A stretch of DNA of 64,000 nucleotides from Bryoerythrophyllum caledonicum. Its lineage: Eukaryota > Streptophyta > Bryopsida > Pottiales > Pottiaceae. The notes under the pieces are model-generated. The model saw nothing but the letters and a program-made list of their open reading frames with translations, did not search any database and was not told where the DNA came from. The DNA lies in assembly GCA_963971425.1 (NCBI GenBank), contig OZ020523.1, positions 9,110,867 to 9,174,866 of the forward strand, given 5' to 3'. Both the position numbers and the translations under genes were made by a program. Positions 1 to 64,000 of the stretch are shown one piece after another. The first letter of the stretch is position 1. The number at the start of each line of letters is the position of its first letter.

Positions 1-387
1 TAACGCTAAACAGGCTAAGACGTTGTTGTGTCTAGCGGTACGTACCGCAAGAGAGATGTTCAACCAAAACGTCTGCAATGATTTGAGGAATTTCACCTGA
101 CCTGGATTTTGAAGAAGATTCAAAGGGACAGGTGCAAGAAGCAACTTCTTCGAAAGAGAAGTCTTCACCTCCGATTGACCTGGACCCACTACGCAAGTAA
201 CGTATACCATATCCTCACGTCGAAGAGTGATTGCCTGGATTTTGCCAAAACTCTTCCCCAACGTCGATGTACGCTTCCCCAGCTCAAAGGGATAATCCGT
301 CACCCATAAGAAGGTGCTCGACTCATCCACTTCCGCGATCCACCAGCGGTGGCTCTCCCAGATTCTATCAATATTTGGTGGTGCCAT
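1..387 (-). CDS. Partial open frame of unknown function, running off the left edge
   Basis: An ATG at 387 (minus strand) opens 129 codons with no stop up to base 1. The 3' end lies outside the window. The peptide begins MAPPNIDRIWESHRWW and has a basic middle and a hydrophobic end. I recognise no domain. This block is clearly less AT-rich than the satellite that follows at 451, and an open run of this length is unlikely by chance. It could be a gene exon or an old transposon gene; the immediate neighbour is repeat DNA, which favours the second. Function is not assigned. Confidence 0.35.
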   Translation of the reverse strand, partial: MAPPNIDRIWESHRWWIAEVDESSTFLWVTDYPFELGKRTSTLGKSFGKIQAITLRREDMVYVTCVVGPGQSEVKTSLSKKLLLAPVPLNLLQNPGQVKFLKSLQTFWLNISLAVRTARHNNVLACLAL

Positions 388-450
388 AACGCAACACTCA
401 AAAAACCTGTATATCATTACAAAACGATAGTCACTATTAGTATGGAATAA

Positions 451-1935
451 GAATTTTTGAACCTCCACTCATTGTACAACTTTTTTGAACATGCTACACC
501 CCTTGTCTACCTCTAAAAACTTTTGCACCACAGAAGATCTAAATCCAATATCATCGTGTTAAGCATGTTGTTAGTTCTTTGGTGAAATAGCATATTAATC
601 CAAGTCAATTATTTTCACACATTGTCACACATTTTCGAGGAGAGTACCAAAAAACTTCTACTTTTCCACATAAAACTTTGAGAACTTCATATGATTCACT
701 TTTGATTTTGCCTACAACATTATGCGATGTAAAACTTCTCAATGACCATTTGGATTCGCATTTCAAACGATATCGAGTTCAAAAAAAAACATAACGTGAA
801 TTGAGAATTTTTGAACCTCCACTCATTGCAAAAATTTTTTTAATATGCTACACCCCTTGTCTACCTCTAAAATCTTTTAAACTACACAAGATCTACATCC
901 AATACCATCATGTTAAGCATGTTCTTGGTTCTTTGTCGAAATAGCATATTAATCCAAGTCAATCATTTTCACACATTGTCACACATTTTCGAGGAGAGTA
1001 CCAAAAAACTTCTACTTTTCCACATAAAACTTTGAGAACTTTGTATGATTCACTTTTGATTTTGCCTACAACATTATGCGATGTAAAACTTCTCATTGAC
1101 CATTTGGATTCACATTTCAAACAATATCGAGTTCAAAAAATAACATAACGTGAATTGAGAATTTTTGAACCTCCACTCATTGCAATTTTTTGTTTAATAT
1201 GCTACACCCCTTGTCTACCTCTAAAATCTTTTAAACTACACAAGATCTACATCCAATACCATCATGTTAAGCATGTTATTGGTTCTTTGTCGAAATAGCA
1301 TATTAATCCAAGTCAATCATTTTCACACATTGTCACACATTTTCGAGGAGAGTACCAAAAAACTTCTACTTTTCCACATAAAACTTTGAGAACTTCGTAT
1401 GATTCACTTTTGATTTTGCCTACAACATTATGCGATGTAAAACTTCTCATTGACCATTTGGATTCTAATTTCAAACGATATCAAGTTCAAAAAAAAACAT
1501 AACGTGACTTGGGAATTTTTGAACCTCCACTCATTGCAATTTTTTTTTTAATATGCTACACCCCTTGTCTACCTCTAAAATCTTTTAAACTACACAAGAT
1601 CTACATCCAATACCATCATGTTAAGCATGTTCTTGGTTCTTTGGTGAAATAGCATATTAATCCAAGTCAATAATTTTCAATCATTGTCACTTATTTTTGA
1701 GGAGAGTACCAAAAAGCTTCTACCTTTCCACATAAAACTTTGAGATCTTTGTTTGATTCACTTTTGATTTTTCCTACGGCATTATGTGATGTAAACCTTT
1801 GTATTGACCATTTGGATTCTCATTTCAAACGATATCAAGTTCACAAAAAAACATAATGTGAATTGAGAATTTTTGAACCCCCACTCATTGCACAATTTTT
1901 TTGAATATGCTACACTCTTTTTCTAACTCTAAAAA
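451..1935. repeat. Tandem array of a ~354-bp repeat
   Basis: Units start at about 451, 804, 1159, 1513 and 1867 (spacing 353-355 bp), giving four full copies and a partial fifth. Each begins with GAATTTTTGAACCTCCACTC and includes the phrases CACCCCTTGTCTACCTCTAAAA and CACACATTGTCACACATTTTC. Copies are nearly identical except the last, which is more diverged. Diverged relatives of the same unit occur inside dispersed elements near 8400-8750, 21290-21450, 60850-61000 and 61800-62130, so this array seems to be a local amplification of a piece of a transposable-element family. Confidence 0.85.
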
Positions 1936-2456
1936 ATGGTATATAGCAAATTAACATCATCCTTAACATTGTGGTAATTAATTGAGACCTTTTATAGTGC
2001 AAAAATGTGACACCAATTGAAATCAAAGTCTGCTGATCCAGAAAACGCAGTGAAGAAAATGAGGCTTTTCACTACTTCAAACATTAAAATCTTTCAATCC
2101 GTGCGGTGAAAATTTATGAAATTTTGTGAGCATATTAATTAATAGGTAAGGATTAAGATCCTACGGTTAAAATGACCAAAAAAACTATATTTTGTCTTCC
2201 TTGCTAAATGCACTAAAACAAGCATTTTTAAAGATTTTGGGTTGAGATGTTCTCAACATCATTTATGGGCCAAGGTATATTGGGTATCAATAGCGAGGGT
2301 ATCACCACCAGGGTATGAGTTCATAGGTACCAATTCCAAGTTATCAACCGAGGTATCTAAGTCGGGTATCAATTAGGGTTTTCTATTAGGGTTTTGGAAA
2401 TGTGGGTATCAATGGAGGATATCAATCCTTTGCAAAGTTGGGTAGTCCTACGAGGG
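1936..2456. other. Non-coding: repeat remnant and short GGTATC-rich tract
   Basis: 1936-2250 continues the dispersed repeat that follows the tandem array; it contains the segment with AATCTTTCAATCCGTGCGGT that recurs near 8850 and 62220. From about 2270 to 2410 short GGTATC/GGTATCAAT words recur about ten times. No gene is visible. Confidence 0.5.
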
Positions 2457-2871
2457 GGTGTGCGCGCGCACACCCCTGGCAGTAGTTTGAGGGAGGCTGT
2501 GAGTGTTAGAGAGGGTTTGGAGGAGGGTTTGAGAGAAGGGCTTGAGAGGGTGAGGAGAGTAGAGTTGTGAGGGAGAGGAATGGAGGGGAGTTGTGAGGGA
2601 GAGAAGTAGTGGGCGTCTAGGGTTTGGGAGAGAGAAGGAGAGAAGTTTGGGAGGTGTGAGAAATGCAAGCAATAGTTTGGGAGGTGTGAGATGAACATGT
2701 GAGAGTGATTGGGAGGTGTGAGAGATGGCGCCCGCGCCGCGCCGCGCCTCGGCAGCGAGCGCTTGCGCCGCGCCCCGAGGCCTAAGAATTTGAATCGCAG
2801 CTCTCGCTGCGGCGGGGCGTTTTTGGATGGATGCAGGAGCAGCAACAGTTGGGGGTGTGCGCGCGCACACC
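2457..2871. other. GC/purine-rich island bracketed by two identical 18-bp palindromes
   Basis: A perfect palindrome, GGTGTGCGCGCGCACACC, occurs at 2457-2474 and again at 2854-2871. Between them lies a G/A-rich then GC-rich segment unlike the AT-rich surroundings. Overlapping frames are open on both strands here, as expected from composition, and none shows a recognisable domain. The following bases (2935-3000) contain TTAGGGTTT-type telo-box words. This may be an old promoter/5' leader or a mobile fragment; I do not assign a gene. Confidence 0.4.
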
Positions 2872-2934
2872 TCCAGTCCACGGTTACTCCATCAGGTGTC
2901 GCGTGAACTCTGTGGGACCGGCGGCTACGGTTTG

Positions 2935-3005
2935 GCTACGGCGGTTAGGGTTTAGTTGTGGCGGCTAGGGTTTGGGTGCCTGGGTGTGGCGGCTAGGGTT
3001 TCAGG
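2935..3005. promoter_or_regulatory. Cluster of telo-box-like GGCTAGGGTTT words
   Basis: GGTTAGGGTTTAG and GGCTAGGGTTT words recur three or four times in 70 bases, each paired with a GCGGC word. Telo-box (AAACCCTA) motifs are common in plant 5' leaders and promoters. No downstream gene is identified on either strand, so a regulatory role is only an inference. Confidence 0.25.
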
Positions 3006-4000
3006 TTGTGCGGTAATGTGTCGTACTCAGGATTTAGTGCCATATTATTAACTTCACATTGACTTCAATTTGTGTGGTGTTGGTATAATTATTTCAGTTG
3101 AACGAAGGTTTAACTTACTAGTTCTTGACTGTTGTATGTGTATTCATTCAACGTTGCAATTTTGTACATACGGAAGTTGGTGTCCTCATTTGTGTATTCA
3201 GAAATTGATATTCACCTAACTCTATCGTAACTCTGACTGAACTTCAATCATCATGTACCTATCCCTGAGTTCCCTCTATGCAGAATTGAAACAAAGTTAG
3301 AAGCTTACCAAATTCGCTATTATCTCCTCGATGTGCAAATTTCCTTCAATCTACATAGTACACAAAGTTGACAGAAATTAGTGAATGGAGTAAAAATGCA
3401 CATGGCTTAAGGTTTCGAATGCAAGAGAGCTCACCTTAGAAAGTGGGAAGAGAAATGACCTCCAGATTTGCATAGAAACCTTATATCCATGTTGGAACCT
3501 TGTGCCTCAAGTTTACAAGTCAAAGTTTGACTTTTGAACTTTGGACCTTTTGCTTTGTTCCTCCTTATGTTTAAACTTTTTACATATTATATTAAAATTT
3601 TGGGGTATATGTAATACGATGATACTTAGGAGGTTTTATTGCATAGTTTACCGTATAAATTTTATGCATGTGGTGCAGGTAAAGTGAGAAGGGTTAAAAA
3701 ACATGTTCAACAACGACGGAATGGTGATTAAATGTTGAACGCCATCAAGCATCAGTGTGTATACCGCTAACACCTGCAACGTATCTTGAGGTAAACATTT
3801 ATTTTTATACAAGTTTAAGATTGATTGTTGATTGATCTTCTATACTATGTTGTTTGTAGAATAACCTGTATGTGGATGTACAAACTTTTTTTTTATTAGC
3901 GAGTGTAATAAGTTCCAATGGTGTCGGTAATAGCAAGTAGACAACATGGTTCATTTTCTTCCCTAAGTTCAGTGGATTCCCTTCGTTTCAGTTCACTTGG
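3006..4000. other. Gene-free AT-rich stretch
   Basis: No open frame of useful length and no recognisable repeat boundary were seen. It ends directly at the CACTA element's target site. Confidence 0.4.
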
Positions 4001-4380
4001 ATTCACTACGGGAAATCGGCCTATAAATGACTACAGCACAAATGACTAGCCAGAAAACAATTACTACAAAATTACTCAGGATCAGCAGACGCTGCCCGGA
4101 TCTAGCTAGTTAGCTGCCCTAGTAATTTTACAGTAATTTAAGTTTTCGCGGGCAGAGAGGTGATGAGAACCATGTGACGGCCAACATCGTTCATATCGTC
4201 ATCCCTGTGTTTTCATCCATGCTTCATCTGGTAGTGTTGACGTGGCAAGAAGGTGACTGACTAGGGTTGTGCCTTAGTGATTCATTAGTGATACGTTTGA
4301 AAAGAATTACTCTCTCACTAGAAAATAACTAGCTACAGTAATATATGTTAGAACTCAAAAAAAACTCATGGATATTTTTA

Positions 4381-4789
4381 GAAAATTGCTGAAGTAGATG
4401 GATGTCTACTTCTGTTGGACATTGCTGATGTGGCAAATAGGTGATGACTTGGATTGTATTCCAGTAATTCCTTAGTAATACATTCGGCACAAATCACTGT
4501 GTCACTAAAATATTACTTGGTGTAGTGATATATTTTATAACTAAAAAATAATTTGGGAATACTTTTTAGAAAGTTGCTGACGTAGATGGATGTCTACTTT
4601 TGTTGGACATTGCTGATGTGGCAAATAGGTGATGACTTGGATTATATTCCAGTAATTCCTTAGTAATACATTCGGCACAAATCACTCCATCACTAAAATA
4701 TTACTTGGTGAAGTAATATATTTTATAACTAACTTGAGGATACTTTTTAGAAAGTTGCTGACGTAGATGGATATCTACTTAGTCGCCAC
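4381..4789. repeat. ~185-bp tandem repeat inside the CACTA element
   Basis: Units start at 4381, 4569 and 4750 and share GATGGATGTCTACTT and GCTGATGTGGCAAATAGGTG. The third copy is cut short at 4789, exactly where a nested insertion appears to begin. Confidence 0.7.
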
Positions 4790-5406
4790 TACACTAATGA
4801 TGTTCATTAGTGTTCGCAACACTATTTACGAACTTAAACTCTAAATGTCAATTACCGTACTAATGTAACAACATTAAATGTCAATTTAAACACTAATTGT
4901 CAATTTCTGTAGCTTTTGCCGTTATTACATTTTAACATATTGACATTTAGTGTTGGTTATGTAACAATATCATATGCCACATTTCATTGCAAGTCACCCA
5001 AATCTCGCCACATGTCAAAAGCAAACCTTCCATGTTGGGCTGATTTTTTCAAGGTTGAATTTTCAAATGATGATTTCGGGGGCAATTTTTGTCCAATTTG
5101 AGAGTTTCTGGTGCCTATCTAAATTGATTTGAAAAGACACTTCCAATGGCACCTTACCCATCTTCAAATTCGTCTAAAATAAAAAGTTATAGCGAATATT
5201 TTTGGGCAGATTTCTTGAGTTTTGGTTGAAAGTTTGAGGAGGCATATCTTTATCAATTTTGCACCAATTCTGTCGAGTGAGGTGACCAACTTATGTGTTT
5301 TTTTAAGGAGATTCCATCGGTATATGGTAAATCTTCTAATTCGTCGTGATGCAAAAGTTATGAGCAATTTTGTTAGGCTGATTTTTTTACATTAAAATTA
5401 CTACCA
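4790..5406. mobile_element. Probable nested insertion with a 15-bp target duplication
   Basis: CTACTTAGTCGCCAC occurs at 4775-4789 and again at 5407-5421, bracketing a 617-bp AT-rich segment that interrupts the CACTA internal repeat. The left end starts with a perfect small inverted repeat (4791-4800 pairs with 4804-4813). No coding region or poly(A) end is seen. The class is unclear; duplications of this length are commonest for non-LTR or SINE-type insertions. Confidence 0.5.
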
Positions 5407-5429
5407 CTACTTAGTCGCCACCTTGTCCA

Positions 5430-7090
5430 CCAGGGTTTTCTTCTTCTCAAAAGCTCCTGGAGGCTGCGGATTGCACTACTCAGCCATCAAGCTCGTTGCA
5501 TTTTCCAGCACGCTTCTAGAGTGTGCGTTTGCGAGGGGGACTTGCGTTGGTCCAGCGCCGCTCGGCCACCAAGCTCACGGCGGCAATGTGTAGCCGGTGA
5601 CGAGGAAGGTGTTGTCGCTTCTCTTGCTTGCTGTTGCTTCTCTTGCCTGCACGATCTGCCATCGCATCAACCGTGGACGTTGTAGCTTCACTAGTTTTCT
5701 GTCTCTTCGCGCCCGCCGTTGTATGCGTGTGGTTGTTGGTGGCGAAGCTTCTCTGAGGGCGTGGGTTTTGTGAGGTCGTGTATGCGTGTGTCTGCCTTGA
5801 TTCAAGCAAGGTCTGTGAGGGTTGTGTGGGTTGGTATTGGAACGATCTGTGGGCTTCCGAAGCACCTCAGTTTGGAGACAATCAAAGGCAGTAATGAGAT
5901 AGGGTTTGAGATAGTTCTCTCTCAAAATCTCGAAGCAGTGAATCTCGAAGAAGTGGGTTTTGGAGGTGCATTGCGGACGAGCGGGAGGGGAGGCGGAGGT
6001 GAGGGCGCGGTGAGAGCTTTTGCGGCGGCGTGGGAGAAGCCGTTGCAAGAGCTGGCGGCAGGCAAGAAGTTGAACCGCAGTGGAAGATCAGCTTTGAATC
6101 AGTTAACAAGTAAGTTTGTATCTCATGCGCATCTTCGTTGCATTGATGTTGAGGGGAAATAGCGATTGTAATTTGGTAGAAATAATTTGGTTATTGGTGA
6201 TGGAATTTTCGAAGATGGAAGGTGAGTTGCCAGAAACTCTACCTAGTTTATGAATAGCCAAACTGCTCTTGAAGAACCGTATCTGTCTGCCCTAGTGATT
6301 GTGTAGTGATTGTGTAGTGATTGTGTAGTGATTGTGTAGTAATTGTGTAGTGATTGTGTAGTGATTGTGTAGTAATTGTGTAGTGATTGTGTAGTGATTG
6401 TGTAGTGATTGTGTAGTGATTGTGTAGTGATTGTGTGGTGATTGTAAATCGATTATGTAGTGATTGTGTAGTGCTTGTGTTGTAATTGTGTTGTGATTGC
6501 GTGGTGATTGTCTAGTTACTGTGTGGTGATCGGATAGTCATATCTTGGTTTTGTTGCGTGGTAATTGCGTGGTGATTGCGTGGTGAATGTGCAGGTTGTT
6601 GAATATACATTCAACGTGGATTCAAGATTGAATGACTTTGAGGGGCTTGGAGATGCTGCACATTGGTTGAAACGCAACAGAGACTCATTGCTGAAGGACT
6701 CTTTGCATGCTTTGCAATAAACTGTACCCGAAGGTTTGTCTATCTCTCTTGATATAATTTTATGCATCATATCTTAATTTTGTTGAAATTTATCCAGGTA
6801 GCGTCTTAATTTTTCTCAAGCTGGAATACGGCTTCCTCGGCACAAGAACTTCAAGGCGCAGTCGACAGAGGTTGACTCCAAAGGTCTATCAGTTGATAGT
6901 GATTCTTTTCCGGAAAAGGTGAGACATCATTTTCTGTTATTTAATGTTGCTCTTGCATTTTGACCTTTGTTTGCTTCGTCTGATAAGTATATTGGCGTTG
7001 TTCACAGATTACAAAAGGACGTGAAGTGTATCATATTTGTGGAGAGGAGAACGGCTGCCAGAGTTATTGCAAACTTAGTGAACCACTAAA
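5430..7090 (+). other. Possible captured gene fragment within the CACTA element
   Basis: This is GC-richer than the rest of the transposon. The frame open at 5719-6162 ends near a consensus donor (GTAAGT, ~6110). Exon-like islands follow at about 6592-6735, 6800-6918 (ending at GTGAGA) and 7008-7090. The pieces do not join into one clean frame and I recognise no product. Plant CACTA elements often carry host gene pieces, so capture is plausible but inferred. Confidence 0.25.
6294..6535. repeat. 12-bp minisatellite (GATTGTGTAGTG)
   Basis: About fifteen copies of a 12-base unit, GATTGTGTAGTG, run almost perfectly from 6294 to about 6480 and then degenerate to about 6590. It lies in the CACTA interior; no coding meaning is visible. 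Confidence 0.85.
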
Positions 7091-8088
7091 AATGTCTCTC
7101 CGAGTTTCTCCAGGCACGGTCCATTTGTGGAGAAAATGCTGGGATAGCCACCACTCGGGGACAACAACAAACCACAGTAGCTGAGTTCAATCAAGGACAT
7201 GTTGACGATGTTTTCTTTACAGCTATGATATTCGAAGGAGACGATTAAATCTTTGTGTGTGCACTTTTTTCTGTGGTTTCTTACTGACAACTGAATAATG
7301 ACTAGAGTAGAAGTAGAATTAGTGCTTGCAATCTTATTATAGCCTATAGGCAATTTATTACTACCACATTAACTAAGAAATTACTAAACTAACACTGCAT
7401 AATGACTCAACCTAAACTGCATAATGACTAAACAATAATTTGACAATATACAAAAAAACTACCAAATAACTATAGAATGACTGCATTCAAACCACACAGT
7501 AACCAAATAATAACTAGACCAAAACTAAAAATAGTACATGCATATCTACTATGGGTAAATTTACACTACCAGAATAATTAAGGAATTACTAAACTAACAC
7601 TAGACAATGACTAAACAATAACTAGGCAGTTCACAAAAAAACTATCATTGTCCACATCATTGTCCACGTCATTGTCCATGTCAACTGCCACGTTTAATTC
7701 CACGTCACACATAAATCCACATCATCATTCACCATAAATTCCATGTCACACTCAAATCCACGTCAGTAGCCAACTCATCAATGTTCGGGGATGATGGACC
7801 ACATAGGCAGATGGATGAGAAGTCCACGTGGCAAAAAGAATGACTACAGAAATCTATTACTCAAAACTATTACTATGCCCGAACAAAAAATTTCTTAGTC
7901 ATTCCCTAGTAATACAGGTCATCTATGACTCAACAATGACTAAAATCGCTAGTCATTGATGCCTCGATTTCCCGTAGTGATTCAAAAAATCACATCACAC
8001 ATGATCTAGATTCGTTATCATCATGTCAAAAAAAGCCGCAAGTTCCATTTACACCAATGTTTAGGGATGCAGAAGAGGTGTAGCATAT

Positions 8089-9039
8089 TTAATCCCTAAA
8101 GGATCAAGTGTCCAAAATGGGCTTTTTGAAAGTTCGGAAAAGTTCCTATGGTGTCAATTTCCACCATTTCTCTTTGAAATTTTTTCTATAGAAAGGCATT
8201 ACGAAGACTTTAGTGGGAAAACAATTTTTACCTAAATTGGACATTTGATCAAAACAATTTAGGGTTTTGAATTTCAAATGGAGAGAGCAGGCAAGTCGAG
8301 CACGTCCAAAAACTTTTGCTAAGACACTCTGTTGAATGTGAGATTTTCAGTACTTGCAAGTAATAAAATTTCCCTTGATGTTGTCAAAATAAGTTCTTGT
8401 TTTTGGCGAAAAATAGCATACCAACCCAAGTCAAACATTTCACACATTGTCAGTCGGTGTTGGATAAGGTACCAAAAAAACTTCTTGTTTTTCAATTAAA
8501 ACCTAGATAATTTTTTATATTTCACTTTTCATTTTTTCTACAACATTATGTGGTGTAAACCTTCTTATTGACGATTTGGATTACCAATCTAAAACATATT
8601 AAGTTCACAAAAAATGACACTCTGAATTAACAACTTCCAAACTTCCACTCCTTGCATAGTTGTTTTGAATATGCTACACCCATTCTCTACCTCTGAAAAT
8701 TGGTGTACACGGAACTAACATCATGCTTAACAAGATGGTTATGGATTTAGACCTTCTGTACTACAAAATACTGACACCAAGTGAAGTCAAAGTCTGCTGA
8801 TCCATTGCATGCAGGGAACAAAATGAACCATTTGCTTGACTTCAAACACTAAAATTTTTCAATCCGTGCGGTCAAAGTTTATGAATTTTTTTGAGTATGT
8901 TATTGAATAAGTCTTAATTGAGATTCTACGGTCAAAAGTAGAGATAAAAGTTTTTGTTTCCTTTTTTGTTCATTGCGCTGGAATCCAACAATTTTGAAGT
9001 GTTTTTGGTGTAAAACTGTCATTGTATCTTCAGGGTTAA
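8089..9039. mobile_element. TTAA-bounded foldback-family element
   Basis: It begins TTAATCCCTAAAGG at 8089 and ends CAGGGTTAA at 9039, matching the TTAA + CCCYTAAA termini of the other copies in this window. Its second half is closely related to 61670-62408. It is non-coding. TTAA at both ends recalls the target preference of piggyBac-type elements. Confidence 0.6.
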
Positions 9040-9251
9040 AGACTCTGTGCAAGGAGTTCATGCTCTACAAATTCTTAATTTTTTAATTTCAAAGTTGTTT
9101 AATCAAAAGGTCCAATATCATCATCATACTTTGAACTGTAAATATGTGTTTAGAAACATATCTTTTATCAGATGAATGGTGCTTTAAAGGTTAACAATTA
9201 GTACATGTATTTTGACTAATGTGCAGCCATAATGTTCCTATTTTTTGAATA

Positions 9252-12200
9252 GTGATAGTGGAGAGCCGCACGATTCAGACTCCTTCGATACGGCCACACA
9301 TCCAAAGGGATAATATGCTTTCCAATAGCTCTGTGGGGGCCCGATTAGTACAAGCAGCACGTGCAAGGCAAATTCAACAGAGATCTGTTGATATCATGAC
9401 ATCTGAATTAGAAACGGTAGTAGAATTGCTTTCTGAGAGAGGAGATGTGGTGGGCTTAGCAACCAGGGAGCATGCATTGAAAAGTGGCATGGAGTTGAAT
9501 GGGTCGAAGTTGTTCCCATTCGAGGTGGCGGTGCATATCACTAGGGTAGATGATGCATTGCATTGGACCGGAGAGATTGTAGGAGAACGCCTTGGTATGT
9601 GTGTGGGCTTGATCATTCGTTAGCATCGGTCTTTGCTACGTGTAGTAGATGTAGAACCCGATATCACAGGTGTCCATGGTGACATTGGATCACAGATAGC
9701 GCCTACACAAGTGATGGCCCCAGAATTTGATTTTCCTGAGTTCATCAACACATCAGGATCCACCCAAAGGTCTCGACGCACTAGTCATGCTTCAAACGCC
9801 ATAGATGAAAATTCGTCGTTTTCCCAATCTACTCCCTCGAGTATCCAAGATTTGTTCCATGTAGATGGATTTGCTTATGTTAGACCAAGACATCGTCCAT
9901 ATTCTATGCAAAATAGGAGAAGGAGAGATTCAAGGGAGCCATCATTGACAGAAACTGCACCAGCTAAAATATCGCTTAAAAGCGTGCAAATTGCAATGGC
10001 ACAAGGAGGATGCAAACACAATTGTTTGAGGGACGTTCCAGCAAGGTATTTATTGGACATGCGATATAATGCATGGGGTAGTGAGTTTTTAGTTCGAAGT
10101 ACGTGGATGAGACAGATGCTGGTTTCTTTTTACACAAGGACAGAAGGAACTCGTCGAGACAAGTTTGTAACAAAGTTAGATGGGAAACAAATTTGCAATG
10201 CTTGCTACGCTCTTGGGGTTGGATATTCACAGAGGCGCATTAAGCAATTGAAGAAGGATTGTCTAATATATGGAAGAGTGACATCGATTCACGGCAATAC
10301 CCTTTTAGATCCGATCAGAGAGAGCACTAGGATGTCTACAGCAGAGGCTTGCTTTAAATCGTTTGTCGATGAAGCTGGTTGTCCTCAACCTCATCGTTAT
10401 ATTTGCCGTAAGAGTGACAACAAAGTGGTGCCTCTTATTCTCCTTCCTATGAATACAGCCAAATTTGATGTATTCAATTACGTGAACGAAGAGGTCAAGA
10501 GAATTTGTAATGGCGAAACCATTTCTATGAGTTCGTTCCGGAGGATGTGGCGCATCAAGTATCCCCACGTTCAGGTACCTCCATTCTCAAGATTCTCAAG
10601 TGTTATCATTGTTGGGAGTATAAATGTGCCATGGAGTGAACCACCAATGTGGATGCAAGAATAAAGATAAAGGAGTTGTTTACATTGCATCTACGCAACC
10701 AGATGGAAGAACGTAGGCATTATTGGATATTCAAGAGGTCGTGTTATATTAGCCCTGAGTTGTACATGTGCATCATAGTGGATGGCATGGACCAAAACAC
10801 GACCATGGTACCGAGGATGCGGCAGACTGTGAAGAACATTGAACACCGGTTTGTGAAGACCCATTTGTGTGGTGCTCTTGTACATGGGATTGGTTTATAT
10901 TGCGACGTGTGGTTTGGGGCTCACCACAAACACGATAGCAATCAAGTTGTGAGTACATTGTTGTACGTGATTGGAGATGTGCTGCGGAGGAGGGGCTTTT
11001 TGCCACCAACACTGCGAATTCAGGCTGACAACTGCACCTATGAGAATAAAAACATTTATATGTTTGCTCTATGTGCTACATTGGTGGGATTGGGGTTTTT
11101 TCAGGAGGTGGAACTATCTTTTCTTATAGTGGGCCATACCCACGAAGATATTGATCAACGCTTCAGTTGTATATCAAATACGTTGAAGAGGTCAGACATG
11201 GACTCGTTGAAGGAAATGATTAGTCTTATAGAACGAGGAACATCTCCTACGGAGGCATTTGTTAGCGCTCGGCTGCTAGAGAATGTATGGGATTGGAAAT
11301 TGTTCATAACTCCTCATTTACTGACAGGTCAAGATTCATTGGTGGGCATAACATTTTCGCACCACATGCGATTCTATATGGACAATCGAGAAGGGACTGG
11401 TGAGGTTCGAGTACAACACAAGCATTATTGCAAGGATCCATGGGGACCGGAGGCAGGAACGAAAACTTTGAGGTCGTTGTCAAATAGGGATGAACGACCA
11501 TCGTTTGCGGAAGTATTTCCAGCGGACGAAGGGGAGTTGAAGGCGTTGGATGACTTCATTGTATATAAACAAAGGTGCATTCAAAGATTGCAGCATGAGG
11601 ACAGAAATCATGAGGCAAAAGTAGAGGCTGAAAGATTGAAACTCTATTTAGTTGAATTTCCACACAAAGATCGTAGCCATGAGCATCGTACCTCACCGTT
11701 TTGGCCTTCAGAATTCTCTAACACCGGACCTACAGGGAGCGCCTCTTTGGATGTAATGGATGGTGCAAGTGAAGAAAATCGCGAGATAAATGTCGTAGAG
11801 CAGGTAGTGGCGATGCTTCCAAATGCCGAGGCTCGAGGATACTTTGGTTGTCGTAGAGGAAGACCCTCTAATCAAGCAGTGCGTAGGGCACAGCAAACAG
11901 AGCGCAACTGTGTTGAGGAACGCGCCGAAGAAGGAGCAATATATGAAGGTAATCACGACCCAATTCCACCATTTAATCCACAATCTAATATCCGTTGTGG
12001 ACAGTTTGTAGCCTTGAGTATTGATCAAGCAGAGATAGAAGGCGCTGTACCATTCTATGTGGGGAAAGTGATTGAGGAAGGAAAAAACCGATGGAGACTT
12101 AAGATAAAGGTTTGTTGGTATTGGCCCATCATCCAAAGGGGGGTTGCTGATGGACATGGGTCTTCTGTACAACGGTATACAAATTGCACGGACTCAATCT

Positions 12201-12448
12201 GGGAGCCATCTGGGGAGAGCCATAGTTGGGTTGAGAAAGATGCATGCATTTTTTCATGGATAGACTCTCCGGAAAGAACCATGTCTGGAGCCAGCAGGTG
12301 GAGAAAGCGCAATGTATTTGGAGTGCAGGTTGAAAGCAAGATTCGCATTCTTCAATCGGCAAAGGCTCACATACTACAATATATTGCAATGCAAACCGAA
12401 GCTATCGATGACGACCGTTTGCAAGCAGTCCTAAATTCTAAGGAGTAG
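9252..12448 (+). pseudogene. Decayed DUF7869-type protein gene (DDE-transposase-like)
   Basis: The 9633-10664 block gives an N-terminal part with clustered Cys residues and the conserved end PHVQVPPFSRFS. The 10649-12448 block gives the DUF7869-like core: IVDGMDQ, QADNCTYENKN, then GHTHEDIDQRFS, an acidic spacing that resembles a DDE triad. The two parts belong to one protein. Near 10599 the frame must change by one base to continue RFS into K-C-x2-C-x4-C, and that frame then meets a TGA at 10637. A TAG at 9621 also interrupts the upstream frame, although it may lie in a tiny intron. No ATG is obvious before 9318. Members of this family are numerous and functionally uncharacterised; mobility is an inference. 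Confidence 0.7.
9594..9644 (+). other. Candidate 51-nt intron removing an in-frame TAG
   Basis: CTTG|GTATGT at 9593/9594 is a consensus donor, and CTACGTGTAG ends at 9644. Removing these 51 bases (a multiple of three) keeps the frame and deletes the TAG at 9621-9623. The intron would be very short for a plant, so a plain nonsense mutation remains possible. Confidence 0.35.
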
Positions 12449-14733
12449 ATAGTGTGCCTTTATGAGAATATACTAGTTGTGTATGGTATTTGATATATAG
12501 TGTATGTGTAAGAGTAGTATATTCTAAAGATGATGTAAGACGTTATGTCATTAATCCTATAGAGTAAAGGTATTTTTACTATTGGTGCTAAGTCCATTTG
12601 TAGAAGTATCTATATTTAATTTCCACCATTGTATGCATTATGTACTACGTAGAATATCTTTTAATCAACTGCCAACCCTTGTATAAAGTATGTTTTTTTG
12701 TAATTACGCCTGTTTATATACTACAATCCTTCAAATCTATCTTTGAAATATTGTGAAACTGTATTAAATATATATTTATCTAGTATTAACGAGGGGCCAC
12801 CACAAATTAGTTGAAAATGCCCAAAAATCGCTTCCAATATGAACAACCATGATTGTACGTAATATTGTTGCAGAAGCTCAATTTTTTTTCCTTTGGAAAA
12901 CATTTTTTTTCATTGATTTTTTTTTTTTTTTCAATTTTGCCACTTTTGTTCGCAATGGCAGCCGTTGTACCCAAGTGCACTTTTAAATGGCCAAGTGCAT
13001 AATTGCTTAATTGCGTGTTAAAGATGGCCTTCAAGTGATTTAGAAACATCCGATGTAGGCCAAAGAAACATCAAAGTTTGTTTGATGTTTAACATCAAAT
13101 AATTTGAAATAATTACTTCTTTCATTTTGGAAGATTTTCTAACTTCTTCATGGATTTGAGTTCAAAATGGCCAAATAAGCATATACTTAAACATTGTGTC
13201 CATTCCAATAACTTTGAATTTTTTATCATTTTTCAATGGCATTTTGGCCCATGGCTCATTTTCTCCCTAATACGAACCCAAATTTAGACTAGGATGAGTT
13301 GATAGCGTTAAACATAGATTTTTAAGGCTCATGGGATAATTTCTTGGTCCACAATATGACATGGTCATAAGTATTCACTGTGCACCTAGACAAGTGACCA
13401 TGTAGTAAAAAGTGGATGACTTGATATTATCAAAACTACCCTTTAAAAAATATGAATGTATTGTTTGAAAATTTGGGCAAATCTATCAATAGAACTACAA
13501 CTTTATATGCAATACCTTCAACTTTGAACATGACCTTAGAATGGCCACATTACGATTGAATAAAAATTCAATCCATTTTTTATAACTTCAATACTACAAT
13601 CATCTTTTTAATGACATATTTAGTCCTAGATTTATTAAGTTTGTAATAAAAGGACATTGTTTGCCTCTCTAGTTGCAAAATTTTGAAGAATCTTTAAACA
13701 ATATCTACTAAACCTATTTATTGGCCTTTAGAGGAGCTTAACTTCCAGGGTCACCTTTTCTTTCCCTTTTCATAAACCCAAGGCATCTTCGGATGAGTTG
13801 TTGGAGCCAATCATACTTTTTAAAAATCCATGGAATAAGCTTTGGTTTCTAGTATAAACCAACCTTAGATTAAGGTATTCATACATACAAACCATGTACC
13901 GTCTATATTTTATAGCAATTATGATAACAAAACTAAGTGTAAAATGTTAAGTTGGATTCTATTCTAAAATTGGTCAAGGCAATATGCTTCGACCATCTTA
14001 CAACTCTATATTCTAAAGAATGTGTGGATGCATTGTCTTGTTAATGGTGGATGTTAGGCTAATTTTTTGCTATTATGCTAAATCGTGGAAGTATTCAATA
14101 TTTTGATACTAACATTCTAAAACCAATGCTAGAGCATCCTTTTGAGTTGGATAGGCTCAATCTTTCAATGATCAAATTTTCAATGATATACATCTATTTT
14201 TGAACTTTGATGGCCAATCGCTTCATATTCATTAGCCCCTTTGGGGTCAATACACAAAACCCTACACTGACCTACATGCTTTCTAGGTGTTGACTCCACA
14301 TCTCTGTAGGTATGAATCACATCTTTAATGTCATTTGAAGTATTAGGCCTAGGCTCAAACAATCATGTTTGATAGTTCACGTCCAAATTCATCACTACAT
14401 CTAGCAATCCTCAATCCATTTTAGAAGTACTGTAGAGCATCATCTCCTAAACTATACCAAGTTGTTGCTTTCAAAAAACCAAAAACCAAATTAATAGGCC
14501 TTGCACCATGATGTCCATAGTTCCTTCCACTTTGTTTGCCTCAAGAATATGCATAAATTGAATCCAATAACACAAATATCCCCTTACCATCAAATCCTAG
14601 GTTCATTCTAAAACTTACAGAATCTAATACGAAGACAAACTGCCAAATAGGAAAAGTTGTATTCAAAACTCAAGAATTATGTAATTTACTAGAGGCACAA
14701 AGAGGTGGACATGAGTTTAGTTGGTGACATGAG
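12449..14733. other. Gene-free AT-rich intergenic stretch
   Basis: Only short random frames occur. A short T-tract lies at about 12918-12932. I see no transposon boundary here. Confidence 0.4.
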
Positions 14734-17700
14734 TTAACCCATGAGAGATAGCCTATCTACAATGTCATCAAAACTAGGTCTCTTTGAAGGCTCGCCTTCC
14801 CAACAACTAACAATCACATCCTTGATTGTATGATGCAAAGAGTTTGGCAATACAGGCCTTCCTCCAAGTAAAACGATGTCATAATTCTTTGGATTCTCGC
14901 CTTCGAATGGGATCCGTCCTGTCACAAGCTCGTAGCACGTCATGCCATAGCTATACACATCACATTCCTTCGTGAATTTGATCTCCCTAAAGGTTCTATA
15001 GGTTCTATTCTTCAGGTGAATGAGAATCTCTGGTGCTCTCCAAAATCCACTTCCCCGCACCCATAAACTACCATAATCACATACTGTCACTTTAAATGCG
15101 CCATCTAGTTTTGGAAGATGAGGGCCTTCCACAAGAACATTTGCAGATTTAATGTCTCTATGCAAGACTGGTGGTGATAAACTGTGCAAGGTCTTCATGT
15201 CTTTTGCAATCCCAAGCATCATTGCTAAGCTTTGGACCTCAGTGAAAGGAGGGTCCTCTGCTCCATTCTCACTTTTATTTCTTTTGCGATTTTCCTTCAT
15301 GTGTAAATCCATTAACATTCGCAAATCTCCCCACTTCCTCTCCATCACAATTCCAAATGAGCCTCCAATAGAGCCTTGGACTCTACTCTCTCTTAACAAC
15401 GTGCCACCTTTGATTAAAGACAACGGCGACTGATCATGGAAACCACTTCGAAATGCTATAAGGATTCCAACGTCAAATTGCCCCTCAAAGTCTTCGAAAA
15501 TAATTTCGGTACCCCAATAGAGCTTCACAACGAGTCCCCCACGAGCTCCAAAAAGTTCCGCTTCTGCTCCTTCACTAATTTTGTCTTCCAAAACCAAATC
15601 ATCCATGTTTTGAAGGAAGCATGGACCACATCGGTCTAAATTATGAGTGATTCTTTCATCTTGCTCATGCTCAAGCATCTCTTCAAAAAGCTTACGCAAC
15701 TCACAAGACTTGTTTTCCTCGTCCTCTAATGAATCTACAAATGGGTCTAGTTCATCCTCAATCCACCCATGCATGCGACCACGAATACGAAGAGAAATTT
15801 CATCTGCAGAAGAAAAGCTCTCATCTCCAGAAGAACTATTGTCTCCAGGAAAAGAACTCTCATGATTTTCTTCATTGTTTTCATGAGGCCGACGTAAATC
15901 AAGAGTTTGTTTTGCCTCGAGACCTAGGAATCATCAATACAACTCTAAGCATATCAATTATGGCATAATTATAATAATTGTCTTACTATGTTTCAAGATC
16001 TCTATAACCTCTTGGCAAAGATGTGCGATGTTCAACAAAATAGTGAAAACGAATGGTGTGAGAAGAGAAACTTACCAGTTATCAGAAGTGAATACTTGAT
16101 ATGCCTCAACTCCTTACAAATGACACCAAAAGAGGGCCGTACATTCACATCATTGCTCCAACATCTTTCAATCAAATCCTTCAACTTCTCCGGACACCAT
16201 TCTGGTAGCATTGGACGCTCGCCTCCTAAGATCAGGTCACCAAGTTTTTGCTTCTCAGAAAATGGTTGTTTTCCAGTCAAGATCTCAAAACAAAGCATTG
16301 CAAAGCTATGAGTGTCACATTTATACGGATGTTTTTTCATCACCCCACAATATGGCAGCTCCAAAAGTTCATAATGTTTCTTCTCTGCATTTTTCTTATT
16401 GCATGAGAACAACATCATCTCTGGAGCCATGTATCGAACAGTTCCCTGCATTGGAGTCATTGGTTGGCCTCCTTCCACAATTTTGGCTGCCCCAAAATCA
16501 CCGACTTTTACTTGCACAAACTCTGTTCTCCTCACATGTCTTGAGAAGATGTTCTGAGGTTTCAAATCTCGGTGCACAATACTCGACTCATGTGTATAAT
16601 GCATGCCTGTTCCAACTTGAAGCATGATGTCAACCGCTACGAGTATGGGGAATGGAAATATACGTCCTCGCTTCATTCTTTTGCCAATCAAGTCAAAGAG
16701 GTTTCCTTCCATTAAATCCATGAGAAGAGTGGTCTTAGTGTGGTCTTCATCTTCATTTCCATAACAGAACAAAAATGTGACATTAGAATGAGATAGCCTT
16801 CCTTGAATCAGCTTCTCCCTTTGAGAGCGTTCATCGGTTCCATATATCACCTTCCTCGCAACATCGATTGATTTATACCATATTCCACGATGCACAACAC
16901 CGCCTGCGCCACTTCCCAGTGCTCCAATTTGTGGCACACTTCCCACGTCTTGGTCACAATATCCCTCTTCATCCGAACTCGGCTTCAATGCTGCAAGCAG
17001 ACGTTTACCACGCACACAATCCATATAGCTTGACTCACTTGATTGACACAAAGCTTCCACCCTTTCCAACAGCGCTCTCTTATCACCTTTAACTTTTTGT
17101 TTAACAATTTCACCTTCACGATTGGCCAATTCGTCGATTCCCAACGATGATAACATGTTCTTCTTGCGTCCTCCCACGTTTGAAAAGACAAGTATGCATA
17201 TCTCCAAGTCGAAACCTATTGAGGAAACATGCTCCGAAGCATTGAGCATGCCCAAGGCAGCTTGAGTCCATGAAGTCTTACAACACTCTTGGATGAAGCT
17301 TTGAACCAATTCAGCCGATGCATAAAGCTGTTTGCAAGCATCGAGGAACCTTGCCATATCTTCTGAAGAACAAGATGTCTCAGTGTATCTTCCATCAATA
17401 AATGGCACCAAAGATGATTGTGCACATTTAACAGCCAGTTCCAGTTTATCTCCGAGATAATTACACTGCCCACAATAAAACTGCGGTGGCTTGGAACAGC
17501 TTGCAGAAGTCGTCTGTCGAGCTTGCTCCATAATCTTTTCTATGAGCTCTAGATACCTCTTTACCTCCTCCCCATCACGTTGTATCTCCTCCCCATCACG
17601 TTGTATCTCCTCCCCATCACGTTGTATCTCCTCCCCATCACGTTGTATCTCCTCCCCATCACGTTGTATCTCCTCCCCATCACGTTGTATCTCCTCCCCA

Positions 17701-17912
17701 TCACGTTGTATCTCCTCCCCATCACGTTGTATCTCCTCCCCATCACGTTGTATCTCCTCCCCATCACGTTGTATCTCCTCCCCATCACGTTGTATCTCCT
17801 CCCCATCACGTTGTATCTCCTCCCCATCACGTTGTATCTCCGATGTATCTTTAGATAATGTTAAAACCAAGCTCGAGTTAGTTATCAGTGAAGACAAACA
17901 TGTGAACGACAT
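14734..17912 (-). CDS. Tandem protein kinase (TKL-like), two kinase domains, two exons
   Basis: Exons are 17912-16076 and 15923-14734. The intron (152 nt) has donor GTAAG and acceptor CCTAG, and phases agree (G|GT), giving a ~1,008-aa protein. A Ser/Leu-rich start is followed by 13 identical heptads (IQRDGEE), then a helical region. Kinase 1 (from ~residue 325) has GALGSGAGGVV, the ARK lysine, HRDLKPQN, GDFG and MAPE. After an acidic, Ser-rich linker, kinase 2 (from ~residue 730) has a degenerate glycine loop, a VVK lysine, HRDIKSAN, CDYG in place of DFG, and RAPE. The start was chosen as the first ATG; the longer frame begins at a non-ATG codon. Tandem kinases in other plants act in immune signalling, but the role here is unknown. 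Either half could be mistaken for a separate gene; the matching splice phase argues for one. Confidence 0.85.
17571..17850 (-). repeat. 13 near-perfect copies of a 21-bp coding repeat
   Basis: The + strand unit is CTCCTCCCCATCACGTTGTAT, repeated 13 times with no differences seen. It encodes the heptad IQRDGEE in the tandem kinase. The perfect identity implies recent expansion. Because the unit is a multiple of three and stop-free, several other frames are also open here. Confidence 0.95.
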
Positions 17913-17939
17913 TGGACCTGAATTGTGTCGCAGAATCAA

Positions 17940-19145
17940 AAAAATTCAACAACGCTACTTCCAAAGCTAGAACAGATATTGAAAGCAAATGAATCAAGAG
18001 GTTCGAAGCAACTTACGATTTCCACTCGGTTCTGTCTTGCAGCAATTTGAGAAAAGGGAGTAAATGCAAGCCAAAATTTGAGCAACAATTTGGGCCATGA
18101 TACACGAAAGTAATACCACTCGGTACCGAATAAGCTCCTTGCAACAAGCCAGAGCCCGCGAGTTCTTCTGCTGCAGATTCCAACTCGTGGTGTTAGCACA
18201 CAAAGTTTAGAGATTAAGAGCATGCACAAGACGACCCACCCCATTCCATAAATGCAGCTCAGATTCACTAAGAGAAAACTGCAAAAGAGCTTCGCAACTG
18301 CATCCAGGAAAGCCAAGTCACATAACAGGTTATGATTTGAACGCCCAAGTATGTACACTTCATTCGCGACACAAAAGAGGTGTTTAATTAAGAACACCTT
18401 TAGTTTGAATAAGACACCTCCTCTTTGAAAATCAGCTCTAAATTAGAGAAAGGCAGCTCATATTCATCACCGTATCCCATACAAACACTTTCCTCACTCA
18501 CATAAACTACTGCGAAAACTACTTTCGACTTGAGTTTGGAGACCACCAAGCTATTTTATACTTGCTTTAAAATGAAATTCAGACCCCACTAACCAAAACT
18601 ACAACAGCAAACACTGACCATCCAAAACACTCCACATCAGACGATAACCAATTCCTTCATCAAATCAAAGAGAAGCACGTACTATGAGATCCAGCGCTTG
18701 CATCAGCAGATGAGCCAGGTTCGCTGCCAGCTTTGCACAGAATTGAAATGCCACAACAAATATCAACTCCACTTCTTCATGTGACAGCCCGCGAGTCCTT
18801 CTGCTGCAGATTTCAACAAGAAAAGTTAGCACTGAGAGTCGAGAGATTGAGCGCTTGCACATGACGACCCACCACATTCCATAGATGCTACCCACATTCA
18901 CTAAGAGAAAGCTGCAACTGCATTCAAGACAACCAAATCACGTATCAGGTTATGATGTGAACCCCAAAGTATGTACGCTACACCCTAAGTTTGAATAAGC
19001 TCTACACAACCGTTTGTCTCTCATTTCGACCGGAAAAAAAAAATCTCTGAGTAGAGAGAAAGGCAGCTACTATTCATCAGGGCATCTCTTGCAAACACTT
19101 CCCTCACTCACATGCAAGACTGCTAAAGCTGACCACCAAGCACTT
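17940..19145. repeat. Imperfect direct duplication upstream of the kinase gene
   Basis: About 17990-18560 and about 18690-19140 share ordered blocks, for example GCCCGCGAGT(T/C)CTTCTGCTGCAG, GCACA(A/T)GACGACCCACC and TTCACTAAGAGAAA. On the minus strand this is the kinase gene's upstream or 5' leader region. No long gene is seen; short frames here are random. Confidence 0.6.
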
Positions 19146-19351
19146 CCATAATACCACTGAAAGGCCACCGGGCCCTTCTCTCAATCCAACATCTTTTCAG
19201 AGTGAAGTAAGAGTAGTACCATAAATCAACAGAGGAAATAACGAATCAAAACTTCGGCTGACTTCACGAAGAACTCCAAAGATCCTCTGCTTGAACTATA
19301 CGCAAGGACCCTACTACAGTAACGAAAACCACCAACAGACCACACCAAACA

Positions 19352-19502
19352 CAAGGCCAGCGCACATGCCACATGTGAGGGCTGGGTTGGCCTATCAAGG
19401 AGTATTTGGTATAAAATTATACAAAAAAATCACATGTCCGAGTTTTTTCGCCCTCACATGCAACGTCGGAGGCTCTTCGTTTGCCTCATGTGCGCGGGCC
19501 TA
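19352..19502. repeat. Small inverted-repeat element, ~150 bp
   Basis: AAGGCCAGCGCACATG on the left matches the reverse complement of CATGTGCGCGGGCCT on the right, and inner arms CATGTGAGGGC (19372-19382) and GCCCTCACATG (19450-19460) pair too. No target duplication was identified. Confidence 0.4.
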
Positions 19503-19734
19503 CTGACCATGTCAAACAATCGCCAATTCCTTGAACATTTTTGGCACCATCTTGACTGTTGGATAAGAACAGGGAGGAGCATTATTTTTTGTTGACTGTT
19601 GGATTTCATTCGCACCATCTTGACCGTTGGATCTCCACCATTTTTTGTTGACCCTTCTCCAAGTCTTTGTGCGCTTAATCAACAAGCTCCCGGATCTCAA
19701 TAATTTGGTTGCCCGAGCCATTGGAAGAAAGGAA

Positions 19735-19960
19735 TAGGGTTTCACCTGGCCCCTATTATATTTTTGGATGGGGGACCTATTCATAGGAAATAGGGGCCTC
19801 TTGGAGTAACTTGGGGCTGCAGGCCACAAATTTGCCCAAAAGAATTCTTAAAAAATCCTTCGGACTCCTTGAAATCAGAGGGCCAGAAAAATGAGAGGGT
19901 GCCAATAAGAGAAGGGCCCATCTCCCCAAAATGGCTTGAGCAACCGCAATATTGAGATCC
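19735..19960 (-). repeat. Relative of the 38020-38297 MITE interior, in reverse orientation
   Basis: The reverse complement contains CCCCATCCAAAAA, ATAGGGGCCAGG and CAAATTTGTGGCCT in the same order as the interior of the Mutator-like MITE at 38020-38297. The ends could not be defined. Confidence 0.45.
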
Positions 19961-20108
19961 CAAGCTCCCCTTCAGAAGATCAATGTTTATTCTAAAAGTA
20001 GGATTTGCCACTTCAAGTTCAATGTCTACTTATAAAGAACTATAGGTGTTAAACATTACTCCAAGGGTATGAACCTATTTCTGCAAGTGCTTCAGTTCTC
20101 TCTTGTAT

Positions 20109-20981
20109 TTAACCTCTAAAGGACCATTTGTACCAACGGGGTACAAATCAATTTTGGGCAGATTCCGAATTTTTTTTGAAGATAACTTCCTGAAAATTTT
20201 AGTGAGAATAGAAATACAAGTTATCTTTGCGGGGATTTTTTTTTTGGGACTTACAGGGGAAAAATTATGGTGCTTCAAAAATAAAAAGCTCGACTCTTCC
20301 GGCAACTCGACAAGGTACTGTAGAGATGAATAGTGCTGCAGTAGAGTTGACAATTGCACTTTTTTGAGGCAAGTAGTAGTGAAGGAAAGTTCTTAGCAAC
20401 TTTCATTGTTTTCACTAAAAAATGCATAGAAATTAAGGATTTTACTCCTTTTTTGAAAAACGTTTTTATTATTGTTAGAATAAGTCTTAATAATTCTATT
20501 CATCATTTGGATTTTAGATCCAACAATTATTTCTCTAATTAAAAAATAAAATTGCTCTCCAAAGTAAAGGGTCACTTTCTATACCCCTAGTCATTGCAAG
20601 TCCATTTTTCTTATTGTAAACACCTCCATTACTTGTGATTTTTGGCGTGCGGTGACCTAACATAAGGTAGAACACAGATCCATTGAGTTTATGCAATGTT
20701 TAATGCAAAAAACATGCCATTATCTTGAGTCAAAGTACGTTGAAGGTGTCTGAGAACAGTAGAAAAAAACAATTTTGCACTTTGCAAATGTTTTTTTCTT
20801 TCAATTGGTATAGTCAAAGTTTATAAAGATCTTAGGGTGTCTTTTTGTAGTAGTTAGCTTGAATTTCCAACGGTTGAAAATAGTAAAAACTAGTTTGAAT
20901 AAGTCTAATAATACCTTATATCAAAGTGGTAGTTTTGGGGTGGTTTTGGTGAAGCACAAGGCCCGGTCCTATAGGGGTTAA
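20109..20981. mobile_element. TTAA-bounded foldback element
   Basis: It begins TTAACCTCTAAAGGACC at 20109 and ends GGTCCTATAGGGGTTAA at 20981, so the termini are inverted. A second copy in the same orientation lies at 51072-52139. It is non-coding. Its last TTAA is also the first TTAA of the next element. Confidence 0.7.
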
Positions 20982-21954
20982 CCCCTAAGAACCCAAGGCC
21001 TTTTCCCTCAAGAAATACTCCAAAACTCCCACTATCAGCAAGAAGCAAGAAAATCTAATTTTGAACTAACATTTTGAACTTTAAATTGTAAGATCTTTAA
21101 AATACTTCTTTAAAAACTTACCACATTTTTTTGGCTGCAATCCACTGCACGGATATGAAGATAATAGATTTTTGAGTCAAGAAAATGCTTCGTTTACTTC
21201 CTTGCGTTGAGATTATAGATTTTGGAGTCAAGAAAATGTTGCGTTTTCTTCCTTACGTTGAGTGAATCGGCAACCTTTGACTTCACTTGATGTCATATTT
21301 TTGCACTACACAAGGTCTAAACCTCTTTCCATTGTGTTAAACATGATGTTAGTTCCGTACACATCAATTTTTAGAGGTAGAGAAGGGATGTAGCATATTC
21401 AAAACAAGTATGCAAGGAGTGGAGGTTAAGAAATTGCCAATTTACGTTTTATTTTCTTGTGAATTTAATATGTTTAGAAATGATATTCTAAATGGCCTAG
21501 AAGAGGGTTTTCACCACATGTTGTTGTCAAAAAAATAAAAAGTGAAAAACATAAAAATCTCTAGGTTTTATGTAGAAAAAAAGAAGTTTTTTTGGTGGTT
21601 GCCCAACAATGTGAAAAAATGTTTGACTTGGGTTAAAATGTTTTTTAACACTAAAGACAAGATTTTTTTGACATCTTGAAAGAAGGTAATATTCTCTACA
21701 TGTATGAAAAATCTCAATGTCAATAGAAACTTCTAGTAAAAGTTTTGGAGCTGCCTGAAGTCCCCAATTTGACTTTGAAGACTAATAACTCTCATATCAT
21801 GCATCCAATTTTTTTTACAAATATTTATACAAAGATCCTACCAAAGACAATCTAGTATAAAAACTTCAAAAAGGAAAGATTTTTTTTTGAATTTTAGGAA
21901 TCTGCCCAAAATGATAAACGTCCCCCTATGGTTAAATGGGCTCTTAGGGGTTAA
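20978..21954. mobile_element. TTAA-bounded foldback element, abutting the previous one
   Basis: It begins TTAACCCCTAAGAACCCA and ends TGGGCTCTTAGGGGTTAA (21954). It shares one TTAA with each neighbour. Its termini match those of 55702-56829. No coding region is seen. Confidence 0.7.
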
Positions 21955-22197
21955 CCCCTAGAAGATTAACTTTGCCTAAACCGATTTCTATTCCTATGTG
22001 GGATTTTGTGCAGCCCGGGATTTTGCCCGTGAGGGATTTTAGTAGTGAGGTCCCGTCTAATGTAGCATTCTGTGGGGAGAGGGTTGTTCAACTGTATACG
22101 TTTGAAAAATGTGCGGGTAGTACATAATAGATGATGATGAAACTTGCCTCATTGAGGTAGTTATGTTATATCCAAAGAATAAAGTCTCAGTGACATG
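21951..22197. mobile_element. Left part of a TTAA element split by the LINE
   Basis: It begins TTAACCCCTAG. The bases 22130-22197 match, as reverse complement, the copies at 57240-57290 and 37950-38010 (GTCAC...ACCTCAATGAGG). The alignment breaks exactly at the LINE target site and resumes at 37182. Confidence 0.65.
22185..22197. repeat. Left 13-bp target-site duplication of the LINE
   Basis: TCTCAGTGACATG here is repeated at 37169-37181. Confidence 0.8.
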
Positions 22198-22696
22198 GAA
22201 TCACTCAATTGAGCCCCTTCGGAGACAATGAAGGCTGAGTGAGCTCCGTATTTTCTGGTGAGGGGGAGTGTGGGACTTAGTCTCAAATCAAGCACCATAG
22301 GCCACAAGTAGTGCTGGACCTTGTTGGGAGCCCCTATTTTGCATTTGATTTGGTTCCGAAGGTAGGCTTAGGAAGCAGGCTGTGTTGGAAAGGCTCACAA
22401 GCTCCAGATCTGAGGTTTAGTGAGGAGATCGAGGTGCTTTGAAGTAGGATTTGTGAAGAGTTTAGATCTGAAAGTTTGGGGACTCGTGTTGGACACCGAT
22501 CTGTCTTCCAAAGTACCAACATTCCTACTGCCCTGATCTGAGAGAGTTCCCAGATCTGCAAGCCGCCCGCAAGCCCCATACCCTCCGAACCAGCGTCACA
22601 ACATACAACATTGGAGGGAGGACTAGCAAACTCGGGCTCAAGAGCTACTGCGCACTACATCAGGCTATTTCTTACCCATACACCTTATTTTCATTA

Positions 22697-24784
22697 TTGC
22701 TTATCCTAGTATTAGTGTGTCTTGCTTGCTTTTTTCTAGTACACCTTAAACTCACACTACTACCAATAGAATGCTCACTAGTACACACATGTAGCCACGA
22801 AAGACACAACACTCTCACATACATAGAACTTGCTGATAGCTACAACAACAGTACACAAATAACGAAATACCGTCTTGTTAGAAACAAACCCACTGAGCAG
22901 GAGCCACATAGACACAGTAACACTAACAAAGCACACATCGACACAGATACGCTTGATAGGGTACTAACCAGAAAGTTAGATCCGCCACATGAAAATACAT
23001 TGCGCAGCACCAACACAAGATCCAACAACGTATTGATACAACGTAACAGAGACACCAACTTGCAAGACCTGAAGGACCAGATCAGAGAGCAACTACTGAA
23101 GGCCGTGACAAGATCCAACACCGAACTTCTGCGACGCGACACCAACTTACTGAACCCAAAGGCCCTGATCACCAAACCGCCGCGAAGTGACTCCATCTTG
23201 CTGGACTTGAAGGCCCAGATCACCGAACTGCTGATACGAGACACCAACTTGCTGGACCTGAAAATCCAGATCACCGAACTGCTGCGACGCGACCCCAAAT
23301 CGCTGGACAACAAGGCCCAGACTGAGAGCGTAAGATTCAGTTGCAGGGGCAGCCGACCTCAACTGCATCAACAAAACACAAATAAGCGAAACAACGACCA
23401 CCACCAACAGACCAAGACAAAAATTCTAGGTAAGTTTTCTAACTCCTACAATCATTGTTGCTCACAAATTCAGTATAAAAAACATAAAACACACCATAAC
23501 CACAAGGATAATAGCACTGAATTAATAGTAAAATCCATAGTAGTAGCCTATAAAATCATAAACCAAACAAGTAGCTGCTACATTCGCATTAAATGTAAAA
23601 ACTCCAACAAAACCGTAGTAAAAGAAAATAAAAAACATACACAACTAGTAGAGAAAGCGAGGCAGTACATACATGTGCATCGAAAAAACATTGTTTGGTT
23701 CCAAAGCTGCAGCCAGAATCTAGGCGACCCGCGGAGGAAAGCACACGCAACGAACGCAGAATCAAGGCGACAGGAACAGAAGTGCCGAAATCAACGTGCA
23801 AGGATAGAGGAGAAAAGTAATGAACACTGCAGTCAGCCCAAAGCAAAGGATGTGAACAAGACCCACTCAAGAAAAGGCTGCGCAAACCCAAGAGAAGACC
23901 AACACAAGGCGGAGCCGCAAGAAAAAACCACACACAACAAATCTGTCAAGACAAGAAAGGAGTTAGCACGGTGCGAACCCGAGACTCAAGCAGCAAGTCC
24001 AAGCACAAGAACCCGACAGAAGGTGTCCAAGCAACAGCAAGAGCAGGGACGAGTAATAGCAAAACTGAGAGAACCGACAACAGAGACACAGCAGAGGAGA
24101 GAGTCGACACAAAAGATAGAGATCAGGACAATAGACACGAGGAACGCAACACCCGAGACCCAAGCAAAGGGACAGCACACGCAGAGCAAGGTACACGCAA
24201 GGAACGCAGCGCCCAAGACCCAGAAGAAGAGACAGCACACGCGGAGGAAGGTACTCGCAAGGAAGGACTTCGTACCTGCGAAACAAGGACCAACATACAG
24301 AAAGCACCCAGGAGATCAAGACAAAGAGCAGCGCGAAGAGGAAGACTCATCTCGCACGCAGGGAAAGGCAGCACATGCGACTTGTAAAAGGAGACACAAA
24401 GAAGCAGGCGATACACAAGACGACGTGCAACGCCGAACCCTAAGAAGGCCAGCCCCCACACACCGCTATTCGTACACTGCGCAGCCACCACAGAGCGCCA
24501 GCCCTCACACTCCGCTAGCCCACACTTCCCGTAGCCCAAAAACAGGCTCCGCCAGCCATCATACTACAACGACTACACCAACTGTCACGAAGGTAAGTCC
24601 AAGAACCCTCTCCCTTCAGAATTCGGTACTAACACCCCTTTGCTATTCTTTTACAGCCCAAATGTCAGATAGCGCCAAGAAAGACTGGGCCATGAACATG
24701 GACATTGAATCACCAGACAGTACCCCCCCCCAGAGCCAATACAAGGGCGGCCAACAGAGAAGAATGCGAGGCCAGCAGCAGTAA
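22697..24784 (+). CDS. Open frame in the LINE 5' region, 695 codons, doubtful
   Basis: It starts with a hydrophobic stretch and is then charged and low in complexity. Residues ~115-210 hold degenerate repeats of RDTNLLDLKAQITELL type (23040-23320). No domain is recognised. Consensus splice signals occur inside it: a donor GTAAGTCC after ACGAAG at ~24591 and an acceptor TTCTTTTACAG at ~24658, just before the ORF1 ATG. The region may therefore be a 5' leader rather than protein-coding. The frame overlaps the ORF1 reading frame by 80 bases. Confidence 0.25.
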   Translation: MLILVLVCLACFFLVHLKLTLLPIECSLVHTCSHERHNTLTYIELADSYNNSTQITKYRLVRNKPTEQEPHRHSNTNKAHIDTDTLDRVLTRKLDPPHENTLRSTNTRSNNVLIQRNRDTNLQDLKDQIREQLLKAVTRSNTELLRRDTNLLNPKALITKPPRSDSILLDLKAQITELLIRDTNLLDLKIQITELLRRDPKSLDNKAQTESVRFSCRGSRPQLHQQNTNKRNNDHHQQTKTKILGKFSNSYNHCCSQIQYKKHKTHHNHKDNSTELIVKSIVVAYKIINQTSSCYIRIKCKNSNKTVVKENKKHTQLVEKARQYIHVHRKNIVWFQSCSQNLGDPRRKAHATNAESRRQEQKCRNQRARIEEKSNEHCSQPKAKDVNKTHSRKGCANPREDQHKAEPQEKTTHNKSVKTRKELARCEPETQAASPSTRTRQKVSKQQQEQGRVIAKLREPTTETQQRRESTQKIEIRTIDTRNATPETQAKGQHTQSKVHARNAAPKTQKKRQHTRRKVLARKDFVPAKQGPTYRKHPGDQDKEQREEEDSSRTQGKAAHATCKRRHKEAGDTQDDVQRRTLRRPAPTHRYSYTAQPPQSASPHTPLAHTSRSPKTGSASHHTTTTTPTVTKVSPRTLSLQNSVLTPLCYSFTAQMSDSAKKDWAMNMDIESPDSTPPQSQYKGGQQRRMRGQQQ

Positions 24785-26285
24785 GAAGAGCAAGGTCTCC
24801 CTTAACCAAGAAGGTAATAAAACACAAGAACCTGATTTCACCAAATTCAAACTTTGGTTGGGCTTCCCAGCCATGGAGGCATTGGCCGTGGAAGAAGGGG
24901 CTGAAGAACTATTCAGTGGAGAATCTGTGATTGACATGATCACACGAGGACTCAAGAAGGAAGAGGCTATGGAGGTGGCCAAAGCAAGGATAGCCTTCCC
25001 CCGTATTCCTCAAATGCTCTACCCCATGACTAGAGTTGGAGTGGAAGGACAACACTACAATATTACGCAAGTGCCATTTGACATCAAAACTAGTGAGTTT
25101 TCTGGACTCTCTCTCAATTTCCATGTTGCCATCTTCTTCGAAACCCCTAAAAATCCTCTCATGCATGATGATGTTAGGAAAATGGTAATGGCAAGACTCA
25201 TGAAGATGGACATTGTTTTAGGGATAGACCTCATTGACCCAATTGCTATCCAATGCCTAAGCATAAAAAATGGGAAAACTAAGGGGGTATGGGCGGGGTG
25301 TATCAAATTGCACCTTCTAAAACCAGAAATTGATGGTTTAATGCTACTCAAAGGCCTTAGGCCTTTTATTCTAACAATTGATGGAGAATGTGTAGTGGGG
25401 AAAGTTTGCAAAACTTACCATGGAATTGCCAATGGCTCTAACCTATCCGTGAAAATCAAGAGTGAGTCATTGGTGGGGATATCCGCACAAGTCCTTTTCA
25501 AAGAAGCACTTGGAAATAGCTTCCACCGGAGGCAAGAGTTTGAAATAACGGGAGTACAAAAAGTCACCGAAGACTCACATGCCTTCATCATCGCCACCAC
25601 ACCTCAGCAAGTGAAAAAGATTTTGTTGCATCATATCACCTTGCGTGGAGAGGTTGTGCATGCAAGACAAGTCCTTTCCACCAAAGGACCCAAAGGTATT
25701 ATCGAATCCAAAGCTAGGAAAGATGCATTGACACTCACCTTATCACCTCTTCCCATTTGTTTGAATGTTGAAAGCACAACACATGAAATCTATAAAATCA
25801 TGGGTGGAGCTAATGTACGTTCGATTTGGTTTCACCGAGACAATGGCACTAACCACAATGGTAGTGCCAACGTCTTATGCTCTAACGTCATTGTCTATAG
25901 AACGTTTGTGAAGAAAACACATCTCATTGGTGGGAACTACGTTGACTTCTCACCCCACCGAAGGAGCTTGGAAGGACTTGAGCCTCCAACGGAAGAGCAA
26001 GTGAAGTCATTTGGTTTTGACGACATCAACACCGCGATTGTCAACACTATAGCTACATACAACATGCAAGAGAAGAACGACAACATCACCAAGAGAGATA
26101 TGGTGGAACTCTTGGAAGAAAACAACAAGAAGATGAGGCAAGAGAATATGGACTACGCCAACAAACTACATGGTGAATTGAAGGCTCAAATGGAAGAGAT
26201 TCAAGAGTCCATGTTTGCCACACTTGAAGGCATGAGAGCCTTTACGAGCAAAATCAACAAACCAAGACTTGAGCCAAACATGTGA
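24662..26285 (+). CDS. LINE ORF1-like protein with C-terminal coiled coil, frameshifted
   Basis: The long frame ending at 26285 (526 codons) has no ATG at its start. The only good ATG, 24662 (MSDSAKKDW), is in the next frame and would join it if one base were missing from the nine-C tract at 24723-24731. After the join come a basic NLS-like SSSKKSK, a ~400-residue globular part without a recognised motif, and a charged helical end (residues ~470-520, EENNKKMRQENMDYANK) likely to be a coiled coil. Position directly upstream of ORF2 suits a nucleic-acid-binding ORF1 protein; RNA binding is inferred. The frame was called ORF1 from position and layout, not from a recognised family. Confidence 0.6.
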
Positions 26286-26563
26286 ACTGAAAAGACCACA
26301 TAGTAATACGTATATATCGTATAGAATACCACAATATACAAATAGATCATTTATACAATACTAGGAATAAATATATAGAAGTATACAAATATATAAATAC
26401 AACATATATAAGGTGTATTGAATACTATACTAAAAACCGTACTAGCTATTGCAATATATACATTGCACAACACTGTATTTTTTACTCCATTAAATATAAA
26501 TACTATACAAAATATTATGATAAATACACAAGTGATACCATATTCAAACAACAATACAAAGAC

Positions 26564-29500
26564 TTGGCGATACAATACAAATTTATTTGGCGAGACTTTA
26601 AATACAAAATACAACATTATATTAGGCCTCACAAATATTTATACCGTATGAAAAGAAACAAAAAAATACACGTACACCGTAAACCGCACATGATACTACA
26701 GTACACAACATCTAGCACACAATATAATAAAAATAATGATACAAATAATGGTACGTACGCTAGTACATATACTAATAGAAATAAAGATACATACGGTGGC
26801 ACATATAATGATACGACTATTGGTAAGTATACTGGTACACATACCGACATGAATACTGGTACGTACATTTGTACGAATACTGGTACGTACATTGGTATGA
26901 ATACTGATACATATATCAATAAAAACACTGGTACTAATATCGACAAGTATACTGATACGTATACTGAAACATACACGAATACGAATAAAAATACTAAAAT
27001 GAATAATGGCAAGAATATTGATACGAGCATTGACACAAATAGTGACAAAAATAGTGACAAAAAATACAATGAAAATATCAAGAATATGATTGAGATGAAG
27101 AAAATAATAAGTTCGATTGGTAAACAAAATACATCTATAAAGTATAACAACAAAAACAAATATACTCAAAATCAAAAAGCAAGCAACAAACTCGAAGATC
27201 ACAAAATAAAAGAAAGGACAAACACAAAAAGTAAGAAATTTCTTAAACCTAGTAAAGAAATAAAAAACACAAAGAGAAATAAAAAAATTGGAACTTACAT
27301 GAAATACATATGGAAAACAAAGATTAGAAATGATTCAAAACAAATAAATACTAAGAAGAATATTAAAAAACAAAGAAAATCTACAAGAGAAGATATAACT
27401 AAGAAAGGAAATAAAATAAAACTAAAGAAAGGAAATATATCAAAGAATGTAGATAGAACAAAAATAAGAAAAGGTAATAAAATGAAAACAAACAAAAAAA
27501 TAAATGTAAAGGATAAAATTAATCAAAGGAATAGACCAAATATACAAACAAAAAACGAAAGTATCAAAACCAAAATAAAAAATAAAAGGAATAAGAGTAG
27601 AGATGGAATTAGAATAAATAATAAAAGGAAAGAGAAAATAAGTACCACAACTACGTATAACAAAAAAGGAAAAAATAATAATGAAAACAATAAAAGAAAT
27701 AAGGGTAGAAGGGAATCTAAACCCAAAAACCATCAGAAGATAAGGAATATTAAAATGACTGAAAATAGAAAAGTCAAGGAGAGTAAAAAGAGATATTATA
27801 TATTAAATAGGAAGAAGATAGATATTTATAAAATTTCAAAGGTTTCAAATAGACTAAGTAATATTAAAAATATAAAGAATAAATCGGAGAGGATATATAA
27901 GAAGAAAATAAAGGGTAAGGCAGAAAACCACTATCATAAGAAAACATATAACAAGAACATAACAACAAACAACAGTACTAAAAATAGAATATGCTTCTTA
28001 AGAAAATCAAAAATAAACGATGGAAGAATAACCAAATTAGTAATGAGAATTAATTATAATAAGAATTCAAATATGAATAAAATAGCTAAAAACAGCAGTA
28101 CTAAAAATAGAATCTGCTTCTTAAGAAAATAAAAAATAAGCGATGGAAGAATAACCAAATTAGTAATGAGAATTAATTATAAGAAGAATTTAAATATGAA
28201 TAAAATAGCTAAAAACAACAGTACTAAGAATAGAATATGCTTCTTAACAAAATCAAAAATAAGCGATGGAAGAATAACCATAGTAGTAATGAGAATTAAT
28301 GATAATAAGAATACAAATATGAATAAAATAGCTAAAAACAACAGTACTATAAATAGAATATGCTTCTTAAGAAAATTAAAAATAAACGATGGAAGAATAA
28401 GCAAATTAGTAATGAGAAATAATTATAATAAGAATACAAATATGAATAAAATAGTTATAAATAGCAGTAGTAAAAATAGAATATACTTATATGGTAAAGT
28501 AACAAAATTAATAATGGGAATTAATTATAATAGGAATACAAATACAAATAAAATAGCTATAAATAACAAGAGTAAAAATAGAATATACTTCCTAAGAAAA
28601 TCAAAAATAAGGGATGGAAAATTAACCAAAATAGAATTAAGAATTAATTATAATGAGAATACAAAGATTAAGAACACAGCTATAAACAGCAAGACTAAAA
28701 ATAGAATACGCTTACTAAGAAAATCAAAAATAATAAAAATAGAAGGGTGGATTTATGTCTCGCCGGCCGGAAGGGCGCCGATGGCGCCAAAAATAGAATT
28801 ATTAAAAATAAAAACTCTAAAAATAGAAATTCTAATGACAGTAAGAATATATACGAATTTGATTGAAATAAATATCAATATATTTTTTCTGTATACTGGT
28901 ACGAATCTGTATAACTATCTATATAATGGTACGTATACAGATACGTATACTGTTGCATATACTAATACAAATTTTGATACTTACACAAATACCAATATGA
29001 ATTTTGGTACGTATACTAGTACGTACCAAAACACGAATACTATAAAGGATACTGATTCAAACACCGAGACAAAATCCGAGGTATATACTAATACGAACAT
29101 ACGAATAAATAATAATACGAAAACAAATATAAATACATATACACACACAAAGACAACAACACACCATCAACATAACACATACAGAGAAGAATGCCGGTCT
29201 CCGAAGAAGGCCGGCGTGAATCGTAACACATACATATACATACACACATACAAAAACAAATACACACAATCAAAAAAACACCAAAGTCACATACAAAAAC
29301 AAAAAAACTTTAAACAAAACAAAAAACCCATCTACTACAAACTACTAATATTAATCGGAGGAGACATAGACACTAACCCAGGACCTATGCCGTACGTATT
29401 AAAAAGACACCCCACTTCACACAAAAAGAATGCCAAAACATATTTCATACCAAATACTAATACAAACACCAAAACAAACAATTGTACAAACCACAAAGTA

Positions 29501-29704
29501 TATAATAACACCGCATATGAAAAAAAGGACTTAAAAACCACTTTAAAAACCAACATAAACCCACATACAAATAGTCTTAAACATAAGAGTTACATATATA
29601 CACGGACAAAAACAACCAAGATAAAATACAACCAATCATACATACATCCATATACCACTAAAACAAAAACAACCACAAAAAACACATGGACAAAAAAAAA
29701 CTAA
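26564..29704 (+). CDS. Low-complexity Asn/Thr/Lys-rich frame of the LINE, ending in a 2A-like motif
   Basis: One frame runs through this region with a single TAA at 28130-28132, where repeat comparison suggests TCA was mutated. Residues ~60-160 consist of NTGTY/NTDTY-type units. Then comes a Lys-rich stretch, then about six 126-bp repeats (RICFLRKSKINDGRITKL...). The end carries GGDIDTNPGP and a downstream KRHPTSHKKN segment that is duplicated in ORF2. Openness alone is weak evidence because both strands are open in such composition. The in-frame 2A-like motif near the end is the main reason to believe it is translated. Confidence 0.4.
26700..27060. repeat. Degenerate short repeats (AATACTGGTACGTACATT type)
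   Basis: Units of 12-24 bases built from ACTGGTACGTAC and AATACTGATAC words recur, and similar words return at 28905-29045. In frame they encode the NTGTY-type tract. Confidence 0.7.
27955..28740 (+). repeat. ~126-bp tandem repeats inside the LINE
   Basis: About six imperfect units share AATAGAATATGCTTCTTAAG, AAAATCAAAAATAA.CGATGG and GAATTAATTATAATAAGAAT. They start near 27975, 28100, 28226, 28350 and 28470, with weaker copies to 28740. Each encodes ~42 residues in the same frame. Confidence 0.75.
29333..29480 (+). repeat. Direct duplication carrying the 2A-like motif, copy 1 of 2
   Basis: The second copy is at 29842-29989, 509 bases downstream. Both encode Y(Y/H)KLL, the 2A-like motif, then LKRHPTSHKKNAK and YFIPNT. 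They lie in different reading frames relative to the window (frame 2 and frame 1). Confidence 0.8.
29342..29386 (+). other. 2A-like ribosome-skipping motif, copy 1
   Basis: It encodes LLILIGGDIDTNPGP, close to the 2A consensus D-(V/I)-E-x-N-P-G-P with Asp in place of Glu, preceded by a hydrophobic stretch as in functional 2A peptides. It sits in frame in the low-complexity ORF. The predicted skip would be between Gly (29381-29383) and Pro (29384-29386). The Asp substitution may weaken it. Confidence 0.6.
29692..29700 (+). other. Nine-A tract at the low-complexity ORF / ORF2 junction
   Basis: The upstream frame reads ACA AAA AAA AAC TAA; a -1 slip on A AAA AAA leads straight into ORF2. Alternatively ORF2 begins at the ATG at 29686 by re-initiation. 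The sequence fits both and does not decide between them. Confidence 0.4.
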
Positions 29705-29850
29705 CGACAAAAACAACTACACCTACTATAAAAATAAATAAACCCACAACTCACACACAAAATACAAACATCCACCTACCCCCAAACCAACAAGCCATTA
29801 ATAACACAACAAAGCCTTTGAAATACACCACTAAACATATATACCACAAA

Positions 29851-29895
29851 CTTCTACTACTTCTAGGAGGAGACATTGAAACCAACCCGGGACCC
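29851..29895 (+). other. 2A-like ribosome-skipping motif, copy 2 (canonical)
   Basis: It encodes LLLLLGGDIETNPGP, matching the D-(V/I)-E-x-N-P-G-P consensus exactly, at ORF2 residues 56-70. Skipping would release a ~69-residue leader and leave the enzyme starting with Pro. 2A-like motifs near the N terminus are known in some trypanosome and animal non-LTR elements. Confidence 0.75.
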
Positions 29896-32565
29896 ATGCC
29901 CAATATACTAAAAAGACATCCTACATCACATAAGAAAAATGCCAAAATCTACTTTATACCTAATACCATAAAACTCCAACCAGAATATGAACACATTGCA
30001 AAACCCTTCGCACCACTCCTAAAAAACACACACACATTACACCACATACACAACACTTCCCACCCAAACATTGCCCAATACATACAACAAAAAAATACGC
30101 ATCCACCACCCCACATCTTATATGCACTAATAATCACTACTCATCCAAACATAGATGAATGTAACCAACTTCTAAATCCACAAAATTTGAACACAATTAC
30201 ATGGACTAATACACTCCTACAAACCTTACTAACCTTACAAAACCCACCAGAACGACACATTTACACTCCACACCCCTATACTGAATTCCTAGTAGACAAC
30301 CAAAATATTATAAACCATGAGAACTCAATACATAAAAGACTATACGACTTCTTACATAGTCAAGACATACCACCCTCAAATGATATAATAAAACTAAAAT
30401 TCCCTTACCTCCCTAACAACCTCATAAATGAATCACTAAAATGCCTAGACCCTATACCAGAATACACCCACCCACCCCCACCTCTTCCCTACATCCCTCC
30501 TCAAAACCAAAATCAAAACATTAGACCAAACCAAGAAAATACATACATAATCACATGGAATGCCTCCTCACTAAACACTGCCCTTCCTAGCTTACAAACT
30601 CTAGTCGCAAACACAGACACACCACCGGCTCTTATAGTTATACAAGAAACAAAACTAACCGCCACAAAGTCTACAAAATATATACAAAATATATTTCAAG
30701 ACTATAAACTCATCTTTAACAATACACATGCACTTACAAGATGCATGCAACAAAGGAGACCATACACACCGGGCCGCGGAGGCCTCCTTACATTAATACA
30801 CAAAAAATATACATTCCCCGGCAACATCAACAAAATCCCTACCCCAATGCACATATCACCATACATTCAAATAATTAAAATCACTAATCACCTACTACAA
30901 TCGTGGTTAATCTTTCACATGTATATGCCATCCCATCCCGAAGATACTAGATTTCTCTTAGATATACAAAACACTATTACAACCCATATTAATAATCATC
31001 CCAATCATACATACCTATTATGTGGAGACTTCAATAGAGACATAGCGCTAATTGGCCGCCAAAATGGAAACCATCACACCCCCCCTCAAAACATTGATTA
31101 CCAATGGCGACGCTTCACAGAAAACTTAAACTTCACTTACATCAATACCGATACACAATTCTCTAGACAAGGTGGCTACAATTATAGTGATTGGAGTCTA
31201 ATAGATGGTTTCTATATAAATACAAATAACAACACACAATACACCTCCACATCAAACAAAGATATTATTCTCAATTCCGACCACTCACCCGTACAACTGC
31301 ACATCCCAAATAATACACTAATTAGTAGAACTCCCACAATCCCAAACAAAGACACTATACGCATACTCAACCCCATCCCAAAAACCAACATAGAAAAATT
31401 CAACACAAAATTCTTCGAAGAAAACACCGTACAAATAGACTCCCTCATAAACACTCTTGAAATCAATAGTCAATTAACACAAGCACAATGGCAAGAAGCA
31501 TGCCACTCTCTAGACAAACTCATCAATAAAATCTCTGATACACTAGAACAAACTTGTAGAGCACACCCAATACCCCAAATGACAAACAGAACCTCTCAAC
31601 AAGGCGGGTATCTACCCCGCAAACTTTCTAAAACCTGGAAACAACACTTAACCACATACCATACCATACGTAAAACCATTAGAATTGTAAAAAACAACCC
31701 TCAATGGCGTAACCACCCCATACACAACGAACTACTAAATATACAACACATCCAAATCCCTACCCCGCCGCCTCCGGACCTTCCCCACGATACATGGATA
31801 AAAGATATCGCGATAATTGCAAAAAATGCCAACATACAAGCCCGGAAAATAATCACAAAATACACAAAAGAAAACATTAAAAAAGCCATCTCAAAATACA
31901 GACAACTATACGAAATCAGCCCCAAAAAAATTAACAAAAAAGTCTTTAAAAACCTTGAATCCCCACCAATGGATTGTATCAAAGATCAATATAATAATAT
32001 TCTAACTAGCCCCGAAGACATTGCGAATGAAATATTCAACCAACAAACAAAAACCAATAGACCAACAGTACCAACATGTAATTACCAGCCACAACATACA
32101 ATAGAATGCACATGTGCAATACGCCAATACCCTTGGCACGACCTGGACGGATATACCCTTGACAAACGGGGCGAACCAGAAATTCCACTACATAAATACC
32201 TCAACAGAGCCACATACGACACATGCCTCCAAAATCTTGGAAATAATAAAGCCCCAGGCCCAGACCGCATACCAAACTCAATACTCAAAAACATGCCTCC
32301 AAGATTTCATAAACTACTATTCCTATTCTTTTCTCACTGCTATAAACAAAAACAAATACCAAATTCATGGAAAACAAGTGCAACAATTCTACTATACAAG
32401 AAAGGCGACCCATCCATGCTACCCAATCATAGACCAATTGCACTAGCTAACACAATATATAAGTTTTTTACCAGTACACTCACCCACATACTATCCTCAT
32501 ACGGCGAAAAATTCAAAATCCTACATGATAGTCAAGAAGGATTTAGAGCGGAGAGAAGTACCGCA

Positions 32566-32568
32566 TGA
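32566..32568 (+). other. Premature TGA inside the reverse transcriptase
   Basis: It lies between FRAERSTA and QIQTTIAALEDAK, in the conserved RT block before the DFKNAF motif. The frame continues intact on both sides. A CGA-to-TGA change would explain it. Confidence 0.75.
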
Positions 32569-35136
32569 CAAATACAAACTACAATAGCCGCATTAGAAGA
32601 CGCAAAATTTACTAACCAAGATATATACATACTATACGTGGACTTCAAAAATGCCTTTGGCTCAATTGATCATGCCAGACTTCTAGCAATAATGTCAGAC
32701 CTTGGCTACCCAAAAGAGGCAACTACACTTGTTGGAAACATCTATTCCCAATCATCTACTTGCTATATCGGCGAACACTTTGGGAAAACAAAACCTATAC
32801 CCATCCAAAGAGGAACTATACAAGGGGACACCCTCAGCCCACACCTATTTATTATATTTTTAGAACCACTACTTAGATGGCTAGAAAGAGGCAATAATGG
32901 ATATACTTTCGGTACATCACAAGTCACAATAAACTCCGCCGCATACGCAGATGACCTAGCCACCATAACTAACAAAATCAAATCAATCCAAATACAACTC
33001 CATAAAATTGATAGATATTGTAAATGGGCTGGCATGGATGTGGGAGTTCCAAAATGTGCCGCTACCGGTTGCCCAAACAAATCTAAATTGAACCCTACCA
33101 CTTTCAAAGCCCTAATGCAAACCTCTAACATCAACTACCGCAACCAACCAATCCCTATACTACACCAAAACGAACCATACATATACCTGGGTACAAATCT
33201 TGTTCCCTCACTAAAATGGAAAATCCAAATCCACACTACAACCACAAAGCTCATCAAACAATGCAAAGAACTAACAACATGCCCAGCCACCATGAAACAA
33301 AAAATAAAAATGGTTGATACCGTACTACGCCCAGGTGTGGCATACAGTTTCTACGGTGTACCATACTCTATGCCAGCTATCAAAAAACTTGATAAAAAAA
33401 TAATAGCCATACAAAAAACCATATGTGGATTACCAAAATGTATGTCAAACGCAATAACCCAACTACCACATAACCTATTTGGACTTGAAGCTTTCTCCCT
33501 CAAAAACGCATACCTCCGATGTATAGGCGAACAACTACAAAATGCTCTAAACAATAAAGGAAGACTTGGGAAAATATATAATGGATTAACTCACTATGTC
33601 CTTGCCCAATATGGTGGCGCTGAAAACATACCGAGAATTAAAAAAAGTGACTGCATAAGATCACCAATAACACGAACATTCTTCTTATTAACACATATAG
33701 CTAAAGCCCACCTTAAAAGTACGCTCCCGAACTTCCTCACTAATCCTACAACACTAGAAATACTATGGCGCCAAGAAACATTAAATCATAACACACTCAA
33801 TGCCCAACTCTCCCAAAAGCTTCTACAAAAACTCCTCACAAAAAATATTTTTGAACTAAACCAAATTACCTTACCTAACGGTACACACATCATGAACAAT
33901 GAGGACTTCAAAACCTACCACTTCACCCCATCTAAACTAATAAAGAGTGCCCTAAGTGTTGCTAAACAACTATTTTGCCACATAACATGCCCCACTATAT
34001 GTCATACGCCTTGCAACATACACCCATACTCTCATACACTTAAAGATCCATTCATCACCCTCAACAATAACATCATCCCAAGAAATATTCCCACACCAAC
34101 CAATCCCCCTAACCCTCCACATACATACCACCCCCGCCCCCCAACATACATCCCCAAAAATCCTACCACATACCCCATTAATAATATCATAAACCATAAA
34201 CATATCCAACACACAGACACAAATAACATACAAAATACCTACACAAAATATCTATGCCAATGGCAACACAATGATAATACATACAATAAATGGCTCCCCC
34301 AAAGAGACCTTTTTCCACGGCATGACACCAATACCTCCACACATAACACTGAAAAATTAAAACAATACTACCAAAAGATCCAAAACAAAATATACTCAGA
34401 TATCATCCTTGCCCACCATCCACAAGAACAATCCTCAGACTCAAGGTCCGTAACGCCACCCCTAATTATCCCACTCTTAAACATCTACACAACAGAATGC
34501 AACCCCGAAAATGATATCCTTACATCCTCAAACACAATTCAAATAGATAACAATCAAGCACATCTATACGAAGAAAACGGCCGACATTTACACACCATAC
34601 CCATTACCCGGCTCCAATGGTTATGGAACCAATATCATACAAAATTACAATCCCCTACAAACATTGAACCAACAACCCAACCCTTTGAAACCGAACTAAT
34701 ATGGCTTTACCAAAGATATAAATATCGAATACCAAAAACTGACCCCCTCAAAAATGCGCATTACACAATACCCACCCCCATCTTAGACTCACTGATATCA
34801 TCCTTTAACATCGAACACTCATACTTTTCCTCCCCGATCACATGTCCTACCAAACTAAATAAATTCTACTCACCGTACGAAAGAGACAAAATATTTGGAT
34901 CCCTAGGCAAGGCCTTTGAACACAAATGGATCGGAAATGGAATAGCTCACCCCCACAACGAGGAAGACATAGAACAAGCCATACATTGGGCTAGACTTGC
35001 CGCCAAACACGATCCAAATAACACAAAAACAATCATCGTCACACCGAACAACAATTGGTACCAAAACAACAACCAACATTCAAACCCATTCCCAGATTCC
35101 CACATCATTGCATTATTCGAAGCAGACACAATACCA

Positions 35137-35139
35137 TAA
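35137..35139 (+). other. Premature TAA between RT and RNase H
   Basis: The reading frame is the same before and after this codon and continues into the RNase H domain at 35461, so this is a point nonsense change, not the end of ORF2. Confidence 0.7.
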
Positions 35140-36924
35140 GAAGAACCTAATATCCCACCTGAGCTAAAAAAACCCCGAATAGAGCCATCTACATTACAAA
35201 TACTATGCGTCCATCATCAAAATCAAAACCTGGGCTCCCTAGAACAACTTGCGGAACTTACCTCCATAACAGACAATCTAGACATACAACGACCATACAC
35301 AAAACCGGCCCCACCAACACCCATACAAACCCCCGTAAACAAAAGTAAAAAATGGTCAAAATTAAACTATGACAACAACACATTAAACTATTCCGTCATA
35401 CCTCCCCCTCTCCCAGACTACCCAACTCATACCACACCAAAATTTAACCCCGCATACAGTTATTACACCGACGGCTCCTTTAAACCACCGGAACAAATTA
35501 GCCCGGGCTCTTGGCGTAGAGAAAAAGCTGGCTATGGCATATATAATTCTACCAAAGAAATTAAACTAGCCAAAAGACTCCATGGACTACAAAATATCCT
35601 CAGAGCAGAACTCATGGCCATTCACAAAACACTACAAATCATCACAACAAAATACAAAAATGAACCTGCACATATATTCACCAATTGTATAAATGCACTC
35701 TACCTACTAAACACTCAAATAACACACCCAACCCTTCACAACAGTCACCCCGACCAAACCATACTAACATCAATGGTACAAATGTTACAAAAACGTACAC
35801 AAATCACAACCCTTCACAAAGTCAGAGCCCATGCCAACATTGATGGCAACGAACAAGCAGACAAACTTGCAAAAGAAGGCCAAGAAAAAATACACAAAAA
35901 CGCCAAAGACCCTCACGAACATGCTCATGCCACCCCATACTACTTTCAAAAAGAAGATTGGCCTTCGAAAGAAGATACCCCCGACAAAGGCCCAATTAGA
36001 TTTCTGGGCAAATATCTCAAAAAACAAGACCTCTGCAACAACCTGGATACAATCTCAAAAAATATTCCTAACATAGAAAAATGGACTAACAATAACGACA
36101 TAGACAATGAACTCTCTACAAACTTTTGGAAAAACCCCATCATCTCAGACTCACAAATAACGTGCCTCATCAAATTCCGTACGGGTCAGTACATGGGAAA
36201 CGCTCGCAAACAACTCTTCTTTGGAATAGAAAGATTCCCATCCATAACATGCCCCATATGCCCCTCAACGGACCCCGACACATGGCTACATGTGCTACTC
36301 AAATGCCAAAACCACCACATACACTCTCTAATTGTTAAAAGACATAACAAAGCGGTATGGGAAGTCCGAAAACTAATCACCTCCTACAATAAATCGAGAT
36401 GTTTCATACTTATGAACGCCGGCACTTTTAATAGCAATCCACAAGAAAACACGGTCCCCCCATGGCTACTTCCATGCTCATGTATGACCCAAAGATGTCA
36501 TTGCAACGCTAGGCTCAAACCGGACATTCTTTGTGTCAAAGGTTTACCATACAACGACCCACCACCCGAGAACATCAACCAAGACTACACCATTCAAGTC
36601 ATCGAATTTACATATTGCAACGATAGATTCTCCCCGGAAACAATACAAAACAAAATAGATAAATACCAACCCCTCATAGACGACATCATTGCCCTCGGCT
36701 GGAATGTGGACCCCCTTATTGTTATCACATCCGGCGCTCGTGCCACCACCTTTATTCCATCTATGAAAACTCTCGAAGATACCTTCAAGATACCCATTGA
36801 TACAATTAAAACTACCTTTAAAAATATCAACACCATCGCTATTCAACATGCCATGTCTATTTTACTGCATAAACGCAAAATCGAGAACAACCAAGTCCTC
36901 CCTGATAGGCAAGACCCCCCTTAG

Positions 36925-37168
36925 GAACTTCGCCACTCTGTCTCTTCCTGATTGGCTGCCTGTTTGGTTTTGTTTTTTGTTGTTTAGCTAGTTTGGTCGT
37001 GGTTGGTCGTTGTTGGTTGGTTTCTGGCTACTCGTTACATAGTGTCTACCCTCGAAAGGGGGAAGTAGTTCCAGTTCGCTAATTCCTTGTCCAGTGGGCA
37101 TGGTCTTAGCAATGGAACGAAGAGACACTTTATTCACGCCGGTTTCCTTCGGGAACCAGCGTTCTTCC
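36925..37168 (+). other. LINE 3' UTR with terminal hairpin
   Basis: Two stem-loops are visible: CCCT-CGAA-AGGG at 37049-37060, and a long stem at 37136-37162 capped by TTCG. The latter ends only six bases before the target duplication. There is no poly(A) tail. Confidence 0.6.
37136..37162 (+). other. UUCG-capped terminal stem-loop of the LINE
   Basis: ACGC and GGTTTCC pair with GGAACC and GCGT around the tetraloop TTCG, with one bulged T and small internal mismatches. LINEs of the stringent type use a 3' stem-loop for reverse transcriptase recognition; that role here is inferred from position. Confidence 0.55.
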
Positions 37169-37181
37169 TCTCAGTGACATG
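37169..37181. repeat. Right 13-bp target-site duplication of the LINE
   Basis: TCTCAGTGACATG repeats the left flank at 22185-22197. Confidence 0.8.
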
Positions 37182-37723
37182 ATGGATCTCAATGTAGTGT
37201 ATTTTAGAAACGTCTAGCTTTTGCTCTAAATCTGCATTCAAGTCATTCAAATGAAACTTTTCAAATTTGAGCCCAACTAATGAAACAAAGCTTATGAAGT
37301 CTAGTTTCCATTCCAATAAAAAAAATTTGAATGATACATAAAGTTGAATAAGTCATTGCAATTTGTACTTTGGGCCTATAACCATGGTTGATCAATTTAC
37401 TAATTTTAGCTGAATACAAAAGTGTCATTGACATCCCAAGTTTTGGCACTGTAATGTACACCTTTGGTGAAATTTTCAGAAAACTTAAGCCTACTTTGGA
37501 TTTGATTTGAGTTTTCTTCACTTTTTCTTCAGAAATTCTCAATAGATATTAATTTTCACCAAAAAAACTGCAATTTTTGTGACATAAGCAAGACATGTGA
37601 TCTCATCTATGAAAAAATAAAATAAAATAAATTCCACCTATATTTAATGAAGAAATAGATCAAACAATGGAATGGAAATTGGGATTGATGCCACGGTCTT
37701 AAGCTTTGTCCATTAGGGGTTAA
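37182..37723. mobile_element. Right part of the TTAA element split by the LINE
   Basis: It ends GTCCATTAGGGGTTAA at 37723, the inverted form of the left terminus at 21951. Its sequence matches, as reverse complement, 56935-57210. Joined to 21951-22197 it restores one ~0.8-kb foldback-family element. Confidence 0.65.
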
Positions 37724-37805
37724 TAGATGACGTCAATTCCTTAAAATTCACTAAAGATCTGCATTACAGTGCAAAACTTATTCAATTTCATGTATTTTTA
37801 AAATT

Positions 37806-38011
37806 TTGAAATTGGAATGGAAACTAGACTTCATAAGCTTCGTTTCATTAGTTGGACTCCAATTCAAAACTTATAAATTGAATAACTCAAATTCAGGTTT
37901 AGAGCAAAAGCTAGAAGTTTCTAAAATACACTACATTGGGATCCATGTCACAAAGATTTTCTTCTCTAGATTAAACATGACTACCTCAATGAAGCAAGTT
38001 TCACTATCATC
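37806..38011. repeat. Inverted second copy of the adjoining repeat
   Basis: 37810-37960 is the reverse complement of 37180-37320, with few differences (both contain TAGAGCAAAAGCTAGA and GGAAACTAGACTTCATAAGC or their complements). The repeat continues past the MITE at 38020-38297 to about 38430. Confidence 0.75.
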
Positions 38012-38019
38012 TATTACCT

Positions 38020-38297
38020 GACCAGGGAGAATTGACCCCCTTGCTCGTCCTTACCCAAGGTGGGCCCCGTCTTAAATGCATGGGTTCATTTTTCTGGCCC
38101 TTTTATTTTGGGAGGTCCATAGGTTTTTTTGGATTTTTTTGGACAAATTTGGGGCCTACGGCTACTGTTTACTCTGTAGGGACTCACTCTTGCTATAAAT
38201 AGGGCCCCATCCAAAAACAAAATAGGGGCCAGGTTTGGCCCCACCACCTTGTGGCCCCCTTGGGTAAGGACGAGGAGGGGGTCAATTCTCCCTGGCC
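38020..38297. mobile_element. Mutator-like MITE, 278 bp, with 9-bp target duplication
   Basis: Termini GACCAGGGAGAATTGACCCC and (inverted) GGCCAGGGAGAATTGACCCC extend to ~38 bp of near-perfect inverted repeat. CTATTACCT at 38011-38019 is repeated at 38298-38306. The flanking repeat has related copies without the insertion at ~57272 and ~53038. 9-bp duplications are typical of Mutator-type elements. A relative is at 19735-19960. Confidence 0.85.
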
Positions 38298-38306
38298 CTA
38301 TTACCT

Positions 38307-38990
38307 ACACATTGAATGGGCTCTCCAAAAAAGAATTGGATCAAAAAAGATCATTCACATCAAATTATCATCCTTGAAATGTCATCCGAGAAGCCATTGA
38401 AATGTCATCCGAGAAGCTACTTTGTGGCTCCTCTGTTCTTGAGCAGTTCGTCCATTTTCAGTTGAAATTCAAAGAGAATATAACCCCTCTTTTGGCACCA
38501 CATCTAAGACCACAGATCTTTTGGCCAGAGATTAGTATTCTAATTCTCTTAACTTTGTTTAGGTGAAATCAAACTGAGAAATGAAATGGCGAATACTGGG
38601 TAACATTTTAATGCAAATGGAGGACACAGGTTGAGTGGCCAGATGCAGAGTTCAAAGCCTTGGCATCCACCGGCAGCAATAGCAATAATAACACTACTAA
38701 TTAAACAACAGGCAACTACAACAAAGATAGTTCCCTCACTCCACAGGCTCGCTCACTCATTCAGGAACGCCGCCTTCCTCATCACCTGTCTCTATACACA
38801 GCAAGACTGGTATCTCTCTCTCACCAATATTATTGAAACAGTGGTTAGGCCAAAGAGCCATCAGCAGCAGCAGCAGCCCTTGATCGGCCGCCAAACGAAC
38901 TGTTTGTCGATTGACTACTGCACAGTAGAGCGCAACTCCGGCTGCTGCAAGTGGAAATGAAAGTAGATGGTCAAGGAGGCAGGTGATGGT
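38307..38990. other. Repeat tail, then 3' flank of the phytolongin gene
   Basis: To ~38430 the interrupted repeat continues. 38580-38990 is less AT-rich and probably holds the phytolongin 3' UTR on the minus strand. No other gene is seen. Confidence 0.4.
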
Positions 38991-40166
38991 TCAGCTATTT
39001 ACACAGGAGAAGCCGCGGCAGATGCCCAGCCAGATGGCGAACAGCACGCAGCACACCACCAGGTCCAAGCACAGCACGATTTTCACGTTCTTGCACCACA
39101 GGCTGGACGCGTGCTGCCGCCCCCTCTTTCGCTCCTCCGTCCCCGACCGCCCGCCCGCCTTGTCCATCGCCTTGCTGTTCGTCATCATAATTTCCTTCAC
39201 CTGAATGACCTGGGTAGCAAGCACCCTCCCCCATGAGCATCAAATGTACTATAGTTTCAACAGTACTCCACCTGATATTCAATCAGGTGATACATCATCC
39301 TATTCTTACTGCAGTGATATTGTTGACATGGAGAGATTCAACACCATAATCTCTCGACATCTAAAGCTCGAGTTCACGGATGCAGAAACCCTGGACTTTT
39401 AAGGGATAATCGAGAGAGCATATTGCAACATCTTTCATCGGAAGTTACTACAGTTTGCAACGTCTTCATAACTAGGTGAACGAGGTGAAGGTGTTGTTCA
39501 AGTGAGGCGCAAGGATGGTGATTCTCTTGAAATTCAAACAAAATCAAGAGAATCTCTCGACATCAGAGTACGAGAGCAGAGGCAAGTCCAAATAGAATGC
39601 ATCCGCACCTCATGATCGCGTAAATCCTGCTTGTTGCCGTTCCCGGTGAGCGGCGAGGCGGCGCCGGGGTGCGGCCCGTGCGAGTGCTCCGCCTGAGACG
39701 CCGAGGGGCTGAGCGCGGTGTGATCCTTGGAATCCGAATTCAGGTCCTCGTCCAAGTCGACCTCCTTCTGCGGCACGCCGACGAGCGGCTTCACGAGGTG
39801 CTTGAACACGGCCGCGAAGTCCCCGACGAGCGCGTGGCGGTCGAGGCGCGCGCCGTCCAGCCCGCGCGAGCGCAGCAGCAGCTGGAACTCCTCGCGCACG
39901 CGCTCCAGGAACCCGAAGCCCTTGGCCTTCCCCAGCGCCTCATCCACCACCGCGCAGTACGTGAACGCCTCGTCCATCAGAAACATAAACATCCGCTGCT
40001 TGATCGTGTAGCTGTACCGACTGTGCCACTGCGGCACCACATCCAAACTCTCCTTCGCCACCTCCGCCATATCCTCCCTCATGTTCCGGTGCTCCGCCAC
40101 CACCACCCCCGCCCCATCCCGCCTCGCCACCGCCCCATAGTACACCAGATTCGTCATCTGCACCAT
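38991..40166 (-). CDS. Phytolongin (longin-domain R-SNARE-like membrane protein), two exons
   Basis: Exons are 40166-39609 and 39209-38991, spliced in phase 0 at GAG|GTGCGG and ACCCAG|GTC, giving 258 aa, the usual phytolongin size. The N-terminal longin fold starts MVQMTNLVYYGAVARRD and carries EVAKESLD... and the SRYSYTIKQRMFMFLMD block. The middle region (residues ~130-190) is acidic and Ser-rich. The C-terminal part has a basic KRGRQHASSLWCKNVK and a single transmembrane anchor near residues 232-252, ending GFSCVNS. Phytolongins keep the longin domain but replace the SNARE motif with a plant-specific region and act in endomembrane traffic. The start is the first ATG of the conserved domain. 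The intron is 399 nt. Confidence 0.85.
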
Positions 40167-40194
40167 CTTCTCACCCCCAAATCCTCCTCCTCCT

Positions 40195-40470
40195 AAAACC
40201 TACTGATCCACCCTCCTCCTCATCCTCCTCTCTCCTCCTTGTCCTCCTCTCCTCTCCTCCTTGTCCTCCTCTCTCCTCCTGGTCCTCCTCTCTCCTCCTT
40301 GTCCTCCTCTCTCCTCCTAGTCCTCCTCTCTCCTCCTTGTCCTCCTCTCTCCTCCTTGTCCTCTCCTCTCCTCCTTGTCCTCCTCCTCTCCTCTTTGTCT
40401 TCCTCCTAACACCTACTCATCCATCCTCCTCCTTGTCCTCCTTGTCCTCCTCGTCCTCCTCCTAGCTTTC
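40195..40470. repeat. CT-rich (GA-rich on the coding strand) microsatellite, phytolongin 5' flank
   Basis: CCTCCTCTCTCCTCCTTGT-type units repeat for ~250 bases just upstream of the phytolongin ATG. It is likely in the 5' leader or promoter. Telo-box words (AACCCTAACCCT) follow at ~40478. Confidence 0.8.
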
Positions 40471-40659
40471 CTGTCTGCAACCCTAACCCTCACCGAACCC
40501 TACCAAAGTCAAAAAGAAGGAACACAAGACGTAGTGTGCACTTGTTCGTCACACGGCGACGCGGATTCCCGGTCAAGGAAGCCGACCGACTTGTTGCAAG
40601 TTGTGGGCTTGGTGTTTGTTTGTTTGTCTGTTTGTCTGTTTGTGCAACCCTAAGCTTGC

Positions 40660-41550
40660 TCCGGGGACACTGCTATTTTTACCTTCGTGGTGTTCGCTGA
40701 CATGATCCCGTTCCTAGCACATGGCTGTGAGTTGAGAGTGACGTCATGCGTCGCCAAATAGCGCCACCATGTACAGGCGTTCTAGATGTTCCTTCCCGGT
40801 ATCTATGGAATCGGTTTTAGGTGCGTGTTTTGTCTTATCTCTTTTTACATGGATTTCACTCTTCAGCTAAAAATGATCTACAGCGAAGAGGTCACTTTTA
40901 GCCACCGTTACCTCTTCGCTGTCTTTCTCCTCTTAATAGCATCTTTATACTGATTCTTATGGAAAAAGAGGTCTGACCCACTGTCTGCAAATTACTCTTC
41001 TGCAGTGAAATAAGACGCTTCGTTAGGTGGAAAAGTTCAAGTTGGGTTACTGTAGTGGGAGAATCCAAATTGCAAGTGCTGACAAAGTCTGTCTCCAGTT
41101 TCTGGAGACCCCAAAAGAAGGTCATCCATCATTGTGACGTGAAAATATGGCAATAAATGCGGATTTAACAGGAACATATTGGTATATGGTAAGAATACCT
41201 ACAATTGACCATCTGGAAACAGCGTCCCGGTCTATCAGAGTTGAACATTTCTTCTAAGGATGCTTTTCCACAGAGGGTTAATTATGCGTGTTCTTACCAT
41301 ATACTTCAATGATTGACTTACTTAGGAGTAGCAAGGCTGAGATACAACTTCCAATACTGAGATAGGTTTTTACTTCACGAAATGACAGAGTTATAGGTAG
41401 CCTGACAAAATTACACAATCTGTGGAACGGAGAATCATCAGAGACATAGAAATTCCACTTAGCTCTAACTTGACAGTCGTAATGGATCCGAGCCCCAAAA
41501 ATAGCGGCAAAACTTCCAATACTGAGATGCAAATTGCACCATCACCTGAA
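40660..41550. other. Intergenic, phytolongin promoter and TORTIFOLIA1-like 3' flank
   Basis: Both neighbours are on the minus strand. No gene or clear repeat boundary seen. Confidence 0.4.
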
Positions 41551-44500
41551 TCAATCGACAGCGCTGCATCCACTGGACGGCCACGCATTGCTCAGCAGCT
41601 CCGCCAGCTCCGCAATCTTGGCACCCATCCAGCTTTGCGCGTACTCCACACTTGTGGCCTCTTGGAGAGCGAAAACCAGGTCCTTCTTCGTCTCTTCCAT
41701 GAGGCCTAGAGCGTCAGGGCCGTTGCTGGACACCAGATCTGACACCTGCACGAGTCAATAAATCACATCATCAGTGAATCAAAGAAATGAGACAGGTAGA
41801 TTCACATACGGTACAATAAAGTTATTTTTAAAGTCACCCTAAGATACCCCCTCTTTTGATTTTGATAATACTTGTTCCCTCTCAACAGCTATTAGATCAG
41901 AGGAATCTATACACCAATCCCAAGAGCTTGGTGGTCCCTAGACTCAAATTAGAAGTAGCCGCCTTGGATAAGAAAGGAGAGGTCATGTTGTATCATGAAT
42001 CTGATTAATAATGGGAAAAGAGGTCAGAACTCCCTTCACAAATCACTCTAATATTAGCTGAAAGTCAAGTTATCATTAGAAATTAGTTCAGTAGGGTACC
42101 CGTTGAATCCAAGGTATGATGCAATCCAAGAAGCTCTGCTGCTGCAGGAACTGCTTGATCCGGCCCATGAGCAGCGCAACAGTGGCAGCGCTGAGCTGCT
42201 CCAGAACCGGACCAGTGCGGCCCATCAAGCGCACCAACAGGAGCTCATCATTGCTCCCCAGAATCTCAGCGTACGCCACTTCCACATCCCCGGACCTGAC
42301 ATTCTCCATGGCCTGGCTCCACAGCATCCAAAAGGGTCCCCCCACCACCCTCCCGGGCTTCTGCACCGCGTCAAAGTCACGGTTCCTCGGCTTGCTCGGA
42401 ATGGCTGCCCCACGGATTGCAGCTATGGCTTCATCTTTGGACGCGTGCCAGACGCTTCGGGCGGAGGGCCCTTCACCTTGCGGACCTGCGTTCCTGTCCA
42501 TGACTCTCCGCGTCTCCATTTGCTCAATCTCACCGATGCCTTGCACGCCTTTCAGCCCTGGCCCCAGCTCGGTAATCTGGTGGTTGGCGCCGAAGGCGAA
42601 CTCGTCCGACTCCTCTGATGTTGAGCCCGTCATCTTCTCCATGGAATCCTGGCTCCTGGCGCCGTTGCTGGAGAGATACTTGCCGAGTGAATGGTCGAAA
42701 GAAAGCGATCCACCGGCCGGTGACCTTCCTTCTGCGTTGCCGGAACCGTGGGCCATGTCGTCCACTATCTGCTCTACTCTCGAAAGGCGCCCCTCTAAGT
42801 CTTGCATGCTCTCATGGACACGCATCATAGAGTCCTGAAAGTATCAGAACATAATGTTAGAACACGAGTTCAGATATTCTCTCTACCCGCGACACTGTTT
42901 CAATCGCTGCACCTCTCATATGCCTCCGATTAGGATCATGTTTCAATAAATCATGGACTAGCCAACCAAGCAGGTGCATAACGCAGGAGGCTTGGAATTG
43001 ACCTGCAACATCTCCATCATAGATAACTGCTGGCGTTCCAAGCTATGAAAATGGCGGTGGATGGATCCTATGTCGCCAGTTGATTTGTCGTTGCCGTTCG
43101 TCGGAGAAGCGTTGGCATCCCAGGAGGAAGTGTCCTGGTGATCGTTTCCCCACCGCTCAGGTTCCTTCAAAGTGTCCTTACGCATTGTAGTCTTTGGATC
43201 TTGGTAACCACCATCTGCAACAAACAAATGAAACCCACTGAGATAGCGCAGCAGGAGAGGAAAAACCTGTCCAGGATGTAGATTGCTTAGAAAAGAGTGT
43301 TGATAGTTAAACTACCAAGGGAAAAATCAAAGTAACAGATAGTTTAATTCTACTACAGCACTTTGAAAGCTAAAAACTGCATTTTCTTCCTACGAGTCTC
43401 CACATTCTTTGCTGGTTGAAAGAGTGGCCTACCTTCTTCCAGTTCATAAGTGCCGTTGCTTTCTACAGGAGTCGACATTCCGCCTGTGGATCCTGGAATT
43501 GAGTCTGTACGGTTCCCATGATAAGTGCCCCCAACTCGAGGGCTCTCTACCTGAGGCGAGTCACGCGGGACAGCAACTTCGATCTGCCAGCCATTTGAGT
43601 CTCGCACACTTTCCAGCTTTCGGAAGAAGTCAGGATTCGTCTTCTTGTCGCTCAGAGAGGGTGTCCTCTTCTTCAACAAATTCACGCGTGTGTCGGACAA
43701 CGACTTAGGCCTTCCGCTTGAATCCGAGAACGAAGACGTAACTGAACCCCCGGACTTCATCAGCAAACTGCTCTTACGGTCTGTCATGGACGGAGTGCCG
43801 TCTCCTTCAAGGCAGCGCGGGGAGACTCGTGGGGAGGCTCGTGGAGAGGCTGAATCAAGGCTTCCTGAAGGTGTTCCACCTGCAAAATGGCACCAAAACA
43901 AAAAGATCAGCTCATGAACATGACGTCTTCACTGATATCTCCCTTAAAAGAGCTTCATATATACACTAAACTACCTATACACTAAACTACTTGGTAATGA
44001 TGCGTGTGATACTAATTCCCAAAGCACACTATTTTGCAGAATCTCAAGATTAGTGAGAACTGAAATTTTTGAAGCCTCATATTTTACAGTAGAGGAAACG
44101 CTAGTATCATCTTCGCTAATTACCCTCCCTCGATATAAACCCACCCACGCTCCCTCTCTCTCTATTAGCAGTGATCAGAGTAGCTGCACAGAGATTAAAC
44201 AAATGCAAGTGCCCGAGACTGAAATAATAGAATGGAAATTGGCACTAACTCTGAGGTGCATTTGGATCATAGATAGCCTTCCACAGCTGCAACGCTTCGC
44301 AAACAGTATCGCGCACAGGTTTCACCTGAAACAGGAAACAAACACCACGTCAGAAACCATCCGACTACTAGCATAAAAATTTCTCACCTAATTCGGGGAA
44401 ACTCGACATAAACTTAGGAGGTCACTATCGATAACATTCAGGATGGAAAAACGCAAGCCATAAATAGCTGTTTCTTGAAGAAAAAGATCATTCTAGGACC

Positions 44501-46072
44501 AGTACTAGAGCGGCCATCCATTCAGAAGGATGATTCCCAAATGAGCTTAGAACTTCTTCAACTGGACCAAACTAGACCAAACTAGAAGCGGCTGATGAAA
44601 ATGAAGCAAGTGAGCATCGAAGGGAAGTAACAAATTTGTGACAGTGAAGAAAAGAGCATGCCGTATTAGAAAAGGAATCAATCAGCTCAAGAGACCGCCC
44701 TTGCAATGATACTAGAATGTTATGATGCCAGTCAGAGCAGTAAACCTAAAGCGTGAACTTCTATATTTGAGCAGAAGCCTGATCAAAGCAATTCCTGACA
44801 GAATGAAAGACATACGAGTCGATTCGCTCACATTCGGAGAAGAAGCTCACCTTATCGAATCGGATACTTTCTAAGGCAGCCACAACAACTCCCTTGTGAG
44901 ACGCCAGAGCGCCACCGACTGCCGTGGCCATGCACGCTAAAGTATCAGCCGCGGCCTTCCGCACCGCCCAATCACTGTTGTCCAGCTCCTCTTGAACAGA
45001 GGCAAGCACAATGGGAAGTTGTGAGGTGGAAACAACGCCAGGAACCTGCACCATGATCAGCATCAAAACCTGGAAAACGCTAGTTGATGAACCAAGACAT
45101 TGACATCTACGCTGAGCAAACCTCCAAAATGCGAGAGCCACAAAAACTCTAAACTAGAAAAATACTATTCTTATGAATTCTGAATTGTTAAAAGCAGCTC
45201 TACATAGCTCTAAGATACAACATGACCCCTCGCTCATCCTCAAAGGTGCCTAAAACTACTTCGAACTTGAGTTTAGAGACCAACAAGCTCTTCCATTCTA
45301 GTTGAGACACCACCGAGCTCTTCCGTCGATCTAATAGCTATTTAGAGTGAGGCAAGAATAGTATTATGAATAAAAAGAAGGGTATCTTGTTGAAACTTAC
45401 ATTATCAACCATACATCAAAATGAAGCTCGTACCTGAACCATAACCCCAACAGCGTTGAGCAGCGACGCCTTGGCAAGAAAATTCTGGCTCGCGAGCATC
45501 TTCACAACACGTGGACACAACCGCTGCAACGCCGCCGGACACGGCTCCTTCACGCACTCGATCACGCGCGCAAGGCACAGCGCCGCGCCCGTCTGCAGCG
45601 TGCGGTGCTGCTCCGCGAGCGCCTCCAGGAGCGGCTTCAGAAACACGGAGATCGAGTCCCCTCCGACGATGTTCCCCGCCATGATTCCGATAGTCTCCAC
45701 GCACGCATCCCGCACGCTGGAGTCCGGGTCCTTAAGGCGCTTCACCACGTTGGCCACCATCTTGGGCAAGTGGGCCGTGAGCGCATCGCCGTGGAGCGAG
45801 GCCAGCGTCCCGATCAAGCGGATGCACTCGCGCCGCACCACAGCCTTCTGCTGGGGGTCCGTATCGTAGAGACAGGTGAGGAAGAGCGAGATGCCCTCGG
45901 GGGTGAGGGACTGCGCTATGCGCTCCAACTCCTCCATGGCCAGCTGTTGAGTGTCGCGGTCCGAGAGCTTGTGCAGCGTGGCCAGGATGCGGTGCTTCAG
46001 CTCGATGAGGAGCGCGGCTTTTCCTGGTGTCGCTCGGCGTCCGCCCCGCGGCGGCCCCCCCGCCATCGCCAT
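41551..46072 (-). CDS. TOR1/SPR2-like: TORTIFOLIA1/SPIRAL2-like microtubule-associated HEAT-repeat protein, seven exons
   Basis: Exons: 46072-45434, 45045-44851, 44325-44250, 43879-43433, 43214-43003, 42834-42100 and 41745-41551. All have GT-AG borders and matching phases, giving 832 aa (the Arabidopsis protein is of similar length). After a short Gly/Pro/Arg start, residues ~15-285 form HEAT/TOG-like helical repeats (LSDRDTQQLAMEELE, VRRECIRLIGTLA, SSVRDACVETIG, WAVRKAAADTLA). A Ser/Arg-rich basic linker contains SPRASPRVSPR and WQIEVAVPRDSP, followed by a coiled-coil segment (MRVHESMQDLEGRLSRVEQ) and a conserved C-terminal helical part ending at residue 832. The family binds microtubule minus ends and lattice and controls cortical array organisation and twisting growth. 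No coding lesion was found. Confidence 0.93.
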
Positions 46073-47627
46073 GGTGATCGGCTCTGAAACCTCAATCTAG
46101 CAACCCACCTTCCCCCAAACCCACATTGCACTGCTAAAACTAACCTCAACCCCCTAGCTCTCACATTCTCCACTCCTTCGTTCCTAGCTCTGCATCACTA
46201 TTGCAAAAGCACTGTCAGCATCAAATGATTCGTTGCCTTATCCCACCAAAATTCCATGATCCCACCAAAGCTCCAGCACACACTGCCTAACCCACCGTCA
46301 CAAAACACAAAACTAAACCCTGGCTTCCGGCTACTTGTCACTTCCCAAAACAAAGCACAACATCTCTATCCCTAAACACGTTCAACTCTCTCATCACTAG
46401 ACCTAAACATCAAATCCACTCTTCCTAATCCAGAGCCTTAACCCACCTTCAAAAAATACAAACTAAACCCTGGTTTCCAGCTACTTAATCTCTTCCCACA
46501 CCAACGACACATCCCTAGCTCCACATCTCCATCTCAACATCAAATCCAACTCTCTTCCTGACTCCCTACTCACCTTTACAACAGAGAAACTAAACCCTGC
46601 TCCACCATAACCCTAGCTGCAAACCTCCATCAACTCTTCCAAATCCAACCCACCTTCACAAACACGAAAGCTGACGACCCTGTCAACACCCTCTAACAAA
46701 GTCCCTGACACAAAACTCACACACTCTCTTCCTGATCCACCACTAACTCACCTTCGCAAACTAGGTTAAATCTCTGTCGAGTCCGCCTTGATGAGCTCCC
46801 GAACTATCACGCAACAACAGTCAAAAGAGAAAAAAAGGGAGGTCTCATCATGAATGGCACTAGGTTTGTCACGCGCTCATGATTGTGAGTGGTTATATTA
46901 ATATTGATCATGGAGAGCCATGTGCATTAGTAGCTTCGTTTGCCCTTCATAGGCTCTCACTTCTGGTCGTCCAGATGAGAAGAAAAGTTCAAGTGAAAGT
47001 GAAAGGAAGTGTCTGTCAGAGCCTCTTTTACGTTGGAACAGTGAAGGGATCCTTTGGCGGGAAAGCCTCATTTCAACCGTTGGTGGAAAAACACAATAGG
47101 TTAAATATTCATGATCTCTTACTTGCTTGATTTCCATTAGTCCTTCTCATCATCGAGATCATCCTCTTGTACTCTTGAATAGAAGGCCGCCCTGACACTG
47201 GTTCGAAAAGGAGAGATATTAGTTAGGGTTATAAGATGCTTTCCTAGTTAAGTAGAAACACTTTCGTGAATTAAGTTATGAGATCTCGAGTGCACCCTTT
47301 TCTGGAAAGTGCCCACTGTCTGGCTTGATGTTGGCAGCTCCTCCGCAGCAGTTCCTGTTCCGTCTTCAGTTTCTTTGATTATGAGATTCCGAGATTATGT
47401 AACCGAGGCTTTTACACTAAGGACCAGGATTATCAGTTGTGATTGCTGGAGACTCGGTCACACCAAGTTCTGTATTGCTCACTGAATCCAGAGACGTCCT
47501 TCCACCTGATGAAGTGAAGGACAAGAGAAACACATACACACAGAGATCGCTGTACTTTCTTTTTCTCTAACACAGCGATGAATCTAATCCTACCAATTTT
47601 TGGAAAGGAATTATTAATAGTAAAAAA
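46073..47627. other. Intergenic: TORTIFOLIA1-like upstream region and NIPA 3' flank
   Basis: 46230-46760 holds three or four degenerate ~130-bp repeats sharing CATCAAATCCA, TCTTCCT, CCACCTTCA and ACTAAACCCTGG. The C/A-rich sense probably belongs to the TORTIFOLIA1-like promoter/5' leader (minus strand). Short frames at 46879-47130 are unsupported. Confidence 0.4.
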
Positions 47628-50600
47628 TCAAGGCTCAAATGAATTCTGCCGTCGTAAGGGAATCGAGTCTTCGCTTTCAACATCCTCTGGACGCTTAGAG
47701 TTGCCCCCGCCGATGGAAATACGATGTGACATGGTCGCTGCTGGCCCCCGATATGTACCTGAATTTTTTTTGAAGAGTGTAAGTGAACAGAGGGATTGAT
47801 GGATCATTAGCATCAGCAACGGAACCAACAAGCAGGGACCATCATAACCGCATGGATCACTACATAGCATCAAACCTCGAGGGTTCAACGTCAAAAACCT
47901 AAGTGCACAATCCCGACGTGTGAGTTACTGTAGGATGAATGTGTTTGCCAGGTGTGGTGAACGAACTTAATCCAGCGGTTGTATCACTCATATCCTTTGT
48001 TGCATGAAGCAAAAACGTGCCACCCAGAATGGTGACAAACCCACACAGTTCTGTGATTATTTGGGTAGCGGTTTGCTGGTCCCAGTCCTGCATCAATCAG
48101 TGATCAATCGTCAAGGGCGCACAAGTACCGAAACGACAATAATATGGTCCTTGAATGTAGAATTCCTCGACAATGGACAAGAGATGATTGCATTTCTACT
48201 TGCATGCATTTACAAATATAACCGTCGTTACGACGAACCAGAAGCTAACGGAGGAATCATTGCTGCCAGAGACATACTCTGAAACATGACATGTGCTCTA
48301 TGCAGAGCAAACAAAATGTACATCTAACACTATGCCAATGGAAGGATCGTTTCGGTACACACCTTGAACATTATAGCACTGGCCAGGATGGTCAATGAAG
48401 TGAACATGACGTAATATATAGGAGACACAATAGCTGTATTGAATGTGTCGAGGGCCTGCATGTGTCAATGTCAATTGAGTATTCAAAATTCATTAGAAGT
48501 ATCACATAAACCGAGACACATACTACACTTTCGAATCGTGTTGAGACCTGAATGAAACTAAAACCAGTATCGAACAGACTGTAGACAAAATTGGGTTTCG
48601 AGCATGTTTTTACAGCACGCTAAACTTTTTATTCTGTAACTACAACGGTAAAACTTGGCTTACACTACATCTGATGATCAGTAACGCTTAAGCGCAAAAA
48701 CATCTTATTAGGCAGAGTTGTGCCAAAGCCGAATGTATGCCGATGTTAAATTGATCACTTGTGACAGGTTTTTAAGCAAGTACCTTATTCAGGTAATTCA
48801 TTTGCGTCAGTACGCAAATAAGAACAACCATTGCAAACACCGATGACTGGGGATAGATCAACTGATTTTGCCCTTGCAATGTCAGCTTCATAGCAATGCC
48901 CAGCGCTTTCACACTCATGACCTGTACAAATCAGATATGATAGCCATTAGAACAAGTATTTAATGAAAGAATCTGTGAAGCTCTTTGCATCATGCTGGGA
49001 CTTGGACTTGACAAGGCTAGCTTTTCTATTCATATTCAAGAGACAAGTGGAAATCCCATGTAACTAGAGAATCGAGGAAACCCCAGGGATAAGGACAGTA
49101 CAGATAAGGAGCCCATTAATGAGCAGATGGCGATGTAGACCATAACATTCGAGTGCCCAAATTGTGGTACATAGTGGAAAATAAGAACCAGCACCAGCGT
49201 GACCACGAAACTTGCATACAATAAAAATGCTGCACCAAAACCATCACCAACAAGCGATCAGATTCAACTCTCAGTACACTCAACACGCCTGCTCTCGTCA
49301 AAAATTCACGCCGAATCTCAGAATCACGTCCCCTCCACTGGGCATAAAATTTAGAATTCGTAACCCATACCTACTAGTTACTTACCAGGTTCAGTAGCCA
49401 GGATCCAGACCTCCTTAACCGAGTCTATGGTGCGCTCTTGAGGTGCATGGAGCACAATCGTGGTAGAGCCAACTATACAAAGCACGCAACCCACTATCCC
49501 CAGCAAATGCAACCGCTCCTTTAAAACTATATGCGCCAGAACCGCACTGCACCAACAAGAACAAATAAATCACAATGAATCTTCCCGAACTTTAAAAACC
49601 AATCCTCCATGATCAGGAACCAGAAACATACCTGACAATTATGCTGAGCGCGCCCAGGGGAGTGACCAAGACCGCCGGCGCAAACGCATAAGCAGTGAAG
49701 TTGGCCACTTCTCCCACAATCACTGCCAATTCACCCATCCCAGGTCAGTTACAATATAATCTCATTATCAACCACTACAAAGGCCTATAGAAGTGTTGAA
49801 AAAACCTTACTTGTAATCATGCCCGCCCACCATAGCGGCTCATATAAATACGAATACCCTCCCACTCCTGAAACATAAAAACAGAGAAAACCACATCAAA
49901 CTTGAATTCACCTGCCTCCAAACAGCACAAAACCTCTCACTTCCACATCTATTATGCTCATCAACATAATACTCCAATAAAAAAGATCCGAGTACGCTTC
50001 AAAGCTAACCACATGTCATACTGTCCAAAACAGCAACCATATTGATTTATTAAGCGTATTCTCGCCGGATTACATCAGCTCGCAGTCAATGCGGGAAACT
50101 AATAACTCTTAGGTTGGCGGAAAAAACAATTTAAACTCATGATTAAATGTTTCCAGATTCGAGAACTCATAAAGAGATGGAAACTTTCCAAAGACCGCTT
50201 CAAGGCATTGATACACCGCATCTCATATTGTTAAAAAAAACAAGAGTCATAACATTCAATCAAACATGATCTCACTAGTACAATAGTGGAGCTAGCTACA
50301 TCAATTGCAAGGCTTAGGCTGGAGGAAAAACACAAGACCTGTGAACTAAAATCACAATCAGAGATTAAAGATTTCAAGCAACACTGAACCGACTTCACCA
50401 ACTGATAAGTCTTAGGTCAAAAAAAGTCTTAGGTGAAAACTAAATACTAGAAAACAAAAAGTTCAAATTTCTTGTTTTGTATTCATACACTCCTTGTAAT
50501 AACAACCTAAAAAATAAGAAACTAGAAAACTATTTTGCCTCCTCCATTTTTCAGAAGGAAAAGAAGAGATTCGGAAAACGCACCCGCTCTGACGCCGGAG

Positions 50601-50704
50601 ACGCCGGCGCGCTTCAAGCCTTTCTTCTTGATGATGAAGCTGGCGCCGATGAAGAGACTGGAACTGACGGCCAGAGCCAACCCCTTCTCATTGTCGGATG
50701 ACAT
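47628..50704 (-). CDS. NIPA-type magnesium transporter, nine exons
   Basis: Exons: 50704-50584, 49867-49811, 49722-49632, 49546-49386, 49229-49102, 48921-48784, 48455-48363, 48087-47949 and 47758-47628, all in phase, giving 352 aa, the family's usual length. Family signatures: [77 protein letters not shown]; and [12 protein letters not shown]. About nine transmembrane helices are expected. NIPA proteins form a DMT-like membrane family described as Mg2+ transporters. The C-terminal tail is Ser/Arg-rich and hydrophilic. The intron after exon 8 starts with GC, not GT; every other border is canonical. The start is the conserved MSSDN ATG. Confidence 0.92.
47759..47948 (-). other. GC-AG intron in the NIPA gene
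   Basis: The donor is ACACCTG|GCAAAC at 47949/47948 and the acceptor is TTCAG ending at 47759. Removing it joins TTP|GTYRG in phase. Without it the protein would end in a different, unconserved tail. No GT donor nearby restores the frame as well. Confidence 0.6.
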
Positions 50705-50900
50705 GGAACTCCACTTCCGCTGCTGCTTCCTCCTCCTCCTCCTCTTGCTTCCTCCAAACCCTAGGCGCTCCCGATGCCGCGAATCCGGTCACGTCCATCT
50801 GATTCCGCCCCCGCCTTCTCTCATGGCTGCCAATTCCTAAACCCTAGCCCTCTCTCTCTCACTTTCTCATTCCATCCGCAAGTGAGGAGTCGCAGATCTA
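50705..50900 (-). promoter_or_regulatory. NIPA 5' leader/promoter with telo-boxes and CT tract
   Basis: AAACCCTAG occurs at about 50756 and 50839 (+ strand), next to a CTCTCTCTCTC tract. Such motifs are frequent in plant 5' leaders of housekeeping genes. The role is inferred. Confidence 0.4.
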
Positions 50901-51071
50901 AGGAGAAAAATGAACCGAGTCACGCGCTCCAGTGATTTGTGTCGCTGCGAGAGAGTGAGCCAATGACTTTCAATCACGAAGCAATCACGAAGCGTGAGCG
51001 TTGAGCTATTCCAGACGATATCATTGCTCGTTCGATGGAACATCAGCATCTTTAAAGAATTACTCTACAAT

Positions 51072-52139
51072 TTAGCCCCTAAAGGACCATTTGTACAAAA
51101 TCGTTTTTCGGCAGGTTCCTAAAAATCCACTTTTGAAGATAACTTCTTGGATTTTTTTAGTGGGAACAGGTATATGGGTTATTTTTGCGGGGATTTTTTT
51201 TTTAATGTTTGGAGTCACAAAGAGAAAGTTATGGTGCTTCAAACATAAGGAAGTATGTTCCTTTTGCTAGGGTGGTTTAGAGAGGAATAGTACTACTATA
51301 GAGTTGACAATTGCACTTTTTTGAGGCGGGTAGTAGTGAAGGAAAGTTCTTTGCAACCTTCATTGTTTTCACTCTAAAACGCATAGGAAATAAGGATTTA
51401 TTTTTTTTGGAAAGTAGTTTTTTCCTTTTTTGAGAAATAATTCATGATAATTCTATACGCCGTTTGGATTTTAGATCCAACAATTATTTCTCTAGGTCAA
51501 AAATAAAATTGCTTTCTGAAGTAAAGGGCCACTTTCTAAACCACTACACTAAACACTGAATATAGTGTAGAGGGATTATTGATAAAGATCACCCACATTA
51601 ATTTCCATAAAAGCATGTGCATACCAAGTTCTGATTGGGTATTTGTTCTCAAGCAAGTGTGTGTCAGTCAACAATTGCATGTAGATTTTCAATTAGTGTA
51701 GGAAATTTCAAATAGTCTAGTCTACACTATATTCATGGAACGGAGTAGTCGTTGTAGGTCAATTTTTCTTATGGTAAACACCTCCATTATTTGTGATTTT
51801 TGGTGTGTGATGACCTAACACTAGGCAGAACGTAGATCCATTGAGCTTATGCAATGTGTTGTGGAAAAATATGCCATTGATTTTGAGTCAGAGTACTCTG
51901 GCCCTGTCTGGGCATATTGGAAAAAAACATTTTTGTACACTTCAAATGCATGTATCTCACAATCCTCACGGTCAAATTTTATGAAATGTTTTGAGTGTCT
52001 TCTCTTAGTAGTGAGCTTGAAGATCCTATGGTTGAAAATAGTAAACGGATGTTTTAATTAGTCTAATAATATCTCATGCCAGAGTGGCAGTTTTGGGGTG
52101 GTTTTGGTGTAGCACAAGGCCTGGTCCTTTAGGGATTAA
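51072..52139. mobile_element. TTAA-bounded foldback element, interrupted by a small MITE
   Basis: It begins TTAGCCCCTAAAGGACC (first TTAA mutated to TTAG) and ends GGTCCTTTAGGGATTAA at 52139. It aligns along its length with 20109-20981, apart from an insertion at 51543-51749. Confidence 0.65.
51543..51749. mobile_element. 207-bp MITE with ACTACACT... termini
   Basis: The inverted ends share ACTAC and TGAATATAGTGTAGA. The surrounding sequence aligns with the uninterrupted copy at ~20580-20600, which serves as an empty site. A longer relative in opposite orientation is at 58069-58691. Confidence 0.65.
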
Positions 52140-52176
52140 AGAATGATTCTATACTTGAGAGCATGATTTTGCATCA

Positions 52177-53172
52177 TTAACCCTTAAAGATGAGTGGAGT
52201 ATCATATATACAGTCACGTATTTTTACTCTCAACATACAAAAAATGTACTAAATTTTAGGAAGACATCATACATGCAGTTTTGGATTGAACATTCTTCAT
52301 CTAACATGTTTCATAAAGAGGTCATTTCAATGTTTGAACCTTATCATGTTCAAATACAACACCATACATGTAGAATACAGGACCATTTTGCAACTTCCTA
52401 AGCATGTAAATGTAGGTTCAATAATGATCTAAATTAAAATTGTCATGTGTCAATAGATCAGGCTCAACACATATACAAACTTTTGTAACTATTGTATACA
52501 TCAATTCTTACACCTTGAATGTCAAATACACAGAAAACATAATGTTGCAAACAAAATGTGGCTTCTTAGGCCTTTTAGGAATAAAGTATAAAGTACAATG
52601 CAGATGTTCTAGTGCGACCCGCCTTTTAATCCTTAACCTCTAAAGACAAAGCCTACAATTATGGTTTAATTTCAAAATTCCATTCTAATGTGTGCTCTAC
52701 AGTTTATTAAATATATTTCTGGATTTTAAAAAAAAAATAGAGATGAGATCATATGTCTTGTTTATGTCATGAAAATCACAAGATTTTTTTGTGAATATTG
52801 TGATTTTCTAAAGAAAAAGTGAAGAAAATTCATATGAAGCACACAGTAAAGACTTCAGAAGCTTCATCTCTTTACTTGGAATAAAGTTCAAAAAATAAAA
52901 TTTTAATGACTCAAACTTAGATTTAGAACAAAAGCTAGAACTTTCTAAAAAGTCCACTGCTTTCAAATCCATGTCAAATTGAACATTTTCTTCTTCACAT
53001 AAAACATGTTGACCTAAATTAGGTAAACTTTTCATCATCATCTAATGCTTACACATGCGATGAACTCTTTAGTAAAGAATTGGATTAAAAATGATTGTTT
53101 ACAGTAATTATCATCGTCAAAATGTCATGCAAAAAGTCATGCAAGACTTTTTGATGGTCCGGCGTTCCGGAA
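52177..53172. repeat. Dispersed repeat block with TTAA ends
   Basis: TTAACCCTTAAAGATGAG at 52177 starts a ~440-bp block that recurs at 53173 (both contain CAACACCATACATGTA and ACCATTTTGCAACTTC). 52633-53170 is a copy of the element at 56935-57400. No gene is seen. Confidence 0.55.
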
Positions 53173-53821
53173 TTAACCCTTAAAGGTCTATGAGGAATCA
53201 ATTATTCAATCATGTATTTCACTCTTAGTATACATTAATGGATTAAAGTTTAGCAAGACTTACACTTTTGGATTGGAGATTCTTCAACCAACATCTTTCA
53301 TTTGGAGTTCATTTCAATATCTAAACTTTATCATGTTTAAACACAACACCATACATGTACAATATATGACCATTTTGCAACTTCTCAAACATGTGGTAGG
53401 TGCAACAATGATCTAAATACGATACGCCACGTGTCATTAGATGAGGCTCAACTCAAATACAAACTTTTGTAACTGTTGTATACATAAAATCTTACACCTT
53501 CTCATGTCATGTTGCAACCCAAATGTGGCTTGTCACCCCTTCAACAACAAGTGACTCATTCTGGATTGTTTTGGCACGATAATCTTGATAGCAAGTGCTA
53601 AAGGTCACCTCCATGAAAGGCTCAAACTATGAGAAAGAGAGGGAGGAAGATGGGCATCTATTAGGACCAACACCACAAAGATCGACGCTAGACGCTACAG
53701 TAATTTCCGTGAAGTGGGGTCACGATGAAGTGTACCCTATGCATACATATTGTTCACCACGATCTAGAACACCTGTGATTCTATTAGGCTAAATAAAAGC
53801 TCATCGGCCTTAAAAGGTTAA
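53173..53821. mobile_element. TTAA-bounded element
   Basis: It begins TTAACCCTTAAAGG and ends CCTTAAAAGGTTAA (inverted). The second part (53530-53815) recurs at 63250-63550, including GGAAGATGGGCATCTATT and a GTGAAGTGGGGT segment. The frame open at 53595-53792 is probably not a gene. Confidence 0.6.
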
Positions 53822-54332
53822 GACATGATGTTATTTCTTCTCATCCGAGGCCAATAGTTGAGGTGAAATCAACGGGAGCGAGTTTGCCGTGACGGCGAAC
53901 ACGAGGTGAGAGTCAACCGCTGTTGCATCCTAGACACACCACACAGCGTATGACTTCACCTTTCCAGGGGTGAAGGGTTGACACCCCCTCACATCACCAC
54001 CGCTCCTCATCACCCAAGCGTGCTCTCCAAACAGCTGGGCGATGTCGCGGCCATTTCGATCAGATCATATATTCTCAAGACAGTTGTGAAAATCCTGGAG
54101 TTGATGAGTGTCTGCTCTCTAACAAACGTCCTGGATCGTGGTATGGAGGCGCGTTACGACTGCAAAACTCTGATCGTGCAAGTTAGCTTAGTAGAGATCA
54201 GAGGAGGGTGAGATCGATCAGTTTCGCCGCGGACGAAGAGACTCATGGCATGTTAGTACTGTAGCGCAACCGGCAATGTGAACACCGGCCTAGTTAGCGG
54301 AAGAGGGGGACCGTTGATCTTACGTGAGGACG
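53822..54332. other. Upstream region of the coiled-coil gene
   Basis: It is less AT-rich than the flanking repeats. No separate gene is recognised; it may contain the promoter and 5' leader of the gene at 54333. Confidence 0.35.
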
Positions 54333-54692
54333 ATGGAGGAGGAGAATGACACGATCATGATCACGAAGAAGGAGGAGCGCGGCACGCAGGGGGAGGCGGC
54401 GCAGCTGAAGAAGGAGGTGCAGTCGCTGCGGCGCGAGAACGACGGGCTGCGGCGCGAGGTGGACGCGTCGCGGGAGAGCCTGCGCGCGTCGACGGCGGCG
54501 TTCCAGGGCCTGCGCGACCACGTGCGCGGGCTGGTGGACAAGTACACGGAGGACCTGGGGCAGAGCGAGGCGGAGCTGCAGAGCCTGGACTCCGAGACCA
54601 AGGACATCATCGAGCGCATCCAGACGGTGGCCGCCCGCCTCGAAGAGGACAACGCCTTGCTCGTGGAGCGCCTCCGCGAAGCCGTCGCATGA
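54333..54692 (+). CDS. Small coiled-coil protein, 119 aa, unknown function
   Basis: The first ATG is at 54333; the frame is open slightly further upstream without another ATG. It is GC-rich compared with its neighbourhood and single-exon as seen. Almost the whole chain is a charged helix (AAQLKKEVQSLRRENDGLRRE, then residues ~70-115 with LEEDNALLVERLREA), so a coiled coil is very likely. There is no signal peptide, membrane helix or basic DNA-binding region. I do not recognise a family. The complementary strand is also open over 140 codons, a by-product of GC-rich composition; the plus frame is favoured by its ATG context and heptad pattern. Confidence 0.6.
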   Translation: MEEENDTIMITKKEERGTQGEAAQLKKEVQSLRRENDGLRREVDASRESLRASTAAFQGLRDHVRGLVDKYTEDLGQSEAELQSLDSETKDIIERIQTVAARLEEDNALLVERLREAVA

Positions 54693-54872
54693 ACTCACAC
54701 GCCCGCAATCTTCCAAGTGTACCTCGATGCTTGCATAATCTATTTACGTCGTAGATCTCTACACAGTTGTTGGTCTGAAGTTAGTAATAACAAACTCTTG
54801 ATTGCACATGATTGAACATGATTGAACATGTTTTTTTCCTTTTTGTGACTGGAGCACTAAATTCACACACTA

Positions 54873-55338
54873 GAGTTTTCCTGAAAGTCGACATTTCGCA
54901 AGGTGGCTGCCTTGTGTCAGGCAAAAAGAGAGGGTGCAGCACAATGTGCGGGCCTTGTGTCTTTTTCTAAACACAAACTCGGGATGCCATCTATATACTG
55001 CAATTTTTGCAAGGTGAAAACTTTCACCTTGCATATTTCCCGGACCATTGGCTGGCATTCCTTGAATAGTTCTACAGTCTCCTCAAGCTCCACCTTGCTC
55101 CTTCAATAGTACTACACCTATCCTCAAGCCTAGGCCCCACATGCACATGTGCATGATTTTCTATTCACTATTCACTATTCACCATTCACTATTGCACTCT
55201 AAATTCAACCGGACATCCCCTGATCCACTCAATCTTTTGGTTCCTCAATTTCGGCACTCCACATTCAGGACAACTAGTAAAATTGAGGATACAGGATCTA
55301 ACTGTGGGTCTCCATACCTAGTACTTTCAGGAAAACTC
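54873..55338. repeat. Possible inverted-repeat element, 16-bp arms
   Basis: GAGTTTTCCTGAAAGT at 54873-54888 is inverted as ACTTTCAGGAAAACTC at 55323-55338. Inside is a local hairpin (GCAAGGTGAAA...TTTCACCTTGC, 55009-55034). No target duplication was found. Confidence 0.4.
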
Positions 55339-55339
55339 A

Positions 55340-55701
55340 ACTATATGATGCACTTGTATGGTATATCAGCCTATCACCGCCACAATAAGCAATGTGAATA
55401 TTCATAATCAATGATAGTACTGAGTATTACAAGTATTTTTTCAATAAAACATGAGTTACATACAAATTTTTAACGTGCTCTGTCATATTTTTGGGTTATT
55501 CCTGCCATTGAGTACCCCCCACTAGCGTTGACCATAAGTAAGGGGTCTTGACCAATAGTAAGCCTTAATTTCAAGAAGTGTGAAAGAGTAAATGGGTAGA
55601 AATGGTGTAAAATGTGGTGAAGGTGGGGCGGAAATGGGACTATTTGTAGATTGGCCCTAGTAGGAAGATGGTGGTCATGGATTGGGTTCCCTTAATCTCC
55701 T
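55340..55701. other. Gene-free AT-rich stretch
   Basis: No frame or repeat boundary seen. Confidence 0.35.
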
Positions 55702-56829
55702 TTAACCCCTAAGAGCCCAAGTGTACTTGGGACGTACGTTTTGGATTTTGGGCATGTACCTTTGAGTGGAAAAAATACTCCGATTCTTATGAAAATTTTA
55801 CACTGAATTGTCCTTTAAGAAATCTATATGGGGAATTTTTCAAATATGATTTTGGACTTTTGGTTCAAAAGTTATTAGCCTTCAAAGGTCAGAATGGGGA
55901 GTCTGGACTATAGGGGCAGCCATGTCAACCAATGCAATTTGAGGAGAAAAAAGGGGCATAATTTTGGGACAGAAAGGGCGAGGAAAGGAATCCAGACTTC
56001 GATGCACGAAGTCCAACTTGTAGAAAAAACATTGAAAATTATTATAAGAGTTGTTAAAATAATTTTTTAAAAAAACAACAAACAATCAGCCGTGAGCTGG
56101 CCTGCCAGAATCTTGCGCCAGAAGCGGGCCCACCAACAAAACAAAAAAGAAATTTTATTTTATTTTTCCTCCTCCCCGTCCAACTGCGAGGGCAGTCAAC
56201 AACGGGACAAATTGGCCACCTAATTTCAAGCACTGCCCTCTCCCATACTGCTTTATTTATTCCATATATTCATGAAAATTATGGATTTTACTATTTTCAG
56301 TCGTTTCTTTTTCTAAAATTAGTGAAAAAATAAATTGAAAGTTTCCACCATTGGGATTCTCAAATGCAACAACTTGTATGAAACAAACAATTTCATATCA
56401 CTTAGTAATACGTAGTAATTGTCAACATTTTGTACCCCCTTTCACTAAAGTGTATATTTCTACATCTATTACCCCTCGAATTGACCTCAAATTTTGCACA
56501 CAGATAGCTAACAACATATAAGTCATATTGGTAAAAGATTTGATCACATTTCAATGTAAAAACTAGAAGATATACCTAGTGAAAGTAGGTTGACCTTGCC
56601 GGGCAAGGGGGGAAAATTACTTTTCTTTGCACTTCAAACGCTATAATCTTCACATCCGTGCGGTGGATTGCAACCAAATTTGTATTGTAAGTTCATATAC
56701 GTGTCTATTTTAAGATTGTATGGTTAAAAGTCTAAACTAGACTTTAATGTTAGATTTCGTTGCCACTTGTTGATGATGGCAGTTTTGGAGTGTTTTATGA
56801 GGGAAAATGCCTGGGCTTTTAGGAATTAA
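55702..56829. mobile_element. TTAA-bounded foldback element
   Basis: It begins TTAACCCCTAAGAGCCCA and ends TGGGCTTTTAGGAATTAA at 56829. The termini are those of 20978-21954. It is non-coding. Confidence 0.65.
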
Positions 56830-56934
56830 AGGAAACAAGAGTAGACAATGTCTTACTTGTCAAAAAGAAATGAGTAGCTATCAAATGAAATTGGAACTCG
56901 GAGTCTATTTTAGAGGGTAGGCTTATTAACCGGT

Positions 56935-57400
56935 AAAGGACAAAGCTTTTGACCGTGGAATCAACCCCAATTTCCATTCTACTGTGTGCTATGATGTTCC
57001 ATCAAATATAAGTGGGAATTTTTTTATTTCACTTTTCATAGATGAGATCCCACGTTTTGTTCATGTCACAAAAATCACAAAAAAATTGGGAAAATTTGAA
57101 TTTATTTTGATTTTTTGAAGAAGAAGTGAAGAAAAATCACATCAATTCAAAGTATGCTAAAAAAAAATTGAAAATTTTACCAAAGGTGTACATTGAGATC
57201 CATGTCACAATCATTTCCTTCTAAATTAGAAATAACATGATTACCTCAATGAAGGAAGTTTCATCAGCATCTAATATTTACACATTCAATGAACTCTCCT
57301 AAAATAGAATTAGATGAGAAAGAACCGTTTACAACAATAATCATCCTCAAAAGGTTATCCAAGCAACCACTTTTTGGCTGCTTCTGCGTTTAAGGGTTGA
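56935..57400. mobile_element. TTAA-type element, copy of the one split by the LINE
   Basis: It begins TTAACCGGTAAAGGACAAAG; 57390-57400 (TTAAGGGTTGA) looks like a worn right end. 57180-57290 shows the uninterrupted sequence at both the LINE and the 38020 MITE target sites, so it is a useful empty-site reference. Confidence 0.6.
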
Positions 57401-58068
57401 GATAACTCCTATTGGTTAGCTCCTAGTGGCTTAATCGTTCAAGAACAAGCCAACTTTGGACGATGAGAGAATCTATGAGCGTCATAAATTATGCAGAAGT
57501 CTTAAATTCTACGATGTAGAACCGACCCAATACCTACGATTTGGACGTGATTCCGTTTACACTCCTCCCTCCTATAAATAATAGCCATATCTAGTGCCGG
57601 TGGATGGAGGTGGTAAGAACTTAGTAGAGGTCAAAAGTTAGTGGTGGCTTAAGTAGAGGACTTGGTAACTTCACCACAGTTTCATCTCCATCCACCTATT
57701 GTCATTTCCTAAAATTGGCCTAGGATCAAGCGCCACGTCAGTTGGCATGTGAAAATGTCATGTGACCATGCTGACTTGAGTTGGCCCTCTTACACCTTGT
57801 TGATAGGCAAGTTGGATGGTTGTAAAGCTCAAAAAGTGTTTAAAAACCATTCAAAACACTCTTGAAAGGAAGATGGTAGCACATGTGAGGATTGTAGCAC
57901 AAATAGTGATCTTGTTGTGATTGAATAGTGACACGTAAAGGAATAGTAGCACTGTTGAGTAATATAGTGATATAATAATCGATTGGTCTCAAAAACATAA
58001 AACATCAACATTATTTATCAATTTCGTACTTTAATTCTCATATACATCAACACTAGCCACATGGCAGC
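57401..58068. other. Gene-free stretch
   Basis: No supported gene or boundary seen. Confidence 0.35.
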
Positions 58069-58691
58069 ACTACACTGTTTCATGAATATAGTGTAGACTA
58101 GACTGTTTGAAATTTCCTACAAGTTTACATGCAATTGTTGACACACACACTAGCTAGCTTTTTTATTTACAAAGATTTCCCTATTTAAGGAAATAAAAGT
58201 AATAATTTTTTTATAATGCCTCAATTATGCTTGTATTACTTGTTCACTATAGTTTTACAGTCCACTTACCATAGATCTAAACGATCTTCTCGTAGACGTT
58301 TACCACCTTCCAGAAAGTTGGTTTTTTCGGAACTTTATAAAGCGAGCAAAAAAAACCAGAAAAAATTGAATGTCAGGGCTACTTTTAGTAAAAAATACTT
58401 TAAATTGCTGCTCGAGATTCCTTCCTGCTATGAAAAATTAGCTGTTCCACTATATATTTAATAAATTTCAGGAGATGTTAGAGTCCTTTTGCCGTTGGTG
58501 TTCTTTCCGATCTCTACGCATTTCACCGCACTGTTCCTTGTGGAGTAAATCTCACATCCATCTTCTGTTTTTTGGATTTGGAAAAGAATAAATAACCAAT
58601 CAGACCTTGGCATGCACATGCTTTGATGGAAATTTGTGTGAGTGATCTACATCAATAATCCCTCTACACTATATTCAGTGTTTAATGTAGT
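58069..58691. mobile_element. 623-bp relative of the 51543 MITE
   Basis: Left end ACTACACTGTTTCATGAATA; right end ATATTCAGTGTTTAATGTAGT. These are the ends of 51543-51749 in reverse order. The interior has an extra ~400 bp with a short AT-rich frame (58216-58461) that shows no recognisable domain. Confidence 0.65.
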
Positions 58692-58825
58692 TAGAACTTA
58701 GTTGAGGTCATAGTTAGCTAAAGTTATAAGTTAGTGGAATAATAACTTAGCAGAGGGATAACTTATGGGAGGGATGAGTGTACTTGATATTTCAACTCGG
58801 GCATCTAAAACCTTGGTCACGTCTG

Positions 58826-59115
58826 TGTTGCGTCTGTGAGTGCATCGTCGCCTGCAATTCCTTGTTGCGCCATGGCTTCCGCGGATGCAGCGGACAAGCG
58901 CTCCATGGGTCACGGTGTGCTCATGCTGCAGCCACACTCGCCGGCATCCGCATGGCCTCCGCCGACCGCAATACCTCCAGCGCCACGCTCTCCGTCGACT
59001 GCCGACCGCCTCAAGCAGCTCGACTACAAGTGAACATCCGCACCAACCCCAACCGCTCCTATTTTCTAATCCATTCAGTCGCCGAGGATTTGCGTGTGTA
59101 CAGAGGCAAGCCTTA
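58826..59115 (+). CDS. Doubtful GC-rich reading frame(s)
   Basis: Open frames exist in all three plus-strand phases (58778-59116, 58836-59033, 58840-59130) and on the minus strand, which reflects the GC-rich composition. The most gene-like begins MASADAADKRSMGHGV near 58872. No family is recognised. It could be a first exon or a pseudogene fragment; a telo-box word follows at ~59118. Confidence 0.2.
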
Positions 59116-59134
59116 AACCCCAAACCCTAGCTAG

Positions 59135-60584
59135 ACTAGAGGTTTTAGGCTTGTAGTTGCGAATTGCATGAGAATTGCGAATCGGAGGAGCATTGGAGGA
59201 TTACGTTTTATCTGTGCTAGGTTTGTTGTTTGCAGATAGTTGCAGGTAACGCTCATGCACCAGCATATTGTTCGGGAACCAAAAAGACCCTAGACTCCAG
59301 CTTTAGTTCTCCGAGGAAATATCATGAGCCTGGTTACTGAGCGTGGTTAGGCGTGAACACGTACTTGTGAGGATGACATATATAAAGCTGCTGTATGTAT
59401 TAGTGTGTGAGGTTTTATATTGTTTGCAGGATAGACATAATTGCTGTCAATGGAGGTGTTACTGAATCATATTATCATTATAAATCTCATTCACTGTATG
59501 CAGTGCGAATGGTAAGAAACTTATTTCCATGACAACTCGCGGTCCAGCTGCGCCTCTTCATTGAGACGGTTAGCGTCCTCTTGTTGGATGCATGAATTTG
59601 TGCTTATCCATGAAATGCCATCTTATTTTTCATTGGCAGTCCTATTCTTTACATGAATTATCCACTCTGCTCTACAGTTTGGCCTTCCTGATATGGCTTG
59701 TGAACTGATTGGCTTTTGAGTGTAGATGAGCTAGTATCAGCGATAGTGTTGGACCTTGATTTTGATTTTGACTAAGAATTACAGTGGCAACCAGAAATAG
59801 TTGTACAAGAGAAGCTTTTTGGGAAAATCAACTACCAACTCTCATGTAATAGCAAGAACACAACCACAAGAGCGTATAGTTGCAACAAGCATGAAGCACA
59901 AAGTTTTCAATGAAAATATGAACAGAAAAAACACACCATAATTCTAATGTGCAACAAGCTAGTACGATTCTTGTTGCTTAAACTAATTTTATTGCATATC
60001 AAGTGTAGAAATCAAGACTATATACTACAGAACACCTTTACAACTCAATGATTCGACTCACAAGCAATTACAAACACTACCACCGTGTCTAGACACCTCT
60101 TGCTTGGTAGACATCAAGAGGTCTTTGAGGTATAGTGCGTATCAACTTCCTAACAACATCAAGTATATCGTAACAAATTTCTTAGATCTTCTTCCTTTAG
60201 TCACTTTTATTAGCAGGTTTCCTCTCAAACCTTCTTAGACAGCAATCTACTTCATTTCAAACCCCCTCTCTCACAAAACCTTTGTAATATGTCAAAATAA
60301 GTGCTTTGAGGAATGCCTAAAATTGCTGAATTCTTGCCTTATGAATTGCCTCGCTCATACATCTCAAGAATTGCCCTACGCTCATTCTTAGACCTTCTAG
60401 GAGCCATAGCAAATCACCAAAGGCCTCTCCAATCTTACAAAAACATTCAAAACAAAAAGCGTCATAAGCGTACTTGAATTGAGAAGATTTTGGTTTGCAC
60501 AACTTATGTGCATATTAACTCCTATACTACCAAGAGTCCTCTTGGACGACTCTTGAAGGTTCAGGCAAGTTCCTACTCTATCAA
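59135..60584. other. Gene-free AT-rich stretch
   Basis: No frame above background and no clear repeat boundary seen. Confidence 0.35.
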
Positions 60585-62408
60585 TTAACCCCTAAATTTC
60601 CTTAACAATTTCACATCAAAAACCCTTTAAAACTGTTAATTCTAGTACAATGAGTAAGGAAGGAAACAAATAATCTTATTTCTAGTTTCAACCGTAGGAT
60701 CTCATCAAATACTTGAAAAATAACATACTCACAAAATTTCATTGACTTTGGCTGCACAAATTGAAAGATTATAGTGTTTGAAGTAGAACAGATGGTTCAT
60801 TTTCATCATTGCGTTGTGGATCAACAAACTTTGACTTCACTTGGTGTCAAAGTTTTGCATTATAGAAGGTCTAAATTTGATTCCATCATGTTGATCATGA
60901 TATTAATTCCTTGTACACCAATTTTAGAGGTAGAGAAGGGGTGTAGCATATTCAAATCAATTGTGCAAGGAGTGGAGGTTCAAAAAGTGTCATTTCACGT
61001 TTTAATTTTTTGGAAACAAAGTATGTTTTAGAATGATAATCTCAGCGGTTAATAAGAAGGTTCACATCACGTCTTGTAACAAAAAAAATAGTGAAAAATA
61101 TGAAGATCTTTCAGTTTTATGTGGAATAGAAGAAGTATTTTTGGTTCCTTGCCTAATAATGTGTCGCAATTTGTGAAAATCTTTGACTTGGGATAAAATG
61201 CATTTTTTCACTAAAAATAAGAAATTTTTTTTGACAATATGAAAGGAAATAATATGACTTGCTAGTTTTGAAAATCTCAAGTTTACTAAAGTGTCCTAGC
61301 AAAAGTTTTTGGAGTTGCCCAACGTGCCCACTCAACATATTTTTTACTTTAAGATGGCATAACTTTTTTTCTAAGTTGGATGAGAATGAAAATTATATTC
61401 CCACGTACCTCTTGTCTTCTTGCATTTTGGTACATAATCTCAAAAATTGTAAATATAAATTGCAACCAATGCATGGGAGTGTGCTTGAGATTTGCAAAAG
61501 CCCACCTGGGGACCTTTTCCATTTCGGGGTTAATTGCATTCCTTTTTGAATTTTTTACTACAAATGGACATTACTAAAAGATTTCTTTTAATTCCAATTT
61601 TTTCCTAAATCCAATATCTAATGAAAAAGTTTTAGGGTTTTGAAGTTCAAATGAAGAGTGCGGGCACGTCGGGCAACTCCAAAAACTTTTGCTAGGGCAC
61701 TCTATTGAATGTGAGATTTTCAATCCTAGGAAATAATATTATTTTCTTTCATAATGTCAAAAAAATGCTCTTGTCTTTAGTGAAAAATAGCACATTAACC
61801 CAAGTCAAACATTTTCACACATTGTCACACATTGTTGGACAAGGTACCAAATAAAAAATTCCACATAAAACTTAGAGATCTTCATATTTTTTACTTTTTG
61901 TTTTTTTTAAATTTCAAGATGTGGTGTAAACCTTCTTATTGACCATTGAGATTTTCATTCTAAATCTTACCAAGTTCACAAAAAAATATAATGTGAATTG
62001 ACAATTTTTGAACCTTCAATAACTGTACAATTTTTTTGATTTTGCTAACCCTTTTCTTACTTTTAAAAATTGGTGTACACGGAATTGATATCATGCTTAA
62101 CGTGTTGGTAATGAATTTAAACCTTGTGTAGTGCAAATTTTTGGACACTAAGCGAAGTCAAAGTTTGAAGATCCACTAAACGCAAAGAAGAAAATGAACT
62201 GTTTTCAGTACTTCAAACACTATAATCTTTCAATCCATGCAGCCAAAGTTTAAGAAATTTTGTAAGTATGTTACTGAATAAGTCTTAATTGAGATCCTAT
62301 GGTCAAATCTAGAAACAAAGTTTCATTTTTCTTCTTTACTCATTGCACTAGAACGAGCATTTTTGAAGTGTTATTTGTGTGAAATTGTCAAAGTAATCTA
62401 GGGATTAA
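60585..62408. mobile_element. 1.8-kb TTAA-bounded foldback element with ~700-bp inverted arms
   Basis: It begins TTAACCCCTAAATT and ends CTAGGGATTAA (62408). 60590-61330 and 61660-62405 are imperfect inverted repeats around a ~330-bp centre; for example TTTTGGAGTTGCCCAACGTG at ~61308 pairs with GGGCAACTCCAAAAAC at ~61672. It is non-coding. Half-copies occur at 8089-9039 and around 21290-21780. Confidence 0.75.
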
Positions 62409-63247
62409 GTTGTACACACCGCTTCATGATTTTTGCATGTGTAATCTCTACAAGTGGCATATTTCGAGGGAGTCAATGTCAATTAGGTGCCACATGGTGT
62501 ACTAATCAAAGTTGGTCCAAAAAATCTCTTACCAACCCACCAACTTTACTACAGCCTACATAAACTGGAGAGATGCTTCATTGTCCATAAACTTAAGCTC
62601 GCCACTGTACAAGGATATTATCTAGGTATCACATGAGGATCACCTTGACACTACATGGGTACTATCACCAAGACAAATCTCTTGAATTTTCCAAATTTTT
62701 TAGACATCCCTCGTTGAAAATTAATTATGTACCAAACCGACCAACACATAGGGTACACTGTATTCCTTCATATTTGTAATTCCCCCTTATTTGCTACCCA
62801 GTATTTCCTCCGTATGGGAAATAAAAATCCCCTTGCAGGAAAAGTATCAAGATCTAATAATCCAAATGCAGAAATATCATTTTCTTTACATAACTACTCA
62901 TGAACAAGAATGGTATTCACATAAGAAAGTACTTGATCTTAGACTCTCACTTTGAAACAAGGGGTATGAAAGTCTGACATTAGCATCCAGGTATTCCTGA
63001 GATGGCAGCTGTTGGCCAAAAAATATCTCTTATAAAGCTGAAACTGAGTGCAAATATCACCGTGTGAATGAACATTGAGAGCGCTCATGGATGTCAATGT
63101 GTACACACATGGATTACACCACACACATGCTCTGGATTTATGCTGTTTTCTTCCCAAGGCTGACATCTCAACTGGGTACATATCTTGTTAATTTGGTTAG
63201 TGGCAAGTTGCACTTGGTGTAAGCTACTTGCAAAGAATGCTTGTCAT
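62409..63247. other. Gene-free stretch
   Basis: Only short frames without recognisable domains. Confidence 0.35.
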
Positions 63248-63553
63248 TTAACCTCTTAAGGCCAAATGTCCATTTTAAAATCGTTGCGGCACAATATTTG
63301 CGATAGCAAATGCTATAGGCCACCTTCTTGAAAAATTTAAATCGAGACATAGAGGTGGAGGAAGATGGGCATCTATTGAGACCATCGCTACAAAAATCGG
63401 TACAAGCATCGACGAGCTACAGCGATTTCCATGAAGTGGGGTTGTAGATTTCCATGATGAATCGTATCCAGAGTGTAGATGTTGTGAAGCATGATCTAGA
63501 ATACTTGTAGATTCTTGTAGGCTGAAAAAAGTGCACTAGCCATAAAGGGTTGA
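63248..63553. repeat. Partial copy of the 53530-53821 element
   Basis: It starts TTAACCTCTTAAGGCC (the inverted form of the 53821 end) and shares the GGAAGATGGGCATCTATT block with 53646. It finishes at a worn AAGGGTTGA end. Confidence 0.5.
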
Positions 63554-63666
63554 GATACCTAGAAAGGTTAGGTTTTAGTGGTGAAAACTTGTGGCTTAGT
63601 AAAACATGCCATCTTATATGAGGGGAACAATTAATCTCTTTTTAATAAGTTTGTGCCACAAAGATC

Positions 63667-63707
63667 CGGCCATGGAAATCTAGAATACAAATTTTCATGG
63701 CCGGAAT
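63667..63707. repeat. Hairpin-forming inverted repeat
   Basis: CCGGCCATGGAAAT on the left pairs with ATTTTCATGGCCGG on the right around a short spacer. Downstream (63730-63785) TGCCAAGACATGG/TGCCAAGACAAGG words recur. Function unknown. Confidence 0.45.
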
Positions 63708-64000
63708 CACGCTTTGACATGGTCCAACACTTGGACAAGGTATCGTGCCAAGACATGGTCTTGTGCCAAGACAAGGTCTCAAGGGGTTGCTAGACTTGCC
63801 TTGTCAAGGACGATGGCTGCATGGCAATCCCGGGAGACCTTTTCCCGGCATGAGACCATGTTCCGGCGCGAGACCCAACCTTCAAATCCTCAAGCACAAT
63901 CACCAACCAAACCTTTGGAATCAAATCCACAATGCAACCATACAAAATTAAGAGCCATTTACCGAATAACCTACAACTTGGCAGTGGATTTCTTCTTGAC

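Follow-up and report, generated by a model that had tools for sequence, protein, structure and literature searches.

The window analysed here, a 64,000-nt stretch of the Bryoerythrophyllum caledonicum genome (GCA_963971425.1, OZ020523.1, positions 9,110,867-9,174,866, forward strand), contains a LINE of which ~15-kb copies recur in the genome, as our analysis confirms. We consider it very probable that the window element is a damaged copy from a young, multi-copy family of giant plant LINEs with a Dualen/RandI-like build. It has a reverse transcriptase (RT), target-site duplications and a tailed 3' end common to its copies, as non-LTR elements do, and no long terminal repeats (no terminal direct repeat of at least 25 nt was found in it). 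All copy searches were run in the window's own 437-Mb genome, and the features of the window copy are collected in Table 1.

Insertion site and borders

Two exact copies of TCTCAGTGACATG, and no more, are present in the window, one on each side of a 14,971-bp insert (22198-37168), compared with a mean of 0.00 occurrences in 100 dinucleotide shuffles, and the identity of the flanking repeat extends over exactly 13 bases. Joining the two flanks yields an alignment of ~245 bp (83%) to the reverse complement of the other arm of a foldback element, an arm in which one ATG is missing at the junction relative to the joined flanks. The earlier note had proposed both the 13-bp duplication and a 3' border at the point where the split foldback element resumes, and both are borne out. 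Its claim of exact boundaries stands for the duplications and the 3' end; the first ~29 nt of the insert (22198-22226), in turn, lie outside the shared element.

Table 1. Features of the giant LINE and its insertion site, in window coordinates.
Feature	Position	Strand	Basis
Foldback element split by the insertion	22125..38016	+	arms ~245 bp, 83%
Left target-site duplication TCTCAGTGACATG	22185..22197	+	exact 13-mer; rejoined flanks give foldback arm
Variable 5' leader of window copy, 29 nt	22198..22226	+	39/39 other 5' matches start later
Conserved 5' start (AATGAAGGCTGAG...) and 5' UTR	22227..22471	+	start shared by c09, c19 and the C3 copy
Low-complexity open frame of 770 codons preceding ORF1	22472..24781	+	exceeds random maximum of 282 codons
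ORF1, three RRM-like folds and C-terminal helix	24705..26285	+	20 relatives; structure model
ORF1 end/ORF2-frame overlap CCAAACATGTGA	26274..26285	+	junction motif across copies
Low-complexity leader frame of ORF2, interrupted in window copy	26291..29701	+	open stretches exceed null
First 2A/StopGo-like motif LLILIGGDIDTNPGP	29342..29386	+	sequence motif
ORF2 frame, stop codons at 32566 and 35137	29686..36924	+	frame reading
Second 2A/StopGo motif LLLLLGGDIETNPGP, directly upstream of ORF2 body	29851..29895	+	recognisable in 40/40 relatives
APE domain	30550..31293	+	PF03372, PF14529
Reverse transcriptase, AAYADDLA at 32938-32961	32530..33192	+	PF00078, 2e-18
Weak chromodomain-like stretch	34246..34314	+	PF00385, E 0.031, below cut-off
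PCIF1-like domain	34648..35052	+	PF12237, 1.2e-10, 41.7 bits, cut-off 31.1
RNase H	35455..35883	+	PF00075, 2.9e-12
CCHC finger and RHN...KPD...E...KY motifs, putative restriction-like endonuclease	36250..36678	+	motif reading
3' UTR, terminal hairpin, short TTC tail	36925..37168	+	at least 2 TTC units in 29/30 loci, window included
Right target-site duplication	37169..37181	+	exact 13-mer

Copies that share both ends

The last 269 bp of the element served as the 3'-end query, for which 40 of 1,885 first-look candidates were scored; 40 of 453 were scored for the 5'-end query, and the 5' flanks of 12 further copies were inspected. Copies ending elsewhere, which the earlier note had named as evidence against its borders, did not appear on the 3' side, where the last matching query base is 267-269 in all 40 other scored matches. 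The sequence runs on as two or more TTC units in 29 of the 30 loci read, window included (three of the 29 escaped the search pattern; units were counted from the printed ends), and the exception, L011, has one TTC unit followed by a T run. The tail is not poly(A), and the flanks beyond the 3' end differ among the copies read. At the 5' side, the first matching query position is 19-39 in all 39 other scored matches, and positions 1-18 are left uncovered by every one of them; this places the shared start at ~22227, with the preceding ~29 nt varying between copies.

Two further copies, c19 (contig C7) and c09 (contig C3), were read through and are collinear with the window element from 22227 to the 3' end (~96% in the 5' half, ~98% in the ORF2 half), with lengths of 15.2-15.4 kb and duplications of their own (13 bp and 12 bp respectively). 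A third, of ~14.8 kb, is known from its paired ends and its own duplication. Duplications span 10-13 bp across copies, and some related copies are shorter than the window element. As both ends recur together in other copies, each bounded by a duplication of its own, the 5' part is to be counted with the element; the suspicion that 22198-24660 derives from something different is answered by c09 and c19. No Rfam structured RNA reached the gathering threshold in the window (one weak match in the element, E 0.38), and no tRNA genes were found.

Coding capacity

The ORF1-like, low-complexity and ORF2 frames described in the earlier note are all present, with the amendment that ORF2 is interrupted in this copy by a TGA (32566-32568) and a TAA (35137-35139); together with frame changes, these stops mark the copy as damaged. 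An alternative genetic code was considered for the stops and excluded, as the two codons differ and one copy, c07, is open over 3,503 codons.

The frame upstream of ORF1 was compared with 500 first-order random sequences, from which its maximum in Table 1 derives. Its downstream part runs on into ORF1 in c19 and c09 (745 and 836 codons respectively), with a single in-frame stop further upstream in each copy. The structure model of ORF1 is of moderate quality (pLDDT 61, pTM 0.42), and its best Foldseek matches are multi-RRM proteins. At the end of ORF1, the motif YCAAA[CA]ATGTGA recurs in seven of the eight ORF1-bearing copies, three of which make up one subfamily. In c09, c19, c14, c06, c08 and c20, ORF1 still has 9-18 nt to run where the ORF2 frame opens. 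This junction, a candidate for a -1 frameshift, contains no canonical slippery heptamer.

Two low-complexity frames (26564-28132 and 28166-29704) are present in the window copy, and the interrupted leader frame of ORF2 has open stretches of 613 and 523 codons versus a null maximum of 120. In c07, the copy whose frame is open, leader, 2A motif and ORF2 form the single frame mentioned above, and the low-complexity part continues into ORF2 without a shift of frame. Between c07 and c24, the ORF2 body shows 27/20/72 differences at the three codon positions and the leader 59/67/72, a pattern that we count as a sign of selection; gaps in the leader are not all multiples of three (3/7 in c20).

Some copies and relatives carry two 2A motifs. 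Among 69 relatives found, 48 hold the ORF2 block, and the 40 of these with at least 12 residues upstream were scored for 2A: the motif is recognisable in every one, intact in 34 and with one NPGP residue changed in six. The form (D/G/C/N)(V/I)ExNPGP, as given in the portion of PMC12846837 consulted, fits 26 of the 34 intact relatives, while the remaining eight have Q or H at the consensus E; the window element reads DIETNPGP. StopGo activity of this motif is putative.

As read from its sequence, the ORF2 body combines predicted APE, RT, PCIF1-like and RNase H domains with a motif-level restriction-like endonuclease (RLE). The APE assignment comes from PF03372 (30550-31071, 26.3 bits, above the cut-off of 24.5), with PF14529 extending to 31293 at 22.3 bits, below its cut-off of 27.4. 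The PCIF1-like domain also scores above cut-off in relatives P0001 and P0002; a structure model of this region (mean pLDDT 37) was too poor for use. The C-terminal motifs are kept in P0001, and in P0002 as far as that sequence reaches. We take the RHN...KPD...E...KY series with the CCHC finger to be an RLE signature, and the C-terminal region is accordingly a putative RLE, with no match to one in any library tried.

Exchange of ORF1 and leader modules

Over the ORF2 half, eight of nine long copies are 96.1-98.3% identical to the window element in DNA, the ninth (c06) being 89% identical. ORF1 protein identities among the same nine copies are 98.6, 98.8, 76, 66, 56, 53 and 34%, with no ORF1 match in c04 and c07; several related copies carry different ORF1 modules. 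The step in identity falls at 29.0-29.8 kb in all five other-subfamily copies profiled, and the change lies at the first 2A motif. ORF2 itself is not uniformly alike, as c06 and a dip to 86-87% at 33.5-34.0 kb in c14 indicate. Since low-complexity sequence changes quickly, some of the drop in the leader can be explained without recombination; this objection does not apply to the ORF1 differences.

That several copies resemble the window closely only from ~29.2 kb onwards, and that c04 and c07 have no ORF1 match, could also be read as a composite, in which an ordinary LINE of 7-8 kb (29.2-37.17 kb) and an unrelated upstream element (22.2-29 kb) were trapped between the duplications. Such a composite is highly improbable in view of the ends that other copies pair: inside their own duplications, c09 and c19 follow the window element all the way from 22227 to its 3' border, and the ~14.8-kb copy pairs both ends. 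Moreover, five copies with other upstream parts have a diverged ORF1 at the same place, and four of these five share the ORF1/ORF2 junction motif.

Variable 5' leaders

In all six copies with a duplication and the conserved 5' start, window included, the leaders are ~20-46 nt long and mostly different (46 nt in c09 and 20 nt in c19, both unlike the window's). They are not wholly unrelated to one another: the C3-copy leader agrees with the window leader at eight of its last 11 nt (0/464 control positions as good), and 10 nt are common to the leaders of c20 and L062. The lengths and diversity of the leaders, the PCIF1-like domain in ORF2 (its namesake is a cap-adjacent methyltransferase) and a sequence upstream of L053 that resembles the 3' UTR of the family itself, a possible product of a template jump, would be consistent with captured host RNA, either a cap-snatched mRNA 5' end or a template jump, instead of end-joining filler. 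We regard capture as quite improbable, however, given that the c09 leader, searched genome-wide over 43 nt with up to three mismatches, was found only at itself, and that 12 of its nucleotides match the left flank in inverted orientation (0/200 shuffles as good). Local origin was significant in one of five leaders, that of c09. The other four, without a significant local patch, lend no support to end-joining filler either.

Relationship to known elements

The domain content suggests membership of the Dualen/RandI group of Chlamydomonas and its relatives, with which the element has in common APE (PF03372 above cut-off), RT, RNase H (PF00075, 2.9e-12) and a short-repeat 3' tail in place of poly(A); an RLE would be a further match if the putative reading of the C-terminal motifs is right. 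Such a tail occurs in all eight green-algal RandI families tabulated in the portion of PMC3747384 consulted. The window element differs in its plant host and ~15-kb length, and its RRM-type ORF1, PCIF1-like domain and 2A motif go unmentioned for Dualen in the consulted parts of PMC4640811, PMC3636483, PMC3747384 and PMC8226300.

Among solved structures, R2-type proteins are the nearest to its RT in sequence (1.7e-20 to 1.8e-17); unlike R2-type elements, the window element has an APE, an ORF1 and an RNase H, and its 3' flanks vary by copy. Similar C-terminal finger-nuclease motifs are present in R2-type elements. Non-LTR retrotransposons bearing 2A include trypanosome L1Tc and animal APE-type elements. 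The latter are cited by title in PMC4981915 and PMC12846837, as far as these were consulted. In them, as in the window element, the protein that carries the RT has a canonical motif of the D(V/I)ExNPGP type close to its start, whereas those elements belong to animals and protists and ours is a plant element with a dual-endonuclease-like build and a ~1,000-codon leader.

Plant L1 LINEs have the APE-RT-RNase H order and an RRM-type ORF1, and the window element shares both; it differs from them in having no poly(A) tail, far greater length, extra domains and the StopGo motif. Plant L1 elements may carry APE, RT and RNase H, the RT also matches an 8c8j chain named RNA-directed DNA polymerase (1.6e-9), presumably L1 ORF2p, and the libraries gave no RLE match, all of which would agree with a plant L1-type LINE of unusual length whose C-terminal motifs belong to a zinc-finger tail instead of a nuclease. 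Also in keeping with this, L1 and RTE are the land-plant LINE superfamilies in the portion of a 2022 review consulted (PMC9033089). We nevertheless find it unlikely, as the 3' end is TTC-tailed, the R2 proteins are far better RT matches and the CCHC-RHN-KPD-E motifs are kept in relatives.

Proposed life cycle and implications

For the Dualen/RandI-like element, we propose that insertion would proceed by target-primed reverse transcription that begins on the (UUC)n tail, at a nick made by the APE. ORF1, with its three RRM-like folds and long helix, would coat the element RNA, and ORF2 would be translated as one very long polyprotein beginning with the disordered leader. At the StopGo/2A motif the ribosome would release the leader and continue into the APE-RT-PCIF1-like-RNase H-RLE body. 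Since the leader is released in this proposal, recombination close to the 2A could join different ORF1/leader modules to a single ORF2 body, and the copies show such a pattern. Each insertion would acquire its own short filler at the 5' junction.

We offer, tentatively, the possibility of a land-plant lineage of dual-endonuclease LINEs that uses StopGo as a plug-in point, accepts many ORF1/leader modules or none in front of a single ORF2 body set free at the 2A, and gains its own 5' leader, possibly captured RNA, at each insertion. If true, a plant genome would here contain a naturally occurring StopGo; a 2026 survey, in the portion consulted, reports no evidence of StopGo use by plant viruses (PMC12846837). 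An apparent group of dual-endonuclease LINEs, which the literature consulted links to green algae, would be extended to a plant in which ~15-kb copies with both ends recur and the StopGo motif stands in a natural context. The conserved 2A near the module-swap point may offer a testable reason for LINEs keeping the motif, and the variable 5' leaders a direct way to study 5'-end joining in a long LINE.

Insertion site and borders

Two copies of the 13-mer TCTCAGTGACATG stand in the 64-kb window (100 shuffles averaged 0.00) and enclose 14,971 bp. When the flanks are joined with one duplication removed, ∼245 bp align at 83% with the reverse complement of the other arm of a foldback element, which shows that the insertion split one arm of it. 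One ATG at the junction is absent from the other arm, so that the empty site is near-exact rather than perfect. The earlier note's ∼15-kb LINE and both of its borders hold for this copy, but the 5' border shared with other copies sits 29 nt further in.

Features of the window and of the element's ORF2
Feature	Coordinates	Evidence or remark
Tandem repeat	450-1934	354-bp unit, 4.2 copies, 93% matches
Minisatellite	6293-6530	11-bp unit, 21.6 copies
Two overlapping ORFs	9633-12448	second with DUF7869 domain (6.7e-49); may stem from a different mobile element
Repeats in a kinase-like ORF	17565-17841, minus strand	13 perfect 21-bp repeats coding EIQRDGE units
TORTIFOLIA1 gene		PF24714 5.6e-81, PF24713 3.2e-31
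Giant LINE	22198-37168	
Conserved 5' start	∼22227	
ORF1	24705-26285	
First 2A motif	29342	
ORF2 frame	29686-36924	stops at 32566 and 35137
APE, in ORF2		26.3 bits, cut-off 24.5
RT, in ORF2		2e-18
PCIF1-like domain, in ORF2		41.7 bits, cut-off 31.1; also above cut-off in database relatives P0001 and P0002
RNase H, in ORF2		2.9e-12
Chromodomain-like stretch, in ORF2		weak, under cut-off
Other foldback arm	37776-38016	

Copies and their ends across the genome

The window (C11:9110867-9174866) belongs to a 437-Mb assembly of 894 contigs, which we queried with the last 269 bp of the element. Forty of 1,885 first-look candidates were scored, and of the 41 places listed, window included, 39 align over nearly all of the query at 97-98%, the remaining one being a 125-bp fragment (96%). 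Copies ending elsewhere would have spoken against the borders; all 40 other scored places stop at query base 267-269. The 3' ends of 30 loci, one of them the window, were excised and compared over ∼1.77 kb, which matched in full in 27 and over 933, 555 and 1,251 bp in three; four of the 30 hold a second piece of the element family. At least two TTC units stand at the 3' end in 29 of these loci (maximum 137), the exception, L011, having a single unit followed by a run of T. Among the 27 loci caught by pattern, window included, the median is four units; units of the three others were counted from printed ends and lie outside it. L011 and L003 (C2:27.82 Mb) are two copies face to face, their 3' ends ∼1.35 kb apart.

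A query with the first 503 bp brought up 453 candidates, of which 40 were scored. Besides the window, all 39 scored matches start between query positions 19 and 39, three of them at 19 and the others at 25-39, and none covers bases 1-18; identity is 97-98% in five and 83-89% in 34. Twelve further 5' ends were fetched, with a duplication assigned for all but 11, and these 11 also diverge just upstream of the conserved start. Upstream of its 5' start, L053 (1-55) resembles the family's own 3' UTR, as either a nested insertion or a template jump could leave it.

For ten copies we fetched the sequence together with ∼18 kb upstream. Two of them, c09 and c19 (∼15.2 and 15.4 kb), share both ends with the window, matching it from the conserved 5' start to the 3' end within duplications of their own (TACATATGACTA and TGGTTGTTGAACG), at ∼96% in the 5' half and ∼98% in the ORF2 half; their low-complexity stretch differs in repeat number. 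On contig C3, a 5' match (36478129) pairs with a 3' match (36463331) to give a further copy of ∼14.8 kb plus tail, read at its ends alone, with a duplication of 11-13 bp and two bases common to duplication and tail. Copies with a diverged upstream part are c24 (15.7 kb, 13-bp duplication) and c20 (14.5 kb, 10-12 bp); shorter ones are c04 (10.7 kb, 12 bp) and c06 (10.1 kb, 13 bp), and c02 is truncated at the 5' side. The search for a convincing duplication came up empty in c02, c07 and c14, and c08, whose 3' end lies elsewhere in the fetched stretch, was left out of this test.

Variable 5' leaders

Between duplication and conserved start lies a 5' leader of 29 nt in the window, 20 in c19, 46 in c09 and 23 in the C3 copy; placed by motif, those of c20 and c04 are ∼29 and ∼27 nt. 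The conserved start was not recognisable in c24 and c06, which were left out of the count. These leaders differ for the most part between copies, though not entirely: in the C3 copy the last 11 nt agree with the window's at eight positions (a level reached by none of 464 control positions), and 10 nt of leader or flank are common to c20 and L062. We read the leaders as probable filler made at the joining of the 5' end. In c09, 12 nt match the inverted left flank (none of 200 shuffles as good), a local patch without counterpart in the other four leaders tested. Captured RNA is another possible source; a genome-wide search with 43 nt of the c09 leader, the sole one searched, at up to three mismatches found only itself. 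The leaders might also be a weakly shared older 5' end. TTGGAGGA (8-10 nt) is common to leaders or flanks of c04 (8286-8313), c20 (4522-4551) and L062, perhaps by chance.

Proteins of the element

The ORF1 model shows three beta-alpha-beta-beta-alpha-beta units (residues ∼140-237, 248-322 and 343-417) and a long C-terminal helix; Foldseek places it nearest to multi-RRM proteins (SFPQ/NONO among them), at low TM-scores (0.14-0.19 by query length). Upstream lies a 770-codon low-complexity frame; the downstream part of such a frame continues into ORF1 in c09 and c19, each with one stop further upstream.

Among solved structures, R2 proteins are the best match to the ORF2 RT (1.7e-20 to 1.8e-17); chain 8c8j, named RNA-directed DNA polymerase and presumably L1 ORF2p, reaches 1.6e-9. 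A C-terminal CCHC-RHN-KPD-E-KY series, which we take to resemble the R2/Dualen nuclease, is kept in P0001, and in P0002 up to its end; the region had no match in the libraries searched. By its residue pattern this domain is a putative restriction-like endonuclease. The element is a probable member of Dualen, the dual-endonuclease LINE group. The catalytic motif of PCIF1 is NPPF; AHPH or AHPN stands at this position in the PCIF1-like domain of these proteins, so its catalysis may be lost.

Immediately before the ORF2 body stands the 2A motif GGDIETNPGP, with a second, GGDIDTNPGP, 509 bp upstream. Among 69 database relatives, 48 hold the block after the 2A, 40 of them with at least 12 residues before it, and the motif is recognisable in all 40: NPGP is intact in 34 (26 meeting the extended consensus, eight with DIQ or DIH) and changed at one residue in six. 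The other eight begin past the motif, seven at the methionine that follows it and one deeper within. P0052 and P0053 carry the motif twice, as the window does; P0063 has ∼900 residues in frame ahead of its motif. In c07, protein leader, 2A and ORF2 form a single frame of 3,503 codons; an inverted 5' end overlaps its first codons, so the natural start is uncertain. The motif probably works as StopGo. Another 2A-like motif, GGELEINPGP, lies near the leader start of c24 (L050 plus L049; element position 5250), and a short basic motif occurs upstream of 2A in the low-complexity leaders of P0036, P0039, P0047, P0048 and P0063; it is SAYRPRHK-like, several times over in P0048, and RPTGLAT-like in P0063.

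Selection and module swapping

Between c07 and c24, differences by codon position number 27/20/72 in the ORF2 body and 59/67/72 in the protein leader; the third-position excess in the ORF2 body recurs in the other five pairs. Gaps in the leader come in multiples of three in 2/2 cases in c24, 3/3 in c14, 1/1 in c04, 10/15 in the window, 7/10 in c19 and 3/7 in c20. The leader is held roughly open, its residues nearly free.

ORF2-half DNA is 96.1-98.3% identical to the window in eight of nine long copies (c06, 89%). In 250-bp bins from 29.8 kb onward, c19, c24, c20, c07 and c04 stay at 96-100%, and c14 falls to 86-87% around 33.5-34.0 kb. At the protein level, ORF1 is 98.6-98.8% identical to the window's in c09 and c19, 76% in c08, 66% in c06, 56% in c20, 53% in c14 and 34% in c24; c04 and c07 gave no ORF1 hit at 1e-10, and c02 is a truncated copy. 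In the five other-subfamily copies profiled, an identity of 82-85% in bin 29042 climbs to 91-94%, then 94-97% and then 97-98% over the three following bins, around the first 2A motif. ORF1 ends in YCAAA[CA]ATGTGA, which the ORF2 frame overlaps, in seven of the eight copies having ORF1 (not c24), three of the seven being one subfamily.

The TORTIFOLIA1 gene points to a plant host, and a 2022 review (PMC9033089) lists L1 and RTE as the land-plant LINEs. The length of the element is notable; greater interest attaches to its array of domains, to the conserved StopGo motif and the swapping of modules around it, and to the variable leaders.
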